DNA of 64,000 nucleotides from Mariniphaga anaerophila (GTDB lineage Bacteria; Bacteroidota; Bacteroidia; Bacteroidales; Prolixibacteraceae), in NCBI RefSeq assembly GCF_900129025.1, contig NZ_FQUM01000010.1:1-64000 (forward strand), given 5' to 3'. Position 1 is the first letter of the stretch; each line of letters begins with the position of its first letter. Shown one piece after another: positions 1 through 64,000 of this stretch. The translations under genes and the position numbers were made by a program. The notes below the pieces were generated by a model, which was given only the letters and a program-made list of their open reading frames with translations, made no database searches and was not told where the DNA came from.

Positions 1-233
1 GTTTTCCCGGCATAATTCCAGTCCACGTCGCACAGGGCAACAATGTTTTCTGCACTCATGTTGCGCAGGTTGTTGCGCCCCATGCCGCCTACGCCTACTC
101 CGGCAATGTTCAGCTTGTCGCTTGGCGATACGTGGCCGAAACGTTTGCCCAGCACGGTGCCGGGTACAATGGTCAGCCCGGCGCCTGCCAGGGCCGTGGC
201 TTTTACAAATTTTCGGCGGCTAATTTCTTTCAT
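1..233 (-). CDS. Gfo/Idh/MocA family oxidoreductase, N-terminal part (cut by window edge)
   Basis: Reading the minus strand from the ATG at 233 gives an open frame to the window edge (about 77 residues). It begins with a twin-arginine-like leader (SRRKFVKATALAGAGL), followed by a Rossmann dinucleotide-binding start (LNIAGVGVGGMG) and the strand ending in ALCDVDW. This combination is typical of exported Bacteroidetes Gfo/Idh/MocA oxidoreductases, which use NAD(P) to oxidise or epimerise sugars. It lies 90 nt downstream of susD on the same strand, so it probably belongs to the same glycan-use locus. The catalytic domain is outside the window, so the substrate cannot be guessed. Confidence 0.8.
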   Translation of the reverse strand, partial: MKEISRRKFVKATALAGAGLTIVPGTVLGKRFGHVSPSDKLNIAGVGVGGMGRNNLRNMSAENIVALCDVDWNYAGK

Positions 234-260
234 AACTATTTCTTTTAAATTTAAACTTAA

Positions 261-296
261 TACCTCTGAGGAGAATATTTCGTCTCCCCAGAGGTA
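261..296 (-). promoter_or_regulatory. Imperfect 13-bp hairpin between susD and the oxidoreductase gene
   Basis: Arms 261-268 (TACCTCTG) and 289-296 pair perfectly. An inner arm, 270-274, pairs with 283-287 across one mismatch, leaving an 8-nt AT-rich loop. On the minus strand it follows the susD stop by about 27 nt and precedes the next ATG by 28 nt. No U-tract follows on the minus strand, so it is more likely an intercistronic mRNA-stability or processing hairpin than a terminator. Confidence 0.5.
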
Positions 297-322
297 TAAT
301 CAAAACTACATAAACCTTTTCT

Positions 323-1918
323 CTATTTGTATCTTTCGGTATCCCACCAGACCCGTACATTCGAGCCGTCTCCCTTTCCACCATTCAGGGAAGCAGATGT
401 TGCGTTTACTGTATTTTCTTCGCGTTCTTTATTTACGTAACGAAGTTTTTTCAAAAACTCTCCGTTGTTCGGTTTGATATTGGGATCGTCACTCTGAGCA
501 ATTGGTGTTAATTCCGGATATCCTGTTCTTCTGAATTCAGCCCATGCTTCATTTCCATTCGGGAACAAGGCAATCCATTTTTGAGTAATAACACGTTCAA
601 GCTTATTCTCGAAATCAGCTGCTTCGTCCCATTTTACAGAGCCTCCGGCAATATAACTTTCATCATTTGTTGTTTCGTACAAACTCGTATTTACATTGTG
701 TCTGGCTTCTTTGAAAGAAGCGCGTATTCCGTCTTCGTAATTAGTTCTTGCATCGCCGGCATTGTTCCATCCCCTGATGGCAGCTTCGGCTTTAAGAAAG
801 CACACTTCTGAAAAACACATGGTGTAGTAGGGGTATGCCCTGAATCCACTGGGAGTGCCGGTGCCTGAGTTCCATTCGGGAGCCCAAAGCAATCCCCAGA
901 TGTTTGAGTTTTCGGCCGGAGTGTTTCCAGCTTTGGTCAGTTGGTCGGTCGGAAGTCCGTTGCGAACACCTTTGAATTCGGGAGCCTCGCTTCCGTGAGT
1001 GCTTTCTGTTACTCCCCAGTAGCATTCCATGCGCGGGTCGTTAACAGAACTAAGTTCTTTATATGCTTTTTCCAATGTAGAACTCATTCTGAATTCATTC
1101 CAGTAACAAAGCGTATAAAGCGGGTGTCCTATTCCGTCGTTATCATCTGTACTTGTTGCCAGCGCGGCATTGTCGTCAACAGAAGAAAGAAGCGGGCCGT
1201 TTAATGCAGCTTCTCCTTCGGCTTTGGCTTTTTCGGGATCGACAAACGAAAGGCGAAGCGCGTAACGTAACCGGAGTGAATTGCCCAGTTTGATCCATTT
1301 TGCCACATCGCCACCATAAATAATATCCTGGTTGCCATATTTCATCTGTTCAACAGAAAAAGATGACGACAGTGCTTCAGTAGCTTCTTTCAGGTCTTTC
1401 AGAATGCTGTAATAAATGTCTTTTTGGGCATCGTAAATAGGTTTTTCTGTACCCCTGCTTGCTTCGCTGTACGGAATATCACCGAATAAATCGGTTGTTC
1501 GTGCCGTTCCTATGGCAGTGGCAATTCGGGCAATGTGATACATCTCCTCGTATTTGGGAGTTGCTTCCGCCATCTTTTTAATGTCCAGCAGGTTTTTTAA
1601 TACATAAGTGTAGTAGGGAGTCCAGTATGCAGTGGTAACCCAATTGTTGTTATACTCGTAGCGTCCTGACGAAAAATAAGAGGCGCTGTTGCTCATCCAT
1701 TGCACAAAAAGGTTGGTGTGCAGGTTTTCTCCCATCTGATAATTAGCCCATCCGCCGTTGGTTGCTTCACGTTCCAGTTTGGGGAACAGAAGGCTGGGGT
1801 CGATTTCTGTGGCAGCATTCGGGTTGGTATTCATTTCATCGAAATCATCAGTACATCCTACGAAAAGAACGAGCCCGATAAATAATATCTGAAAGATTCT
1901 AAATATTTTTTTCATCAT
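323..1918 (-). CDS. SusD/RagB-like nutrient-binding outer-membrane lipoprotein
   Basis: This 531-residue protein has a lipoprotein signal (hydrophobic run ending LFVGC, lipidated Cys near residue 22) followed by acidic residues, usual for surface-exposed Bacteroidetes lipoproteins. The body matches the SusD-like 2 subgroup: helical TPR-type segments (YYSILKDLKEATEAL, KWIKLGNSLRLRYALRL), the C-terminal helix TQKWIALFPNGNEAWAEFRRTGYP, and the end motif VWWDTERY. SusD proteins cap the SusC barrel and capture glycans or peptides at the cell surface. The start lies 9 nt after the susC stop, so the two are cotranscribed. No linked glycoside hydrolase is visible, so the ligand is unknown. Confidence 0.93.
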   Translation of the reverse strand: MMKKIFRIFQILFIGLVLFVGCTDDFDEMNTNPNAATEIDPSLLFPKLEREATNGGWANYQMGENLHTNLFVQWMSNSASYFSSGRYEYNNNWVTTAYWTPYYTYVLKNLLDIKKMAEATPKYEEMYHIARIATAIGTARTTDLFGDIPYSEASRGTEKPIYDAQKDIYYSILKDLKEATEALSSSFSVEQMKYGNQDIIYGGDVAKWIKLGNSLRLRYALRLSFVDPEKAKAEGEAALNGPLLSSVDDNAALATSTDDNDGIGHPLYTLCYWNEFRMSSTLEKAYKELSSVNDPRMECYWGVTESTHGSEAPEFKGVRNGLPTDQLTKAGNTPAENSNIWGLLWAPEWNSGTGTPSGFRAYPYYTMCFSEVCFLKAEAAIRGWNNAGDARTNYEDGIRASFKEARHNVNTSLYETTNDESYIAGGSVKWDEAADFENKLERVITQKWIALFPNGNEAWAEFRRTGYPELTPIAQSDDPNIKPNNGEFLKKLRYVNKEREENTVNATSASLNGGKGDGSNVRVWWDTERYK

Positions 1919-1926
1919 TCAAATTT

Positions 1927-4900
1927 TTAGAAAGTTAAATTAATGTTGAACCCAATATTGTTTGTAGGAGGCAATGAATTCAGTTCAAATGCCTGAGACC
2001 AGTCCTGCTGGTTTGAAGCGCCTTCGGGGTTTGTGCCCGGAGTATGCCTTACCAGGTAGAATAAATCGCGGCCTACCAACGATAGTTTCGCGTTTTTGAT
2101 AAAAGAAACTTTGCTTAGCAATGATTGCGGAATGTTGTATCCGAGTGAGATTTCTCTCAGTTTCATGTAAGTAGCATCATAAATGTATGCTTCTCCAATA
2201 CCGTAGGGCCCTCCAACTGACGACCAGTACTGTTCCGAAGTAATCTCTTTTGCATTTTTTTCTCCGGTAGAAGCAACAATCCCTTCAACAACCATTTTGT
2301 CGCGTCCTTCGAGGGTTCGGGTAGAAGTTCCTGCCTGCGTTGCCAGTGCATCGGTAACCGAGAGAATGTCTCCGCCGTATCTGATATCGAGCAACATGTT
2401 TAACGTCAGATTTTTGTAAGTTAATCTGGATGTGACAGCTCCTGTCCAGTCGGGTAGCATATTACCAACTTTTACATAATCAGATGTTGCAATTGGCAGT
2501 CCGTTATCATCAACCAAAACATTTCCTTTTTCATCACGTTTGAAAGCTTCGCTCATAATATCTCCAAACTTTTCGCCTTCTTTTACAACAACCTGCCCAA
2601 TCCTCATCGAGCCCAAAACGTGAGTTTTTACATCTTCATTCAGCGCAACACATTCGGTGGTGTTGGTGCCCCAGTTAAAATTGAGTTGCCATTCCAAATC
2701 TTTGGTTCTAACCGGCACGGTATTCAGCATAATTTCGAGTCCGCTGCTTTTTATTTTACCGGCATTAATAAACTTGCTGGTGTAGCCGGTTGACTGGGGA
2801 ATTGCCAGGGTTAAAATCTGATTAATGGTATTTGAGTTGTAATAAGTCAGATCCAGACCGAGACGGTTGTCGTACATTCTGAAATCAAATCCGCCTTCCC
2901 AGGAAGTGGTTTCTTCGGGTTTCAGATTGTAGAACGGCTGGGTGTTGGGCAATGTTGCATAAATAAGGTTGCCGTTGATTTTTGAAAAACTGTAAACCTG
3001 CGAAAGTCGGTACGGGTCGGTGTCGTTCCCAACCTGTGCCCACGAACCACGCAGTTTCAGAAAATCGATGGATTCGGGAAGTGTGATGATGTCTGAAAGA
3101 ATACCGCTTAAACTAACTGAAGGATAGAAGTACGAACGGTTGTTTGCCGGCAGGGTAGAAGACCAGTCGTTTCTTCCGGTAACATCAAGAAACAGGTAGT
3201 TTCTGAACCCCAATTGTACATTTCCGAGAACAGACTGAATTTCTTTTTCGGTAGAATATTCAGAAGCAGTTTGGCTGGAGCCGTTGGATAAATTGTTGAA
3301 CCCGTAAATAACAAGAGTGCCGGAGCTTCCTCCCAATGAGTTGTATTTTCTGTTCATAACAGCTGCTCCGATGTTGGAATTCAATGTGAAATCGTTGAAC
3401 GTTTTGTCAATTTTCAGCATGATGTCTGAATTGACCTCACGAAGTTCAACTTCGGAACGACTTCTGGAGGGGTTCTGTCCGTTTACACTTTTCAGGCTGT
3501 AATACCCGTTGTGATCGTGCCAGTAATCCATCCCTGTTTTTCCGGCAACAGAAAGCCAGTCTGTAATTTTAAACGAAGCATTTACCACTCCGGTAAACCT
3601 GTCTCTTTTTGTAATACTGCTTTTTTTGTTGGAAACCAGGTTGTAAGGATTGAGAAATTCGTTACTGGGGCCGGTCCAGTTCATTGGGATATCATCAACG
3701 GTCAGGTTATCCTGCAAATCTTCGAGCCTGATGTTGGCCGGCATCTTAGTGAACATCTGCATGAGTCCGTATTCGCCCAGCGCAACCCTGTTTTTTGTTT
3801 CCTGGCGGGTGTAAGTTCCTTTTACTCCAACGGTTAAACGTTCGTATTTGTAGTTGGTACTTAAATCGAAGTATTTCCGGTCGATGCTGTTGTTTGGAGT
3901 TACCCCGTCAATTTGCGTATCGGTAAACGAGAAGCGTGCTGCCGCATTTTCTCCACCACCCTGAATAGAAACAGAGTTGGATGCGCTCAGCCCGGTTTGG
4001 AAAAAATTTTTGACGCGGTCTTTTTGTGCGGTCATGGCATAATCGCCTGCTTCACGATCGTAATATTTGTCGCGCCAGTTTTTGATGGTTTGTCCTGTCA
4101 TCTTTGGTCCCCATCCCTGTTTGGAAGCAATGTCGAAAACGCCGGAATTACCCTGCCCGTATTCCCATTGGAAATCGTAACCGTCGTACAAATTAGTCCA
4201 GTTATAGTTTCCGTTATACTGAACCTGCATTGACTGGTTTTGTTTTGCCTTTTTTGTGGTAATTACCACTGCACCGTTCTGCGCGCGCGAACCGTAAAGT
4301 GCAGCAGCATTCGGGCCTTTTAGTACCGAAATGCTTTCAATGTCGTCGGGGTTAATTTCGGAAGCAGCGGTGGCCACATCGGAACCTCCCCACTGGCTGA
4401 AATCGCCGGTGTAGGTATTGTCAATGGGAACTCCGTCTACAACCCAAAGCGGTTGGTTGTTTCCGCTTAACGAATTCAAACCACGCATAATTACACGGGT
4501 AGAACCTCCGGTGCCACTTGACGACTGGGAAATATAAACCCCTGCCACTTTCCCCTGCAACATGTTTGCAATGTTTTCAGACCGTACTTCGTTAAAGTCT
4601 TTGGTGTTTACTTCCTGCATGGCATATCCCAGTGTTTTTTTCTCCCGTTTCATGCCAAGCGCAGTAACAACTACTTCGTCGAGTTCGGTTAACTTTTTTT
4701 GCAATACAATGTCGACAACAGACCTGCCGTTAACCGGGGCTTCGAGTGCTTCGAAACCGATAAATGAAAATACCAAAACAGCATTATCGTTGCTTACGTT
4801 TAACTGATAAACTCCATCTGCATTGGTTATAATTCCGTTACTGGTACCCTTTTCAATAATATTTACTCCCGGCAAGGGTTCCCCCTCGGGAGATACAACT

Positions 4901-4995
4901 TTACCCGTTACGTTTATTTGTGCCATAGCACTTGCGCAAACGAATAAAAACAAAAATGCTCCAAAAAATTTTTTTGTAAAAAAACTGATTTTCAT
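1927..4995 (-). CDS. SusC/RagA-family TonB-linked outer-membrane transporter
   Basis: At 1022 residues this is the usual size for SusC. In order: a signal peptide ending ASAMAQ; a carboxypeptidase-regulatory-like domain (residues about 27-110, GKVVSPEGEPLPGVNI); the TonB-box region and plug (LDEVVVTALGM, then MLQGKVAGVYISQ, RGLNSLSGNNQPLWVVDG, VLKGPNAAALYGSRAQNGAVVITTK); and a long beta-barrel ending in Phe (IGFNINLTF). It imports oligomeric substrates using TonB energy with its SusD partner. The pair is expected to respond to the ROK regulator encoded 285 bp upstream on the same strand, although no operator is evident. Confidence 0.95.
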   Translation of the reverse strand: MKISFFTKKFFGAFLFLFVCASAMAQINVTGKVVSPEGEPLPGVNIIEKGTSNGIITNADGVYQLNVSNDNAVLVFSFIGFEALEAPVNGRSVVDIVLQKKLTELDEVVVTALGMKREKKTLGYAMQEVNTKDFNEVRSENIANMLQGKVAGVYISQSSSGTGGSTRVIMRGLNSLSGNNQPLWVVDGVPIDNTYTGDFSQWGGSDVATAASEINPDDIESISVLKGPNAAALYGSRAQNGAVVITTKKAKQNQSMQVQYNGNYNWTNLYDGYDFQWEYGQGNSGVFDIASKQGWGPKMTGQTIKNWRDKYYDREAGDYAMTAQKDRVKNFFQTGLSASNSVSIQGGGENAAARFSFTDTQIDGVTPNNSIDRKYFDLSTNYKYERLTVGVKGTYTRQETKNRVALGEYGLMQMFTKMPANIRLEDLQDNLTVDDIPMNWTGPSNEFLNPYNLVSNKKSSITKRDRFTGVVNASFKITDWLSVAGKTGMDYWHDHNGYYSLKSVNGQNPSRSRSEVELREVNSDIMLKIDKTFNDFTLNSNIGAAVMNRKYNSLGGSSGTLVIYGFNNLSNGSSQTASEYSTEKEIQSVLGNVQLGFRNYLFLDVTGRNDWSSTLPANNRSYFYPSVSLSGILSDIITLPESIDFLKLRGSWAQVGNDTDPYRLSQVYSFSKINGNLIYATLPNTQPFYNLKPEETTSWEGGFDFRMYDNRLGLDLTYYNSNTINQILTLAIPQSTGYTSKFINAGKIKSSGLEIMLNTVPVRTKDLEWQLNFNWGTNTTECVALNEDVKTHVLGSMRIGQVVVKEGEKFGDIMSEAFKRDEKGNVLVDDNGLPIATSDYVKVGNMLPDWTGAVTSRLTYKNLTLNMLLDIRYGGDILSVTDALATQAGTSTRTLEGRDKMVVEGIVASTGEKNAKEITSEQYWSSVGGPYGIGEAYIYDATYMKLREISLGYNIPQSLLSKVSFIKNAKLSLVGRDLFYLVRHTPGTNPEGASNQQDWSQAFELNSLPPTNNIGFNINLTF

Positions 4996-5280
4996 AGTTT
5001 TTTAATTTTTAGTTCTAAACTTACAGTTTACATCGTTGAATTAATAATAATGTTTGTTTTTAGACCGGAATGGTCAAAACTGCCTCCTACCAACACTTTT
5101 TAAGGCTGGAAAATTGATAAATTCCCTGATTTGGAGTAAATTTGTTTTTCTTACAGTTATATTTACTCCTGCCTGCTTTTTAGCTTCCGACGGCTTGAAG
5201 CAGGCTTTTTCTTTCTTGTTTTTCTTAAGATCCGTTTCCCATTGTTCAATTCATTTAGATTAATATTTCCTGTTTTTTTG

Positions 5281-6528
5281 TTAAATCAATTGCATCCTGC
5301 TCAGCACCAGCGCGCCTGCACCTTTTATTGCCGCGTCAGAACCAATTGACGAAAAAGTTAGTTCGCATGAACGTAGGGGGAGAGACAATGCCGTATGAAG
5401 CATGCCTGCTTTTATTGAATCCATTAAAATTGCGTCTGCCGGAGCAAATTTTCCTCCAACTATAATAACCCCGGGATTGAGCAGGTTGAGTACGTTGCCC
5501 AACGCTTTCCCGAGTTTGAAACCCATGTTGTGGGTAATTGAAATCGAAAGCGCATCGCCTTTGGATGCTGCTCTCAGTATATCCAGATAATCTATTTTTT
5601 CTTCTTCTTTTTTGGTTAACAATAAAGAAGTTTCGTTTTTTTCGATGTGCTCGTGGAAATTTCGTTCGAGGGCATGTCCTCCTACTTCTGTTCCCACACA
5701 TCCTCTTTTTCCGCACAAACAAAGCCGGTTACTGTCGCCCAGCTGAATGTGCCCAAACTCACCTGCAAAACCCTGTTCTCCGCCTATTATTTCGCCGTTG
5801 GAAATGATTGCCATTCCTAATCCTCCACTGAGGTTGAGCACAAAAGCGTTCTGTATATTTTTTGCTTTTCCAAAATATTGTTCGGCTAGTCCGAGCACAT
5901 GGGTGTCGTTGTCTACATAAACCGGGAATACGAATTTTTCAGTAAAGAAATCGACCAGCGATCCATCTAAAAAGTTGAAATAGTTGTAAGAATACCCGGT
6001 GCGCGCATTAACCCGGCCGGTAATTCCAATGCCCATTCCTAAAATTCGCTGTTGATTGACTTTTGATTTATCGACCGCAGTTTGAATAAAAGCCACTACC
6101 TTTTCGAGACATTCTGTTGAGTTTTCCAAAACAAAACTGTCGTCGGTAATCGAGTAAACTTCGTCCATCTCCAGGTTGTAAACAGAAAGAGACAAGCCTT
6201 TCAGTAAAATAACCAGTCCGATTGAATACGCATATTCGGGGTCGATTCTGTACAGCGCGGGACGACGTCCGTTGTCTGTTTCTTTTTTCCCTGATTCAAC
6301 AATGATTTTATCATCGATGAGCTCGTTGATGAGTTTCGTTCCGGTTGGAATACTCAATTTAACTTTTTTGCAAATTGCAGGAATTGTAAGATCCTCTTCT
6401 GATCTGTTCAGGAGAGCAACAATCTTCCTTTTCTTCGCCACCTGTCGGTTTTGGTTGTTTATGTCGTCTATATTTCTTGAAAATAAGTCCACGGCTGGTT
6501 TATTATCCGTTTTGTAATTTCTTGGCAA
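5281..6528 (-). CDS. ROK-family transcriptional regulator (NagC/XylR type)
   Basis: This 415-residue protein has an N-terminal winged helix (residues about 30-95, LTIPAICKKVKLSIPTGTK as the helix-turn-helix) and a full ROK sugar-kinase-like domain. The phosphate-binding region reads GIGITGRVNARTG. The ROK signature lies around VDNDTHVLGLAEQYFG and LNLSGGLGMAIISNGEIIGG. The zinc site GH-x9-CxCGx2GC (GHIQLGDSNRLCLCGKRGC) is intact. HTH-bearing ROK proteins repress or activate sugar genes in response to a sugar or sugar phosphate. It is co-oriented with, and immediately upstream of, the susC-susD-oxidoreductase set, so it is the likely local regulator. Whether it also phosphorylates sugar is not decidable from sequence. 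Confidence 0.92.
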   Translation of the reverse strand: MPRNYKTDNKPAVDLFSRNIDDINNQNRQVAKKRKIVALLNRSEEDLTIPAICKKVKLSIPTGTKLINELIDDKIIVESGKKETDNGRRPALYRIDPEYAYSIGLVILLKGLSLSVYNLEMDEVYSITDDSFVLENSTECLEKVVAFIQTAVDKSKVNQQRILGMGIGITGRVNARTGYSYNYFNFLDGSLVDFFTEKFVFPVYVDNDTHVLGLAEQYFGKAKNIQNAFVLNLSGGLGMAIISNGEIIGGEQGFAGEFGHIQLGDSNRLCLCGKRGCVGTEVGGHALERNFHEHIEKNETSLLLTKKEEEKIDYLDILRAASKGDALSISITHNMGFKLGKALGNVLNLLNPGVIIVGGKFAPADAILMDSIKAGMLHTALSLPLRSCELTFSSIGSDAAIKGAGALVLSRMQLI

Positions 6529-6795
6529 GTTTATAAATATTTTTATTAATGTCCTAGTAAAAATTCTTTTTTTTTATTTAGGAAATCGACGAATTGCTCA
6601 ATGATTTCATATAAAAATAAAGAACAGTACCGAAGAAGAGGAGCCAGCGCGTACTTTTTAGAAATTTTTTTGAAAATACTATAAAAATTGCAAGATATGA
6701 ATTAGTGGCAGGGCGAATATTGAAAGCCACAGAAAGTGAGGATTGCCGGCTAAGTCTGAAAATTGTGTTGAGGAACTTTGTTCTTTTACGTTTGT

Positions 6796-7266
6796 TTATT
6801 GGTCGGGCATTCTCTCCATAAAATAGTAAACACCTGTATCGTCTGTTTTTTTGAACCCCAAACGCTGGTATAGCCTTAGTGCAGGATTGTAATATTCAAC
6901 ATGGATGTTTAGTTTTTTTTCGGTTTCTTTTGATTCATTAATTAATGCTTGCAGCAGTTTTGTTCCTGTTCCTTTTCCTCTGTGCTCCGGAAGCAGGGCA
7001 ATGTCCATTATTCTGATTTGAGATTCAGTTCGCCACACGTACAATCTGCCGGCCGGCTTATTGTTTATCAGAACAAGATTGAATTCGGCATCTTTGTATG
7101 CATTGGTGTAATGTGCATGTTGTGCATTGAACTGAAATTCGATAAACCGTTGTTTCTCTTCTTCGCTCATTGCCGTCAGCGAAAGTTCTTCTTCGCGGGT
7201 GCTCCTGTATAGCTTTATCAAGAAAGGAAGGTCATCAGGATTTATGGTGCGGAAAGAAATATTCAT
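6796..7266 (-). CDS. GNAT family N-acetyltransferase
   Basis: I place the start at the ATG at 7266, giving MNISFRTINPDDLPFL. The frame is open further upstream, but that extension is lysine/tyrosine-rich and unlike the family. About 156 residues hold the complete GNAT fold: the beta4-alpha3 acetyl-CoA pyrophosphate loop is LLPEHRGKGTGTKLLQAL (Q/R-x-x-G-x-G/A), and the C-terminal motif YNPALRLYQRLGFKKTDDTGVYYFM is typical. It transfers an acetyl group from acetyl-CoA to an unknown amine. It is divergent from the tail-collar cluster that begins 107 bp away, and nothing links it to its neighbours. Confidence 0.85.
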   Translation of the reverse strand: MNISFRTINPDDLPFLIKLYRSTREEELSLTAMSEEEKQRFIEFQFNAQHAHYTNAYKDAEFNLVLINNKPAGRLYVWRTESQIRIMDIALLPEHRGKGTGTKLLQALINESKETEKKLNIHVEYYNPALRLYQRLGFKKTDDTGVYYFMERMPDQ

Positions 7267-7372
7267 CGTGATAAAAATTGAATACAAATAAAGCAAAAAC
7301 GTTTTATATTTTCTCAACTTAATTATCTTTGAGTTCATATAGTTCTATGTCAGATAAACTTATCTAATAAAT

Positions 7373-7894
7373 ATGTCAGAGCCATTTATTGCAGAAATAA
7401 GGATTTTTGCCGGAAATTTTGAGCCCCGCGGCTGGGCATTTTGTAACGGACAGTTACTTCCCATAGCACAGAATACAGCATTATTTTCTCTAATCGGAAC
7501 TACCTATGGCGGCGATGGAAGAACCACAACCGCCTTACCCAATTTGCAGGGGAGGGCGCCAATGCATCCGGGCCAAGGTCCTGGTCTGACTTCCCGGCAA
7601 TTAGGGGAAAGTGGTGGGAGAGAAACAGTTGTTTTGTTGGAAAATCAGCTCCCGGTACATAATCATCAGATGTACGTAAATGGTGCAGCGGTCGGTGACT
7701 CAAATCTGCCGGGCGACAAGTTTTTTGCGAATTCTTCAGTGCCACCAGCAAGTGTTTACAGTAATGATGTCCCTGACCTTCAGGTTCCGTTGATAACGGG
7801 GGAAAGCAATTCGCAGCCTCATAATAATATGCAGCCCCACCTTACAATGAATTTTATAATTGCCTTGGTTGGCTTATATCCGTCACGTAGCTAA
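7373..7894 (+). CDS. Phage tail-collar domain protein (MdpB-like), paralogue 1
   Basis: This 173-residue protein has the hallmark tail-collar (PF07484-type) start: MSEPFIAEIRIFAGNF, then PRGWAFCNGQLLPI, FSLIGTTYGGDGRTT and ALPNLQGRAPMH. After a variable middle it ends FIIALVGLYPSR. In phages this domain sits at the base of tail fibres. Bacterial stand-alone versions were named microcystin-dependent protein (MdpB) and have no established function. There is no signal peptide. It is the first of three tandem paralogues spaced by 11 and 13 nt, so probably one operon. No other phage structural gene is nearby, which argues against a prophage. Confidence 0.9.
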   Translation: MSEPFIAEIRIFAGNFEPRGWAFCNGQLLPIAQNTALFSLIGTTYGGDGRTTTALPNLQGRAPMHPGQGPGLTSRQLGESGGRETVVLLENQLPVHNHQMYVNGAAVGDSNLPGDKFFANSSVPPASVYSNDVPDLQVPLITGESNSQPHNNMQPHLTMNFIIALVGLYPSRS

Positions 7895-7905
7895 TACTAT
7901 AGAAT

Positions 7906-8430
7906 ATGTCAGAACCTTATGTTGGAGAAATAAGAATGTTTGCCGGCAATTTTGCCCCGAGAGGCTGGGCTTTTTGCGACGGACAATTGATGGCTGTATC
8001 GCAAAATGATGCGTTATTTTCGTTGCTCGGAACCACATATGGCGGCGACGGAAGAACCACCTTCGCATTGCCAGATCTTAGAGGACGAATCCCTGTACAT
8101 GCAGGTGACGGGCCGGGTTTAGCGCCAAAACGACTTGGGGAAAGAGGAGGAGCTGAATCAGTTACGCTCGCTGTAAATCACATGCCGGCGCATAAACATG
8201 AGATTGTCTGTAACGATTTTGTTGGTAACTCATTGGGCGATTCTGAAAGCAGAGCAATTGCCGCAGGTACGAACAGCAGAGTTTTTACTGATAACGCTGA
8301 AAATCTGGTTCCTTTAAATAATGGTACGATTGGTAACGCAGGAGGAAACCAGAGTCATGCCAATTTAATGCCATACAATTGTGTGCATTTTATCATTTCA
8401 CTTGTCGGTATTTATCCGTCAAGACATTAA
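7906..8430 (+). CDS. Phage tail-collar domain protein (MdpB-like), paralogue 2
   Basis: This 174-residue protein shares the N-terminal block of its neighbours almost word for word (MSEPYVGEIRMFAGNF, PRGWAFCDGQLMAVSQ, FSLLGTTYGGDGRTTFALPD) and the tail FIISLVGIYPSR. The middle region (about residues 75-150) differs strongly, with its own insert NDFVGNSLGDSESRAI. Conserved ends with a variable middle suggest that one scaffold presents different tips. It starts 11 nt after paralogue 1 stops. The molecular function is unknown and no signal peptide is present. Confidence 0.9.
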   Translation: MSEPYVGEIRMFAGNFAPRGWAFCDGQLMAVSQNDALFSLLGTTYGGDGRTTFALPDLRGRIPVHAGDGPGLAPKRLGERGGAESVTLAVNHMPAHKHEIVCNDFVGNSLGDSESRAIAAGTNSRVFTDNAENLVPLNNGTIGNAGGNQSHANLMPYNCVHFIISLVGIYPSRH

Positions 8431-8443
8431 AAGAAAGTAAATT

Positions 8444-8962
8444 ATGTCAGAACCATTTTTAGCAGAAATACGAATTGTAGGGTTCAATTTTGCGCCACGA
8501 GGCTGGGCCTTTTGCGACGGGCAGATTCTACCCATAAATCAAAATCAGAGTTTGTTTTCGTTGTTGGGAACTACCTACGGAGGTGATGGCCGGACAACTT
8601 TTGCTCTTCCCGAATTAAGGGGGCGTGCGCCTATTCATACAGGAAGCAGTGCTGGTGGAACGAATCATGCATTGGGTCAGAAATCTGGCCAGGAAAATCA
8701 TACTTTATCTGCGTCGGAAGTTACACATGGGCATAATTTGAATATTGTCGATGCCGAGGGAACAAACACCGCAGGTGCGCAGTCATCACTTTCTGTGTCG
8801 AAGTTTGAACCGCGTTTTTCTAATGTTCCCAATGGATCTAAAACAATGAATTCAGGTAGTGTTTCCAGTGCCGGTAATGGCGATGCGCACGAAAATATGC
8901 AACCTTATTTGGCTTTAAATTTTTGTATTGCACTTCAGGGACTTTTCCCTTCCCGAAATTAA
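8444..8962 (+). CDS. Phage tail-collar domain protein (MdpB-like), paralogue 3
   Basis: This 172-residue protein is the third tandem copy, with MSEPFLAEIRIVGFNF, PRGWAFCDGQILPINQ, FSLLGTTYGGDGRTTFALPE and the end FCIALQGLFPSR. It is the most divergent of the three in the middle and tail, with a Ser/Gly/Asn-rich segment around residues 100-150. It starts 13 nt after paralogue 2, and the next gene begins 6 nt after its stop, so the group is very likely cotranscribed with the downstream binding protein. Triplets of this domain may form a heteromeric fibre; this is inference. Confidence 0.9.
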   Translation: MSEPFLAEIRIVGFNFAPRGWAFCDGQILPINQNQSLFSLLGTTYGGDGRTTFALPELRGRAPIHTGSSAGGTNHALGQKSGQENHTLSASEVTHGHNLNIVDAEGTNTAGAQSSLSVSKFEPRFSNVPNGSKTMNSGSVSSAGNGDAHENMQPYLALNFCIALQGLFPSRN

Positions 8963-8968
8963 AATTGT

Positions 8969-10222
8969 ATGAATAGCAGAAGAAATTTTTTGAAGATTGC
9001 AGGAACAGGGCTGACCGCTTCTGTTTTGCAGCCATTCGTTTCGAGTGGAGCTAAACTAAATACCAAAGGGCAGAAAATCAGGGTTGGAGTGTTGTTGCCA
9101 CAGTCAGTTGAGCATCCCGGTCTTCCTGGTTCGTTTCTGAACGGACTAAGATTTGGTGTTGACCAGCGAAATGCCATAAAAAGAGGTAAAATAGAGTTGA
9201 TTACCGAGATGGTGAATTTCGGAACTCCGCAAATTGTAAAAGAAAAATCGCAAAAGTTAATTGCTGAGAATAATGTGGATTTTATGACCGGAGTTTTGAA
9301 TTCTGAAGTGGCATCTCATATCGGAAATATTTTTTCCAATGCGAAGTTGCCGTTTTTAGTTGCCAACGCCGGAGAAAGTTACCTGGTGAATGAGACAAAA
9401 AATAACCCGTATCTTTTTTTCAATAGTCTGAATTTGTTTCAGGCGGCTTATCATACCGGGAAATATGCAGTGGAACATTTCGGGAAAAACATTGCAATCG
9501 TGACGTCATTTTACGACAGTGGCTATGATTCTCTTTTTACGTTCAGGCAGGGAGTTGAAGCTGCCGGAGGAAATGCCTCAGCAACCTATTTGGCCGGGCA
9601 AAATGACAAAAACTTTGTTGGAGAAACCATTGAAAAGCTGAAACAATCGTCGCCCGATGCTGTGTATGTATTTTTGAACGGCAGTGCTTCTGACGACATG
9701 CTTCGAAGCATGTATTATGGCGGGTTAAAAATTCCGGTTTTGACAACGGCGTTCTCAACCGACCGGGAGCATTTGAATAATTTGGGAGAAGCGGCGCAAA
9801 ACGTAATATCTGTTGCCGGCTGGAATGACGATATTGATTCTAAAACAAACCGCGTATTTGTGGAGAATTATCAAAAAAAATGGAACCGGATGCCCGACAT
9901 GTTTGCTTTTTTGGGGTACGAAACCGGGCAGATAATTTACGATGTTTTGTCGAGATGCAAAAACGGTTTCGAAGGCCAGGAAATTGCCGACTCCGTAAAG
10001 CGCTGTTCATTGGAGTCACCCCGAGGGAAAATTTTCGTCAACCCGGAATCGGGCATGGTTAATAATAAGCTTTTTGTGAATAAGGTTGTTACAACATTAA
10101 GCGGCGTCGCCAAAAATGAAATTGTAGAAGTGCTTGATCCGGTAAATGAGTTTGATGAACAGTTTGCATCGCTCGATAACAACTACCGGACAGGATGGTT
10201 GAATCCGTATCTTTTTGTCTAA
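8969..10222 (+). CDS. Tat-exported periplasmic binding protein (Leu/Ile/Val-binding type)
   Basis: This 417-residue protein opens with a twin-arginine leader (NSRRNFLKIAGTGL) followed by a hydrophobic stretch ending SSGAK. The body resembles type I periplasmic binding proteins of the branched-chain amino-acid family: IRVGVLLPQSVEHPGL, a first lobe with NVDFMTGVLNS and PFLVANAGESYLVNE, a hinge at KNIAIVTSFYDSGYD, and a second lobe with PDAVYVFLNGSASDDM. Such proteins bind small ligands for ABC import or sensing. No permease or ATPase is encoded nearby, so it may act as a stand-alone sensor or surface ligand binder. It sits 6 nt after the third collar gene and 17 nt before the giant T9SS protein. 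Confidence 0.82.
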   Translation: MNSRRNFLKIAGTGLTASVLQPFVSSGAKLNTKGQKIRVGVLLPQSVEHPGLPGSFLNGLRFGVDQRNAIKRGKIELITEMVNFGTPQIVKEKSQKLIAENNVDFMTGVLNSEVASHIGNIFSNAKLPFLVANAGESYLVNETKNNPYLFFNSLNLFQAAYHTGKYAVEHFGKNIAIVTSFYDSGYDSLFTFRQGVEAAGGNASATYLAGQNDKNFVGETIEKLKQSSPDAVYVFLNGSASDDMLRSMYYGGLKIPVLTTAFSTDREHLNNLGEAAQNVISVAGWNDDIDSKTNRVFVENYQKKWNRMPDMFAFLGYETGQIIYDVLSRCKNGFEGQEIADSVKRCSLESPRGKIFVNPESGMVNNKLFVNKVVTTLSGVAKNEIVEVLDPVNEFDEQFASLDNNYRTGWLNPYLFV

Positions 10223-10239
10223 ATCTATATTCCTAATCA

Positions 10240-13200
10240 ATGAAGAAATTTTACTTTTTTTCTTTTTTTGCACTCCTGTTTTTTATCGGAAGCGGGCTGA
10301 CGTTTGCCGCAGAAATTGGGGATAATATAAAAATCGGGTCGAATCAGCAATCGGCCAAGTTTCCGCAGCTCACCTATTGCAGCGAACAAGATAAGATTTT
10401 GATGGTTTGGAATGGGAATGACAGTGGAACCGATCAGATTTTTTTCAAGTTTCTGACACATTCCGAAGTTTCTCAAAATCCTTCTGCGCCAGGAATGCAG
10501 CTATCGTCGGGCTCTTCACCGTGGAACAGGTATTCGGAAAGGCCACGGGCTGCATACGATGCGTTTTCGGCAACCGCTGCTGTGGTTTGGCAGGAAAGTA
10601 ATGCCGTTGGGAAAGATTCTGTTGTGATGGCAATTCTGGATGTGAATACAGAGAGCAAATTGACTGAAGTTGTGGTGGCTGCCAACAGCAGTTGGAATAT
10701 GACGGCAACGGTTGCATCCGATAATAACGGAAGTTTTTTAGTGGCATACTACGATTCTGCCAGCACTAATATTACAGCGAAATTGTTTGATGCAAACGGA
10801 GCTCAGAGTGGCAGTGATGTGATTTTGGGCACTGTTGCCGGCGGATATATGTTTCCTTATTCGATTGATATTGCTTACAATTCTGAAAATGAGATTTTTC
10901 TTGTTACCTGGGCTGACTACAATTCGAACCTGTTTTCCAGAACGTTGAATAGTGACGGAACTGCTGGAGAATTGAATGTGTATAATTCAATCCAGGGTGT
11001 AGCAAATCCCTCGGTTGCTTATAACGATTCCTTAAATATTTTTCTGATTGCTTATGACGATTTTGCAGGAAATGTAAGTGCACAACTTACAGATAGCCTC
11101 GGGATTTTGTCCGGTTCATTATTTACATTTGGTAGTTCTTCTGCTTTAGAGGCTGAGCCTGATGTTGCTTACAACGCAAAAAACAATGGTTTTGCAGTTA
11201 CCTGGAGCGACTATCTGGGCGGTTCCGGTGTTTGGGTGCAAGAGATTCTTGTATCGTCTTGCACGGTGTTAGTCGATTCGGTTAAAATGGATAAAATAAG
11301 CGCCACTACAAACTCGTCATCCGTTGCATACGATGCGGTAAATGATAGTTACTGGGTTGCATGGTATGGAGAATCGGGCGGGGCAAAAGACGAGTTATTT
11401 CTTCAAAGATATCGTTCGGAAAATATATCGATTAAAGCAAATTGCAAGGATATTACGGTTTATTTGGATGAAAATGGGGAGTACGTGTTATCTGCGGAAG
11501 ATGTGGATAACGGTTCTTTTTTATTGTGCGGACATGTGCAAATGGATATTGATGTGGACGAGGCTTTGACTTGTGCTGTCACTCAGCCAGTCGAAGTACG
11601 TTTAACCGCTTCTGATGGAGATGAACAAACCGACTATTGTGTCGCAACCGTAACGGTTTTGGACACGGTTCCCCCGGTTCCGGTTTGTGAAAACAAAACC
11701 ATTTTTCTGGATGCAAATGGAGAGGCTTATTTAACTCCGGAAGATATTGATGGAGGAAGTACTGATAATTGTGGTATTCAGGCAATTTGGCTCGATAAAA
11801 CTGATTTTTATACAGCAGATCTTGGAGAAAATACGGTGTTACTCACCGTGAAAGATAATGCCGGAATAGAACGCAGTTGTGAAGCAATTGTGACGGTGTC
11901 GGAGTTTATTGATGACACACCGCCATCGGTAAGAACTACTCCGCTTACGATTTATTTAGATGAAACCGGAACGGCAAGCATTGAGCCGTCAGATATTGAT
12001 AATGGTTCTTTTGATGATGGCGAAATTGAGAGCCTGAGTTTGGATAAGTCGGTATTTACCTGTGATGATGCCAACAGAACAGACACAATGTTTGCACTGG
12101 CGCCTGAAGCGTCAACGGGGAGTGTGGCGAGGTTTGTAGGTTCTCAGGGGAAAGACTGGAAGTACGATGGTGTTGCAGGCTCTACCGGACTTGGGTTTAA
12201 TTATGGTTTTGAGCGCAACTTATCTGATGGGCAGTATTATTTAATTGGCGGTGCCAGTGAAGACGAAAGGAATTTATATCGGTTGGATGCGGAAACATTC
12301 AGCGCGGAGTTTATTACTGAACTGATGTCTTCGGATGGGGACGAAGAGCCGCTGGATATAGCTATCGATAATAATGGTTACTTTTTTATCGTATATAAAA
12401 ATGGTACAATCGATAAACTTGATCCTGTAACATGGACTGCAGTTGAACATGCTAATATTGGTGCAGGCCTTGGGGAAGTTAGCTTAACTTACGATAATGA
12501 AAATGAACGGTTGTTGTTTGTGCATTTTCTTCAAAATGAAGCTGTAAACGCACCTAATGTGCTGTCAGAAATTAGCAGTAACGGCACAGTAACCGAGCTG
12601 TTTTCGTTTTTCACCCCGGGAAATGATTCGTCTTGTTGCGCGCTGGGAATTGAATATGCGGGTAACGGATTTTGTTTTGCATCTTCTGCTTTTAACTGCG
12701 ACGCATTGTTTGAGATTGATTTGAATAATGAATCAGTTAATTTGATTGCCCAGCCCAATGGTTCTTCTTTTTCAGGACTAAAAGACTTGATTTACATTCC
12801 GGCTAATATGGTAACACTTATTGTTACTGATATTTACGGAAATTCATCGGAGGGAAAAGTAAAAGTTGAGGTGGTGGATAATATTGAGCCTGCACTGGTT
12901 CTTAATCAGGTTCAAGTGTATTTGGGGCCTGACGGAACTTATAAAATAACCGAGCAGGACATTGAAGCAATGATTGCTGGTACAGATGACAATTGCTCTT
13001 CATCTGGCAACCTGGAATTCGAAGTATATCCGAAAATTTTTGACTGCACTATGGATGAAATTGTGCACGTGCGCGTTACTGCCGCCGATGCATCCGGAAA
13101 TTACACAAGAGCCTGGACTACGGTTTTAGTTTTCGATACTTTGTCGCCGGTGTTTGAACCAGTTGCCGATTTTGAAACGACGGTTTCTCCCGGAACAAGT

Positions 13201-14274
13201 GAAACACCAATAGAATATCCCGAGGTTTTGGCAACAGACAATTGTTCTGTTGAAGTTAACCTAATTGGTGGTTTGGGACCTAATGGACTCTTCCCGGTTG
13301 GCGTAACCACAGAAAAGTGGGTAGCTGTTGATGATCGTGGTAATTCTGATACATTAATGTTTAATGTTACCGTTGTTGCGCTAAATGCCAATCCAACAAT
13401 TAACCCGATTTCTGATGTTGAAGTGAGTGAAAGCACCTCGCCAATAACCGTGGAACTTGCTGGTATTTCATACGGAAACGACCTGGTTGAACAGACGGTG
13501 GCTGTTACCGCAAAAGCCGATAATGTAGATTTGGTTGAATCGATTTTTGTGAATTACGAATCGGGAAGCACCGGGTCGCTCGAAATTGAAATAGCTTCTG
13601 AAAGGAGTGGTGTCGCAATAATTACGGTAAATGTAATCGATAGCGAAGGGGGAGAGGTTTCCGAAACATTTCGTCTGACTGTAATTCCGGTGAATAAACC
13701 ACCTTTCCTTGTTTATCCGATTTCTGATCAGTGGGTGAATGCTTCGTATGTGCTAAAAGTCCCGGTTAGTCCGGTATTAGGCGAATTGTTTGACGATCCG
13801 GAAGGAGATGCTTTAACGATTAGTGCCATGCTTGCAGATGGTACAGTTTTGCCGGGTTGGGCCGAGCTTGTTAATGATTCGCTGGTTTTTAACCCGATGA
13901 TTGAAAATGTGGGTTGCATTGATGTTGTGGTAAAAGCGACCGATATCGAGGGTGGATCTGCAACGGATACGTTTGCGGTATGTGTTGAAGGATATCCGGT
14001 AAATGCAGATGCTATTTCGGCAGGCGGGTTAAGTGTGAATCTTTATCCGAATCCTGCAGTTGATAAAGTAAATATCAGTATAAAAAGCAGTTCTTTCGAA
14101 CCAACTGTGGTAACGGTATATACAATAACCGGAGAACTTGTGCTTCAGGGAAAATTTGATGCCGGTCAGCTTATTTCATTGGATATGGCAGAGCATGTAT
14201 CGGGCGTGTATTTTGTAAAAATTGATCAAAATAACCGTACGGTTGTTAAAAAACTTGTACTGAAAGGGAAGTAA
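10240..14274 (+). CDS. Large T9SS-secreted surface protein with propeller-like, HYR-like and cadherin-like regions
   Basis: This 1344-residue protein has a signal peptide (ending LTFAAE). Residues about 25-390 form propeller-like repeats with recurring DxAYNxxxxxFLVTWAD blocks. HYR-like beta domains follow (KDITVYLDENGEYVLSAEDV, then CENKTIFLDANGEAYLTPED), each closing with VTVLDTVPPV-type linkers. One HYR-like unit is interrupted by about 245 residues (about 612-856) that look like another propeller (FALAPEASTG, YFFIVYKNGTIDKLD). Cadherin/Ig-like units follow (about 1050-1260). The C-terminus is a type A T9SS sorting domain (VNLYPNPAVDKVNIS, VYFVKIDQNN, KKLVLKGK). It is therefore secreted by type IX secretion and probably surface-attached. 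It is the last gene of the collar cluster and is followed by a strong terminator. Confidence 0.88.
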   Translation: MKKFYFFSFFALLFFIGSGLTFAAEIGDNIKIGSNQQSAKFPQLTYCSEQDKILMVWNGNDSGTDQIFFKFLTHSEVSQNPSAPGMQLSSGSSPWNRYSERPRAAYDAFSATAAVVWQESNAVGKDSVVMAILDVNTESKLTEVVVAANSSWNMTATVASDNNGSFLVAYYDSASTNITAKLFDANGAQSGSDVILGTVAGGYMFPYSIDIAYNSENEIFLVTWADYNSNLFSRTLNSDGTAGELNVYNSIQGVANPSVAYNDSLNIFLIAYDDFAGNVSAQLTDSLGILSGSLFTFGSSSALEAEPDVAYNAKNNGFAVTWSDYLGGSGVWVQEILVSSCTVLVDSVKMDKISATTNSSSVAYDAVNDSYWVAWYGESGGAKDELFLQRYRSENISIKANCKDITVYLDENGEYVLSAEDVDNGSFLLCGHVQMDIDVDEALTCAVTQPVEVRLTASDGDEQTDYCVATVTVLDTVPPVPVCENKTIFLDANGEAYLTPEDIDGGSTDNCGIQAIWLDKTDFYTADLGENTVLLTVKDNAGIERSCEAIVTVSEFIDDTPPSVRTTPLTIYLDETGTASIEPSDIDNGSFDDGEIESLSLDKSVFTCDDANRTDTMFALAPEASTGSVARFVGSQGKDWKYDGVAGSTGLGFNYGFERNLSDGQYYLIGGASEDERNLYRLDAETFSAEFITELMSSDGDEEPLDIAIDNNGYFFIVYKNGTIDKLDPVTWTAVEHANIGAGLGEVSLTYDNENERLLFVHFLQNEAVNAPNVLSEISSNGTVTELFSFFTPGNDSSCCALGIEYAGNGFCFASSAFNCDALFEIDLNNESVNLIAQPNGSSFSGLKDLIYIPANMVTLIVTDIYGNSSEGKVKVEVVDNIEPALVLNQVQVYLGPDGTYKITEQDIEAMIAGTDDNCSSSGNLEFEVYPKIFDCTMDEIVHVRVTAADASGNYTRAWTTVLVFDTLSPVFEPVADFETTVSPGTSETPIEYPEVLATDNCSVEVNLIGGLGPNGLFPVGVTTEKWVAVDDRGNSDTLMFNVTVVALNANPTINPISDVEVSESTSPITVELAGISYGNDLVEQTVAVTAKADNVDLVESIFVNYESGSTGSLEIEIASERSGVAIITVNVIDSEGGEVSETFRLTVIPVNKPPFLVYPISDQWVNASYVLKVPVSPVLGELFDDPEGDALTISAMLADGTVLPGWAELVNDSLVFNPMIENVGCIDVVVKATDIEGGSATDTFAVCVEGYPVNADAISAGGLSVNLYPNPAVDKVNISIKSSSFEPTVVTVYTITGELVLQGKFDAGQLISLDMAEHVSGVYFVKIDQNNRTVVKKLVLKGK

Positions 14275-14340
14275 ATGTTTTGGAATTCGTTAGTGGAATT
14301 AGAAGGAGTAACTTTCACAACGGAAATGCAAAGTTAACCG

Positions 14341-14376
14341 CACAAAAAAAGCCGCTGAAAAGCGGCTTTTTTTGTG
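14341..14376. terminator. Bidirectional rho-independent terminator; formerly the terminator of the tRNA-Leu gene
   Basis: A perfect inverted repeat has 16-nt arms (14341-14356 and 14361-14376), a GAAA loop, a GCCGCT/AGCGGC core, and A7/T7 tracts on both sides. On the plus strand it terminates the T9SS-protein operon. Its right arm runs into the island's left direct repeat. If the island is removed in silence by joining the two repeat copies, this hairpin lies directly after the 3' end of the tRNA-Leu on the minus strand, so it was probably the native tRNA terminator. Confidence 0.9.
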
Positions 14377-14388
14377 CCCAGAACAAGA
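14371..14388 (+). repeat. Left attachment-site repeat of the genomic island (attL)
   Basis: The 18-nt sequence TTTGTGCCCAGAACAAGA is identical to 22441-22458, and the flanking bases differ on both sides. The right-hand copy contains the last 14 nt of the intact tRNA-Leu. This copy is therefore the displaced tRNA 3' end left by site-specific integration. The integrase gene starts 189 nt to its right. Confidence 0.9.
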
Positions 14389-14577
14389 GCAACACCATAC
14401 AATTTTATCACTTCCCGAACATCCCTAAAAACGTTGATACGTCTAATGTTTTAATCCCTTTGCATTAATAACTTATAAGATTGTATGTTGTATAATATTG
14501 AAATAAATTGCATGAAGTTGATATAATATTGAGATTATATTTATATTTTTAGGCTATAATTTTAAAGTTAGAACATT

Positions 14578-15888
14578 ATGCCAACAATTAGTTATGAGAT
14601 CAACAAGCTCAAAAATGACAGGTATGCTATTCATGTTAGACTGTCTGATGGATTAAAAAGGGTATTCAGGAGAAAGACAGGGCTAACAATTAATATTAGG
14701 AATTGGGATACCAAATCAAATTTGCCAAAACAGATTGACGAAATTGAAAAATTAAAACGTAAAAAACTCATTGACTTACGTGAAGAAATTTATAACCGTT
14801 ATGATACCGCAATATTGGAAGAACAGGAAATTAATAAGACCTGGTTAGACGATTGTGTTGAGTCCTTTATGGGAATACGAAAGACAACAGATAAAGACCG
14901 TTTAACAAAGTATTTCGACTACTATATCAAATCAGTTCTTCCCTATAAATCACAGAAGGGTAAAACTAAAGGTGTAAGCAATAGAACCATTCAGAAATAC
15001 AATACACTAAAAGATAAAATTATTTCATTTGAAAAGCATACCAATAAAGAATACTATATCAAAGATGTTTCACCAAAATTTGGAATGGAATTCGATAAAT
15101 ACCTGTCAGAGGTTGAAAAACTGGGAGAATCAACAACTGGAGGTTATATAGCAGCATTAAAAACAATGTGCATGTATGCAGGGGATAAGGACGAAATGAA
15201 AAACCATCCGAAAGTTAAAAGTATTGGGGTTTATACAGGTGAAAGAAAAATAAAAACAATCCTGTCAATAAAAGAATTGGAAGCAATTAAAGATGCAAAT
15301 ATTTTAGATGAATCATTGCAGATTGCAAGGGATTGGTTAATTATTGGGTGCAACACGGCACAACGTGTTTCCGACTTACTGCCATTAACAAAAGAAAACA
15401 TAGTTACTATTGACGGAAGCGAAGTAATTGAATTAACCAATAGAAAGACAGGTAAGGAATTGTATATTCCTTTATTTGATGAGGTGAAAGAAGTTTTAAA
15501 TAAATATGACGGAGGTTTTCCTCCAAATATGTCGGACCAACATTTTAACAGGCAGATTAAAAAGGTTGCTAAGATCGCCAAACTAACTTATTTGGAATAC
15601 GGAGAATTAAACAATCCTGAGACTAAACGAAAAGAAAAAGGTGAGTTCCCTAAATGGAAGTTAGTATCGTCACACATTATGCGGAGGAGCTTTGCAACAA
15701 ATTACTATGGTAAATACCCTACACCGTTGTTAATGCAGATAACTAAACACGCCACAGAGAAACAATTTAGAGAATATATTCATAAAGACGCTATGGATCA
15801 TGTTAAACAGTTTGAATATGAGATTGAAAAGAAGAAAAAAGAGGCTAATGAAAAATCAAAAATTGTCAAATTAAACAATGTTGGATAA
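14578..15888 (+). CDS. Tyrosine-family site-specific integrase of the island
   Basis: This 436-residue protein has the layout of Bacteroidetes integrases: an N-terminal arm-binding domain (KRVFRRKTGLTINIRNWD), a SAM-like core-binding domain (about residues 105-215) and the C-terminal catalytic domain. Catalytic residues are Arg263 (NTAQRVSDLL), His366 and Arg369 (HIMRR), His391 (ITKHATE) and the nucleophile Tyr400 (REYIH), so it looks active. It sits just inside attL and reads into the element. It would cut and rejoin the 18-bp core shared with tRNA-Leu. The lysine-rich tail is ordinary for the family. Confidence 0.95.
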   Translation: MPTISYEINKLKNDRYAIHVRLSDGLKRVFRRKTGLTINIRNWDTKSNLPKQIDEIEKLKRKKLIDLREEIYNRYDTAILEEQEINKTWLDDCVESFMGIRKTTDKDRLTKYFDYYIKSVLPYKSQKGKTKGVSNRTIQKYNTLKDKIISFEKHTNKEYYIKDVSPKFGMEFDKYLSEVEKLGESTTGGYIAALKTMCMYAGDKDEMKNHPKVKSIGVYTGERKIKTILSIKELEAIKDANILDESLQIARDWLIIGCNTAQRVSDLLPLTKENIVTIDGSEVIELTNRKTGKELYIPLFDEVKEVLNKYDGGFPPNMSDQHFNRQIKKVAKIAKLTYLEYGELNNPETKRKEKGEFPKWKLVSSHIMRRSFATNYYGKYPTPLLMQITKHATEKQFREYIHKDAMDHVKQFEYEIEKKKKEANEKSKIVKLNNVG

Positions 15889-15913
15889 TTGTTTCGTTTA
15901 AAAAAATGACACC

Positions 15914-16056
15914 ATGCAGCACCCCAAAAACAATTTTTAAAGTATATTGGTAAGCCAGTAAAGGTTTTTTCTGTTCAGTTAGCTGAGTACTGGCAGGAAG
16001 AAACATTAAAGAATAAGAAAGAAACTGTATTGATTTTTGAAAAACGTGTTAATTAA
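15914..16056 (+). pseudogene. Possible frameshifted small ORF (about 46 residues) between integrase and next gene
   Basis: An ATG at 15914 starts MQHPKNNF and then meets a stop. From 15931, in another frame, a clean 41-codon reading runs to TAA at 16054 (QFLKYIGKPVKVFSVQLAEY, then WQEETLKNKKETVLIFEKRV). A one-base length change in the CCCCAAAAAC run (about 15921-15931) would fuse the two. The second part has protein-like composition but no ATG of its own. It could be a broken gene, a sequencing indel in a homopolymer, or chance. No family is recognised. Confidence 0.3.
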
Positions 16057-16062
16057 ATATAG

Positions 16063-16929
16063 ATGAAAGAATTTGATTATGATGATTTTAAAAACAGTTC
16101 CTCTATATGTGGCAAATACTATACTGGTCTTCTCAAAATTCATGGGGAAATAATATTCTTACATAAGGATCAAAGTCAAAAAGATGAAAAACAATTAAAA
16201 TCAAAGATTAGATACTTTGAAGAAAAATTCAATGAGCTGTTAATCCAAAGTGAAAAAGATAACTTTTTTTGGGAATTTTGCCCTATTACTGTCTATGAAA
16301 AAACCTATCAATTAAGAAAGAAAAAATATTTATCTATTTTCCCCCAAGCGGAAGATATTGATTTTATTATAGAAGAAGAAAGGATTATAGGAGATCGATA
16401 TACCCAGCAATTAGTTGATGATACAGAATCTTATGACCTTTCATTGCCTAAAATAAAACCGATTTACTTAATTGGAAGTAAAAGGCATCCAGATAATGAA
16501 ATGTTTTATCTTAATGATTATTTATTAAAGTCAATTGGTTATAATAGAAACAAAAAAATCAATTATTTAAATGAAAGAAAAAATCAGTTAATTAATTCAA
16601 AACAAGAATCACGGAATAACGTAAATGAAATTCATTTAGACCTATCAAATAATTTTAAGTCCGAGAGAATCGTATTCATGCACGAATTAGGTATCTTAGA
16701 TTATTTAGAAAAAAGGATGAAAACGGATCTCGGTTATTTTAATGCCAATAAATTAGCAGAAATTATTAGTACTTTTTCAGGTATTCCATATACTACTGCA
16801 CAATCCGCGTTAAATCCCATTTATTCAGATGCAAACCCAAAAAATAATCCGATTACTAAAAATAATTTGGAGAAGGTTATTAATAAACTTAATAAAATAG
16901 GCTTTATCAAAACCAAATCCAACCAATAA
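16063..16929 (+). CDS. Hypothetical protein of the island (288 residues)
   Basis: I do not recognise a named family with certainty. The protein is soluble, Lys/Glu/Asn-rich and helical, with no signal peptide or membrane segment. The C-terminal third (DYLEKRMKTDLGYFNANKLA, then EIISTFSGIPYTTAQSALNP) reads like a helical DNA- or protein-interaction domain. This is the kind of element-borne regulatory protein that often sits beside helix-turn-helix genes in Bacteroidetes integrative elements (RteC-like position, but no clear RteC motif). It precedes the excisionase-like gene by 78 nt, across a 19-bp palindrome. The assignment to a regulatory role is inference from position. Confidence 0.7.
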   Translation: MKEFDYDDFKNSSSICGKYYTGLLKIHGEIIFLHKDQSQKDEKQLKSKIRYFEEKFNELLIQSEKDNFFWEFCPITVYEKTYQLRKKKYLSIFPQAEDIDFIIEEERIIGDRYTQQLVDDTESYDLSLPKIKPIYLIGSKRHPDNEMFYLNDYLLKSIGYNRNKKINYLNERKNQLINSKQESRNNVNEIHLDLSNNFKSERIVFMHELGILDYLEKRMKTDLGYFNANKLAEIISTFSGIPYTTAQSALNPIYSDANPKNNPITKNNLEKVINKLNKIGFIKTKSNQ

Positions 16930-16945
16930 AAGCTTATTAAATAAC

Positions 16946-16964
16946 TTTCAGGGAATCCCTGAAA
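16946..16964. promoter_or_regulatory. 19-bp palindrome, probable operator upstream of the HTH gene
   Basis: TTTCAGGG-AAT-CCCTGAAA has perfect 8-nt arms around a 3-nt centre. It is followed at 16965-16972 by a further TATCCCTA half-site-like stretch. It lies 43 nt before the ATG of the helix-turn-helix protein, the usual place for an autoregulatory operator. It lacks a U-tract, so it is not a typical terminator for the upstream gene. Confidence 0.5.
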
Positions 16965-17007
16965 TATCCCTAATTTTTATTTGCACCATAACAATAAAAT
17001 AAAAGTT

Positions 17008-17292
17008 ATGAGTGACAAAATTATTCAATTAATCGAGATTACACCGGAACAGCTTCAAGAAGCAATTCTTAACGGTGTAAAAGTTCAAATCGAAGAACTT
17101 AAAAAGAGTTTCCAACCTGTTCAGCCAACAGAGTATTTGACCCGTGAAGAAGTATCTAAACTTCTTAAAATCAACTTAAGCACAGTTCATGGTTGGACAA
17201 AGAAAGGAAAGTTGAATGCGTTTTACTGCGGAAACCGCGTGTATTATAAAAGAAGCGAAGTTGAGGCAGCCATTAAACCACTAAACCAATAA
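17008..17292 (+). CDS. Helix-turn-helix DNA-binding protein (excisionase/MerR-like, HTH_17 type)
   Basis: I choose the ATG at 17008 (MSDKIIQLIEITPEQL); an upstream TTG-initiated reading would add nine unlikely residues. The 94-residue protein has an N-terminal helix and a C-terminal HTH_17 domain (YLTREEVSKLLKINLSTVHG, then WTKKGKLNAFYCGNRVYYKR). This domain is shared by phage excisionases and small element-borne activators. On Bacteroidetes integrative elements such a gene commonly governs excision or replication genes, and here it heads a tight run of three genes (gaps of 3 nt and -8 nt). A palindrome just upstream may be its binding site. Confidence 0.85.
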   Translation: MSDKIIQLIEITPEQLQEAILNGVKVQIEELKKSFQPVQPTEYLTREEVSKLLKINLSTVHGWTKKGKLNAFYCGNRVYYKRSEVEAAIKPLNQ

Positions 17293-17295
17293 GCC

Positions 17296-17568
17296 ATGAA
17301 AGAATTAAAATTAGAATTCATGGGAGAAGGTGAAGTAAAAGGATTTAAATTCAATCAATTACTTCGTTCTGGTAGGGCTTATATGTATCAAGTAAATGAT
17401 GAGGGTAAAATTCATTATGAAGTTTTTAAAAAGCGGATAAACACACGACATAGAGAGCCCAACGTGTCATATCCAACAAGTAAAGGTTTTGGAATCTGGG
17501 CAAAAACAACAAGAGATTTTAACACTGCATTAGATTATTTAATTCAATACAGTAAGAAAAATGGATAA
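17296..17568 (+). CDS. Small hypothetical island protein (90 residues)
   Basis: The ATG lies 3 nt after the HTH gene, and the stop overlaps the next gene's start by 8 nt, so it is translationally linked to both. The sequence is basic with short beta-strand-like stretches (AYMYQVNDEGKIHYEVFKKR) and a C-terminal helix (FNTALDYLIQYSKKNG). No family is recognised. Its position between an excisionase-like protein and a RepA-like ATPase suggests a helper in element replication or excision. Confidence 0.7.
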   Translation: MKELKLEFMGEGEVKGFKFNQLLRSGRAYMYQVNDEGKIHYEVFKKRINTRHREPNVSYPTSKGFGIWAKTTRDFNTALDYLIQYSKKNG

Positions 17569-18457
17569 AGTTATTTCTGCTACCGATTTATTAAATATGG
17601 AATACACTGAAATTCCTTATTTGCTGGAATCAGTATTTCCAAAACAGGGATTGGCTGCTGTTGGCGGAAGTTCTGACACGGGAAAATCACATTTACTAAG
17701 ACAGGTTGCAATGAGTATTGTTTCCGGTGAAAAAGAATTTCTTGGATTAAAATTAAATTCTGAACACAACAGGGTTTTGTATGTATCTACTGAGGATTTT
17801 GAAATAGCAACAAGTGTTTCACTAAAAAAACAACAAGCTGAACTTGGATTAACAAATGAAACCTTTAAAAATCTATCATTCATATTTGACACAACCGACT
17901 TAATCGCCAATATTGAAAGCCAACTTCAACAGAATCCACACGATCTTGTGGTAATTGATACTTTTTCAGATTTGTTCGGTAACGATATAAATCAGGTTAA
18001 TCAGGTAAGAAACTACTTGCACCAATACGGGCAATTAGCCAATAAATATAAGTGTTTGTTTCTTTTTATACACCATTCAGGAAAAGGAACAGAATATAAA
18101 ACACCAAGTAAAAACAGCCTATTGGGTAGCCAGGGATTTGAAGGTAAAATGAGAGCAGTAGTTTTATTGTTAAAATCCAAATCAGATGTTAACCTCAGGT
18201 ATTTTTGTTCTGTAAAAGGAAACTACATAGAAGAAAAAATGAAAACAGAAGCCATAGAGCTTGTATTTAATGACAACCTTTGTTTTCAGGCAACAGGAAA
18301 TACAAACTTATTGGAAGAAATAAAGAAACCTGAAAAGGAGAATACAAAAAGTGAAGTGCTTAAACTTCAACAGAGTGGCTTTAGCCAAGGTGAAATAGCA
18401 GATCGGTTAGGCATATCTCAGCCATCTGTTAGCAGAATCCTTTCCGGGAAAAGTTAG
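17561..18457 (+). CDS. RepA-like AAA ATPase with C-terminal helix-turn-helix
   Basis: This 298-residue protein has a RecA/RepA-type ATPase core. Walker A is GGSSDTGKS (residues 35-43), sensor and Walker B regions follow (NRVLYVSTEDF; DLVVIDTFSDLF), then FLFIHHSGKG and a serine-rich loop (KNSLLGSQGFEGKMR) as in AAA_25/RepA helicases. The last 40 residues form a separate HTH (SGFSQGEIADRLGISQPSVS), like those of resolvases. RepA-type hexamers act as replicative helicases for small plasmids and integrative elements, so this gene may give the element an autonomous or excised replication phase. A perfect 21-bp-arm hairpin begins 11 nt after its stop. Confidence 0.85.
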   Translation: MDKVISATDLLNMEYTEIPYLLESVFPKQGLAAVGGSSDTGKSHLLRQVAMSIVSGEKEFLGLKLNSEHNRVLYVSTEDFEIATSVSLKKQQAELGLTNETFKNLSFIFDTTDLIANIESQLQQNPHDLVVIDTFSDLFGNDINQVNQVRNYLHQYGQLANKYKCLFLFIHHSGKGTEYKTPSKNSLLGSQGFEGKMRAVVLLLKSKSDVNLRYFCSVKGNYIEEKMKTEAIELVFNDNLCFQATGNTNLLEEIKKPEKENTKSEVLKLQQSGFSQGEIADRLGISQPSVSRILSGKS

Positions 18458-18467
18458 ATTCAGAATA

Positions 18468-18515
18468 GTAAATTATTCATTCATTCATAAGAAAATGAAT
18501 GAATGAATAATTTAC
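18468..18515. repeat. Perfect inverted repeat, 21-nt arms with 6-nt loop, containing ATTC/GAAT tandem units
   Basis: Arms 18468-18488 and 18495-18515 are exact reverse complements around AAGAAA. Inside each arm ATTC (GAAT on the other arm) is repeated in tandem. It begins 11 nt after the RepA-like gene. No T-tract follows on the plus strand, and the stem is mostly A/T, which is poor for termination. The repeated 4-mer and the neighbouring helicase/HTH gene fit a binding site or single-strand origin hairpin; this is inference. Confidence 0.6.
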
Positions 18516-18647
18516 ATGATATATTTTATTAAAATTTTTGCCTCTAAAATAGTTTTTAACCAACAACAAGTAGAATATCTAAATAAGACCTTTGCCGAAA
18601 GGAATAAGTTCCTTATTTTTAGGCTTATTCTTTTAAATCAAAAGTCA

Positions 18648-19034
18648 ATGAATCCGGATCAACAAAAAATTGCATTAAAAGTAATTTACTATCTTAAAAA
18701 ACGAGGTGGGATATCAAACTTAAACGATATTATAAAAAACGTTAAAGAACTAGAAAAAGATTACAACAAAATTCCAATAATGGAAGGACTTAAGGATTAC
18801 GAATTAATTGCAAATACAAACTCAAGCTCAACGTCTTACAGGCTAAGTGCAAAAGGACATGAATTTGAAACTTGGGACAAGTTTTTTTTTGAAAAATCAC
18901 TTGAGATTAAATTAGCTAAATCAAACATTGAAGCTAATGAACTTCAAAAGCGATATAGCAACTTTAACAAAACATTTTTGATTCTAAACGCTGTATTTGC
19001 TGCTATAAATATCTTGATAGCAATACTATTGTAG
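18648..19034 (+). CDS. Small membrane-anchored hypothetical protein with N-terminal winged-helix-like region
   Basis: The frame is open from 18516, directly after the hairpin, but its first 44 codons encode low-complexity Phe/Ile/Lys-rich sequence. I therefore prefer the ATG at 18648 (MNPDQQKIALKVIYYL). The 128-residue product has a winged-helix-like start (YYLKKRGGISNLNDIIKNVK, then LKDYELIANTNSSSTSYRLS), a charged helix likely to coil (KSLEIKLAKSNIEANELQKR), and a C-terminal transmembrane helix (FLILNAVFAAINILIAILL). A tail-anchored helical protein of this plan could be a small sensor or effector carried as cargo. No named family is recognised. Confidence 0.65.
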   Translation: MNPDQQKIALKVIYYLKKRGGISNLNDIIKNVKELEKDYNKIPIMEGLKDYELIANTNSSSTSYRLSAKGHEFETWDKFFFEKSLEIKLAKSNIEANELQKRYSNFNKTFLILNAVFAAINILIAILL

Positions 19035-19146
19035 TTGAAAGCTGTAAAATGAAAATAAGGATATTCCAGATTAATATTTTAAATTCATTACCGTTAAAAA
19101 ATCTTTTATTTAACCAATTAAACATTTATTTTTAATTTTATTTGTT

Positions 19147-19389
19147 ATGAAATTTATTAGAGTACAAGCTAGGAGAATTACCGAAAACAGTCAAACAAAG
19201 GATTTACCTAAAGAGACAGAATTTTTCATAAACTCAAACATAATTAAAACAATAGATCCTATTGACTACAAAATCACACTAATGGAAGACGAATACAATG
19301 TACATAACGATTTGGTCAAAATTGGAATTGCAGACTACGAAATTTCGTTGGTAAATCATCTCGACTTAGACTCTTTGATATTGAAATAG
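19147..19389 (+). CDS. Small hypothetical cargo protein (80 residues)
   Basis: This 80-residue ORF has its own ATG and an AT-rich leader. The product is soluble and mixed alpha/beta (MKFIRVQARRITENSQTKDL, then EFFINSNIIKTIDPIDYKIT), ending in an acidic LDLDSLILK tail. No homologous family is recognised and no signal peptide or membrane segment is seen. It stands alone, 112 nt after the previous gene, and is followed by 480 nt without a convincing gene. Confidence 0.55.
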   Translation: MKFIRVQARRITENSQTKDLPKETEFFINSNIIKTIDPIDYKITLMEDEYNVHNDLVKIGIADYEISLVNHLDLDSLILK

Positions 19390-19872
19390 CCTTTTGTATT
19401 TTAATGCCAAGAAACTTAGTTGTCGTTTCAGCGTAATATTCATCACGAGCTGCGGTTACATGATAAATTTTTGTGAATGATTTTAAAAGCATTTTAAAAT
19501 TCTTTTTTGAACAGTCTTTTAATGGCACTGTCACGTTAAAAGCAGTTTTAAACTTTAAAATGGCACTGCTTTTTAGCCACGGTTATATAAAAATACAAAA
19601 AGGTAGATTAGGGAGTTTAAAAGCACTATTTGAGGTGACAATAAAACCAACTTTTTGAATAAAAAATTCCCCAATTTTGTAAAACCCTGAATTGAACTAA
19701 TTTGATTGAAAATGATGTTTCAAAATACAGTTATCAAAAATTAGCATTTAAGATTTAAGATAGAAATATAAATCTATACTTTGATTTGCATTTTGCATTG
19801 AAAATAAGTTGGATAAAAAATCTTTATTCCTAACTTTATGGCCTAATAAACAATATTCTAAAAACAAATCAC
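19390..19872. other. AT-rich gene-poor stretch of the island
   Basis: No convincing gene. A 61-codon plus-strand frame (19473-19658) has low-complexity Phe/Lys-rich content and no ribosome-binding context. The 10-mer AATGGCACTG occurs twice (about 19520 and 19558). Between them AAAAGCAGT pairs with ACTGCTTTT across about 18 nt, giving a weak hairpin. The last 70 nt before 19873 probably hold the promoter of the FISUMP gene. Confidence 0.5.
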
Positions 19873-20937
19873 GTGAGGTTAACTTTTTTTATTTTAGTTG
19901 TTTTTATTCCAAGTTTTGTTATTTCTCAAACAACGGGAACTTTCATAGACAACCGAGATAGCACTGAATATAAATGGGTAAAAATTGGCGATCAAATATG
20001 GATGGCCGAAAATCTTGCATATTTGCCTGGAATTGGTGGAATACCTGTTTATATAAATCAATCTTTTGCTTATATGAAAACCTATTTTGTTTATAATTAT
20101 CAAGGAACTAGCGTTGAAGAAGCGAAATCAACTGACTATTTTACGAAATATGGTGCATTATATGATTGGTTCGCCGCCATTGATGGCTACCAAGCAAGTA
20201 ATAGCGATCCAAGTGGAATACAAGGAGCTTGTCCTGATGGCTGGCATATTCCAAGTAGAGCAGAATGGCAAAAGTTAACTGATTTTATTTGCAACGATAT
20301 AGGAATTTGCGAAATACGCACTGGCTTTAGCAATAAATATTATACTGAAATCGGAAGATATTTAAAATCAGAAACAGGTTGGGAAATTAACAATGGATTG
20401 AATTCTTATGGTTTTAATGCATTACCGTCGGGTTGGTCTGCAAATTCAACAAAATCTGAAGGAAATTTGGGATTATATTGGACGGCAAGCGAATACAATA
20501 GAGATTATGCTACTGCGTATTGGCTAGATTCCAATGACCAACATTTAAGAGTTGGTAACCCATATTTATTGGTACGTAATAGCAATTCCGATGTCATTGG
20601 TAAGTGGGGGGGGTTTAGTATTAGATGTGTTTGTGATGACAATTCTTTATTAACAAACAATAATCAGTCAAAATCTATAAAAGATAATCTAAAAATAAAT
20701 ATTTATCCAAATCCCAGTAATGATGGGAGGATTTTTATTGAAATTAGTAATTTTGAAGGAACGGGAAATTTTACTGTTTTTAATTTACATGGAATTGAAA
20801 TTAATTCATGGGAGTTTTATGCGGAAAATGGTTCGTTCAAAAAAGAAATAAATCTGGCTAACTTTGCTAAAGGCATTTATTATTTTAGATTTTCTCTTGG
20901 TGAAAAATCACTAAATAAAACCATTATACTTTATTGA
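19873..20937 (+). CDS. FISUMP-domain protein with T9SS sorting domain (island cargo)
   Basis: Translation starts at GTG 19873; no in-frame ATG lies upstream before a stop, and the signal peptide (FFILVVFIPSFVISQT) begins immediately. The 354-residue protein contains a Fibrobacter succinogenes major paralogous (FISUMP) domain: VKIGDQIWMAENLAYLPG, YGALYDWFAAI, CPDGWHIPSRAEWQKL, LPSGW, YWTASEYN and FSIRCVCD. It ends in a type A T9SS sorting domain (LKINIYPNPSNDGRIFIEIS, KGIYYFRFS). It is expected to be exported through the Sec and type IX systems to the surface. FISUMP has a C-type-lectin-like appearance but no agreed function. On the island it is the clearest host-interacting or environment-facing cargo. 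Confidence 0.9.
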   Translation: MRLTFFILVVFIPSFVISQTTGTFIDNRDSTEYKWVKIGDQIWMAENLAYLPGIGGIPVYINQSFAYMKTYFVYNYQGTSVEEAKSTDYFTKYGALYDWFAAIDGYQASNSDPSGIQGACPDGWHIPSRAEWQKLTDFICNDIGICEIRTGFSNKYYTEIGRYLKSETGWEINNGLNSYGFNALPSGWSANSTKSEGNLGLYWTASEYNRDYATAYWLDSNDQHLRVGNPYLLVRNSNSDVIGKWGGFSIRCVCDDNSLLTNNNQSKSIKDNLKINIYPNPSNDGRIFIEISNFEGTGNFTVFNLHGIEINSWEFYAENGSFKKEINLANFAKGIYYFRFSLGEKSLNKTIILY

Positions 20938-21164
20938 AAAAGTCTGACAGAGCAATTTTTATTTTCAGGTGGACTAATGATTCTTTACGGGGGAGATCGT
21001 TCCTCTGACGTAAGCTAAGACACCTCATAGAGGGATATTTATTGTTAAGTTGAGTTAGGCGCCAAAATATGTTTTATAGCACATTTCTGATAATTCTATT
21101 TAGAAATATATTTACTCAAAAAAATCTTGTAAGTTTGTCTAATATCATTTCATCCTTTTTAAAC

Positions 21165-21854
21165 ATGAATATCAATAAGCGAAATCTACACGTATTGATT
21201 ACATTAATGTTTTTAATCGTAATTGGATACTTATTAAAAAAAACTACAAATATTGAAACACAAGAAAAGAATGAAGAAATTAAATTTGCACCTTCTTTAA
21301 AGGAGGGAAAAAAAGATTTTGTTGAATATCTTGATTCTACTACCCTTATTTATTCTAATTTCAAATATAATATCGCAATTGATTTTCCTGATCATTGGTT
21401 AATTGACAAAGGTGTATCAGAACATACAATTATTAGAGGAAGTTATGCAGATAGTGGAATATCACTTGCGATTAATGTTATAGAGCTCGAAGGATTTGAA
21501 ATGGGCGATAAATCTATTTGGGATTTATATGAGCAAAATGAGCAAATCTGGGAAAACGAAAAACAGAAATTGCTTCAAGAAGCAACAAACGAAGAATTGT
21601 ATAGCTTTAGTTCACGCAAGGTACATTTAAGCAATGTTGAAGCTATTGAATATAGGTTTAGCCGTATATTTCGCCAAGTAGATTTAGAATTTGAAATGCA
21701 ACACGTTGTATATGAATTTTTTTATCACAATTGTACATACTCAGTTGGTCTTCAGGTTCCTTGGTTTCTTTTTGATGAGAATCCACAGAGGTATAACTCA
21801 TTGTTTTATGGGGTGTCGTTATTGAAAAGAAGCACAAGCATTGAGCCTCATTAA
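21165..21854 (+). CDS. Membrane-anchored hypothetical protein, PsbP/DUF1795-like appearance
   Basis: The frame is open from 21069, but I choose the ATG at 21165 because it begins a clear signal-anchor (RNLHVLITLMFLIVIGYLL). A candidate -7 box, TAAGTTTG, lies at 21130-21137. The 229-residue product has an extracytoplasmic domain with YSNFKYNIAIDFPDHWLIDK, a single-chain beta pattern (GISLAINVIELEGFEMGD), and the pairing YRFSRIFRQVDLEFEMQHVV. This looks like the PsbP/DUF1795 fold, in which a DFPxxW motif starts the domain. This is a fold-level impression only, and its role is unknown. It is the last intact gene before the tRNA. Confidence 0.6.
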   Translation: MNINKRNLHVLITLMFLIVIGYLLKKTTNIETQEKNEEIKFAPSLKEGKKDFVEYLDSTTLIYSNFKYNIAIDFPDHWLIDKGVSEHTIIRGSYADSGISLAINVIELEGFEMGDKSIWDLYEQNEQIWENEKQKLLQEATNEELYSFSSRKVHLSNVEAIEYRFSRIFRQVDLEFEMQHVVYEFFYHNCTYSVGLQVPWFLFDENPQRYNSLFYGVSLLKRSTSIEPH

Positions 21855-22394
21855 ATTTTACTAATAGGTAAAAATTTATATTTCGCTTCGTGTTAGAGGA
21901 TCAGGCAGACAAGTAGCAATATCATAAAACTTTAGTCCAAGCCAACGCACAACGTCTTTGTTTCGTTTTCTTTTAGATACATTACAAAGTCTATTAAATT
22001 AATTAAATTTAATCCGTGAAAGTCTGATAGGGCCACAGTCAAATAAAAATATTGGGTATGGGGCGATAAAATAACAAGAGAAAAAACAGTTAGGTAAGTT
22101 GTCTTTATACCTATATCTTAAACCCACCAAAACAAAACCAAAAACCGATCTGCGAAAGCCGGTGGCCACTTATTATTTCATTCAACTAATACGATTCAGA
22201 AAAAGTGATTATCTTCTTTCATTGCCTCCCATATAAAGCAATTAGGGACTTTCTCCCTGCAAGTGGATACTTGTATTCAGAAAAACGTTTTAACCCGTTT
22301 ATAGTGATTATGGTTTGTTGTAAAAGAGATAGGTAAATATTGTGTGAATTGATGTTGTATAGTAATATATTTATATTTTATTTATATTTTACTT
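21855..22394. other. Gene-poor right end of the island
   Basis: About 540 nt contain no complete gene on either strand. The left part holds a coding-like minus-strand remnant (21876-21998). The rest is AT-rich with many stops. ATGTTGTATA at 22352-22361 also occurs at 14485-14494 near the left end, so the pair might be integrase arm sites; the match is short. Confidence 0.5.
21876..21998 (-). pseudogene. Coding-like fragment, C-terminal end of an unknown protein
   Basis: The minus strand gives 40 codons free of stops, ending TAA at 21876-21878. The peptide composition is natural (RKRNKDVVRWLGLKFYDIAT, then CLPDPLTRSEI), but there is no ATG and a stop lies directly upstream. It looks like a remnant of a gene truncated at its 5' side. 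The family is not recognised, and chance cannot be excluded. Confidence 0.3.
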
Positions 22395-22436
22395 AAATAA
22401 AAAATGCAACAAGCTATAATTCAGTTTGTTGCATCT
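22395..22436 (-). terminator. Island-borne rho-independent terminator for the tRNA-Leu gene
   Basis: ATGCAACAA (22404-22412) pairs with TTGTTGCAT (22426-22434). On the minus strand the stem is followed by TTTTTTATTT. It starts about 9 nt after the tRNA 3' end. The tRNA's likely original terminator was moved 8 kb away by the insertion, so this hairpin replaces it. Confidence 0.8.
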
Positions 22437-22440
22437 TGTA

Positions 22441-22458
22441 TTTGTGCCCAGAACAAGA
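22441..22458 (+). repeat. Right attachment-site repeat (attR), overlapping the tRNA-Leu 3' end
   Basis: TTTGTGCCCAGAACAAGA is identical to 14371-14388. Bases 22445-22458 are the discriminator, 3' acceptor strand and part of the T-arm of the intact tRNA, so integration kept the tRNA functional. Confidence 0.9.
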
Positions 22459-22530
22459 ATCGAACTTGCACGGCCTAAATCGGCCACAAGGCCCTCAACC
22501 TTGCGTGTCTACCAATTCCACCATCTGGGC
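22445..22530 (-). tRNA. tRNA-Leu (anticodon GAG)
   Basis: The minus strand folds as a class II tRNA of 86 nt without encoded CCA. The acceptor GCCCAGA pairs with TCTGGGC, the D-arm contains GGTAGACACGC, the anticodon stem is CAAGG/CCTTG with loop TTGAGGG (anticodon GAG), and there is a long variable arm (TGGCCGATTTAGGCCG). The T-loop is TTCGATT and the discriminator is A, as expected for leucine. It reads CUC/CUU codons. Its 3' end is the integration target of the island on its left. Confidence 0.95.
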
Positions 22531-22604
22531 ATATCATGTTCTCAAAAAACGCGATGCAAAACTATAAAATTTATTGAAACCGGAATAGTTTTATGAAAAA
22601 AGTT

Positions 22605-22937
22605 TCAATTCTTTCGTTCATATTCTTCTTCGAAACGGGTTTTTGTAATAATGCCATTCCTGACATTAAAAAAATAACGCTCTGTTTTGCTTACTTTTGG
22701 CGTTACAATCGGGTCGAGGGTGAGTTTTCCCTGGCTGATTTCCGTGCTGTGTAATTCTTCATCTTTTTCAAAAACGTAAACAGAATCATTGGCTGTTTTT
22801 ATGATTGTTGTGGGCTCGCCAAACGTTTTTTGTAATGAAGATACTGGTTTTCCGGTAAATGACTTTTTTAACTGGCGTTGCGTTCCGCAAGAGGCAATCA
22901 GCACAATGCTAACAAACAAAACTGCAATTTTATACAT
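22605..22937 (-). CDS. Small lipoprotein, SmpA/BamE-like size and layout
   Basis: This 110-residue protein has a lipoprotein signal (AVLFVSIVLIASC, Cys at about residue 17). The mature part begins GTQRQLKKSFTGKPVSSLQK and continues FGEPTTIIKTANDSVYVFEK. The pattern 'helix, then x-GxP, then a strand ending in YVFEK' recalls the small BamE/SmpA fold, but it is too short a match to assign. It would sit in the outer membrane or periplasm. It stands alone between tRNA-Leu and purL, divergent from purL. Confidence 0.7.
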   Translation of the reverse strand: MYKIAVLFVSIVLIASCGTQRQLKKSFTGKPVSSLQKTFGEPTTIIKTANDSVYVFEKDEELHSTEISQGKLTLDPIVTPKVSKTERYFFNVRNGIITKTRFEEEYERKN

Positions 22938-23068
22938 GACGAAGTTTTTCTCAAAGAAACTTCAAAAAAATGAAAAAGTACGCCTGATATAAGTTTTTAA
23001 CTATTTCTATGTTGAAAACTCTGCATTTAATCGCGTTGCCCGTTTTCTCCCGGCCTTCATTTATTTTC

Positions 23069-23076
23069 TATCTTTG
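23069..23076 (+). promoter_or_regulatory. Candidate -7 box (TATCTTTG) of purL
   Basis: TATCTTTG matches the Bacteroidetes sigma-A consensus TAnnTTTG exactly and lies 45 nt upstream of the purL ATG. A clear TTTG -33 element at standard spacing is not obvious; a T-rich stretch is present instead. Confidence 0.5.
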
Positions 23077-23120
23077 CCCTGTGTTATACAACAGGTCTAT
23101 TACCAAAATTTAGCTGCAAA

Positions 23121-26100
23121 ATGATTCAATTTTTCAGAACTCAAAACAGTTCGATTATCGCGGTTGATTCCAAACTTCCGCTGAGCCACGACAATTTGGA
23201 GAAATTAGTATGGTTGTTTTCTGATGCCCGGCATCTGGAACAAAAAAAACTAGATGGCTGGTTTGTTGGGCCACGCCGGGAAATGCTGACCCCGTGGAGC
23301 ACAAACGCTGTTGAAATCACCCAAAATATGGGAATTGACGGGATTATCCGCATCGAAGAATTTTTTCAGGTAGAAGATGAAAATGCAGATTACGACCACA
23401 TGTTGCAGCGCAAATACAATGGACTGACGCAGCAGATTTTTGTGATTGAAAAGCAACCCGACCCTATTCTGAAAGTAGAAGATATTGCATCCTTTAATCA
23501 GAAGGAAGGGCTGGCTCTCAGTAAAGAAGAAATTGAGTATCTGGATTCCGTGGCAACAGCGATGAAACGCCCGCTTACCGATAGCGAAGTGTATGGTTTT
23601 GCCCAGGTAAATTCGGAACACTGCCGGCACAAAATATTTAACGGAACTTTTATTATTGACGGGAAAGAGATGGAATCGTCGTTGTTTCAGATGATAAAGA
23701 AAACGTCAAAAGTAAATCCCAATAAAATTGTATCGGCATATAAAGATAACTGCTCGTTTGTGCAAGGTTCTGTTGCAGAGCAGTTTGCTCCCAAAACACA
23801 GGATGAACCGGATTTCTTTGAAATAAAGGACGTTGAAACCGTTTTGTCGTTGAAAGCAGAAACTCATAATTTCCCGACAACGGTTGAGCCGTTTAACGGT
23901 GCTTCAACCGGAACCGGCGGCGAAATTCGCGACCGCATTGGAGGCGGAAAAGGAAGTTTCCCCATTGCCGGAACCGCCGTTTACATGACTTCCTATCCGC
24001 GAACAGAAGCTGAACGCCCGTGGGAACAGGCAACTGAAGAACGTGACTGGTTGTACCAAACGCCTGAAGAGATTTTAATTAAAGCGTCAAACGGAGCCAG
24101 CGATTTTGGCAACAAATTCGGCCAGCCCGTTATTACAGGTTCGGTATTAACATTCGAACACTTCGAGAATTATAAAAAATACGGTTACGATAAGGTGATA
24201 ATGCTGGCAGGCGGAGTTGGGCTTGCCAATAAAAAATACAGCTTAAAAGATGACCCTGAAAAAGGAGATAAAGTTGTTCTTTTAGGTGGTGACAATTATC
24301 GAATAGGAATGGGCGGCGGTGCTGTTTCGTCGGTTGCAACCGGTGAGTTCGCAAATGCCATTGAACTGAATGCCGTGCAGCGTGCCAATCCTGAAATGCA
24401 AAAACGTGCCTACAATGCCATTCGCGCATTGGCCGAATCAGATGAAAATCCTATTATTTCTATTCACGACCACGGCGCCGGAGGACACTTAAACTGTTTG
24501 TCGGAACTGGTGGAAACAACCGGTGGTAAAATTGATACATCGAAATTGCCTGTTGGCGATCCAACACTTTCACAGAAAGAAATTATCGGGAATGAATCTC
24601 AGGAACGCATGGGGCTGGTAATGAAGGCCGAAAATGTGGAATTGCTGAAACGAATTGCCGAGCGCGAACGTGCTCCGATGTACGAAATTGGCGAAACTAC
24701 CGGCGACATGCAGTTTACTTTTGAAAACTCGAAAACCGGTGAAAAACCAATTGACTGGCAGTTGGGATATATGTTTGGAAATCCGCCGAAAACAGTTTTG
24801 GAAGACACTACCGTAAATCCTGAATTTGCAGAGTTGGAATATGCTCAGGAAGACATTGACAATTATGTTGAGCGCGTAGTTCAGTTGGAATCAGTAGCAT
24901 GTAAGGACTGGCTGACCAACAAGGTTGACCGTTCGGTAACCGGCCGAATTGCCAAGCAGCAGGGAGCAGGTAAATTGCAATTGCCGTTGAATAATGTCGG
25001 GGTAATTACTCTCGATTATCAGGGCAGGGCAGGAGTGGCAACCTCAATCGGGCATGCACCGGTTGCCGGAATGATTGATCCATCTGCCGGTTCGCTTTTG
25101 TCAATTGCTGAATCTCTCACAAATATTATTTGGGCTCCGCTTACTGATCATATTCGCAGTGTCTCGTTGAGTGCTAACTGGATGTGGCCGGCAAAAAATC
25201 CGGGTGAAAATGCACGGATTTACCACGCAGTGGAGGCTGCAAGCGATTTTGCCTGTGCGTTGGGAATTAATATTCCAACCGGGAAAGACTCCATGTCGAT
25301 GACCCAGAAATACAAAGATGATGTGGTTTATGCCCCTGGAACTGTAATTATTTCTGCATCCGGAGAGGTTTCGGACGTACGAAAAGTTGTGGAACCGGTT
25401 TTGGTGAATGACGAATCGAAGGAAATTCTGTTTGTCGATTTTTCTTTTACAGAGAGGGCTTTGGGCGGAAGTGCATTTGCTCAGGCAATAAATAAAATTG
25501 GTAAAACAGCACCTACCGTTTCTGACACAGAAAAATTTGTTGCAGCATTTAATACCATTCAAAAACTGATTGAACAAAATTTGATTTTGGCCGGGCACGA
25601 TATTGGTTCTGGCGGTTTGGTCACTTCGCTGCTCGAAATGTGTTTCAGCAGCAATAAAGGAGGAATGAAAATAGATTTGTCGGCAATCGGAGAAAAAGAT
25701 CTGATAAAGGTACTTTTTAGTGAAAATCCCGGAATTGTAATACAATGTGCTGATGCTGAAGAAGTGAAAAAGCAACTGACAGAAAATGGAGTTGGTTTTG
25801 CTTCGCTCGGTTTCCCGGTTCCATATCGTAAAGTAAGGGTGAAAAATTTTGATGCAGAAGTTGACCTTGATATCGATTCGCTGCGTGATTTGTGGTTTAA
25901 AACTTCATATTTGCTCGACAGAAAACAGAGCGGAAAAGAGCTTGCCCTTGAACGGTATAAAAATTATAAAAAGAATGAATTAGCATTCGATTTTAAAGGA
26001 TTTACCGGTAAGGCATCTGACTATGGGATTAATCTTAACCGGAGAACTCCTTCCGGGATAAAAGCTGCAATTATTCGGGAAAAAGGTGTGAATGGCGACC

Positions 26101-26810
26101 GCGAAATGGCCTACGCCATGTACTTGGCCGGAATGGATGTGAAAGATGTACACATGACCGACCTGATATCGGGCAGGGAATCTCTGGAAGATGTCAACAT
26201 GATAGTTTTTGTCGGTGGTTTCTCAAATTCAGATGTGCTGGGCTCAGCCAAAGGATGGGCAGGGGCGTTTAAATACAACGAAAAGGCACGCATTGCCCTA
26301 GAGAAATTTTACCGGCGCGATGATACTCTTAGTCTCGGTGTTTGCAACGGTTGCCAGTTAATGGTTGAATTAAACCTGGTATATCCGGAGCACAGTATTC
26401 CGCCGAAAATGCAGCATAACGAGTCAGGTAAATTTGAGTCTGCATTTTTGAATGTCGATGTTCTGGAAAATAAGTCGGTAATGCTGGGAAATATGGCCGG
26501 AATGAAATTGGGCATCTGGGTGGCACACGGAGAAGGAAAATTCTATCTGCCATTTAATGAAAAAGAGTATAATATTCCGGTGAAATACAGTTACGATGAG
26601 TATCCTGCAAACCCCAACGGATCTCATTTTGCGGCCGCATCCATCTGTTCCGATAATGGACGACACCTGGCAATAATGCCTCACCTCGAAAGAGCTTTTG
26701 CTCCCTGGCAGTGGGCATGTTATCCGGCAGAACGAAAAATGGATGAATTGGCTCCGTGGATTCAGGCATTTGTAAACGCAAGAAACTGGATTGCCGAACA
26801 CAAATTGTAA
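23121..26810 (+). CDS. purL: Phosphoribosylformylglycinamidine synthase (single-chain PurL)
   Basis: This 1229-residue enzyme of de novo purine synthesis converts FGAR, glutamine and ATP to FGAM. It is the large fused form: an N-terminal PurS-like part, the two AIRS-like ATP-binding halves (HNFPTTVEPFNGASTGTGGE; GRAGVATSIGHAPVAGMIDP; IPTGKDSMSM) and a C-terminal glutamine amidotransferase. The latter has the nucleophile motif LGVCNGCQLM and the His/Glu end PHLERAFAPWQW. The motif VNSEHCRHKIFNG is diagnostic for FGAM synthases. Length is normal for the large type. It is monocistronic, with a strong terminator 20 nt after the stop. Confidence 0.97.
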   Translation: MIQFFRTQNSSIIAVDSKLPLSHDNLEKLVWLFSDARHLEQKKLDGWFVGPRREMLTPWSTNAVEITQNMGIDGIIRIEEFFQVEDENADYDHMLQRKYNGLTQQIFVIEKQPDPILKVEDIASFNQKEGLALSKEEIEYLDSVATAMKRPLTDSEVYGFAQVNSEHCRHKIFNGTFIIDGKEMESSLFQMIKKTSKVNPNKIVSAYKDNCSFVQGSVAEQFAPKTQDEPDFFEIKDVETVLSLKAETHNFPTTVEPFNGASTGTGGEIRDRIGGGKGSFPIAGTAVYMTSYPRTEAERPWEQATEERDWLYQTPEEILIKASNGASDFGNKFGQPVITGSVLTFEHFENYKKYGYDKVIMLAGGVGLANKKYSLKDDPEKGDKVVLLGGDNYRIGMGGGAVSSVATGEFANAIELNAVQRANPEMQKRAYNAIRALAESDENPIISIHDHGAGGHLNCLSELVETTGGKIDTSKLPVGDPTLSQKEIIGNESQERMGLVMKAENVELLKRIAERERAPMYEIGETTGDMQFTFENSKTGEKPIDWQLGYMFGNPPKTVLEDTTVNPEFAELEYAQEDIDNYVERVVQLESVACKDWLTNKVDRSVTGRIAKQQGAGKLQLPLNNVGVITLDYQGRAGVATSIGHAPVAGMIDPSAGSLLSIAESLTNIIWAPLTDHIRSVSLSANWMWPAKNPGENARIYHAVEAASDFACALGINIPTGKDSMSMTQKYKDDVVYAPGTVIISASGEVSDVRKVVEPVLVNDESKEILFVDFSFTERALGGSAFAQAINKIGKTAPTVSDTEKFVAAFNTIQKLIEQNLILAGHDIGSGGLVTSLLEMCFSSNKGGMKIDLSAIGEKDLIKVLFSENPGIVIQCADAEEVKKQLTENGVGFASLGFPVPYRKVRVKNFDAEVDLDIDSLRDLWFKTSYLLDRKQSGKELALERYKNYKKNELAFDFKGFTGKASDYGINLNRRTPSGIKAAIIREKGVNGDREMAYAMYLAGMDVKDVHMTDLISGRESLEDVNMIVFVGGFSNSDVLGSAKGWAGAFKYNEKARIALEKFYRRDDTLSLGVCNGCQLMVELNLVYPEHSIPPKMQHNESGKFESAFLNVDVLENKSVMLGNMAGMKLGIWVAHGEGKFYLPFNEKEYNIPVKYSYDEYPANPNGSHFAAASICSDNGRHLAIMPHLERAFAPWQWACYPAERKMDELAPWIQAFVNARNWIAEHKL

Positions 26811-26830
26811 CCGGGAAATATGATATAAAT

Positions 26831-26860
26831 AAAAAGGGAGATTTTTGTCTCCCTTTTTGT
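26831..26860. terminator. Rho-independent terminator after purL
   Basis: AAAAAGGGAGA (26831-26841) pairs with TCTCCCTTTTT (26848-26858) across a TTTTTG loop. The T-tract is inside the 3' arm. It sits between convergent purL and the DJ-1 gene and can serve both. Confidence 0.85.
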
Positions 26861-26901
26861 TTGATGTCATTCAAAACAACTTTTGAGTAGAGAAATGGGA
26901 A

Positions 26902-27453
26902 TTAATTGGCAATCATTTTTTCTGCCAGTTCGTCGGCCAGTGCTTTACCTTTTATGGTTTCTACTATTTTAAGGGCGAATTTAATAGCAACGCCGGCACC
27001 TTTTCCTGTAATTATTTTTCCTGATGTTTCAACCTCGGCGCCGGTTACTGTTGCCCCATTGAGTTGTTCCTCAAAGCCCGGAAAACATGTGGCTCGCTGG
27101 TCGCGCAAAATGCCCAGATTCCCAAATACCAGTGGCGCTGCACAAATGGCACCAAGTGGCTTTCCTTTTTCATGAAAGCTTAGAATTTGCTCTCTCAGGC
27201 CAGCGTGATTTTTTAGATTTGTAGTTCCGGGCATTCCTCCGGGGAGGACAATCATTCCAACTGAATTGTAATCAGTTTCTTCGAAAATACAATCGGCAAT
27301 AATTTGAATTGCATGTGCGCCGGTAACTTCTTTTTTCCCGGTAACAGAAATTACCCGTGTATCTATTTGTGCCCTTCGTAATACATCAATAATGCTAATG
27401 GCTTCAATTTCTTCAAACCCCTCTGCTAAATGAACAGCAACCGTTTTTTTCAT
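26902..27453 (-). CDS. DJ-1/PfpI family protein
   Basis: This 183-residue protein has the DJ-1/PfpI fold of the YajL/ThiJ subgroup. It opens KTVAVHLAEGFEEIEAISII (the acidic partner Glu follows GFEE) and has the nucleophile-elbow cysteine at Cys104 in LGAICAAPLVFG. Other motifs are IVLPGGMPGTTNLKNH and ITGKGAGVAIKFALKIVE. Family members act in glyoxal or oxidative-stress protection or as chaperones; the specific activity is debated. The gene is minus-strand, downstream of a sigma factor, and separated from it by a terminator, so it is transcribed from its own promoter. Confidence 0.92.
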   Translation of the reverse strand: MKKTVAVHLAEGFEEIEAISIIDVLRRAQIDTRVISVTGKKEVTGAHAIQIIADCIFEETDYNSVGMIVLPGGMPGTTNLKNHAGLREQILSFHEKGKPLGAICAAPLVFGNLGILRDQRATCFPGFEEQLNGATVTGAEVETSGKIITGKGAGVAIKFALKIVETIKGKALADELAEKMIAN

Positions 27454-27478
27454 GACTAATTGTTTTTCGTAAAAATAA

Positions 27479-27509
27479 AAAAAGATCTCCGGAAGCCGAA
27501 GATCTTTTT
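27479..27509. terminator. Rho-independent terminator after the ECF sigma gene
   Basis: AAAAAGATCT (27479-27488) pairs with AGATCTTTTT (27500-27509), extended by CGG/CCG around an AAG loop with one mismatch. It lies 22 nt beyond the sigma-factor stop on the minus strand and ends in a T-run there. Confidence 0.85.
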
Positions 27510-27530
27510 AGTTGAGATTTTATCAATGTT

Positions 27531-28040
27531 CTAGTTATTCGAGTATTCGTGCAGCGATTTTTCCAGCTTTTTGCGCGTAAAGAAAATGCGGCTTTTTACA
27601 GTACCGAGCGGCAACTCAAGTTCTTCTGCAATTTCTTTGTATTTATACCCGTCAAGAAACATTGTGAAAGGAATGCGGTATTCATCTTCTAATTCATCAA
27701 TGCTTTTGTGAATCTCTTTTGTGCTGTAAAATGAATCTGGCGCAGGATAAACTTTGTCTTTCGAAAACAAAAGATGGAAATCGTTGTTTGAGTCATCAAA
27801 TGTATTTCTGGTTTTTACATTTCTTCTATAATCGTTTATAAAAGTGTTCTTCATAATAGTGTAAATCCACGCCTTGAAATTGGTGTTCTGCGTAAACTTA
27901 TCGCGATAAGTTAATGCTTTTAACATGGTTTCCTGCAAAAGGTCGTCTGCGCGTTCAGAGTCTGAAGTTAAGCTAAGAGCGTAATAGTGGAGTTTGTCTC
28001 TTAATCCGAGTAGTGCGCTGTTAAATTGAATTTGTGTCAT
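27531..28040 (-). CDS. ECF-type RNA polymerase sigma factor
   Basis: This 169-residue protein has sigma region 2 (residues about 10-75: LTSDSERADDLLQETMLKAL, NFKAWIYTIMKNTFINDYRR) and region 4 (about 110-165: FTMFLDGYKYKEIAEELELP, LGTVKSRIFFTRKKLEKSL). The region between is short, as in Bacteroidetes ECF41-unrelated small sigmas. No anti-sigma gene is next to it: the neighbours are a terminator-separated DJ-1 protein and a divergent TonB receptor. It may be a free-standing general regulator of the type conserved in Bacteroidetes, controlled by transcription. Confidence 0.93.
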   Translation of the reverse strand: MTQIQFNSALLGLRDKLHYYALSLTSDSERADDLLQETMLKALTYRDKFTQNTNFKAWIYTIMKNTFINDYRRNVKTRNTFDDSNNDFHLLFSKDKVYPAPDSFYSTKEIHKSIDELEDEYRIPFTMFLDGYKYKEIAEELELPLGTVKSRIFFTRKKLEKSLHEYSNN

Positions 28041-28322
28041 GGCGTTACAATTTTAGTTTGTTACTAATCCTTTTTACAATTTGTCGAAACAAATATAAAA
28101 TTGGTAAAACAAATAAAAAAGATTTTTAACTCTTTTAATGTTTGATTCTATCTATTGGTAATAAAATTTGTTTATAAAGGGCATTAAGCCGTTAACCTAC
28201 AGATATACGCAGATTGTAATTAATTGTTCCTTTACGTTTTGTATTCTTTTTTATTAGTTAATGTTTGGGGTAGCAGAGAGATTGTATATTTGCCGTTCAT
28301 TTTTAATTAATTTATTAGAAAC

Positions 28323-30371
28323 ATGAAAAGAAAATTTAGAGAATCGAAGCAGAGATCTTTTTTATCTTTCAGAAAGTGGGGAAGAAAGAATTTTTCGTTG
28401 TTTTCCACGCTTCACAGAGTGGTAAAAGTTTCTGTTTTATCTGTGGCGTATTTTGGTTCAACGCCGGTTTTGTCGGTGGCAATGAGTCAGGATACATCCA
28501 GTGTTAAAATGGAATACGATCTCGAAGAAATTGAAGTTTCTGCTTCAAGGGCACCCTCGGTTTATTCTGAGATTGCAAGAGTGCTCACGGTAATCGATAC
28601 CAAATCGATTGAGCAGGGACCGGCTACAAGTGTACAGGAATTACTGGAACAGGTTGCCGCAATTGATGTGAGGCAACGCGGTGCCGAAGGGGTACAGGCA
28701 GATATAAGTATCCGGGGTGGCACTTTCGACCAAACACTAATCCTCCTAAACGGAATCAATATCACCGACCCTCAAACCGGACATCACAATTTAAACCTTC
28801 CGGTTAGTTTATCCCAAATTGAACGTATTGAAGTACTTAAAGGTCCAGCTGCACGTGTTTACGGACCGAATGCTTTTTCGGGGGCAATTAACATTGTAAC
28901 AAAGCAGAATGCCGGAAAAATGCTCGAAGCGCAGGTAAATGCCGGGAGCTACAAATACTTCGATTCAAATCTTTCGGCAGGTTTTGCAACCGGGCAGATG
29001 AATCATTTACTCGCCGGAAATTACAAAAGTTCCGATGGTTATATCGACAATACCGATTTCAACTCAACCAACGTTTTTTACTCCGGCAATTTAAGTTCTG
29101 CAATTGGAAAATTATCGGCTCAGGCAGGTTATACCGATAAAGGATTTGGAGCTAACAGCTTTTATACGCCTGTTTATCCCGATCAATATGAAAGTACTCA
29201 AACAACTTTTTCTTCAGTTCGATTAGAGTCGTTAACAAAGTTTAATCTGACTCCTGCTTTATATTTCCGCAGACATTCCGACAAATTTATGTTGTTTCGG
29301 AACGAATCTCCTGACTGGTACGAGAATCATAATTTTCACCGTACCGATGTTAAAGGAGCAAGCCTAAATTCGTGGTATCTTTGGAAAGCCGGAAAAACAT
29401 CCGTTGGTGCAGAATTCAGATCTGAAAAAATTTTAAGTAATGTTTTGGGAGAGGAAATGCCTTCGTTTGTGAAAGTGCCCGGAGAAGACGCCTTTTACAC
29501 CAAATCGAAAAACCGGCAAATTATGTCGCTTTTTGCAGAGCATATTTTTTACCTGAACAACTTTACTCTAAGCACGGGGATTATGGGAAATCATATTTCA
29601 GATGAAAAGAGTGAATGGAATTTTTTCCCGGGAATCGATATTAGTTATCGTCTTTCTTCGTCGTTGAAAGCAGTTGCGTCGTGGAATACTTCTTTGCGAA
29701 TGCCAACATTTACCGATTTGTATTACTCGGGGCGAACCAACATCGGAAATCCGCTTTTAAAGCCTGAAAAATCGAAAATGCTGGAAGGGGGAATTAAAAT
29801 GAATTCGAAATTTGTTAACGGACATCTTGTCGTTTTTCATTCAAGGGGAACAAATATAATTGACTGGGTAAAAACAGAAAGCGATGACTTGTGGAAATCG
29901 ATGAACCATACTTCAATTGTAAACACGGGTTTTGAGCTGGATATGGAGTTCAGCCATTGGAAACTGCTCGGTGTAAATCGGCAGGGAAGTATTCGTTTGG
30001 GATATGTGTACAACAACCAGGATAAAATGTCAGGTGAATTGATTTCGTACTATGTTCTCGATAACCTGAAACATAAATTGGTTGCTTCCCTGAATCAGCC
30101 CGTTTCCGGCAATCTTTCATTTAATATTAATTTTACTTACCAAAACCGGGAAGGAACATACACCAGTTACAACAATGGCTCTTCTGGCAGCGAAACCAGC
30201 TATAACCCATTTTGGCTGGTAGATACGAAGCTATTGTACCAACGGAACAATTTTAAATTTTATGTTACTGCCAATAATTTATTTAATAAACGCTATTTCG
30301 ACCTCGGAAATATTGCGCAGCCCGGAAGGTGGTTGAAAACAGGTATTTCATACAATTTGAATTTTAATTGA
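28323..30371 (+). CDS. TonB-dependent receptor, BtuB-like, with extended signal peptide
   Basis: This 682-residue outer-membrane receptor has no CarboxypepD-like domain. An unusually long, basic N-terminal leader (residues about 1-54: KRKFRESKQRSFLSFRKWGR before the hydrophobic VLSVAYFGSTPVLSVA) precedes the TonB box region (EEIEVSASRAP). The plug then follows (VQELLEQVAAIDVRQRGAEG, ISIRGGTFDQTLILLNGINI, IERIEVLKGPAARVYGPNAF), and a 22-strand-type barrel ends in NLNFN. BtuB-like proteins import cobalamin or other chelates. I see no cobalamin riboswitch upstream, so the substrate stays open. The leader resembles extended signal peptides in this Bacteroidetes group. Confidence 0.92.
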   Translation: MKRKFRESKQRSFLSFRKWGRKNFSLFSTLHRVVKVSVLSVAYFGSTPVLSVAMSQDTSSVKMEYDLEEIEVSASRAPSVYSEIARVLTVIDTKSIEQGPATSVQELLEQVAAIDVRQRGAEGVQADISIRGGTFDQTLILLNGINITDPQTGHHNLNLPVSLSQIERIEVLKGPAARVYGPNAFSGAINIVTKQNAGKMLEAQVNAGSYKYFDSNLSAGFATGQMNHLLAGNYKSSDGYIDNTDFNSTNVFYSGNLSSAIGKLSAQAGYTDKGFGANSFYTPVYPDQYESTQTTFSSVRLESLTKFNLTPALYFRRHSDKFMLFRNESPDWYENHNFHRTDVKGASLNSWYLWKAGKTSVGAEFRSEKILSNVLGEEMPSFVKVPGEDAFYTKSKNRQIMSLFAEHIFYLNNFTLSTGIMGNHISDEKSEWNFFPGIDISYRLSSSLKAVASWNTSLRMPTFTDLYYSGRTNIGNPLLKPEKSKMLEGGIKMNSKFVNGHLVVFHSRGTNIIDWVKTESDDLWKSMNHTSIVNTGFELDMEFSHWKLLGVNRQGSIRLGYVYNNQDKMSGELISYYVLDNLKHKLVASLNQPVSGNLSFNINFTYQNREGTYTSYNNGSSGSETSYNPFWLVDTKLLYQRNNFKFYVTANNLFNKRYFDLGNIAQPGRWLKTGISYNLNFN

Positions 30372-30423
30372 ACTTTGTTTCTTTGATTTTCCAAAAATTG
30401 TATCTTCGCCGCAAAAATAAGAT

Positions 30424-30855
30424 ATGTTAAAAGGAATATTAGCTATTTCAGGACAACAAGGACTTTTTAAGCTTGTTGCTGAATCGAAAAACAATATTAT
30501 TGTGGAATCATTGGAAACCGGGAAAAAGATGCCGGCGTATTCCACTTCAAAAATTTCTGCACTTGAAGATATCGCAATTTATACCGATACCGCAGACATT
30601 CCGTTGAAAGACGTTTTTAAAGCAATTTCCGACAAAGAAAATGGGGGAGAAGCAGTTAGTCATAAAGAATCTGCCAATAAATTAAAAGCATATTTCGGTG
30701 AGATTCTTCCTGATTATGATCGGGACAGGGTTTATGTTTCGGACATAAAAAAGGTATTGTTGTGGTACAATATTCTTCAGGGAAAAGACATGTTGGATTT
30801 TTCGGAAGAAGAAACAGCGGAGAAAGAAGATAACGAAGAAAAAGCGTCAGAATAA
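30424..30855 (+). CDS. DUF5606 domain protein
   Basis: This 143-residue protein is recognisable as the Bacteroidetes-specific DUF5606 family. It starts MLKGILAISGQQGLFKLVAE and continues VESLETGKKMPAYSTSKISA. A central acidic part (LKAYFGEILPDYDRDRVYVS, then DIKKVLLWYNIL) and a low-complexity acidic tail (EEETAEKEDNEEK) follow. It is cytoplasmic with no known function. A near-consensus -7 box (TATCTTCG, 30402-30409) with TTTG at 30383-30386 lies just upstream. Its last codons overlap the converging exonuclease gene by 9 nt. Confidence 0.88.
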   Translation: MLKGILAISGQQGLFKLVAESKNNIIVESLETGKKMPAYSTSKISALEDIAIYTDTADIPLKDVFKAISDKENGGEAVSHKESANKLKAYFGEILPDYDRDRVYVSDIKKVLLWYNILQGKDMLDFSEEETAEKEDNEEKASE

Positions 30856-31386
30856 TTTCAGATGCATTGACGCATCTGAATAATTACGTCTGTCGTTTTC
30901 TTTTAATAACATTTCAAAAAGCTTTACAGTGGCAAGTGCATCGCCGGCTGCGCGATGCCTTCCATTTATTTCGATACCCTTTTCTGCACACAGGTTTCCC
31001 AAAGAATAGGATTTGTGCCCGGGCATTAGTTTTCTTGAAAGTTTAACTGTACATAAAGTTTTTCTATTGAAGTTATATCCCAATCTGTTAAATTCTTCTT
31101 TTACAAATTTGTAATCAAAATTAACATTATGAGCGACAAATGTCCTTCCGGCTGTCATTTCCACCACTTTACGGGCTATCTCGTAAAATCGTGGAGCATT
31201 TTGCACCATTTCATTCGATATCCCTGTTAAGCGTGTGATGAACAGCGGTATATCCATGTCGGGCTTTACAAGTGAAGTAAACGAGTCGGTAACTTCAATC
31301 CCATTGTGCTGAAATATTGCAACTTCTGTTATCTGGCCGTGCTTATAACTGTTCCCCGTGGTCTCTATATCTATAATGGCAAACAA
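30847..31386 (-). CDS. DEDDh 3'-5' exonuclease (DNA polymerase III epsilon-like)
   Basis: This 179-residue protein is a bare exonuclease domain. Motif Exo I is FAIIDIETTGNS (Asp and Glu metal ligands), Exo II is VAHNVNFDYKFVKEEF, and Exo III epsilon is NGRHRAAGDALATVKLF, which supplies the catalytic His and last Asp. It resembles the proofreading or RNase T-like enzymes that remove 3' nucleotides. There is no GIY-YIG or BRCT fusion. The 3' end overlaps the converging DUF5606 gene by 9 nt, with no terminator between them, so antisense read-through there is likely. Confidence 0.92.
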   Translation of the reverse strand: MFAIIDIETTGNSYKHGQITEVAIFQHNGIEVTDSFTSLVKPDMDIPLFITRLTGISNEMVQNAPRFYEIARKVVEMTAGRTFVAHNVNFDYKFVKEEFNRLGYNFNRKTLCTVKLSRKLMPGHKSYSLGNLCAEKGIEINGRHRAAGDALATVKLFEMLLKENDRRNYSDASMHLKLF

Positions 31387-31538
31387 AATTCAAGTATTTT
31401 ATTTTTATTCTAAAGAAATATTTAAATTTGTTAAAAAATTTAGCTGTTCCAATACTTTTAAAACCAATTAGAACTTTGAAAACTAAAATTAATGTTTAAA
31501 TTGTAAAAAAATTATGAACTTCTAAAAATTTAATAATT

Positions 31539-32870
31539 ATGAAAAGATTTACATTTTTGTTCCTGTCGTTCCTTATAATAGGAACTGCATTTGCCCAAAA
31601 TGCAGAGAAGAAATGGGCGCTCGGCCTTGGCCCCGGGTTAAGCTATAACCTGGAGACCGAAAATTTGGGTTTTTTGGGTGAATTTTACATTAGCCGTTAT
31701 TTGAGTCCTACTTTTGATCTCCGATTAAAAACCGATGCTGGTTTTTATGATGAAGGAGTCGATTTTGTAAACCCTTCATTGGACTTGAGATTGAAACTTT
31801 TTAACGGAAAAATTTTGTCAGAAACCAGTGCTATTCAGCCTTACCTATACGGTGGTGTTGGTTACCTGTTTGACAATCTTGACGAAAACGGAGGAACAGA
31901 CAATGCAGGTGTAAACTTTAATGCAGGAGTTGGTTCTAAATTCCCAATTAGCCCAAATACTTCATTATATCTTGAAGCCGGTTATATTCACGGAATTGAT
32001 GGATACAGACACGTTGAAAATACATTGACTGACGTTCATGATAATTTCTTTAAGTTGTCCGGAATCATCGAATTTGCTTTTGGTGCAGCTAAAGATTCAG
32101 ACGGTGACGGTGTTCCTGACAGAAAAGACAAATGTCCGAATACACCTCCCGGAGTACAGGTTGATGAAAACGGTTGCCCGCTTGACCGCGATGGTGACGG
32201 AGTTCCGGATTACAAAGACGACTGCCCGGATGAAGCAGGAGATCCTAAATTGAACGGATGCCCTGACCGTGACGGTGACGGAATTGCTGACAAAGACGAC
32301 GACTGCCCGGATGAACCAGGATTGGCTAAATTCAATGGCTGCCCGGATTCAGATGGCGACGGTGTTCCTGATAACAAAGACAAATGTCCTGATACTCCGA
32401 AAGGATGCCCGGTTGATGCCGATGGTTGCCCGCTTGACTCAGACGGTGACGGTGTAATTGACTGCCAGGATAAATGTCCTACAGTACCTGGACCTGCTTC
32501 AAATGACGGATGTCCGGATGAAGAAAAACTTGAAATTCCTGCTATTTATTTCGATTTTGATAAAGCAGAGTTGAGGCCGGAATCAAAAGCTGAACTTGAC
32601 AAATTGGTTGAAACATTGAGCGAAAGCAGAGAATACAACGTTGTTGTTGGTGGTCACACTTGTAACATTGGTGCAAGCAACTACAACATGAAGTTGTCTG
32701 AAAAGAGAGCTCAATCAGTTGTTAAATACTTGCTCTCAAAAGGTATTAGCAATACATATGTTGGTTCACATTATTATGGTGAAGACAATCCTGCAGTTCC
32801 GAACACTTCAATTGATAACAGAAGGAAAAACCGTAGGGTAGAATTTGAAGAAGCTACTATTAAAAAATAA
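31539..32870 (+). CDS. OmpA-family outer-membrane protein with thrombospondin type-3 repeats
   Basis: This 443-residue protein has a signal peptide (FLFLSFLIIGTAFAQ), an 8-strand porin-like barrel (residues about 20-185), five or six calcium-binding thrombospondin type-3 repeats (about 187-330: DSDGDGVPDRKDKCPNTPPG, DRDGDGIADKDDDCPDEPG), and a C-terminal OmpA domain. The OmpA domain has peptidoglycan-binding residues (AIYFDFDKAELRPESKAELD; NMKLSEKRAQSVVKYL; NRRKNRRVEF). It ties the outer membrane to peptidoglycan, with the stiff acidic repeat region spanning the periplasm. It is monocistronic, with a strong terminator. Confidence 0.95.
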   Translation: MKRFTFLFLSFLIIGTAFAQNAEKKWALGLGPGLSYNLETENLGFLGEFYISRYLSPTFDLRLKTDAGFYDEGVDFVNPSLDLRLKLFNGKILSETSAIQPYLYGGVGYLFDNLDENGGTDNAGVNFNAGVGSKFPISPNTSLYLEAGYIHGIDGYRHVENTLTDVHDNFFKLSGIIEFAFGAAKDSDGDGVPDRKDKCPNTPPGVQVDENGCPLDRDGDGVPDYKDDCPDEAGDPKLNGCPDRDGDGIADKDDDCPDEPGLAKFNGCPDSDGDGVPDNKDKCPDTPKGCPVDADGCPLDSDGDGVIDCQDKCPTVPGPASNDGCPDEEKLEIPAIYFDFDKAELRPESKAELDKLVETLSESREYNVVVGGHTCNIGASNYNMKLSEKRAQSVVKYLLSKGISNTYVGSHYYGEDNPAVPNTSIDNRRKNRRVEFEEATIKK

Positions 32871-32891
32871 TAGCATAAATCTAAAGCATAT

Positions 32892-32922
32892 AAAAAGCCT
32901 TGTCTTCGGACAGGGCTTTTTT
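32892..32922 (+). terminator. Rho-independent terminator after ompA-like gene
   Basis: AAAAAGCCtTGTC and GACAgGGCTTTTTT pair around a TTCG tetraloop (32892-32922), with a trailing T-tract. It is 21 nt after the stop. Confidence 0.9.
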
Positions 32923-32980
32923 ATTGGCTAATTTTGTTAAGTTATTGGCTGCTTCGTTCTTGGCTCAGTTGGTAAAATAT

Positions 32981-32988
32981 TATCTTTG
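32981..32988 (+). promoter_or_regulatory. Candidate sigma-A promoter of argS (-7 box TATCTTTG)
   Basis: TATCTTTG matches TAnnTTTG, with TTG at 32960-32962 upstream at near-standard spacing. It is 21 nt from the argS ATG at 33010. Confidence 0.6.
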
Positions 32989-33009
32989 TGGCTCAAAAAA
33001 AATGCTTGT

Positions 33010-34806
33010 ATGAAAATTGATGAGTTAATACAATCTGTTGTTCTGGAAGCTTTAAAAAAGCTTTATGATTTTGAGGCTTCAAAAGAGTCTGTTCAGTTAC
33101 AAAATACCCGTAAAGATTTTGACGGTGACATTACGCTTGTTGTTTTTCCGTTTTTAAGGTATTCAAAAAAGAAACCGGAAGATACCGCCAAAGAAATCGG
33201 GGAATACCTACAGGAAAATGTTGACGAGATAAAATCCTACAATGTTGTAAAAGGATTTCTTAACCTGGAAATTGACAATAATTATTGGCTTGGGAGAATT
33301 CAGAAAGCCTGGGGTGACGAAATTTTTGGGCATCAGAAGCCTTCAGAAAAACAGAAGACAGCAATGGTTGAGTACTCATCGCCAAATACAAATAAACCGC
33401 TGCATTTGGGGCATATTCGTAATAACCTGTTAGGATACTCCCTGTCCGAAATTTTAAAAGCAAATAACTACCACGTTGTTAAAACAAATATTGTAAACGA
33501 TAGGGGAATTCATATTTGTAAATCGATGCTCGCCTGGCAGAAATGGGGAAATCAACAAACACCTGAAAACTCGGGTATGAAAGGAGATCACCTGGTGGGT
33601 GATTTATACGTGGCATTCGATAAGCATTACAAAGCAGAAATTGCAGAGCTTTTGAATAACGGAATGTCACAAAAGGAGGCAGAAGATCAGGCTCCTTCAA
33701 TCCAGGAAGCCCGGGATATGTTGCGCAAATGGGAGGCAGGCGATTCAGAGGTTGTTCAGCTTTGGAAAACTATGAATAGCTGGGTTTACGAAGGATTTGA
33801 CACAACTTACAAACGACTGGGAGTAGATTTTGATAAAATTTATTACGAGTCTGAAACCTATCTTGTAGGAAAAGATGAAGTTTTGAGGGGACTGGAAGAA
33901 GGAATTTTCTACAAAAAAGAAGACGGATCGGTTTGGGCAGATTTGACCGACGAAGGCCTCGACCAGAAATTGCTTCTTAGAAGCGATGGAACCTCTGTGT
34001 ATATGACTCAGGATATCGGTACTGCAAAAATGCGATTCAAGGATTTTGATATTGATAAGATGATTTACGTTGTAGGTAACGAACAAAATTATCATTTCCA
34101 GGTGCTGGCAATATTGCTGGATAAATTGGGTTACGACTGGGGAAAAGGGCTTCATCATTTTTCATATGGTATGGTAGAACTGCCTTCCGGTAAAATGAAG
34201 TCAAGAGAAGGGACTGTAGTAGACGCAGACGACCTGATGGATGGGATGGTCGATGTTGCCCGGAAAATGGCTGAGGAGTTGGGAAAACTCGATTCATTAA
34301 CGCAGGAAGAGGCAGAAAAAACGTATGAGATGATTGCGTTGGGCGCTTTAAAATATTTCATATTGAAGGTTGACCCCAAAAAGAATATGATGTTTAACCC
34401 CGAAGAGTCTATCGATTTTAATGGAAACACAGGCCCGTTCATTCAATATACACATGCGCGCATCAAGTCGGTATTGAGAAAGGCCGCAGAAAAAGGCCTG
34501 GATATAAAAGAAAACTTTGCCGTTTCGCCAACAACTATTTCAAATAAGGAAAAAGATTTAATGAAACGTATTACCCAGTTTCCTGAAGCTGTAAAGGAAG
34601 CAGGCATCAATTATAGTCCGGCTGTTGTTGCAAATTATTGCTATGAATTGGCAAAAGAGTTTAACCAGTTTTATCACGATCATCCAATTCTTACAGAGCA
34701 AGATAGCGTTGTTCGGGATATGCGGTTGTTGCTGTCTGCAACGGTTGGAAAAGTAATAAAAAGCGGAATGAAATTACTTGGAATAGAAGTTCCGGATAGA
34801 ATGTAA
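33010..34806 (+). CDS. argS: Arginyl-tRNA synthetase
   Basis: I use the ATG at 33010 (MKIDELIQSVVLEAL); an in-frame TTG 24 nt upstream overlaps the promoter and is not credible. The 598-residue class I synthetase charges tRNA-Arg. The N-terminal additional domain (residues 1-110) precedes the HIGH-type motif SPNTNKPLHLGHIRNN. The KMSKS counterpart is SGKMKSREGTVVDADDL, as usual for Bacteroidetes ArgRS. The C-terminal DALR anticodon-binding domain contains NGNTGPFIQYTHARIKSVL and ends MKLLGIEVPDRM. It is a single gene with its own promoter and terminator. Confidence 0.97.
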   Translation: MKIDELIQSVVLEALKKLYDFEASKESVQLQNTRKDFDGDITLVVFPFLRYSKKKPEDTAKEIGEYLQENVDEIKSYNVVKGFLNLEIDNNYWLGRIQKAWGDEIFGHQKPSEKQKTAMVEYSSPNTNKPLHLGHIRNNLLGYSLSEILKANNYHVVKTNIVNDRGIHICKSMLAWQKWGNQQTPENSGMKGDHLVGDLYVAFDKHYKAEIAELLNNGMSQKEAEDQAPSIQEARDMLRKWEAGDSEVVQLWKTMNSWVYEGFDTTYKRLGVDFDKIYYESETYLVGKDEVLRGLEEGIFYKKEDGSVWADLTDEGLDQKLLLRSDGTSVYMTQDIGTAKMRFKDFDIDKMIYVVGNEQNYHFQVLAILLDKLGYDWGKGLHHFSYGMVELPSGKMKSREGTVVDADDLMDGMVDVARKMAEELGKLDSLTQEEAEKTYEMIALGALKYFILKVDPKKNMMFNPEESIDFNGNTGPFIQYTHARIKSVLRKAAEKGLDIKENFAVSPTTISNKEKDLMKRITQFPEAVKEAGINYSPAVVANYCYELAKEFNQFYHDHPILTEQDSVVRDMRLLLSATVGKVIKSGMKLLGIEVPDRM

Positions 34807-34832
34807 AAAAGGGGGGAAAGCCCCCTTTTTTT
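34805..34832 (+). terminator. Rho-independent terminator after argS
   Basis: AAAAAAGGGGG pairs with CCCCCTTTTTTT around GAAAG, immediately after the argS stop. Confidence 0.9.
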
Positions 34833-35127
34833 GATTTAATGATTGAAGGAAAAGCACCTTCCTATTTATATGTTCTGATTTTTGACAAAAGGTTACCCCT
34901 AAATTCCCGGAAAAATAAAAGAAATACAAATATTCACTCTAGCCCCTCGCATTGTTCTTATTTATCAGTAGCAAAAAAGCATTGATAAAAAAAGCAAAAA
35001 GTGAATAAAATTGTCATAAGTTTATAAAATACGATTATTTTTACGTGCCAGTGCAAGTATTTGTTCTAGAGTATTTTTTGATTTCAAAAATGGCCTTGCA
35101 CAAAAAAAAAATCACTTTTTCAGAAAA
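34833..35127. other. Intergenic region upstream of the CHAT-linked sigma operon
   Basis: No gene is visible. It is AT-rich with several A-tracts. At 34887-34899 the minus strand reads GGGGTAACCTTTT, close to the conserved motif GGGTTACCTTTT found at 35131-35142, but in the opposite direction and not facing a gene start. This could be a second binding site or chance. Confidence 0.4.
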
Positions 35128-35142
35128 TGAGGGTTACCTTTT
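35128..35142 (+). promoter_or_regulatory. Shared 15-nt motif upstream of the ECF sigma gene (putative autoregulated promoter element)
   Basis: TGAGGGTTACCTTTT lies 31 nt before the sigma ATG. The identical 15-mer occurs at 40321-40335, upstream of the double-glycine peptide gene of the same locus. The position (about -35 to -50 from the start codon) and the sharing suggest recognition by the locus-encoded ECF sigma or a dedicated regulator. Confidence 0.6.
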
Positions 35143-35173
35143 TTAAATTTAGCGAATAATATAATAGACGGAC

Positions 35174-35761
35174 ATGAAAAACTACAGTGATGAACAAATC
35201 CTGAAAGGGATATTAAGACACGATAATTTAATATTGCAGTACATCTACAAACAGTTTTACTACCAGGTAAATTTATTCATTAAAAAGAATAGTGGGAACG
35301 AAGATGATGCAAACGACATTTTTCAGGAGGCGATAATAGTCATCTACCGTAAGTTGAAAGAAAACGATTTAGTTTTTCAAACGAGTTCTTTTCAGGGGTA
35401 TCTTTTTTCGGTTTGCCGGTTTTTGTGGCTGAAACAGCTTGAAAAACGGAGAATTGAGCAGGAAAAGATAAATGATACACTGCCATTCCAGGAAGACATT
35501 TACGATGATAGCCTGGTGGAGTTGGTTGAAAAAAATGAAAAGTATGGTTTATACCAGAAACATTTTAAAACCCTGAGTACAGATTGTCAGAAGCTTTTGC
35601 AACTATTTTTCGAGAAGGTCCCGCTGTCCGAAATTGCACGGATTATGGGCTACAAAGGCGAAAAATATGCAAAAAAGAGAAAGTTTAAGTGTAAAGAACT
35701 TCTGATTAGCCGAATAAAGCAGGATACAGAATTTAAAAAAATACTTGAAGATGATACCTAA
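35174..35761 (+). CDS. ECF-like sigma factor of the CHAT module
   Basis: This 195-residue protein has sigma region 2 (about residues 20-95: QYIYKQFYYQVNLFIKKNSG, NEDDANDIFQEAIIVIYRKL, FQGYLFSVCRFLWLKQLEKR) and region 4 (about 135-185: LSTDCQKLLQLFFEKVPLSE, IARIMGYKGEKYAKKRKFKC). It would direct RNA polymerase to a small regulon. It overlaps by 11 nt with the downstream repeat/TPR membrane protein, a textbook sigma/anti-sigma arrangement. The shared motif upstream suggests autoregulation. It differs from the stand-alone ECF gene at 27.5 kb. Confidence 0.9.
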   Translation: MKNYSDEQILKGILRHDNLILQYIYKQFYYQVNLFIKKNSGNEDDANDIFQEAIIVIYRKLKENDLVFQTSSFQGYLFSVCRFLWLKQLEKRRIEQEKINDTLPFQEDIYDDSLVELVEKNEKYGLYQKHFKTLSTDCQKLLQLFFEKVPLSEIARIMGYKGEKYAKKRKFKCKELLISRIKQDTEFKKILEDDT

Positions 35762-37241
35762 AACAAAACACTTTGACTGGATTGAGGATTATTTAATGGA
35801 CGCCCTCAGCCAGCACGAAAGAAGTGAGTTTGAAACGGAGCTGGCAAGTAATAGCTTGCTGAGCGAAGAAGTAAAACTCGAAGAGGAAATTCAGTTGGCA
35901 ATAACTGAAAAAGAAGTTCTTAACCTTCGGGAAAAGTTAGAAACAGTTTCAAAACAAACAAAAGAAGGAAACACCCCTTTCAATCTTTTGGATGGTTTTG
36001 AAAATATTCAGGAGCTTTCCGAAAAATTACCCCCGGAAGAATTACTGAAGTTTTACGATTCGTTACCCAAAGCGCACATTTACCAGCACGAGCTGGCTTC
36101 AAATGAAAATATTCACGAGTTTTTCAGGGAACAGAATATTCCCGGGTTGGAAAACGACTTGGCTTTCGAAGATTCAGAAGACGATGATTTTGAATTGGAA
36201 GGGTTGGAAGAAGCAATTCTTGAAAGCGATGTGCTGAACCTGAGAGAAACTCTTGGAAAAGTTTCTACATCTGTTCGTGTACAATGTTCGTCAGACGAAG
36301 TCGACCGGTATCTTAACGGCGAATTGTCAGCGCAGGAATTAGAGCGGTTTGAACAGGAACTTGCTGTGAACAGCATTCTGCAAAAAGAAGTTGCGTTGCA
36401 CAGAGAAATGGAAGGTGCTCTGATGGAGCTGGATATAATGAATTTGAGAGATGAAATTTCACACCTGATGGGTGCTGAAACCTCTTGGAATGTTTCTGAA
36501 AAGCAGATTGAAGACTTCATTTCGGGCTCGCTGGTAGGAGAGGAGCTGGAGCTGTTTCGCTCAGAATTAAACGAGAATTCAGATTTGAAAGCAGAGGTTG
36601 CTTTACGACGAAATGTTGACATGGCCGTTAGCGAGACGGAAATCTTTGCTTTACGAAACGAGTTGGAGAAAGCTAGGAATGACGCAAGAAGTAAAGAAAT
36701 AAAATCTTTGATACCTGACACAAAAGTTCAACATATGAACTGGTGGAGAGCCGGTGTTGCCGTGGCAGTTGTTTTATTTGCCATAGCCGGCATTTTTAAT
36801 AACGAATTTGGAAACCTTAACCGAACCTATGATAACTATTACCAGCAGCCTGAATGGGCTCCTCAGAGGTCTGTTAGTGCTGATATTGGTGTGCTACAAC
36901 AAGCCAACGGTTATTTCGTAGATGGAGAATACGAAAAAGCGCTTCTGCTTTATGATAAGGCGATAAAAGAAAATGAAGACAAGTTCGTTTTTCAATTCTA
37001 TAAAGCAGCCAGTCTGCAAAGCCTCGATCGATTTGAAGAAGCCATCCCTGAATATTCAAAGGTTATAGAGCATGGTGATAATATGTTTGTAGACGAAGCG
37101 GAATGGTATAAGGCTTTGTGCTACATAAAACTTGAAAGAAAGGATGCTGCCCATGAACAACTCCTGGCAATCATAAGCAAGAACGGTTATTATGCAAAAG
37201 ATGCGAAAGCTGTTTTAAGAAAAACCAGATTCCTTTTTTGA
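35751..37241 (+). CDS. Transmembrane protein with repeated anti-sigma-like units and periplasmic TPRs (putative anti-sigma factor)
   Basis: I use the ATG at 35751, overlapping the sigma stop by 11 nt; an in-frame TTG two codons earlier is less likely. The 496-residue protein has a cytoplasmic part of four related units. The clearest start at about residues 10 (WIEDYLMDALSQHERSEFET), 182 (DEVDRYLNGELSAQELERFE) and 250 (EKQIEDFISGSLVGEELELF); each ends in an LR-x-x-L motif (VLNLREKL, IMNLRDEI, IFALRNEL). A partial unit lies between about 84 and 175. One membrane helix follows (about 333-351, GVAVAVVLFAIAGIF), then three TPR-like helix pairs outside (about 381-490). The 'YLxGxLsxxExxxFE' pattern is that of anti-sigma N-termini, but without zinc ligands. 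Its role as the inhibitor of the adjacent sigma is inference. Confidence 0.72.
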   Translation: MIPKTKHFDWIEDYLMDALSQHERSEFETELASNSLLSEEVKLEEEIQLAITEKEVLNLREKLETVSKQTKEGNTPFNLLDGFENIQELSEKLPPEELLKFYDSLPKAHIYQHELASNENIHEFFREQNIPGLENDLAFEDSEDDDFELEGLEEAILESDVLNLRETLGKVSTSVRVQCSSDEVDRYLNGELSAQELERFEQELAVNSILQKEVALHREMEGALMELDIMNLRDEISHLMGAETSWNVSEKQIEDFISGSLVGEELELFRSELNENSDLKAEVALRRNVDMAVSETEIFALRNELEKARNDARSKEIKSLIPDTKVQHMNWWRAGVAVAVVLFAIAGIFNNEFGNLNRTYDNYYQQPEWAPQRSVSADIGVLQQANGYFVDGEYEKALLLYDKAIKENEDKFVFQFYKAASLQSLDRFEEAIPEYSKVIEHGDNMFVDEAEWYKALCYIKLERKDAAHEQLLAIISKNGYYAKDAKAVLRKTRFLF

Positions 37242-37407
37242 AAATTTGATTCATTAAACTTGATTTTTACACATTCCAATACGTTCTTTAAAAGTCTGAA
37301 AAAACTATCGAAATAAAAGCGTTAAGCTTGAAAACCACACATTTTTATTTACGCTTTTGTTTTCTGTTCATCCACGAAAATTTAGCTCGTTATTGAAACT
37401 ACACATT

Positions 37408-40266
37408 CTATTCTATTCGATTTTTTCGAGCCTTTTTTAACCGGATGAACTGGTCGATAGCAATGCCCGCAAGGGCAAGGACTAAAAGTCCAAAGAAATA
37501 GTAATCATAGCTTCTAAAGAGAGGTTTTGCATTGCCGATGCTTACGTAACCAAGCCAATAGTGAGGATGCGCCATGCGCGGATTGGCATTTTCCAAATAA
37601 CTTAGCTTTGCCAATCGAAGCGCCTCGTCGGTAGGTCTTCCTTTTTTTAGGTTTTGGTAAAAAGAACTCATTATTTTAGTTCCGGCATTGTCTTCAACTT
37701 CCCAAAGCGTCATTACTATCGTGGGACATCCGGCATATAGAAACCCCCGGGCAAGGCTCATAACACCTTCCCCTTTTTTTAAGTTTCCTGCTCCGGTATT
37801 ACATGCACTTAATACGGTTAAACGTGCATTGAGGTCAAGATTATATACATCTGCAGTATTTAGCCAACCATCGTTATAAGGCTGATTGCTATTGTTTTGA
37901 GAAAATGCCAGTCGCGAAAAAGCCGGCAGTGAATCATTAATAAATGCGTGCATTGCCAGATGTAAGATGTCATAGTCTTCGCTTTGTTCCCTAAAGTTTT
38001 TTTCTGTAGCATCTTCGCTTCTGAATAACTGCATCCTTATTTCATCAGATATAAGATCGACCTCACGTTGTACTCCGGGTAACGGATTTAAAATCAGTTT
38101 GTCGTTTTCGAAAGTAACTGTATCTGAGTTGTATATGGGAGCAAATGCAAGAAGCTTGTTTTTTGCTTTCCGTTTTGTTCGGTTGAACTTAAATAGTAGA
38201 TTGGCAGAGTAGGCATAATTTACCGCGTTTTCCTTAATAAGATATGGAAGGGTATTAAAATGTATCGTTTGGGACGTGTCGGGCATTTCAGTTAAAAATG
38301 CATCAAAAGGCAGGTAATTTAGTTTTCCATCCGGTATAATCGTAATTTTTTTGTTCTGAATGTCATCGGCAAAAGGATACAGTAGTTTTATGTATAATTT
38401 ATGAGCTGCAACACAAAAATCTTTAGAATTCTCATTCTTTGTAAACAGATATGCCGGATTTGACATAAATCGGAATGTTTCTTCAATGGACTTTATAAAT
38501 GATGAGTCGATATCTATTTTGTGAAAAGACAAATTCCCTTCTGAAAAAAGGAAGGCATATAACTCTGGAATAGAGTCTGTTTCGTTAAAAGCGTATTCGA
38601 TTAAAACCTCGTTATCATTTAAGCTTTGGTGAACTGTATTTGAAGAAATGTATTCGTCAGCATATTTAAGTTCGTAATAATCACTGTAGTTTTTTTCTAA
38701 ATAGTTATTGAGTTCGTCGCGTTGTTTTTTTAACTGAAACAACATTGAGTCAGCCGATGCAATCTCCAAATGGTTGGGTTTTTCTGCTCTCTTTAAGTCA
38801 AATAGCTTCTCGTTTTGATTTGTAATGCTGTAGTTTAGAGTGCGTTCAAGTTCTGTTAGACTGTCTGGAACCAAGCTGTTTTCTCTTGCTAGCTGATCTG
38901 ACAGTTTGTCGAAAACAGAGCTTGCCTTTAGTCTTTCCGCATTAACAAAAGCGAATTCGATAATTTTAGGATTTGTTTCTATTTCAGTGGCTTTGTATGC
39001 TGTCTGTACAATTTTATTGAAAGTGGCACCCTCCAATTCTGCTAACTGTATTTTACTCTCATCAGAGTATAGCTCCTTTCGGGCCTGCTGAATTAGTCCT
39101 GCCGTAATTTCGTAATATTCAAGCGCTTTTTCTATGGACTCTTTCCGTTTTGGATGAGTTGTGTCTGTGTATATATCTGAGATTTTAGTGTACGTATCGG
39201 CAATTAGTTTTAAAAGTTCAAGGCTTTGGGTTAACGAGTAACTATTGCCGGCAGAGAAAGAGGTGCTGGAAAGGCTGTCTGTGTCAACCCCAAGCGCTTT
39301 TATCCCTTTTTTATAGTATGTGATTGCTTCTGTAAGATTAGCTGTTTTCCTGCTTCTGAAATTGTTGATGTCGTTTGTCTCGACTATTGTATTGTCAAAA
39401 AGAAAGCCTTGGGTTTTATAATAGAAAGAAACTGCGATGCCATCGTTTATATTGTTGTCTTTTAGTGCATTACTTGCTTTTGACAAAATGCTCTTTGCTT
39501 CCTCCGTTTTGTGATACGTGATTAAAAATGTGGCAAAGTTTAGATAATCGAAAATGACATTGACTTCAGATTTGGAATAGAATTCTTCCGATAATTTGAT
39601 TGTATTTGAATAGCTCATATAGGCATTATCGAATTGTTCAATATTTTGATATATTACGGATTGTAGACTTGCGTATAATATTCTTGTGTCGGGATATGCA
39701 TTTGAGTAATTTTCTTCAATAATTTCAAGAGCACTTTCATAGTTTTTCAATCGGTTCTGAATATCGGCAATATTGTAATTTACATCAGCAATACTCCCTC
39801 GGTTTCCATCAGTACTGTATTTTTGAAAGATACGTCTGGACATTCTATAATAGTCAAGAGCTGTAATTAAGTTTAATTTTCCTTTATAAACGTTGCCAAT
39901 ATTATTATACAAACGGGCAATAGGAAGTTCATTGGACGTTGCTTCAGAAGAGTATGCTCTCTCTGCTAAGAGAAAATGTTCAATAGATTTATCCCAAGCT
40001 CCTAGATCCTTGTATATTATGCCGAGTGCATTCTGGACTACTCCATACTCATAGCTAGATTTGGAATATATTCTCTCTCTTATTTTTGCGGATACATTGA
40101 AGGAATCAATAGCCGCCTGTAGATTAGAATTTCTAAAAAAAGTAATTCCTGAATGATAAGAATCTGATGCCCGGATCGAATCCGAAGAGTAGGTCGTGCT
40201 ATGTCCTGATATACTGAAGAATAGCAATGAGAAAATTAGTAGCTGTATAGACTTGTTTCTTAACAT
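37408..40266 (-). CDS. Secreted, membrane-anchored TPR-CHAT protease
   Basis: This 952-residue protein has a signal peptide (SIQLLIFSLLFFSISGHS), about ten TPR-type helix pairs (residues about 30-430: AYSSEATSNELPIARLYNNI, ALDYYRMSRRIFQKY), a coiled region (about 450-550), and a CHAT (caspase-HetF-associated) domain (about 600-905). The catalytic dyad is intact: His773 in HLAMHAF and Cys822 in VLSACNTGAG, followed by GEGVMSLARGFLYAGCPTIV and LWEVEDN. A single helix (about 924-943, YFFGLLVLALAGIAIDQF) and a basic tail (LKKARKNR) anchor it, with CHAT on the periplasmic side. CHAT peptidases cleave partner proteins when their TPRs sense a signal. The gene converges on the sigma/anti-sigma-like pair and diverges from the GG peptide gene. 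The target is not known. Confidence 0.9.
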   Translation of the reverse strand: MLRNKSIQLLIFSLLFFSISGHSTTYSSDSIRASDSYHSGITFFRNSNLQAAIDSFNVSAKIRERIYSKSSYEYGVVQNALGIIYKDLGAWDKSIEHFLLAERAYSSEATSNELPIARLYNNIGNVYKGKLNLITALDYYRMSRRIFQKYSTDGNRGSIADVNYNIADIQNRLKNYESALEIIEENYSNAYPDTRILYASLQSVIYQNIEQFDNAYMSYSNTIKLSEEFYSKSEVNVIFDYLNFATFLITYHKTEEAKSILSKASNALKDNNINDGIAVSFYYKTQGFLFDNTIVETNDINNFRSRKTANLTEAITYYKKGIKALGVDTDSLSSTSFSAGNSYSLTQSLELLKLIADTYTKISDIYTDTTHPKRKESIEKALEYYEITAGLIQQARKELYSDESKIQLAELEGATFNKIVQTAYKATEIETNPKIIEFAFVNAERLKASSVFDKLSDQLARENSLVPDSLTELERTLNYSITNQNEKLFDLKRAEKPNHLEIASADSMLFQLKKQRDELNNYLEKNYSDYYELKYADEYISSNTVHQSLNDNEVLIEYAFNETDSIPELYAFLFSEGNLSFHKIDIDSSFIKSIEETFRFMSNPAYLFTKNENSKDFCVAAHKLYIKLLYPFADDIQNKKITIIPDGKLNYLPFDAFLTEMPDTSQTIHFNTLPYLIKENAVNYAYSANLLFKFNRTKRKAKNKLLAFAPIYNSDTVTFENDKLILNPLPGVQREVDLISDEIRMQLFRSEDATEKNFREQSEDYDILHLAMHAFINDSLPAFSRLAFSQNNSNQPYNDGWLNTADVYNLDLNARLTVLSACNTGAGNLKKGEGVMSLARGFLYAGCPTIVMTLWEVEDNAGTKIMSSFYQNLKKGRPTDEALRLAKLSYLENANPRMAHPHYWLGYVSIGNAKPLFRSYDYYFFGLLVLALAGIAIDQFIRLKKARKNRIE

Positions 40267-40320
40267 TTTATCCTATTTACTGAAGGTTAAAAATAACTTT
40301 TTTTCAATTTTCTTCCAATT

Positions 40321-40335
40321 TGAGGGTTACCTTTT
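40321..40335 (+). promoter_or_regulatory. Shared 15-nt motif upstream of the GG-peptide gene
   Basis: TGAGGGTTACCTTTT is identical to 35128-35142. It lies 65 nt upstream of the peptide ATG and 54 nt upstream of (divergent from) the CHAT gene start. It probably places the peptide in the regulon of the locus sigma factor. Confidence 0.6.
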
Positions 40336-40400
40336 CTTTGTTTTCGGAATATATATATAGAATGTGTGTTTTCAAGTTTAACGAATTAAATTTATTTACG

Positions 40401-40547
40401 ATGAAAAGGTTTTTTAACAACACCGAAAAAAGAAATGTAAAAGGTTTTGAAGTATTAACCTCTAATGAAATGTTAAAAGTACGTGGCGGTGGTAATCCGA
40501 GACCTATTACAAGAGATAAAGATATTTTCGAAGGCGAATCTCGCTAG
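40401..40547 (+). CDS. 48-residue double-glycine precursor-like peptide
   Basis: I use the ATG at 40401 (MKRFFNNTEKRNVKGFEVLT), preceded by an AT-rich leader; the longer upstream reading is not credible because it spans the shared promoter motif. The leader part ends SNEMLKVRGG, the double-glycine pattern of Bacteroidetes natural-product/bacteriocin-type precursors (LxxxEMxxVxGG). The remaining core would be 18 residues, GNPRPITRDKDIFEGESR, strongly charged and without Cys. It may be processed after GG and exported, or be a substrate or ligand of the adjacent CHAT protease. No C39 peptidase/ABC exporter or modification enzyme is nearby. Real expression is unproven, but leader similarity and the shared promoter motif support it. 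Confidence 0.72.
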   Translation: MKRFFNNTEKRNVKGFEVLTSNEMLKVRGGGNPRPITRDKDIFEGESR

Positions 40548-40607
40548 TTATTTCCTAATATATTTTTGATTATTGCTATTTAAGCGGCAGAACTAGTCTG
40601 TTGCGTG

Positions 40608-41750
40608 TTATGATTGTGCCCATTTCCCCTGGAACAGTTGGTATTTTGAATAAGAACATTCCAAGGAGCCATTGAATAATGCAAGCTTTTTACTTGGCTT
40701 TAGTCCAACGTTTTTGAGGTATTCTCTCGACGAAGTTAAAATCCAGGCAGTATTTCCGGCAAACTGATGTTTTAGTCTTTCCCCAATCATAGCGTAAAGT
40801 GCATCCATATTTTCTTCAATAATTCTTTCTCCGTATGGAGGATTTATTATTATTGTAGCATTGTTGCTGGTTAATTGTAGATCTTTCATGTCGCTGGTCT
40901 GAAAATCAATTGCTGAAAAAACTCTTGCTCTGCGGGCATTTGTTTGTGTTGTTAAAACACATTCTTTTGAAATGTCAGATGCATATATTTTTTTAGTGAA
41001 GGGTTTTGTTTGTTGCTCGGCTTTGACACTTTCAAATAATTCCTGATCATATCCGGGCCAGTTTTCAAAAGCAAATTCTTTGCGAAATCTTCCCGGAGCA
41101 ACGTTTTGCGCTATCATAGCGGCTTCAATAGGCAACGTTCCTGAACCACACATAGGATCAATGAAATCCGTTTTGCCGTCCCATCCAGATAATAAAATCA
41201 TTCCTGCTGCAAGTACTTCGCTTAATGGAGCCTTCCCCTGAATTGAACGATATCCTCTTTTATGCAACGACTCACCTGAACTATCCAGCGATAAAATGCA
41301 TGTATTTCGGTTTATATGCGCGTGAATAAAGATTTCAGGAGTGTGGGTGTCAACGTTGGGTCTGCTTCCTGTTTTCAGCCGAAAATGATCGGCAATCGCA
41401 TCTTTTACTTTTAATGATGCAAACATCGAATTCCGAAATTCTTTGGAATGCGAAACTGTACTGTTTATAACGAAGCTTTGGTTAACAGAAAAATATTTTA
41501 ACCAGCTCACTTCTTTACATCTCAAATAGAACTGGTCGATGTCATTGAACTGAAATACTGCAATTTCTTTCAGTACTCGTATGGCAGTTCTTAAACAATA
41601 ATTTGATTTGTAAATAGTTTTCAAATCGCCTTCAAAAGAAACGGCTCTTCGGCCTTCTTTTATGTTTTCTCCTCCAATGGATTCGATTTCTTTTGCCAGT
41701 ACAGATTCTAATCCGGAAAAGGTTTTTGCAGTAAGTCTAAAATTTTTCAA
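40608..41750 (-). CDS. THUMP-domain class I RNA methyltransferase (RlmL/YcbY N-terminal-like)
   Basis: This 380-residue protein starts with a ferredoxin-like/THUMP RNA-binding part (residues about 1-155: LTAKTFSGLESVLAKEIESI, CKEVSWLKYFSVNQSFVINS). It then has a SAM-dependent methyltransferase domain with motif I FIDPMCGSGTLPIEAAM, motif IV IIINPPYGERI and the linking segment KAPLSEVLAAGMILLSGWDG. The NPPY motif marks N-methylation of bases. In E. coli RlmL makes m2G2445 in 23S rRNA, and this single-domain form is the common Bacteroidetes version. It is 15 nt downstream of the serine acetyltransferase on the same strand. Confidence 0.9.
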   Translation of the reverse strand: MKNFRLTAKTFSGLESVLAKEIESIGGENIKEGRRAVSFEGDLKTIYKSNYCLRTAIRVLKEIAVFQFNDIDQFYLRCKEVSWLKYFSVNQSFVINSTVSHSKEFRNSMFASLKVKDAIADHFRLKTGSRPNVDTHTPEIFIHAHINRNTCILSLDSSGESLHKRGYRSIQGKAPLSEVLAAGMILLSGWDGKTDFIDPMCGSGTLPIEAAMIAQNVAPGRFRKEFAFENWPGYDQELFESVKAEQQTKPFTKKIYASDISKECVLTTQTNARRARVFSAIDFQTSDMKDLQLTSNNATIIINPPYGERIIEENMDALYAMIGERLKHQFAGNTAWILTSSREYLKNVGLKPSKKLALFNGSLECSYSKYQLFQGKWAQS

Positions 41751-41765
41751 GTTGATTATTTTTAA

Positions 41766-42692
41766 TTAAATGCCTAGTCCGTCAATAAAAGCAACTTCTT
41801 TGTGTCGCGATTGAACTAATTTTGAATTGGGTGGAATACTATTGGTAACCCAAACGTTTCCACCTATTACGGAGCCTTTACCAATTGTAATTCGACCCAG
41901 AATAGTTGCTCCGGAATAGATCACCACATCATCTTCTACAATAGGGTGTCGAGGAATACCTTTTATCGGATTTCCATTTTCGTCGAGCGGAAAACTTTTG
42001 GCGCCCAAAGTAACTCCCTGGTAAATTTTTACATTGTTGCCAATAATACATGTTGAGCCAATAACAACACCGGTACCATGATCAATTGTAAAACTTTCTC
42101 CGATCTGTGCCCGGGGATGAATGTCTATTCCTGTTTCGCTGTGGGCCATTTCCGCAATAAAACGTGGGATGAGCGGAACGTTCAACTCAAGAAGCTTGTG
42201 AGCCATCCGATAGTTTGTAATGGCTCTTATCGCGGGGTAGCAAAATATTACTTCGCCGAGATTTTTGGCTGCGGGGTCATTCTGGTAGGTTGCATTTACA
42301 TCGGTAACAAGTTTTCGCCTTATTTCCGGCAGATGCTCAATAAAATTTACCGCAATATCTTTGGCTTTTGGGGTATGCTTTTTTACTTTATCTGCTCGTT
42401 TATCCTGGCACTCGAAACATAAACCTGCCAATATTTCCTGACTAAGAAGTTCGTACAACTCATCAACATAAACTCCCATGTAGTGGCGCGTTGAATTTGG
42501 CCTTAAAGAAGTACTTCCGAAATACCCCGGGAATAATATTTCCCTGACCATGTTTACAATTTTCTTTAGCTTGGCAATAGAAGGCAGAGGTTCGCCCATG
42601 CGGTGTTCGTAGCAAACAACATCGTAGGTAGACGGATCGCTTAAACGTTCTATTGTTTGTGCCAGCTTGTTATCAAATTCCTGGATAGTCAT
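41766..42692 (-). CDS. cysE: Serine O-acetyltransferase (EpsC/CysE type)
   Basis: This 308-residue protein has a long helical N-terminal domain (about residues 1-180, including AIRAITNYRMAHKLLELNVP) and a left-handed beta-helix of hexapeptide repeats (ETGIDIHPRAQIGESFTIDH, GTGVVIGSTCIIGNNVKIYQ, GVTLGAKSF, RHPIVEDDVVIYSGATILG, IGKGSVIGGNVWVTNSIPP). The catalytic His/Asp in DIHPxA and DHGTG are present. It makes O-acetylserine from serine and acetyl-CoA, the committed step to cysteine. The C-terminal Ile for CysK docking is present (FIDGLGI). It is the long-N-terminal form found in Bacteroidetes and plants. Confidence 0.94.
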   Translation of the reverse strand: MTIQEFDNKLAQTIERLSDPSTYDVVCYEHRMGEPLPSIAKLKKIVNMVREILFPGYFGSTSLRPNSTRHYMGVYVDELYELLSQEILAGLCFECQDKRADKVKKHTPKAKDIAVNFIEHLPEIRRKLVTDVNATYQNDPAAKNLGEVIFCYPAIRAITNYRMAHKLLELNVPLIPRFIAEMAHSETGIDIHPRAQIGESFTIDHGTGVVIGSTCIIGNNVKIYQGVTLGAKSFPLDENGNPIKGIPRHPIVEDDVVIYSGATILGRITIGKGSVIGGNVWVTNSIPPNSKLVQSRHKEVAFIDGLGI

Positions 42693-42778
42693 CTTTGAAA
42701 CTTTAAGATTAAATGCAAAATTACGTAATTCATTTCAATTTGTCTTCCCGTTTGTGAACAAGTAAAGCTTTGTTTGGT

Positions 42779-43336
42779 TTACCGTCCCGTGGCCTGCCTG
42801 AGGTGTTGCAAGGCGTTTTCAAAACGGGCATCATTTTGTCCGGAAACAATCTGATAATCGAATCCGTATTTCTGAATTGTTTCGATGTACCTGTTTTGCA
42901 GATACGAACGTCTTTCTCCTCCATTTTCACGAACCGGATCTGCCACCCATGGAAGGTCGGTATCGCACACCAGAAACAAATCAATATTGGTGCGTTCTAT
43001 TTCTGCTTCCAACCACTTGGGGCATTTTTCGAAAACTTCTTCAAACCAAATTTTTGTTATTATTAACCAGGTGTCGGCAAATATCCAGGGGCGACTTAAA
43101 TTTTGGTTTTCCTGAAGTTCGCGAACCTGGTGGCGAGCAATGTATTCCACATCAGAATAGTCGTATTTTCTATTGAGTCTCTCGATATAATTACGGGCAA
43201 ATTCGGGAATAAAGGGAACTTGAAAATAATTTGCCAACCTTTCTGTTAGCACGCTTTTTCCTGTTGACTCAGCTCCGGTAATGACTATCGTTTTTGGCTT
43301 TGTTTTCAATTTTTTTCGCTTAAATGTTTTCTCCAT
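42779..43336 (-). CDS. Nicotinamide riboside kinase-like ATPase (NadR RNK domain)
   Basis: This 185-residue P-loop protein resembles the C-terminal kinase domain of NadR. Walker A is ITGAESTGKSVLTERLANYF, then VPFIPEFARNYIERL, a DxE-containing strand (ADTWLIITKIWFEE) and the lid region LVCDTDLPWVADPVREN with RSYLQNRYIETIQKYG. It phosphorylates nicotinamide riboside to NMN. It lacks the nucleotidyltransferase and HTH parts of full NadR. Its start overlaps pnuC by 31 nt, so transport and trapping of the vitamin are coupled, a known pairing in Bacteroidetes. Confidence 0.9.
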   Translation of the reverse strand: MEKTFKRKKLKTKPKTIVITGAESTGKSVLTERLANYFQVPFIPEFARNYIERLNRKYDYSDVEYIARHQVRELQENQNLSRPWIFADTWLIITKIWFEEVFEKCPKWLEAEIERTNIDLFLVCDTDLPWVADPVRENGGERRSYLQNRYIETIQKYGFDYQIVSGQNDARFENALQHLRQATGR

Positions 43337-43914
43337 TCAACGTAGCCCAAAACAGCCATCACTGTGTAAACAATAAAAAGAACAACCGTTGGCCACAGCC
43401 CTTTGTATACATACAAGCCCGCTGAAAGCAGATCTACAAAAATCCAGATTAACCAATGTTCGATGTATTTTTTTGCCAGCATCCAGGTTGCAGTTATGCT
43501 AAGTGCCGTTGTCAGAGAATCGAGGTAAGGAACTGTTGAATCCGTAAAATTTGTCAGGATTAAAACCAGGGCGATATAAATTAATGCTGTAACCGGAAGC
43601 CCGACCACCATAATTTGTTTTGGGGTTCGTTTTACCGGCACCCCGGCTTTGTCGGCAACCTGCTTTTTTGCTCCTCCTTTTAGCCAAAAGTACCAGCCGT
43701 AAATACTGATTGCCACATAATATACCTGCAATCCCATGTCGGCGTAAAAGCCCGACTGAAAAAATACGACTGTGTAAAGCAACGAAGTAAATAATCCGGT
43801 TGGCCAGGTTAAAATGTGTTGCCTGATAGAAAAAAAGATATAAAGAAGGCCGAGGATTGCTCCTAGCAATTCAATTATATTTTCCCACAACCAGGTGGTT
43901 AAAAATTCTGCCAT
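43306..43914 (-). CDS. pnuC: Nicotinamide riboside transporter PnuC
   Basis: This 202-residue membrane protein has about seven hydrophobic helices. Signature residues are the WPxGLFxS region (ILTWPTGLFTSLLYTVVFFQ), YVAISIYGWYFWLKGG, and TALSITATWMLAKKYIEHW with the following DLLSAGLYVYKGLWPTVVLF. PnuC proteins import nicotinamide riboside by facilitated diffusion driven by intracellular phosphorylation. The overlapping kinase gene just downstream fits this. No NAD- or thiamine-type riboswitch is visible in the 8 nt separating it from the S41 protease gene; the two are probably cotranscribed from further upstream. Confidence 0.95.
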   Translation of the reverse strand: MAEFLTTWLWENIIELLGAILGLLYIFFSIRQHILTWPTGLFTSLLYTVVFFQSGFYADMGLQVYYVAISIYGWYFWLKGGAKKQVADKAGVPVKRTPKQIMVVGLPVTALIYIALVLILTNFTDSTVPYLDSLTTALSITATWMLAKKYIEHWLIWIFVDLLSAGLYVYKGLWPTVVLFIVYTVMAVLGYVEWRKHLSEKN

Positions 43915-43921
43915 TTCCGAA

Positions 43922-45562
43922 TTATTCTACCGATACAAGAAGATTGTTGTAGCGTTCTTTGTTTTCAATAACTTCAAGAGCTTTTAAAATCGCTTCGTCC
44001 TCTTTAAACAGAATTTTGAAATAGTCGTTTATTGAAAAGAGATCCCGGGCGATGAGCGCTTTTATATCATTCTTCATTGTTTTTATTGTAAAGTCGAGGC
44101 TCTCTTCGTCTTTTTCAACGCCATCTTTTTCTCCCTGTGCTACAATTGAGTCAATCATATTTTGGGTGACCTCAAATTTGCTGTTAAACTTTTCAAACTT
44201 CGGATATTGCTTTTTAAGGTCAGCCCGGTGCAGGTCAACATAGTCGAGAACAAAGTTGTAAACAACGTTGGTTCTTCTCAATCGATTATAGTACCTGTAG
44301 TAGGCAGAAGTATCCATCGGTATAAAAATGTCAGGCATAACGCCACCGCCTCCGTATACATTTCTTCCGTTTAAAAGTGTTTTAAATTTGAGCGAATCAG
44401 AAAGATGTATGCTGTCGGCATTAAACAACTCGCCGGAACTAAGCCTGTCGAGATAATCGCGTTTGTATTCTTCAACGCCATGTTCGTAAGGCTTTTGAAT
44501 GTTCCTTCCGCTGGGAGTGTAGTAGTGTGCCGTTGTTAATCTAACCAGCGAACCATCCGTTAAAAAATAAGGTTTTTGCACCAGCCCTTTCCCAAACGAA
44601 CGCCGGCCAATTATTAAACCACGATCCCAATCCTGAATTGCACCGGAGACAATTTCACTTGCCGATGCAGAAGATTCGTCAACCAGAACAACCAAATTAC
44701 CATTTTTGAAGATTCCCCCTGAAGATGCTTTGTAGTCTCTGCGCGGTTCATGCAATCCGTCGGTGTAAACAATCAGTTTGTTTGCGTTCAGAAATTGACC
44801 TGAAATTTCAATGGCTGTTTTCAGATATCCTCCGCCATTTCCACGCAAATCGAGAATCAGATTTTGTAAATTCTGACCTTTCAGTTCTACCATGGCTTTG
44901 GTAAATTCTTCGGTTGTAGTTGCTGAAAACTTATTCAGTTTAATGTAACCTGTTTTGTCGTCGAGCATGTAAGAAGCATCGAGGCTGAATATTGGAATTT
45001 TATCGCGGATGATGGTAAAATCCAGCATCTCGTCCAGATTACGGCGTAGCACTGATAATTCAACTGTTGTGCCTTTGTCGCCCCGGAGCATGCCCATCAC
45101 ATCACTGTTCTTCAATCCGGTTCCTGCAATGTTTTTCCCGTCAACCTGAAGTATGCGGTCGCCGGCACGTAGTCCGACTTTTTCCGACGGACCACCGGGA
45201 ATGATTGAAGTTATTAGCAGGGTATCTTTAAAAATGTTGAACGAGATTCCAATCCCTTCAAAGTTGCCCTGGAGGGGTTCGTTCATTTTATCCACTTCTT
45301 CTTTCGAAATGTAAACAGAGTGCGGATCCAGCTCGCTCAGCATATGAACAATGGCTTTCTCTGTTAAATCATTCACATTTGCCGAATCAACGTAATATCC
45401 ATCCACCAGACGCAGCAGTCTGCCGAATTTCATCTGGTTTTTCTGAACGTCATCCTGAGCCTTCAGCGGCGCCGCAGGGAAAAAAGCCAGAGCAGCAACG
45501 AAAGCGACTGCAAGTACATCTATAATATTTTTCGGAAACCTATTTTTTGAGATGGTAATCAT
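43922..45562 (-). CDS. Carboxyl-terminal processing protease (S41 family) with PDZ domain
   Basis: This 546-residue exported protease has an N-terminal hydrophobic segment (VLAVAFVAALAFFPAAPL), a helical cap (RLLRLVDGYYVDSANVNDL), a PDZ domain (residues about 95-180: GIGISFNIFKDTLLITSIIP, GLRAGDRILQVDGKNI) and the S41 catalytic core. The serine lies in VDESSASASEIVSGAIQD, and the lysine 25 residues later in RRSFGKGLVQKPYFL. The C-terminus (about 400-546) is helical. Ctp enzymes trim periplasmic and lipoprotein C-termini and help peptidoglycan-hydrolase turnover. It lies 8 nt before pnuC and 34 nt after guaA, all on the minus strand. Confidence 0.95.
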   Translation of the reverse strand: MITISKNRFPKNIIDVLAVAFVAALAFFPAAPLKAQDDVQKNQMKFGRLLRLVDGYYVDSANVNDLTEKAIVHMLSELDPHSVYISKEEVDKMNEPLQGNFEGIGISFNIFKDTLLITSIIPGGPSEKVGLRAGDRILQVDGKNIAGTGLKNSDVMGMLRGDKGTTVELSVLRRNLDEMLDFTIIRDKIPIFSLDASYMLDDKTGYIKLNKFSATTTEEFTKAMVELKGQNLQNLILDLRGNGGGYLKTAIEISGQFLNANKLIVYTDGLHEPRRDYKASSGGIFKNGNLVVLVDESSASASEIVSGAIQDWDRGLIIGRRSFGKGLVQKPYFLTDGSLVRLTTAHYYTPSGRNIQKPYEHGVEEYKRDYLDRLSSGELFNADSIHLSDSLKFKTLLNGRNVYGGGGVMPDIFIPMDTSAYYRYYNRLRRTNVVYNFVLDYVDLHRADLKKQYPKFEKFNSKFEVTQNMIDSIVAQGEKDGVEKDEESLDFTIKTMKNDIKALIARDLFSINDYFKILFKEDEAILKALEVIENKERYNNLLVSVE

Positions 45563-45595
45563 GCTTATTCATTTTTGTTATTAATGAGAAAACGT

Positions 45596-47125
45596 CTATT
45601 CCCACTCAATTGTTGCAGGCGGTTTTGAGCTGATATCGTAAACTACCCGGTTTATGCCACGTACTTTGTTAATTATTTCGTTCGACATTTTAGCCAAAAA
45701 TTCATAGGGCAGGTGCACCCAGTCTGCAGTCATTCCGTCTGTAGATGCTACCGCGCGAAGGGCAACAGTGTTTTCGTAGGTGCGTTCATCTCCCATAACA
45801 CCAACCGACTGAATTGGAAGAAGCACAACTCCTGCCTGCCAAACTTTGTCGTACAAATCCCAGCTTCTTAGCCCGTTAATAAAAATTGAGTCGGCTTCCT
45901 GCAACATCCTTACTTTGTCGGGGGTTACATCGCCTAAAATTCGAATTCCAAGACCCGGACCCGGGAACGGGTGACGCCCCAGTAGTTCGTGTTTTATATT
46001 AAGGGCTTTCCCAACGCGTCTGACTTCGTCTTTGAACAGTAAGCGCAGAGGCTCAACAATTTTAAGATTCATTTTTTCGGGAAGTCCTCCCACATTGTGG
46101 TGCGATTTTATAGTGGCAGACGGTCCGTTTACCGATACTGATTCAATTACATCAGGGTAAATAGTACCCTGCGCCAGCCATTTTACGTCTTTTAATTTTT
46201 GCGCTTCAACATCAAAAACTTCAATAAAGTTCCGGCCAATAATTTTCCGTTTTTGTTCAGGGTCTGTAATTCCTTTCAAATCATCCCAGAACTTTTGCCG
46301 GGCATCCACGCCTATTACGTTCAGCCCCATATCTTCGTACGAATGCAGTACCGATTCAAATTCGTTTTTGCGCAACAGCCCGTTGTCTACAAAAATGCAG
46401 GTGAGGTTTTTTCCGATGGCTTCGTTAAGCAGCACGCCGGTGACCGATGAGTCAACACCGCCCGATAACCCCAGCACAACTTTATCGTTGCCCAGCTTTG
46501 CTTTCAGTTCTTTTACCGTGGTTTCCACAAAAGAATCCGGAGTCCACGATTGATCGCAGCCGCAAATGTCAACCGCAAAGTTTTTTAACAGTTGCTGGCC
46601 TTCTGTTGTGTGATAAACTTCAGGATGAAACTGAATGGCATAGGTCTGTTCGCCATCAATTTTGTAAGCTGCAAAATTTACATCTTCAGTAGAAGCAACC
46701 ACTTTGTAATTTTCCGGCAGTTTAACAATGGTGTCGCCATGAGACATCCAAACCTGGGAATGTGGCGTAATGCTTTTAAAAAGCGCACAGCTCTGGTCTA
46801 CAAATCCCAATTTTGCCCTGCCATATTCACGCGAGTTTGACGGAGCCACTTCGCCACCAAAATAGTGAGCCATGTATTGTGCTCCATAACAGATTCCCAA
46901 TACCGGAAGCTTGCCTTTTATTTCCGTAAGGTCGGGGTGGGGAGCTTCTTCGTCACGAACCGAGTACGGACTTCCTGAAAGAATTACCCCTTTTACGGTT
47001 TCATCAATTTCAGGATGGTGGTTGAACGGATGAATTTCACAATAAATATTCAGCTCGCGAATTTTACGTCCAATCAACTGGGTATACTGCGATCCGAAGT
47101 CGAGAATTAATATTTTTTCCTGCAT
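45596..47125 (-). CDS. guaA: GMP synthase (glutamine-hydrolysing)
   Basis: I use the ATG at 47125 ([20 protein letters not shown]); the frame is open 37 codons further, but that part spans a candidate -7 box (TACTTTTG on the minus strand, 47163-47170) and is not family-like. The 509-residue enzyme converts XMP to GMP. It has a class I amidotransferase ([16 protein letters not shown] nucleophile; QFHPEVYHT), an ATP pyrophosphatase loop ([15 protein letters not shown]), and the C-terminal dimer domain ending [18 protein letters not shown], which is diagnostic for GuaA. It heads a minus-strand run with the S41 protease, pnuC and the kinase. Confidence 0.97.
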
Positions 47126-47300
47126 GAATTTAAATTTATGATGGCTGGCATCGTTCAAACCACAAAAGTATAAATTACGGGGTAATATCGGCCGGTTTGT
47201 TTTCTGAAAGAATTCAAAATTAATTTCAAATAACAACGTTTAAAACAAAGACATGGTCAATATTTGTTATTTTTGGGCGAATTTTATAAAATCGTTTTTA

Positions 47301-49772
47301 ATGAAGATTTCACGTTACTTCCTTTTTGCATTGTTGTTTGCCGGAATTTTCTGCGAAGCTGTGGCACAACCGTTGAAGGAAAATGAAATAGTTGTTATTC
47401 AGGGTGAAAAGTTTGTATTGCACCAGGTACGTACCGGAGAAACAGTGTTTTCAATCAGTCAGCAATACAAAACAGATACCCAGATTCTCGCAAAATATAA
47501 TCCTCAAATTTTAGAAGGGTTAAAAATTGGCGATATTTTAAAAGTTCCTTATCGCGAAGATGTGGAACTGCCGAATTTTCCCGATACGAAAAAAGGCGAT
47601 CCTTCTCGCTTTGAATATTACACGATTTCTTCACGCAGAGAAACTCCTTATTTTATTGCGAAAGAGTTTGGCGTAACAATAGAAGAAATTTATGCATATA
47701 ACCCCGAAATTACCCGTTTCAGGAAAGGAACAAAACTGCGTATTCCGGTTTGGGAATCTGCCGAAGCGGTTTCTACGCCCGAAACCAAACCCATGGTTCA
47801 GGAGAAACAGAAGCAGCCGGAACAGAAGCAGGAGATGATTATGCATGAAGTGAGGTCGGGCGAAACGTTGTACTCTTTGTCGAAAAAATACAAGATTTCC
47901 GAAAGCGAAATTCTTTTTTTGAACCCCGGAGCTCGCAATTTGAAAGCGGGAAGCGTAGTGTACCTTCCCAAAAAGCAGGAACCGGTTTTTAAATCTCCTG
48001 CTGATAAAATTTCCAATACCATTGACGAAACAAATACTAAAATACTCGCTCCCGCAGGGAATTATTTCGATCATCTGATTGTTTCCGGTGAAACACTTTG
48101 GGCGCTCACTCAGAAATATGGAGTTACCGAGGAAGAGCTGAAGCAATTGAACCCGGTTTTGGAAAGCGGTTTTCCAACGGGTACTACCATTAAAATTCCG
48201 GTGAAAGCGTCTGAACTAAGCAGTGCAGAGCCGGTAAACGAAGATGCATTTATCAGGCACGTGGTTCAGCCCCGCGAAACCCTTTTCCGGTTGTCATCGC
48301 AGTATCATTTAACCATTCCCGAAATTCGGAAATTCAATCCTCAGCTTGAAAACCGTAATCTGGTTCAGGGCGAAACAATTCTTATCCCGCGGCGGCCCGA
48401 AGGAGAAATTGTGCAGACCGCGGAGATTACGCCCGTTGATTCATTGAAACCGGAAACTCCGCTTTTCGAAAGTGATTTTTATGATATTGATGTTCCTGTT
48501 GTTATTCCCGAAAACTGTCGTCCCGGGCAAAACCCCATGGTTTCAGTTACAACTTACGATGTGGCTTTGTTTCTGCCACTGTATATTTATGCCAACGACA
48601 CACTAAACAAAAAAACTGAGCCGTATGAAATTCCTTTCGATTCGCTTTGGGCTGTTGACGATAGTTTGTCGGCAGACACATTAATCGAACAGGACAAACC
48701 AGTGGAAACGTTTCACGGATTTTATCGGGAAAGCGAAAATTTTCTGCAATTTTATGAAGGCGTTTTGCTGGCCATAGATTCATTGAAAAAGGCAGGAATG
48801 AATATTCGACTGAATGTTTTCGACACGCAGCAAAGTCCGGATTCCATAAGAAAGTATATTTATGCAGACGGATTTCTGGAAACAGATTTGATTATCGGTC
48901 CTGTTTATCCGAAGGTGCAAAATGAAGTAGCAGATATTGCAGCGAAGAATCGAATTCCGATTATCTCTCCGTTGTCTTCGCAGTCGCGCGACATTTCCAG
49001 CAACCCTTATTATTACCAGGTTAACCCAACGCGTGAATACCTTGCGGCAAAAACAGCAGAACTGGTAACCGAAGAATATTTCAACAGTAATTTTGTAGTT
49101 GTGAAAACGTCTAATTCGGGCGGATTGCACGAAGAAAAGGTGGTTGACATGGTTCGCGAAAGAATGCAGAATTCCGGACTGTGGGAACAGCCGCAGGGAA
49201 TGCAGTTTCATGTTTACGATTTTGCCAACCAGGGACGTTCCGGTCTTAAAGGCGTGTTTTCTCCTGATAAAGAGAATGTCGTATTTGTTTCTTCCATGAA
49301 TGAAGGTGACCTCAGTCTCGTTCTGTCCAACATAAATAATTTGGTGGGCGAATACTCCATCACGTTAATTGGCTTTAACCGGTACGAGCAGTTCGAAAGC
49401 ATTTCCGACGAGTTTTTTCATAACCTGAAATTGCAATACATCGCTCCTTACTGGGTCGATTATTCTCATCCGGCAACAATTCGTTTTCTGGAGAAGTTTA
49501 AAAAGCATTATTATACCGAACCCAACAATTTTGGGATGCAGGGATACGATGTTGCTTTCTATTTTTTGAGTGCTTTGAAAAACTATGGAAAAGGTTTCGA
49601 AGATTGCCTTCCATATCAACAGGTTCATCTTTCGCAGGGAAACTACAGTTTCGAAAAAGTTTCGCCTTTCGGTGGGTACATGAACCACGGGGTTTCGGTA
49701 ATAAGTTACGGGCGTAATTTCGATGTGGTGCGCAAACGTGTTGTCGGGCCGTTTCGGATTGCCCAGAAATAA
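47301..49772 (+). CDS. Five-LysM cell-wall protein fused to a periplasmic-binding-protein-like domain
   Basis: I use the ATG at 47301 (signal peptide YFLFALLFAGIFCEAVAQ); a frame open from 47253 adds 16 unlikely residues. The 823-residue protein has five LysM-type units (starting near HQVRTGETVFSISQQY, YYTISSRRETPYFIAKEF, HEVRSGETLYSLSKKY, HLIVSGETLWALTQKY, HVVQPRETLFRLSSQY). The C-terminal half (about 440-823) resembles type I periplasmic binding proteins (VALFLPLYIYANDTLNKK, LIIGPVYPKVQNEVADIAAK, IPIISPLSSQSRDISSNPYY). Such LysM/binding-protein fusions are typical of Bacteroidetes and may bind peptidoglycan fragments or an OM lipoprotein; their role is unproven. It is divergent from guaA. 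Confidence 0.85.
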   Translation: MKISRYFLFALLFAGIFCEAVAQPLKENEIVVIQGEKFVLHQVRTGETVFSISQQYKTDTQILAKYNPQILEGLKIGDILKVPYREDVELPNFPDTKKGDPSRFEYYTISSRRETPYFIAKEFGVTIEEIYAYNPEITRFRKGTKLRIPVWESAEAVSTPETKPMVQEKQKQPEQKQEMIMHEVRSGETLYSLSKKYKISESEILFLNPGARNLKAGSVVYLPKKQEPVFKSPADKISNTIDETNTKILAPAGNYFDHLIVSGETLWALTQKYGVTEEELKQLNPVLESGFPTGTTIKIPVKASELSSAEPVNEDAFIRHVVQPRETLFRLSSQYHLTIPEIRKFNPQLENRNLVQGETILIPRRPEGEIVQTAEITPVDSLKPETPLFESDFYDIDVPVVIPENCRPGQNPMVSVTTYDVALFLPLYIYANDTLNKKTEPYEIPFDSLWAVDDSLSADTLIEQDKPVETFHGFYRESENFLQFYEGVLLAIDSLKKAGMNIRLNVFDTQQSPDSIRKYIYADGFLETDLIIGPVYPKVQNEVADIAAKNRIPIISPLSSQSRDISSNPYYYQVNPTREYLAAKTAELVTEEYFNSNFVVVKTSNSGGLHEEKVVDMVRERMQNSGLWEQPQGMQFHVYDFANQGRSGLKGVFSPDKENVVFVSSMNEGDLSLVLSNINNLVGEYSITLIGFNRYEQFESISDEFFHNLKLQYIAPYWVDYSHPATIRFLEKFKKHYYTEPNNFGMQGYDVAFYFLSALKNYGKGFEDCLPYQQVHLSQGNYSFEKVSPFGGYMNHGVSVISYGRNFDVVRKRVVGPFRIAQK

Positions 49773-49800
49773 AAAAGGGAGTTCCGCATTGAAACTCCCT
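49771..49800 (-). terminator. Rho-independent terminator after rocD
   Basis: AGGGAGTT (49777-49784) pairs with AACTCCCT (49793-49800). On the minus strand the stem is followed by TTTTTTATTT. It is 20 nt beyond the rocD stop and also overlaps the stop codon region of the converging LysM gene. Confidence 0.8.
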
Positions 49801-49819
49801 CCGAACTATTGATTTTTGA

Positions 49820-51043
49820 TTAAATCCCCATTTCTTTAAATGTCTGTTTAATAATTTCGATGGCTTCCATCAGTTGCTCCTCTGTGATTACAAGAGGCGG
49901 CGTAAAGCGGATGATGTGTTCGTGCGTTGGCTTGGCAAGCAGGCCGTTTTCTTTTAATGCAACACAAACATCCCAGGCGGTTTTTCCGTTAACGGGTTTA
50001 ATGGCGACAGCATTCAGCAGCCCTTTTCCCCTTACAATTTCAATCATTTCTGAAGGGATTGCTTTCATCTCATTTCTGAAAATTTCTCCCAGACGCAAGG
50101 AATTTTCAGCCAGCTTTTCTTCCTGAATTACATCCAGCGCTGCCATGGCAACCCGGCCGGCAATCGGATTTCCCCCGTATGTGCTTCCGTGTTCGCCCGG
50201 TTTTATGGTAAGCATAATCTCGTCGTCGGCCAAAACGCAGGAAACCGGATACATTCCACCCGAAAGTGCTTTTCCCAGAACCAGAATATCGGGACGTACA
50301 TTTTCGTGGTCGCAGGCCAGCATTTTGCCTGTTCTTGCCAGTCCGGTCTGAACTTCGTCGGCAACAAACAGCACGTTGTGCTTTTTGCACAATTCAGCGG
50401 CTTTTTTCAGGTAACCGTCTTCGGGTACATAAACACCGGCTTCCGCCTGTATCGGCTCTACCAGAAACCCGGCTACGTTGGAGTCTTTTAATTCGTCTTC
50501 CAGCCGTTGCAGGTCGTTGTACGGTATATTTACAAACCCCGGAGTGTATGGCCCGTAATGGCTGTACGCATCCGGATCGGAAGACATGGAAATAATGGTA
50601 ATGGTGCGTCCGTGAAAATTGCCGTCGCACACCACAATTTTAGCTTCATTTTCCGGAATGCCTTTTACTTTGTACGCCCATTTGCGAATCAGTTTTAACG
50701 CGGTTTCGTCAGCTTCGGCACCGGAGTTCATGGGCAACATTTTGTCGTAACCAAACAGTTGGGTCATGTACTCTTCCCAGTCGCCCAATGTATTGTTATA
50801 AAACGCGCGGGAAGTCAAGGCCAGTGTTTCCGCCTGTTCTGTTAATGCCTTTACAATTTTAGGGTGGCAATGCCCCTGGTTAACGGCCGAATAAGCAGCC
50901 AGAAAATCGAAATATCTTTTTCCTTCCACATCCCAAACAAAAACACCTTCACCTTTAGACAAAACCACAGGTATCGGGTGGTAGTTGTGTGCGCCAAATT
51001 TATCCTCTTTGGCTATGTAATCCCTGGTTGTTAGTTGTACCAT
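49820..51043 (-). CDS. rocD: Ornithine--oxo-acid aminotransferase
   Basis: This 407-residue class III PLP aminotransferase has [20 protein letters not shown] near the N-terminus, a signature of ornithine aminotransferases. The cofactor motifs are [53 protein letters not shown] and the Schiff-base lysine in [17 protein letters not shown]. It moves the delta-amino group of ornithine to 2-oxoglutarate, giving glutamate semialdehyde for proline or arginine metabolism. It is monocistronic. The gene ends at its own terminator and its start is preceded by about 100 bp of intergenic DNA. Confidence 0.94.
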
Positions 51044-51146
51044 AATGAATTGTTTAAATTATGCGTACATAAATACAATTTTAAAGGAAATTTTCAAAGG
51101 AGATTAGTTGGGTTAACAGCCGATAAAACGATTTTTATAACATGTT

Positions 51147-53213
51147 TTACTGTTTCCAGAACCTGGCGATTAACACTTCGGTTACAATAAACAGCAATGC
51201 AAAAAGAATGCACCATTTCCAAAGCTGTTTCCCTTTTTGAATTTCCTGCAGAACTTCGGTGAAATTTGCCGACAGGTTGGTTAAAACTGAAGCATTTTTG
51301 AGGTTGGCCAACTGGATGCGTTTTTCGAGTTCGGCGGGGGAGAAGTACCTCAGATCCGATTCATTCCGGTTATAATTGAATGAAAGTGCTGTAAGTGTTT
51401 CATTATTACTTTTTACAAGGTAGTGCCCCGCTGTTTCTATGGAATTTCCCGGGTCAATCCGCATTCCCTGTCCTGAAATGCCTGTTCCGGGAATGAATGT
51501 TTCGCCGGTTTTTCGGTTTTCTATTTTGATGGAAGATTCGAGGCTGGCATTTACATTGCGCGGCAGAATAAATGTTTGTTCTTTCCCGATGGTGTGAGAA
51601 ATTTGCTGGTCGGGCAGGCTGTTCAATACAATGTTGTAAAGGGACGGAACAAACAGAATATCGCGGGCAAACATTTCGTTTCTTTTGTCGAGCGGAAAAG
51701 CAAATACCCACACTTTCCCTTTTCCATAAGGAAGTCCCGATAGTGCTTTGTCGCCATTCTGAAACCACAGCAGTGGCGTTTCGTTGCTTCTTATGTTTTC
51801 TGAAAATTTCAGATGTCCGTCAATTTTGGGAAGCAAAGCGTTTTCTTTTTGTTCTTTGAAAACATTTCTGAAAAAGCGGTTGTCGAAATCGATGCCCGAG
51901 ATTTCAAGGCTGGTTGTGTCGACGCCCGAAACCGTGTTCGCATTAAATTTCGATAAAAACTGATTGTACGCAGGTGCTTGTTGCGAAAGTTGAGGAAACA
52001 AAACAACCGAAGTTCCGGCGTCCACAATCGACTCCAGCTTGCTTAAGAATCCGGAAGAAAAATTTTCGGGATTGATAAGAAAAATGGCGTTACTTTCTGC
52101 CAGCTTGCTTATTTGCAAACTTTGAATACTCATGGTTTCCAGCTCCACATAATCGTCGTTTTCAAACAGTGCAGAGATGTACCCGAGCCCTTCCTGCGAG
52201 CTTTCAGTGTTGCTGTAAATGGCCAGTGCCTTTAGTATTGGCTCAACAAAATAACTCAGGTACCAGGTGTTGTCGTGGGTAAACGGATAATCGGTTATTT
52301 CCACCCTGCCCAGTTGAATGCCTGACGAAACATTTGTGTATTTCAGACTGGCTGTTATTTCATTCCTTGCGCTCACCGAAAAGTTGGTGATTGATTTCAG
52401 CGAATCGTTCAGAAAAAGCCGGAGCGGCAGGTTCTGGTAATCTTCGTCGGAGCTGTTTTTTATTTTTACAAAGATGTTTTCTTCCTGGTTGAGCCCGTGG
52501 GCAGGCACTTCCACCCAGCAGGAATCGATGTACAGGTTATTCACCTGGTTGGGAATAAGCGGCATGAAATAGCTGAAACCCGTTTCTTCTGAAAAATTTT
52601 CCGGATCGGTAATATTTTGCTGAAAATCGGAAATCAGGTAGAGCGTTCCCCGTCCGGTGTTTTCGTGTAACTTGTTTTGCATTTCAAACCGGTTGTGAAT
52701 GAGCGAGAGGGAAACTGATGCCGGAGAAGACTTTATGTTGGCCACCTGACTGATGAATTGCTCTTTATTAAGCAGGTGTTGGTGTTTGGGTGTCAAATCG
52801 TTGGTAAGCAGCCTGAACATGGTTCCGGCCGGGTACGATTGCCCTATTTCTGCCGCTTTGTTTCGGGCGCGTTCCAAAAGCTGACCTTTTTCCGAAAGGG
52901 CATTCATGCTGAATGAGTTATCTATATATACCCCGATAACTTCGCCTGAAGAACTTGTTGCAGTTTCTTTGTCGGCCGGAATGTAGGGCTGCGAAAAGGC
53001 AAAAACCAGAAATACAATTGTAAGAATACGGGCCAGCAGCATCAGCAGCTGTTTGAGTCTTGACTTTTTCTGCGACTCTTTCTTGATGTCTTTCAAAAAT
53101 CCCACATGACTGAAATAAACAGTTTTGTATCGCCTGAAACTAAACAGGTGGATAATAATGGGAATGACTATTGTAAAAAGTGCAAATAAAAAAGTTGGAT
53201 ACAAAAACTTCAT
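51147..53213 (-). CDS. BatA-domain membrane protein with VWA-like region
   Basis: This 688-residue protein opens with the BatA N-terminal signature (KFLYPTFLFALFTIVIPIII, HLFSFRRYKTVYFSHVGFL), two membrane helices (second about 60-76, ARILTIVFLVFAFSQPYIP), and a von Willebrand-like segment with the start DNSFSMNA. The MIDAS serines follow (GVYIDNSFSMNALSEKGQLL). A long extracytoplasmic part and a final helix (KWCILFALLFIVTEVLIARFW) complete it. BatA/BatB-type proteins are part of the Bacteroidetes aerotolerance (bat) system, but this one stands alone. It is followed on the minus strand by rocD across a 100-nt gap and preceded by an asparaginase-type hydrolase gene 20 nt upstream. Confidence 0.85.
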   Translation of the reverse strand: MKFLYPTFLFALFTIVIPIIIHLFSFRRYKTVYFSHVGFLKDIKKESQKKSRLKQLLMLLARILTIVFLVFAFSQPYIPADKETATSSSGEVIGVYIDNSFSMNALSEKGQLLERARNKAAEIGQSYPAGTMFRLLTNDLTPKHQHLLNKEQFISQVANIKSSPASVSLSLIHNRFEMQNKLHENTGRGTLYLISDFQQNITDPENFSEETGFSYFMPLIPNQVNNLYIDSCWVEVPAHGLNQEENIFVKIKNSSDEDYQNLPLRLFLNDSLKSITNFSVSARNEITASLKYTNVSSGIQLGRVEITDYPFTHDNTWYLSYFVEPILKALAIYSNTESSQEGLGYISALFENDDYVELETMSIQSLQISKLAESNAIFLINPENFSSGFLSKLESIVDAGTSVVLFPQLSQQAPAYNQFLSKFNANTVSGVDTTSLEISGIDFDNRFFRNVFKEQKENALLPKIDGHLKFSENIRSNETPLLWFQNGDKALSGLPYGKGKVWVFAFPLDKRNEMFARDILFVPSLYNIVLNSLPDQQISHTIGKEQTFILPRNVNASLESSIKIENRKTGETFIPGTGISGQGMRIDPGNSIETAGHYLVKSNNETLTALSFNYNRNESDLRYFSPAELEKRIQLANLKNASVLTNLSANFTEVLQEIQKGKQLWKWCILFALLFIVTEVLIARFWKQ

Positions 53214-53233
53214 TTCTGTGAGCTGCTTTGTTG

Positions 53234-54214
53234 TTATTCTTCTGCAAATATGGCAATTTCTTTTTCACCGGTGGATTTAATGTAACCACGAAACATTGCC
53301 GAAGTATTGAATTCCATGGCCATGTTTCCATTGGCATCAAGTGCAATAACACCGCCGGTTCCTCCCAGTTGGGTCAGTTTTTGAATTTCTGCTGCACACG
53401 CTTCTTTTACACCCAGTTTTTTGTATTCCATTAGCGCAGAAATATCACGCGCAAATCCTAATCGGATGTAATACTCGCCGTGCCCGGTGCACGACACAGC
53501 GCAGGTTTTGTTGTTGGCATAAGTTCCTGCACCAATAATTGGCGAATCGCCAATGCGTCCGTATTTTTTGTTGTTCATTCCGCCGGTGGAGGTTCCGGCG
53601 CAAAGGTTGCCGTGAATATCGAGCGCTACGCAACCAACTGTTCCGGTGTTATCGGCAGAGGTGCGCTTCCTTTGTTTTTTCTGCAGTGCTTTTAACGATT
53701 CGTACCGTTTGCGTGTGAAGAAGTATTTATTTTTTACCGTTTCAAGGCCTTGTTGCCGGGCAAACTCCGAAGCACCTTTCCCGCTCAGCATTACATGTTC
53801 TGAGTTTTCCATGACTTCCCGTGCAGCGGTAATCGGATTTTTTATTGTTCTAACTCCGGCCACGGCACCAGCATTCAGGTTTTCTCCGTTCATTATGGAT
53901 GCATCCAGTTCGTTTTTCCCGTCGCTAGTAAAAACGGCGCCTTTTCCGGCATTAAACAGGGGCGAATCTTCCATAATTTTAATGGCTTCCACAACTGCTT
54001 CGGCAGAAGATGCACCGTTTTTTAACAGCTTTTCTCCGGCTGCCAATGCTTCTTCCAGCTTGGCTTTGTAGTTGTTTTGCTGTTCAATACTCATGGTTGT
54101 TTTTGACCGTCCGCCGGCGCCACCATGAATTACGATTGCATATTTTTCTTGTGTAAAAGTCAGGTTGGAGAAAAACAGGATAATGAGCGTACCGAGAAAT
54201 GCTTTAAAAGTCAT
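53234..54214 (-). CDS. Isoaspartyl peptidase/L-asparaginase (Ntn hydrolase)
   Basis: I use the ATG at 54214 (MTFKAFLGTLIILFFSNLTF as signal peptide); a 12-codon extension is open but low-complexity. The 326-residue precursor is a plant-type asparaginase. The N-terminal subunit begins YAIVIHGGAGGRS. The autocleavage site and catalytic threonine lie in NTGTVGCVALDIHGNL, followed by STGGMNNKKYGRIGDSPIIG and AVSCTGHGEYYIRLGFARDI. It would hydrolyse beta-aspartyl dipeptides or asparagine after self-cleavage, here in the periplasm. The gene lies 20 nt upstream of the BatA-like gene, so the two may be cotranscribed. Confidence 0.92.
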   Translation of the reverse strand: MTFKAFLGTLIILFFSNLTFTQEKYAIVIHGGAGGRSKTTMSIEQQNNYKAKLEEALAAGEKLLKNGASSAEAVVEAIKIMEDSPLFNAGKGAVFTSDGKNELDASIMNGENLNAGAVAGVRTIKNPITAAREVMENSEHVMLSGKGASEFARQQGLETVKNKYFFTRKRYESLKALQKKQRKRTSADNTGTVGCVALDIHGNLCAGTSTGGMNNKKYGRIGDSPIIGAGTYANNKTCAVSCTGHGEYYIRLGFARDISALMEYKKLGVKEACAAEIQKLTQLGGTGGVIALDANGNMAMEFNTSAMFRGYIKSTGEKEIAIFAEE

Positions 54215-54318
54215 TTTCTTTATTTTTTTGTTTTCACAAAAATGGAACAATTAAACGAAAATCGAATATTTCCGCAGTACATCTTTTTAATCAGGGGCAG
54301 GTTTCGAGGTAAAAAAAG

Positions 54319-54978
54319 TTAATCGAGGCTGTACAATACTGAAAAGAAGTGTGAAATAGTTCCCGCCAGTACAAATAAATGCCAGATTCCGTGGCCATAT
54401 TTCAGGTCGCGCCACGCATAAAAAATAACGCCAAGCGAGTAGCACCCTCCGCCAATAAACAGAAACGCAACGCTGATTCCGGGAAGGTTCTTAACAATGG
54501 GAACAATGGCAGTCAGAAACATCCAGCCCATGGCCAGGTAAAACCACATCATCAGTTTTCTGAAACGGGTTAGATAAATTGAGCGGATTATAATTCCTGC
54601 AATGGCAAGGCTCCACACAATTCCGAACAGTGTCCAACCCAGCGGGCCTCTGATGGTGGTTAATACAAACGGAGTGTAAGTTCCTGCAATGAGCAAAAAT
54701 ATTGCAGCATGATCGAAACGGGCGAACAGGTTTTTAATGTTCGTTTTTGTAACACTGTGGTAAAGGGTAGATGCCAGGTACAGAATAAACATGGACGCTC
54801 CGAATATGGAAAAACTTACCACATGCCAGGCGTCGCCTTTTATACTGGCAAAAACGGCCAGAATTACCAATCCGGCAATGCTAAGCAGCGCTCCAATTCC
54901 ATGGGTAATGCTGTTGAAGATTTCTTCTTTTAGCGTGAGCGCCCGGTAATGCTTTGTTTTTTTGTTTATTTTTGACAT
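54319..54978 (-). CDS. Hemolysin III (YqfA/PAQR) family membrane protein
   Basis: This 219-residue protein has seven hydrophobic helices and the family metal-site motifs. The motif after helix 1 is EEIFNSITHGIGALLSIAGL, then SMFILYLASTLYHSVTKTNI, FARFDHAAIFLLIAGTYTPF and the final GHGIWHLFVLAGTISHFFSV. The conserved Ser, Asp and three His are those that coordinate zinc in PAQR-type proteins. Family members were named for haemolysis in Bacillus but act in lipid or membrane homeostasis; a toxin role is not supported here. It is monocistronic and minus-strand. Confidence 0.93.
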   Translation of the reverse strand: MSKINKKTKHYRALTLKEEIFNSITHGIGALLSIAGLVILAVFASIKGDAWHVVSFSIFGASMFILYLASTLYHSVTKTNIKNLFARFDHAAIFLLIAGTYTPFVLTTIRGPLGWTLFGIVWSLAIAGIIIRSIYLTRFRKLMMWFYLAMGWMFLTAIVPIVKNLPGISVAFLFIGGGCYSLGVIFYAWRDLKYGHGIWHLFVLAGTISHFFSVLYSLD

Positions 54979-55119
54979 CCTGTTTTAGAAATTAACGTTT
55001 TTAAAGAAACAAAATTTTGGCCGAACCTAATTAATTTTTAGAATTCCTTTTAATAAAAACACATTAAGTAATTCTTATTTCTGATGTTTGGGCCTGGCGA
55101 CCAAATTAATATATAAAAG

Positions 55120-55491
55120 ATGGAACTACCTCAAATAAGAAACGATAACGTTAGTCAATACCTGGACAGAGCAGAAATTGTTCGGGAAACGGCTGAGCAG
55201 ATTATGAAAGATTTTGGAATGTTTGGTGTGGAAATCAATTTTTCGGGCGATGTGGCAAATGCATACAACGAGCTTCATCTGCAATTGATTGAACAGGTTA
55301 CCGAACTGATTCGGTACAATTACGATAAATTATTGTCGGTACTGTACCAGGTGGATATTACCGAACGCGAAATAGCAAAGGCCGAGACGGACTTGCCGCA
55401 CTACAATCATGTGGAAATTATTGCACATCAGGTTATCGCCCGCGAACTGAAAAAAGTATTGTGGCGGCGGTATTTTAAGTCAAAAAAATAA
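55120..55491 (+). CDS. Conserved hypothetical protein (123 residues), upstream of murB
   Basis: No domain with known function is recognised. The product is soluble and helical (SQYLDRAEIVRETAEQIMKD, FGMFGVEINFSGDVANAYNE, LHLQLIEQVTELIRYNYDKL) and ends in a basic segment (ARELKKVLWRRYFKSKK). It has a clear ATG and good coding signal. The murB promoter lies in the 63-bp gap after it, so it is likely a separate transcription unit. Confidence 0.8.
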   Translation: MELPQIRNDNVSQYLDRAEIVRETAEQIMKDFGMFGVEINFSGDVANAYNELHLQLIEQVTELIRYNYDKLLSVLYQVDITEREIAKAETDLPHYNHVEIIAHQVIARELKKVLWRRYFKSKK

Positions 55492-55533
55492 ATCGGGCTC
55501 CCGGCAGGAATTACCCTTTTTTATTAATTCCCC

Positions 55534-55541
55534 TATCTTTG
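55534..55541 (+). promoter_or_regulatory. Candidate -7 box (TATCTTTG) of murB
   Basis: TATCTTTG is a perfect TAnnTTTG match 13 nt before the murB ATG. It implies a very short leader of about 7 nt or less, or near-leaderless translation. The -33 element is only T-rich. Confidence 0.5.
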
Positions 55542-55554
55542 CCAAAAAAAATAT

Positions 55555-56571
55555 ATGATTCGTTTTTCAGAAAATTATAGCTTAAAACAACATAATACAT
55601 TTGGCGTGCAGGCAGCTGCGCGTTATTTTTTTGAATTTACCGAGCAGGAAGACCTTGAAACATTTGTGTCGTCCAACGAAACCTGGAAAGAACTTCCGCT
55701 TTTGATTTTGGGTGGCGGAAGCAATATGCTTTTTCGGGGCGATTTTGAAGGACTGGTGCTCCACGCAAATATTCCGGGAATTGTAAAAGTAAAAGAAGAC
55801 CGCCAAAATGTGTGGTTTGAAGTTGGGGCAGGAGAGGTTTGGGACGATTTTGTTGAACACTGCGTAAATTATGGAGTTGGCGGAGTTGAAAACCTTTCGT
55901 TGATTCCGGGTGTTGTGGGAGCTTCTCCTGTGCAAAATATCGGTGCTTACGGGCAGGAAGTCGGAAACGTAATTGCACTGGTGAAAGGATACGATTTGGC
56001 CGAGAAAAGGCCGGTTCAGTTTTGTGACGCAGACTGTAAGTTTGGTTATCGCGACAGCCTTTTTAAACAGCAGTGGCGCAACCGTCTTGTAATTACTTCG
56101 GTGGTTTTTAAATTGGAGAAATTTCCTGAATTCAACCTGAAATACGGGCAGGTGGAAGAAAAGGTGCACGAACTGGGAGAAGTGAACCTTCAGAATATCC
56201 GTCAGGCAGTAATTGCTATTCGTTCGTCCAAACTTCCAGATGTTTCTGAGTTGGGCAACGCCGGAAGCTTTTTTAAGAACCCGCTGGTAAATGTGGCAAC
56301 TGCCGATAAAATCAGGGTAGATTTTCCGGATGCACCGGTTTATCCGGTAACCGAAAAGCAAGTGAAACTGGCAGCGGGCTGGCTTATCGAAAAAGCAGGT
56401 TGGAAAGGCCGTCGCGAAGGTAATGTTGGTGTTCATGAAAAACAGGCGCTGGTACTGGTTAACTACGGAAATGCCACGGGAAAAGAAATCTACGATTTTT
56501 CTGAACGCGTAAAACAGGCGGTTCTCGAAAAATTTGGAATCTCGCTCGAGCGGGAAGTGAATTGCATCTGA
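55555..56571 (+). CDS. murB: UDP-N-acetylenolpyruvoylglucosamine reductase
   Basis: This 338-residue FAD enzyme reduces enolpyruvyl-UDP-GlcNAc to UDP-MurNAc in peptidoglycan precursor synthesis. It has SLKQHNTFGVQAAARYFFEF (type I MurB N-terminus), the FAD motif LLILGGGSNMLFRGDFEGLV, VGGVENLSLIPGVVGASPVQ with NIGAYGQEV, the Tyr loop FGYRDSLFKQQWRNRLVITS (the catalytic Tyr/Arg region), and the serine in LGNAGSFFKNP. The end IEKAGWKGRREGNVGVHEKQ, LVLVNYGNATGKEI, and ISLEREVNCI is typical of the E. coli (type I) subclass. It has its own promoter. Confidence 0.96.
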   Translation: MIRFSENYSLKQHNTFGVQAAARYFFEFTEQEDLETFVSSNETWKELPLLILGGGSNMLFRGDFEGLVLHANIPGIVKVKEDRQNVWFEVGAGEVWDDFVEHCVNYGVGGVENLSLIPGVVGASPVQNIGAYGQEVGNVIALVKGYDLAEKRPVQFCDADCKFGYRDSLFKQQWRNRLVITSVVFKLEKFPEFNLKYGQVEEKVHELGEVNLQNIRQAVIAIRSSKLPDVSELGNAGSFFKNPLVNVATADKIRVDFPDAPVYPVTEKQVKLAAGWLIEKAGWKGRREGNVGVHEKQALVLVNYGNATGKEIYDFSERVKQAVLEKFGISLEREVNCI

Positions 56572-56715
56572 AACTTTTGCTGAGTTTAATTTTTTCCGAA
56601 AGGTACTTCATCTTTTTAAAACTGACATCGCCGGGGTTTCTTTAGTCCGGGCAAAGGCGATGCGATCTGAAAAAACATATTAATTTTACGGGGAATTAGA
56701 GTAGATGATTGTGCC

Positions 56716-58353
56716 ATGAACTATAAACTATTGTTTTGCTTTCTATTATTTTTCCCGGGCGCTGTTTTCGGCCAATATCCGCTGGACTCTTTGTTAAACA
56801 AGCTTGACGATGCAATCGAAAATTTCGAATTGTATACCACACAAAAAGAAAATCGTTTGCAGTTCATCAAGGAGAAATTGTCCACCGTATCTCCGAACTC
56901 GCTGGGAGAGTACGATTTGAACACCGAGCTGTTTAATGAGTATCGCCCCTATATTTGCGATTCTGCGATTTTCTATAAAAACAGAAACATCGACATCGCA
57001 ACTTCACTGAACGACATTAATCGTTTGTATAAAAGCAAACTTCAGTTGGCGTATTTAATGGCATCAACAGGAATGTACATGGAGTCAGTTGATTTAGTTC
57101 GTTCTCTAAAAAGGGAACAACTGCCGCCGCAATTGCTCATTGAGTATTATTATACTTACTGGCATGTTCATTCTGAGCTGGCTTTTTATACCCAGGATAA
57201 TAAAGGCGCGCAGCGATACTGGGAAATTTCGAATATGTACGGCGATTCACTCAGTGGTGTGCTTACTCCCGATGACGATTTGTATTATGTAATAAAAGAG
57301 GATTCGTTGCGCAATGCCGGTAATTTGGAAGAGGCGCTTAAAGTGAATGACATAAATATTGCCAAGTTCGAAGTGGGTACGCGTGGTCTGGCTATTGCCA
57401 GTTATAATCGTTCGTTAACATACCGGATAGCGGGCAATATTGAGGGGGAGAAATACTACCTCGCACTGTCCGCCCTTTCTGACATTTTATCTTCAACAAA
57501 AGATCACGCCTCGTTATGGATGCTGGCAAAGATTTTATATGACGAAAAAGATGTGGAGCGCGCTTATAATTATATTCGGTTTTCGTGGAGCGAAACAGTG
57601 TTTTACAACGCGCGCCTCCGTAGTTTGCAAAGTGCTGTTATTTTGTCGTTAATCGACGCAACCTATCAGGCTAAAATTGAAAATAAAAACAGGCAGCTTC
57701 AGAATTATCTGGTGTTGATTAGCGCCCTGGTGCTGTTGCTTATGGTAGCTCTCATTTATATTTACAGCCAGATGAAGCGGTTGTCGGTAACCCGAAAGTA
57801 TTTGCAGGAAGCAAATACGAATCTTAAAAATCTGAATAATGAGCTTCAGTTGGTGAACACACAGATGCAGGTGGTTAATACCGACCTTTCAGAATCCAAT
57901 CATATTAAAGAAGAATACATTGGGCATTTTATCAAACTGTGTTCTACGTATATTAATAAAATGGATGGTTTTCGGCGGATGGTGAACAAAAAATTAACCG
58001 GCGGACACATGACCGAACTGTTGGATATTACCCGGTCGCCTGAAATGATGGATAATGAAATTAATGAATTGTACCGGAATTTTGACAAGGCGTTTTTACG
58101 GATATTTCCTCATTTTGTGGAGAAAGTGAACGAACTGCTTGTTGACGACGAGAAAATTGTATTAAAACGGGATGAGCTGCTGAATGCCGAGTTGAGAATT
58201 CTCGCTTTAATTCGTCTTGGAATCAGCAACAGTTCGCAGATTGCAGATTTTCTTCGATACTCGGTAAATACCATTTATAATTATCGTGCAAAAATTAAAA
58301 ACCGGGCTCTGTCGCGCGAAGAGTTTGAAGAGCTGCTGGTGTCCATCAGGTAA
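56716..58353 (+). CDS. DUF6377-type membrane regulator (TPR, coiled coil, C-terminal HTH)
   Basis: This 545-residue protein matches the Bacteroidetes DUF6377 pattern. It has a signal peptide (LLFCFLLFFPGAVFGQ), then the start PLDSLLNKLDDAIENFELYT and periplasmic TPR-like helices (about residues 50-325). One membrane helix follows (about 334-356, LVLISALVLLLMVALIYIYS), then a cytoplasmic coiled coil (about 360-400). A C-terminal LuxR-like HTH completes it (about 485-545: LRILALIRLGISNSSQIADF, LRYSVNTIYNYRAKIKNRAL). It resembles a one-component sensor-regulator of glycan loci: a periplasmic ligand is sensed and DNA is bound inside. It lies 312 bp upstream of a susC/susD pair on the same strand, so it probably regulates them. 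Confidence 0.87.
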   Translation: MNYKLLFCFLLFFPGAVFGQYPLDSLLNKLDDAIENFELYTTQKENRLQFIKEKLSTVSPNSLGEYDLNTELFNEYRPYICDSAIFYKNRNIDIATSLNDINRLYKSKLQLAYLMASTGMYMESVDLVRSLKREQLPPQLLIEYYYTYWHVHSELAFYTQDNKGAQRYWEISNMYGDSLSGVLTPDDDLYYVIKEDSLRNAGNLEEALKVNDINIAKFEVGTRGLAIASYNRSLTYRIAGNIEGEKYYLALSALSDILSSTKDHASLWMLAKILYDEKDVERAYNYIRFSWSETVFYNARLRSLQSAVILSLIDATYQAKIENKNRQLQNYLVLISALVLLLMVALIYIYSQMKRLSVTRKYLQEANTNLKNLNNELQLVNTQMQVVNTDLSESNHIKEEYIGHFIKLCSTYINKMDGFRRMVNKKLTGGHMTELLDITRSPEMMDNEINELYRNFDKAFLRIFPHFVEKVNELLVDDEKIVLKRDELLNAELRILALIRLGISNSSQIADFLRYSVNTIYNYRAKIKNRALSREEFEELLVSIR

Positions 58354-58665
58354 ATGCTATTCTTCACAAAATAGGACGCGCTTATTATGCCATTTGCCGA
58401 AAATGCCATTATGATAAAAATAGTGGCCTTATAAAGCGACCTCATTATTGTTGATTTTTATCCCCTTTGATTCCACTTTTTGTTGATGTTTGTTTTGTGT
58501 TAACATTAACTGTGTTAATTAGTTAGATAGTTTGAGTGTTTCCCCTTTTCCACTTAATTTTTCCACTGTAAATAGCTGCAGCCTGTTTAATTAACTTTGT
58601 AATGCACAAAAAAACGCAGGAATTAATTTCAACAATAGAACTGAGAATAACTAAATATTTTATCT
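58354..58665 (+). promoter_or_regulatory. Regulatory leader of the second SusC/D locus
   Basis: No gene is visible in these 312 nt. A TAACTTTG box (TAnnTTTG) lies at 58592-58599, about 66 nt before the susC ATG, giving a leader of about 60 nt. The upstream part (about 58420-58590) is AT-rich with T-runs and no obvious palindrome. The DUF6377 regulator gene ends at 58353, so its binding site is expected in this interval. Confidence 0.5.
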
Positions 58666-61638
58666 ATGGGAACTAATTTTTTTAAAACGAAAATTCCTCT
58701 CTTTTATGCGTTGTTTTTTATCGGCTTTAGCCTGTCGGTAACTGCACAGAATGCAATAAATGTAAGAGGTGTGGTAAGTGATGTTTCGGGAGAATCGTTA
58801 CCGGGAGTGAATATCGTGGTTAAAGGAACATTCCAGGGAGTGGTTTCAGACATTAACGGAAATTACCAGATCAATGTGCCCGGCAGCGATGCCGTTTTGG
58901 TGTTTTCATATATTGGATACACTACAACAGAAGTAGCCGTGGGTAACCTCCATGAAATAAATGTCACACTGGAGGAAGACAAGAAAGAGCTTGAAGAAAT
59001 TGTAGTTATTGGTTACGGTACGGTAGCCAAAAAAGACGTAACTACAGCCGTTTCAACCGTTTCTGTAAAAGATATGGATGAGCGTCCGATTGTTTCGGCT
59101 GCACAGGCCATTCAGGGCAAGGCAGCCGGTGTTAATGTTTATCAGCCCAGCGGCGCTCCCGGCGGGGATATGGTAATTCGGGTTCGTGGAACTACTTCAT
59201 TCAACGGAAGTAATGAGCCGTTGTATGTAGTCGACGGGATTCCTGTTGATAACTTGGGGTTCTTATCGCCAATGGATATTGCCAATATTCAGATTCTGAA
59301 AGATGCATCTTCTGCAGCTATTTATGGTTCGCGTGCAGCAAATGGTGTAGTGCTTATTACCACCAAGCAAGCCAGTGGCGGAGCAAAAGTTAGTGCAAAT
59401 ATGCAGTTCGGGGTTAATCGGGTAGCCAACCAAATTAAGTCGTTGAACGCTGCTCAGTACAAAGAGTTGATTGATGAATTGCGCCCCGGTTCTATTCCTG
59501 AAGGAACTACCGACCGCACCGATTGGTTTAACGAAGTGTACGGCACCGGAATTACCCAGAATTACCAATTGCAGGTGTCTGACGGCAATGACAGGACACG
59601 TTATTTTGTGTCGGGCGGCTACCTCGACGAAAAAGGTGTGTTGAATTCGGCGTTTTTCCGTCGTTATAATTTCCGTAGCAATGTGGATAGCCAGGTGCGT
59701 AAATGGCTTCATTTTGGGTTGAACGTGTCGTACTCCGATAATACAAGTAATAGTGTTACTACGGGGCAGGGGTCTAATCGTGGCGGAGTGGTTCTGGCAG
59801 TAGTAAATCTTCCTACTGCTGCTACCATCAAAAATAATGAAGGATTGTACAACCGCCTTTTTTTCGGGCAAAACATTACCAATCCGGTTGAATCGATTGA
59901 AAATGGCAAGAACAATCAGAATAACGAAAATCGCCTGATTGCTTCCGGAAGTTCAACGATTACTTTTTTTCCGGAATTGAATTTGAAATCTACTTTTGCA
60001 ATTGACAGGCGCAACGGGAAAGTAACTGGTTTTACTCCGCCTGTGCATGGCACCGACCGCGACGACTGGGGAAATGCCTGGGACACTCGCAGCATGAATA
60101 CACTGTTGGTGTTTGATAATGTGCTGACCTACAAGAAAACTTTTGCAGAGAAACATAATTTCGAAGCGATGGCCGGTTCATCCTGGACTGACTCCAAATG
60201 GTCGCAGAGTTATATAAACGGTTCTCATTACAGAGATGAGTTTATTCAGACATTAAATGCCGCAAATAAAATTGCCTGGAACAACACCGGGTCAGGCGCT
60301 TCAGAGTGGGGAATCATGTCTGTGTTTGGTCGGTTATCATACAATTTCGAAAGCAAATATTTGTTCACATTTAACATTCGTGAAGACGGCTCTTCTAAAT
60401 TGCATCCCAATCATCGCTGGGGAGTATTTCCTTCTTTTTCTGCCGCATGGCGTATGTCGTCAGAAGAGTTTATGCAGGGATTAACCTGGATTGACGATTT
60501 AAAAATCAGAGGTGGCTGGGGCCAAACCGGTAACCAGTCGGGAGTTGGCGACTATGCCTACCTGCAACGTTATAATATTACAAGGCAGGCATGGTTCGAA
60601 TCGGGGAAAGAAGATGCCCTGCCGCTTATTACACCCGCAAACCTTCGTACCGCAGACCTCACTTGGGAAACCACTACTCAGGTGAATCTCGGAACCGATG
60701 CAACGCTTTTAGGAGACAGGTTGACGCTTGCAATGGATTTTTATTCGAAGCATACAAAGGATATGTTAATGTATGTTTCGTTGCCTGCAGGTGCAGCCGC
60801 TGCCACTGACATTGTGAGGAACGAGGGTGAGATGATGAATCGCGGTTTTGAATTTGCTGCCAGCTCACGCAATTATACCGGCGCTTTTAGCTGGAATACA
60901 GATTTCAATATTTCATTCAATAAAAATGAATTGAAAAGCCTTGAGTTGCAGCAAATCTATTACGACGCTGAAACTACCGATGCTTTCCACGGAACGCGTA
61001 TTGTAAGAAATCAGCCGGGGCGCCCGCTGGGAGGATTTTACGGCTACATTAGCGATGGCGTAGATCCTGAAACTGGAGAACTGATGTATCGGGATATCAA
61101 TGAAGATGGAAAAATTACCGCTTCCGACAAAACATATATTGGTGACCCGAACCCTGTTTTTACCTACGGTTTAACCAATTCTTTTTCGTATAAAGGTTTT
61201 AATTTGAATGTGTTCATTCAGGGATCAGTAGGAAACGATATTTTTAATGCATCCAAAGGCGATACTCAGGGAATGTACGACCTCAAGAATCAATCAACCG
61301 AAGTGTTGAGGCGTTGGCGCACCCCCGGACAAATTACCGATGTGCCAAAAGCCGGTTTTAACTTGCAGCCTTCAAGTTACTTTGTCGAAGACGGCAGTTA
61401 CCTCCGTGTAAAAGATGTTACTTTCTCGTATAATTTTCAGGGAGATGTTCTCAAACGAATGGGCGTTACCCGCTTGCAACCATATGTAACGGCTAGTAAT
61501 CTGCTAACTCTTACTAAATACAGCGGAATGGATCCGGAAGTAAACCAGTGGGGAAACAGTGGTGCTGTACAAGGTATCGACTGGGGAACTTATCCGCATA
61601 GTAAAGCTTTTGTTTTTGGAGTGAATGTTGAATTTTAA
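58666..61638 (+). CDS. SusC/RagA-family TonB-linked outer-membrane transporter (second locus)
   Basis: This 990-residue protein has a signal peptide (FYALFFIGFSLSVTAQ) and a carboxypeptidase-regulatory-like domain (INVRGVVSDVSGESLPGVNI). The TonB box region follows (ELEEIVVIGYGTVAKKDVTT), then the plug (AIQGKAAGVNVYQPSGAPGG, RVRGTTSFNGSNEPLYVVDG, ILKDASSAAIYGSRAANGVV), and a barrel ending in KAFVFGVNVEF. It imports oligosaccharides or similar molecules with its SusD. The DUF6377 regulator upstream and the SusD/SusE-like genes downstream make a complete head of a polysaccharide-utilisation locus; the enzymes are outside the window. Confidence 0.95.
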   Translation: MGTNFFKTKIPLFYALFFIGFSLSVTAQNAINVRGVVSDVSGESLPGVNIVVKGTFQGVVSDINGNYQINVPGSDAVLVFSYIGYTTTEVAVGNLHEINVTLEEDKKELEEIVVIGYGTVAKKDVTTAVSTVSVKDMDERPIVSAAQAIQGKAAGVNVYQPSGAPGGDMVIRVRGTTSFNGSNEPLYVVDGIPVDNLGFLSPMDIANIQILKDASSAAIYGSRAANGVVLITTKQASGGAKVSANMQFGVNRVANQIKSLNAAQYKELIDELRPGSIPEGTTDRTDWFNEVYGTGITQNYQLQVSDGNDRTRYFVSGGYLDEKGVLNSAFFRRYNFRSNVDSQVRKWLHFGLNVSYSDNTSNSVTTGQGSNRGGVVLAVVNLPTAATIKNNEGLYNRLFFGQNITNPVESIENGKNNQNNENRLIASGSSTITFFPELNLKSTFAIDRRNGKVTGFTPPVHGTDRDDWGNAWDTRSMNTLLVFDNVLTYKKTFAEKHNFEAMAGSSWTDSKWSQSYINGSHYRDEFIQTLNAANKIAWNNTGSGASEWGIMSVFGRLSYNFESKYLFTFNIREDGSSKLHPNHRWGVFPSFSAAWRMSSEEFMQGLTWIDDLKIRGGWGQTGNQSGVGDYAYLQRYNITRQAWFESGKEDALPLITPANLRTADLTWETTTQVNLGTDATLLGDRLTLAMDFYSKHTKDMLMYVSLPAGAAAATDIVRNEGEMMNRGFEFAASSRNYTGAFSWNTDFNISFNKNELKSLELQQIYYDAETTDAFHGTRIVRNQPGRPLGGFYGYISDGVDPETGELMYRDINEDGKITASDKTYIGDPNPVFTYGLTNSFSYKGFNLNVFIQGSVGNDIFNASKGDTQGMYDLKNQSTEVLRRWRTPGQITDVPKAGFNLQPSSYFVEDGSYLRVKDVTFSYNFQGDVLKRMGVTRLQPYVTASNLLTLTKYSGMDPEVNQWGNSGAVQGIDWGTYPHSKAFVFGVNVEF

Positions 61639-61650
61639 TGAGGTAAACAA

Positions 61651-63189
61651 ATGAAAACGAAATATATATTATCTATTTTTTCTGTCCTCGTATTTGCTGC
61701 TTGTTCGCTCGATTATGATCCGGTAGATACCTTTTCTGATGTGACTGAAGGAGCGAGCGAAGACAGTGTGCAGGTGGTATTTAAAGACAAAGCCGCAGTT
61801 TTGTCGCACAGGCAAACGTTGCTAAATCTGTATAAAAACGGACAGGAACACTGGTATCTGGATATGTTGCTGCTGGCAGAGTCGCATTCGGATAATGCAT
61901 ACGCAGGAGCACCAAATGCAGAAACTACACCGTTTGAAGTGAATTCCATCGAGGGGTCGAACACCAACCTGAAGCGTGATTGGAACGGGCACATGGGAAA
62001 TGTTGCCCAGGCAAACCGGTTGATTAATTTCATTGACGATGTAAAAGACCCTGCGCTTTCTGAAGCAGAGAGAAATCAGTATAAAGCCGAAGCTAAAATT
62101 CTTCGCGGCATGATTTATTTCGATATGGTGAGAATATGGGGAAATGTTCCTCTGGTAACAACAACCGCGGGAGACATCACCTCCGAAACCATTACTGAAG
62201 TTTATCCGGCCTACTTCCCACCACAAACCGATGAGCTGACCATTTACCAGCAGATTGAAACAGATCTATTGGATGGATTGCAGTACGCTCCGGAAAACGA
62301 TCAGGGAGATAAAACTCAACTTTCAAAATCGGTAGCGCGCGCGTTACTGGCAAAAGTTTATGCCGAAAAACCATTGCGCGATTACGACAAAGTAATTAAA
62401 TATGCCGATGAACTTGCCGCTGACGGTTTCGATTTGGTTGATAATTTTGGCGATTTGTTTGACGTGGTGCTTACAGATCCTAATCTTCCTCCATCGCAGG
62501 AAAACAAAGCGATAGAAGCCAAAGCACGCAATACAAAGGAAACCATCTACGAAGCGCAATTCTTCCCGGGAAATACCAACTGGGTAACCTGGATGTATGG
62601 CCGCCCCTTGAATGACTGGACTTTTTATTTCACCTGGTTGAAATGGATTACTCCGTCGCGCGACCTGATCAAAGCTTTCAACAGCGAACAGGGCGATAAA
62701 CGTTACGAACAAACTGTGGTTTTCTACGAATGCGACTGGAATGTTTATTATCCGGCCACAAATTATCCGTTTATGTATAAATGCCGCAGTGCATACAACA
62801 GTATTATAAAACTGCGCTATGCCGACATTCTTTTGCTTAAAGCGGAAGCATTAATCAGTAAAGGTAATTATGCCGGGGCAGCAGAAATAATTAACCAAAC
62901 GCGTCGTCGAGCCGGATTATACAATTTGGCAGCATCAGCATCGGCAAGTAAAGAAGCCATAACGGAAGCTTATCTGAAAGAACGTCGTTTGGAACTGGCA
63001 ATGGAAGGCCAGCGTTGGTTCGACCTGGTACGCCTCGATAAAGTAGAGGAAGTGATGAATGCTGTATTTGACAAGGATGAAGGACGCCCTGCACGGGTTT
63101 ATCCATATACAAATTTGTCGTACATATTGCCGATTCCGCAGGATGTTATGGATCAAAATCCAAATCTGGTTCAAAATCCCGGCTATTAG
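61651..63189 (+). CDS. SusD/RagB-like nutrient-binding lipoprotein (second locus)
   Basis: This 512-residue protein has a lipoprotein signal ending FAACSLDYDP. The classical SusD features follow: TPR-like pairs (LRGMIYFDMVRIWGNVPLVT; KSVARALLAKVYAEKPLRDY), a long central loop, and the C-terminal block YADILLLKAEALISKGNYAG, KERRLELAMEGQRWFDLVRL, YILPIPQDVMDQNPNLVQNP. The last is the hallmark end of SusD proteins. It belongs to the main SusD group, unlike the SusD-like 2 protein of the first locus. It starts 12 nt after susC. Confidence 0.95.
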   Translation: MKTKYILSIFSVLVFAACSLDYDPVDTFSDVTEGASEDSVQVVFKDKAAVLSHRQTLLNLYKNGQEHWYLDMLLLAESHSDNAYAGAPNAETTPFEVNSIEGSNTNLKRDWNGHMGNVAQANRLINFIDDVKDPALSEAERNQYKAEAKILRGMIYFDMVRIWGNVPLVTTTAGDITSETITEVYPAYFPPQTDELTIYQQIETDLLDGLQYAPENDQGDKTQLSKSVARALLAKVYAEKPLRDYDKVIKYADELAADGFDLVDNFGDLFDVVLTDPNLPPSQENKAIEAKARNTKETIYEAQFFPGNTNWVTWMYGRPLNDWTFYFTWLKWITPSRDLIKAFNSEQGDKRYEQTVVFYECDWNVYYPATNYPFMYKCRSAYNSIIKLRYADILLLKAEALISKGNYAGAAEIINQTRRRAGLYNLAASASASKEAITEAYLKERRLELAMEGQRWFDLVRLDKVEEVMNAVFDKDEGRPARVYPYTNLSYILPIPQDVMDQNPNLVQNPGY

Positions 63190-63224
63190 TTTTTGTGTAG
63201 TAAAGAATTATTAAAGAGATAAAA

Positions 63225-64000
63225 ATGAATTCGATATATAAACTTATTATGATGGTTGGGGCAATCGCACTTTTGTTCGCATCGTGCGAAGATGAGTTCG
63301 GACCCCGAAAGGAGTCGATTCCGGTTGTCGAGTCGGCAACTGTTACTCCCGCAAATTTTACGTTTGGCGATTCCATAACGCTAACTGCAAAAGTTACCGA
63401 CCCTGCTACCATGCTCAGTTCAATGAACTACACTGTTGTTTCTGAAGGACGTGTTATTGCTTCGGGTGAAATTCCGCTAATTGGAGATGACTACGACGTG
63501 AAACACGCAATTTTTGTTCCGTTGCTGGAGAATCAGGCAGATAATGCAGACGTTCAGGTTAATCTTGTTGCCCGGAATGTGCTGAAAGGTTCTGTCTCCC
63601 ATGAAATTATAGCGTTGACGGGAACTCGCCCTGTTTACAGCCAGCTTTACCTGGTTGCTGACGATGGAACCGTCGCTGTTCTGAAACCTCAGTCGGCAGA
63701 AAAGGATAAGTTTGAAGGAACAGACCTCACGTTGGAAACCTCTTTGCAATTTAAAATTGCTGAAAAGCTGACCACTGATAATTCTATCGATTACGGTGGT
63801 GCCGTGTTTGGAAATGTTAATGGCAAAATTGCCATGATAGATGAAAAAGGTGAGTCGGCATTTGTTTATACTGCCGATGCTGATTATACAAAAACGTTTT
63901 CTTTCGATAATTTCGTTTTAAGCGTGGCAACAGCGGGCGGCACACTGGGACCTGATGATTTTGCATTAAGCGCATTTGGAAGCCAGGATTTCAATAACGA
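63225..64000 (+). CDS. SusE/SusF-position surface lipoprotein, N-terminal part (cut by window edge)
   Basis: Starting at the ATG at 63225 (35 nt after susD) the frame is open to the window end, about 258 residues. It has a lipoprotein signal (MMVGAIALLFASCEDEFGP). The visible part holds an Ig/PKD-like beta domain (about residues 35-135: VESATVTPANFTFGDSITLT, AKVTDPATML), then a segment with VYSQLYLVADDGTVAVLKPQ. This last pattern resembles SusE/SusF or DUF5121-like glycan-binding modules. Position (third gene of a susC-susD operon) supports a surface glycan-binding protein. The C-terminal half is missing. Confidence 0.75.
   Translation, partial: MNSIYKLIMMVGAIALLFASCEDEFGPRKESIPVVESATVTPANFTFGDSITLTAKVTDPATMLSSMNYTVVSEGRVIASGEIPLIGDDYDVKHAIFVPLLENQADNADVQVNLVARNVLKGSVSHEIIALTGTRPVYSQLYLVADDGTVAVLKPQSAEKDKFEGTDLTLETSLQFKIAEKLTTDNSIDYGGAVFGNVNGKIAMIDEKGESAFVYTADADYTKTFSFDNFVLSVATAGGTLGPDDFALSAFGSQDFNN

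Follow-up and report, generated by a model that had tools for sequence, protein, structure and literature searches.

A putative membrane switch for an ECF sigma factor in Mariniphaga anaerophila, formed with an anti-sigma-like protein and a TPR-CHAT protein

A locus of Mariniphaga anaerophila probably encodes a membrane switch, in which proteolysis of an anti-sigma-like membrane protein by a TPR-CHAT protein would free an ECF sigma factor; we put the probability of this reading at about 0.6. The genes stand in a conserved order, the sigma operon and a neighboring peptide gene share a promoter, and both the His/Cys dyad of the CHAT protein and one arginine in a linker of the anti-sigma-like protein are invariant. 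We read the locus as a membrane form of sigma control by protease release, divided here between two proteins, with cleavage as its putative step. The features are collected in Table 1, with positions in the window, by which we mean the whole stretch of 64,000 nucleotides that was analyzed.

Among the ECF sigma factors of Bacteroidetes, no more than 6% are reported to have a class I anti-sigma gene nearby (PMC7406223). The trio of sigma, anti-sigma and CHAT genes is a candidate for the control of such sigma factors, offering a putative anti-sigma family that falls below curated detection, together with the protease that probably acts on it and a predicted site of cleavage. If the reading is correct, the CHAT proteases of CRISPR systems and separase would be linked to a role in envelope signaling. 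Literature searches, with preprints and most subscription papers outside their scope, found no report of the trio.

Table 1. Features of the locus, with positions in the window
Feature	Positions	Strand	Basis
Candidate short RNA: 5' hairpin, AAUCAUUAAAUC, terminator hairpin, beside argS end	34812..34862	-	fold, comparison
Promoter-like box for candidate short RNA, variant GGGTAACCTTTT-N11-GAAC	34872..34898	-	motif comparison
Promoter of sigma/anti-sigma operon, GGGTTACCTTTT-N11-GAAT	35131..35157	+	exact box in 31/33 homologous operons
ECF sigma factor, 195 aa	35174..35761	+	TIGR02937 48.4 bits, cut-off 42.9
Membrane anti-sigma-like protein, 496 aa from ATG	35751..37241	+	sequence, profile, hydropathy
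Anti-sigma-like unit 1, residues 8-66	35772..35948	+	repeat comparison, model
Partial unit 2, third helix only, residues 151-171	36201..36263	+	repeat comparison, model
Anti-sigma-like unit 3, residues 181-239	36291..36467	+	repeat comparison, model
Anti-sigma-like unit 4, residues 250-308	36498..36674	+	repeat comparison, model
Membrane helix, residues about 330-354	36738..36812	+	hydropathy
Arg373, proposed P1 residue of cut	36867..36869	+	sole invariant column, role inferred
Periplasmic TPR domain, residues about 379-492	36885..37226	+	Pfam TPR 1e-5, model, Foldseek
TPR-CHAT protein, 952 aa, N-terminal hydrophobic segment, C-terminal membrane anchor	37408..40266	-	Pfam, Foldseek, hydropathy
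CHAT domain, residues 621-912	37531..38406	-	Pfam PF12770 201.3 bits, cut-off 24
Catalytic Cys822	37801..37803	-	ortholog alignment
Catalytic His773	37948..37950	-	ortholog alignment
Promoter of peptide gene, GGGTTACCTTTT-N11-GAAT	40324..40350	+	box in 34/34 examinable loci
Double-glycine peptide, 48 aa, with VRGG	40401..40547	+	ORF; ATG at 40401, stop ends 40547

Conservation of the Gene Set

The genes for the sigma factor, the anti-sigma-like protein, the TPR-CHAT protein and a double-glycine (GG) peptide all lie at their predicted positions, and the first two overlap by 11 nt, as the initial annotation had it (35751 vs 35761). Among 140 genomes of the family Prolixibacteraceae, the sigma gene was found in 108, the TPR-CHAT gene in 101 and both in 95; with these search thresholds, 13 genomes with sigma lack CHAT, and 6 with CHAT lack sigma. 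The two genes are at most 7.5 kb apart in 81 of the 95. All four genes are also present in a cultivable relative, Draconibacterium orientale (locus L036). The trio, with CHAT convergent, is also found in 23 of 56 further loci (17/27 in a scan of the order and 6/29 in a scan of the class), which include other families and loci outside the order. The anti-sigma gene lies immediately 3' of the sigma gene in 34 of 59 loci. Where 5 kb downstream of sigma are available (34 loci), CHAT is absent from 4 and the anti-sigma gene from 3. The set stays together in three different gene orders, and in six loci beyond the order CHAT still adjoins the anti-sigma gene. The recurrence of gene order, promoter box and peptide across genera indicates more than chance.

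The initial annotation would have counted against its proposal a lack of conserved linkage of the four genes, or a CHAT gene consistently tied to other partners while the sigma pair travels alone. On examination the proposal was not refuted in this way; linkage holds widely for the trio, and the peptide accompanies it in this family. A GG ORF is present in 33 of 34 examinable family loci. Outside the family, four loci from three other families have boxes next to the trio, and no GG ORF was seen 3' of these boxes. Judged by sequence comparison, the conserved core is the trio; in this family the GG peptide belongs to the regulon, outside the core.

The Sigma Factor and Its Promoter

The sigma factor scores above the curated cut-off of the ECF family TIGR02937; against Pfam Sigma70_r2 it reaches 19.8 bits, below the cut-off of 24. 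The same promoter, GGGTTACCTTTT-N11-GRAT, precedes the sigma operon and the peptide gene and occurs at exactly these two sites in the 5.05 Mb genome, in keeping with the earlier proposal that the sigma factor transcribes itself and the peptide. The 31/33 count of Table 1 refers to operons with the anti-sigma gene directly 3' of sigma. GRAT stands at a spacer of 11 in 74 of 75 exact boxes from 59 loci. In the alternative gene orders the box is found 5' of the peptide gene with the anti-sigma gene behind, or 5' of the anti-sigma gene. The genome also has a third exact box, which lacks the spacing, and 49 boxes with one mismatch, of which 20 were inspected as loci.

By our reading, the reversed pattern matched in 8 of 140 genomes, as against 90 with the real pattern, and a second control of this kind gave 2 of 393 as against 23. 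In a scan beyond the order the motif occurs in 4 of 395 genomes; one of these is the M. anaerophila genome itself, and the single matches in the other three are taken as chance. The promoter is sharp enough for regulons to be read from sequence. The box also precedes secreted proteins, injection-system-like operons and, once, a C39 exporter.

The Membrane Anti-Sigma-Like Protein

The protein was annotated as single-pass, and hydropathy finds one helix, as it finds one internal membrane segment in 38 of 39 homologues; a single helix and an operon shared with an ECF sigma gene are features of membrane anti-sigma factors. Hydropathy also agrees with the annotated placement of the anti-sigma-like units inside and the TPRs outside, the topology of this and of the CHAT protein being predicted from sequence and hydropathy. 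Three of the four proposed units are complete (21-23/59 identities pairwise), but the second consists of the third helix only. Some other families have a single unit. Three stretches of the protein are recognized by NCBIfam NF052375 ('anti-sigma factor') at 1e-8, with 35.4 bits, far below the cut-off of 100, and zf-HC2 reaches 14.5 bits (cut-off 22.2). Naming the units by structure was tried and rejected: the model is weak (pLDDT 68, pTM 0.33), and the best 50 of 1332 Foldseek matches are TPR matches only. Within its own genome the protein has, besides itself, weak partial matches only.

In the last 200 residues of the homologues, Arg373 is the only invariant column (68/68), although the 68 sequences are related and the invariance therefore overstates the independent evidence. 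The next residue is Ser in 57 of the 68. The site falls in the periplasmic linker between membrane helix and TPR domain, where model confidence is low. The linker could be the place where an Arg-cutting clan CD protease acts; the invariance could instead reflect binding.

The TPR-CHAT Protein

The protein belongs among CHAT proteins by its PF12770 domain, which is above the cut-off, together with its His/Cys dyad, and a protease role is predicted. The dyad is intact as annotated: both His773 and Cys822 are present, as they are in all 40 proteins long enough to include the dyad (2 others are truncated), and the dyad is invariant also in a 39-row set that includes four sequences from other families. 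Asp859 is likewise invariant. The annotated C-terminal anchor passes a simple hydropathy test. The signal peptide fared less well, the N-terminal segment of the window protein failing that test, but 21 of 34 orthologues pass. A Foldseek search with the CHAT model places Csx29 entries first (E 9.9e-14; TM-score 0.29, relative to query), followed by separase and then by the transmembrane anti-sigma factor DdvA (E 2.3e-11); the TM-scores are low, 0.25-0.33 to query. By sequence, the CHAT profile matches DdvA only at E 1.1, and the DdvA chain in PDB 8rot is named 'CHAT domain-containing protein'. Separase is reported to cut after Arg, which a conserved Asp holds (PMC10317155).

Proposed Mechanism and Alternatives

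In the resting state, the sigma factor would be bound by the cytoplasmic units of the single-pass protein, whose TPR domain is predicted to share the periplasm with the C-terminally anchored TPR-CHAT protein. Once activated by a signal, CHAT would cut the linker after Arg373 and shed the TPR domain; other proteases would then clear the stump, as happens with RseA, and release the sigma factor. Using GGGTTACCTTTT-N11-GRAT promoters, free sigma would transcribe the operon that encodes it and the peptide gene, and probably also the short RNA. Since the proposed sigma-dependent promoter also drives the anti-sigma gene, the system would reset itself.

It is unlikely that CHAT binds its partner rather than cutting it, the two periplasmic TPR proteins then forming a sensor complex with Arg373 as a contact and the dyad serving for self-processing only. 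Both proteins do carry TPRs, and DdvA, where a single chain unites a transmembrane anti-sigma factor with the CHAT fold, indicates that CHAT can be a sensing module; however, the His and Cys are invariant, and Arg373 is in a low-confidence linker, not on the TPR surface. Alternatively, CHAT might process products of the regulon (the GG peptide, for example, or further proteins of the surface) and be tied to the sigma factor as a co-regulated effector. The divergence of the peptide from CHAT in 33/34 loci would suit such a role, as would three loci of two families where CHAT lies 3' of a box-driven secreted protein. Yet in the window's family no such box precedes the CHAT gene, the trio is kept in the four loci where the peptide was not seen, and GG leaders are usually cut by C39 exporters themselves, all of which makes the effector role distinctly improbable.

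CHAT could also be a bystander, linked without a common pathway to a sigma/anti-sigma pair that works by itself. Sigma and CHAT are on different contigs in 14 of the 95 genomes, and loci L068 and L079 have the pair with CHAT absent from the available stretch; several of the 14, however, are at contig ends, and CHAT stays beside the anti-sigma gene in the three gene orders and in six loci from outside the order, so that this explanation is very unlikely. That CHAT is the effector of a defence or cell-death system resembling type III-E CRISPR is the least probable of all in spite of the Csx29 entries heading the Foldseek matches, given the near-universal vertical presence in the family, the predicted periplasmic location of CHAT and the lack of both PADLOC matches to the three proteins and a repeat array at 22-52 kb.

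Relation to Known Systems

In type III-E CRISPR systems Csx29 cuts a sigma inhibitor, Csx30, at residues 427-429, and the locus is positively autoregulated (PMC10028731). This Csx29-Csx30-CASP-sigma circuit resembles the present locus in its TPR-CHAT protein with a His/Cys dyad, in having a sigma inhibitor as substrate (putative here) and in its autoregulation. It is cytoplasmic and RNA-activated, whereas here CHAT is predicted to be periplasmic and the putative substrate is a membrane protein. The TPR-CHAT fold is present, but the Cas7-11/gRAMP gene and array of the circuit are not at the locus. The earlier statement that no CRISPR, Cas or gRAMP gene is near agrees with the lack of CRISPR-like direct repeats at 22-52 kb of the window, with Rfam, whose single match over the whole window is a tRNA and none a CRISPR, and with PADLOC, which matched none of the three proteins (sigma, anti-sigma-like, CHAT); CRISPR kinship of the whole locus was rejected on these grounds. 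The suggested relation to the type III-E circuit survives for the CHAT protein and the logic but not for the substrate: the kinship is limited in this way because Csx30 is not among the best 60 of 116 sequence matches or the best 50 of 1332 Foldseek matches of the anti-sigma-like protein.

DdvA is a nearer architectural precedent than the type III-E circuit. DdvS/DdvA of Myxococcus xanthus (PDB 8rot, 8rw5) likewise pairs an ECF sigma factor with a transmembrane anti-sigma factor, and DdvS is active once DdvA is inactivated, by a trigger reported as unknown (PMC4374960). DdvA combines anti-sigma and CHAT parts in one chain, whereas here the two parts are encoded separately and the anti-sigma-like protein carries a TPR domain of its own. 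RseA/DegS and RsiW also involve a single-pass anti-sigma factor with cytoplasmic N-terminus and periplasmic part, in an operon with an ECF sigma gene; unlike RseA and RsiW, the present protein has three full and one partial anti-sigma units plus the TPR domain. The site-1 proteases of RseA and RsiW control are not known to be CHAT proteins.

Two further groups are comparable. ECF54 sigma factors also have CHAT genes in their context; CHAT, subtilase or carboxypeptidase genes are nearby, and proteolytic control was proposed (PMC8999054). EACC2-caspase neighborhoods likewise bring together an ECF sigma factor, a TPR (DUF1822) protein and a caspase-like domain, but they are made of different families and domains and are presented as conflict/apoptosis systems (PMC8195603).

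The Double-Glycine Peptide

The annotated 48-residue GG peptide, divergent from CHAT, was confirmed as an ORF. The GG leader pattern consists of residues at -12, -8, -7 and -4 plus GG. In 33 peptides of this kind, -12 is L/I in 33, -8 is E in 29, -7 is M/L in 33 and -4 is V/I/L in 33. TIGR01847 (bacteriocin_sig) left the window peptide unmatched and gave a related 42-aa peptide 14.2 bits, below the cut-off of 15.7. A peptide feedback is conceivable, if doubtful: a GG peptide exported by a C39 transporter, with a short acidic core, would be sensed by the periplasmic TPRs of CHAT or of the anti-sigma protein, whereupon CHAT would free sigma and peptide production would rise. Such a circuit in Bacteroidota would be the Gram-negative counterpart of peptide signaling via TPR receptors; its transducer would be a clan CD protease and its output an envelope sigma factor. 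A C39 exporter as general target of the sigma factor was considered and rejected; it lies behind a box in one genome alone (G028), no match to that exporter emerged when its protein was compared with those encoded 3' of boxes in 60 further stretches, and the one C39 exporter of the M. anaerophila genome has no exact box at this spacing.

A Candidate Short RNA

The candidate short RNA beside argS, with its promoter-like box, forms a unit that was found in 4 of 100 genomes sampled, all 4 of the own genus. In genus g6, 3 genomes carry variants of it next to argS.

Organization of the locus

The locus is best read as a putative protease-gated sigma switch, because the linkage of its genes, a shared promoter, the invariant CHAT dyad and an invariant linker arginine all favor it; cleavage as the trigger is given a probability of roughly 0.6. 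The layout in the initial annotation was confirmed in the window. The ECF sigma gene has 11 nt in common with the gene of a single-pass membrane protein, the TPR-CHAT gene is convergent to them, and divergent from the latter is a 48-codon gene whose product is a double-glycine (GG) leader followed by an 18-residue tail. Four anti-sigma-like units had been claimed for the membrane protein; three copies of the three-helix unit are complete and one is partial. The protein also has one membrane helix and a C-terminal TPR domain. In the CHAT protein, basic residues come after a C-terminal anchor and the N-terminus carries a hydrophobic segment, and therefore its CHAT domain and the TPR domains of both proteins are predicted to be periplasmic. 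Its His773/Cys822 dyad, described as intact, is invariant.

Shorter anti-sigma proteins occur in the other families examined closely (L155-L157 and L164): three loci encode 248 aa with a single unit, and L164 encodes 376 aa. Multiple units are thus a trait of the window's family, Prolixibacteraceae. With several units per protein, one cut could free more than one sigma.

Coordinates of features in the window and in related loci
Feature	Location	Strand	Remark
Integrase-like gene	14578-15888		within low-GC stretch
Low-GC stretch	14300-22530		GC 0.29-0.33
tRNA	22445-22530	-	near end of low-GC stretch
argS	32986-34806		one flank of the four-gene set
Candidate small RNA	34812-34898	-	variant box at 34898; 5' hairpin, AAUCAUUAAAUC, terminator
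ECF sigma	35174-35761	+	195 aa
Anti-sigma-like protein	35751-37241	+	496 aa
TPR-CHAT protein	37408-40266	-	952 aa
GG peptide	40401-40547	+
RlmL-like methyltransferase	40608-41750		other flank
HlyD/C39 exporter pair	L153 (genome G028), 3492-6859		headed by box
73-80 aa cysteine protein	L179, L186, L191, L199, L200, L201, L202, L215		behind box
73-80 aa cysteine protein	L083, L089, L095, L096, L102, L103		behind box

Linkage and spread

The proposed linkage holds in the family sample. At the thresholds used, sigma (E up to 1e-25; only ~31% identity in genus g10) is found in 108 of 140 genomes and CHAT (E up to 1e-130) in 101; 95 have both, 13 sigma alone and 6 CHAT alone. The two genes lie within 7.5 kb on one contig in 81 of the 95, and on different contigs in 14. 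Where 5 kb downstream of sigma was available (34 loci), the anti-sigma gene is present in 31 and CHAT in 30, always convergent; L054, L058, L064 and L068 lack CHAT within that distance. Outside the family, the strongest CHAT matches from scanning the order and the class provided 56 loci, inspected with ~1.5 kb flanks (one, L247, is own-family). All three genes occur in 23 (17/27 in the order scan, 6/29 in the class scan), so linkage is not universal for TPR-CHAT genes, yet the trio is old. In L250, L252, L254 and L256, CHAT is flanked by two anti-sigma-like genes, the second on its far side.

A shared promoter and its regulon

Sigma and peptide had been proposed to be under the same control, and the promoter-like box GGGTTACCTTTT supports this: it lies 43 nt upstream of the sigma start and 77 nt upstream of the peptide start. 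The own genome has three exact copies, of which two carry the spaced GRAT, solely before these genes. Across 59 loci found with the sigma protein as query, GRAT occurs at spacer 11 in 74 of 75 exact boxes, the exception being the short-RNA site of L023 (GAAC at spacer 11). The anti-sigma gene is directly behind sigma in 34 loci; an exact box precedes sigma in 31 of the 33 with 60 nt upstream covered, L068 having TGGTAACCTTTT in its place and L079 a weaker form. The 25 other loci have no exact box before sigma; in these the box either precedes the peptide, which is followed by the anti-sigma gene, or separates the sigma gene from the anti-sigma gene. Genomes with the box number 90/140 in the family, 23/393 in the order and 4/395 in the phylum sample (own genome counted).

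In many relatives the first gene after the box encodes a conserved, cysteine-containing protein of ~73 aa (73-80 aa) for which Pfam gives no match. Other boxes precede a secreted protein of ~180 aa and then one of ~1700 aa, or contractile injection system-like genes (L213, L222, L223 and L224, in genomes G020, G023, G027 and G031), including a Pvc16-like gene (L213, 112 bits) and a tail sheath-like gene (L224, 29 bits). In one case the box is upstream of genes for HlyD and a C39-peptidase ABC exporter, the pair that usually exports GG peptides. In other families, sigma, genes of secreted proteins and sensor-kinase-like genes are found downstream of boxes. The short transcript beside argS is a candidate sigma-dependent small RNA; the unit is kept in the four genomes of the own genus and, also beside argS but away from the quartet, in three g6 genomes (G036, G040, G055).

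The GG peptide

Thirty-eight loci have a full CHAT gene, with the peptide region examinable in 34 (contigs end too early in four). The box (at most one mismatch) is present in all 34 and a GG ORF behind it in 33, L078 lacking one. Leaders conserve L/I at -12, M/L at -7 and V/I/L at -4. In four Draconibacterium loci (L034, L035, L036, L048) three peptide genes stand in tandem; their leaders differ but their cores are identical or nearly so, and the L061 precursor contains the core twice, which suggests that the core is the working part. Signalling peptides are bound by TPR folds, and the CHAT profile has NprR and a Rap protein among its TPR matches, although such a list is generic for TPR. Two observations speak against a signal role: the core shows low variation between species, and no such peptide was seen behind boxes beside the trio in other families checked (four loci, three families).

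Proposed cleavage and precedents

When 68 anti-sigma proteins (39 long, from the window's family and kin; 29 shorter, from other families) are aligned over their last 200 residues, Arg373 is the only invariant position; Ser comes next in 57. This arginine is in the linker joining the membrane helix to TPR and marks a candidate cut site. Clan CD members separase, gingipain R, metacaspases and paracaspases cleave after Arg (PMC4357240), and in separase a conserved Asp holds that Arg (PMC10317155). Asp859 of CHAT (WEVED motif), invariant in the alignments, might conceivably be the counterpart of this Asp.

With the CHAT structure model, which is of good quality (pLDDT 82.7, pTM 0.76), Foldseek places Csx29 complex entries first, separase next and DdvA at rank 12; TM-scores to the query are 0.23-0.33, and so indicate likeness of architecture, not close kinship. 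A sequence search of the PDB with the CHAT-domain profile gave no significant relative (DdvA, E 1.1). DdvA is a one-piece protein, unlike the separate anti-sigma and CHAT genes here, and the Csx29 circuit is RNA-triggered. CHAT genes are already known as neighbors of ECF54 sigma factors (PMC8999054). The literature searched contained no account of the trio, which is a new variant beside these three.

Elsewhere in the window, the low-GC stretch, which carries the integrase-like gene and a replication-ATPase-like gene (named by eye) and ends near a tRNA, is likely an integrated element.
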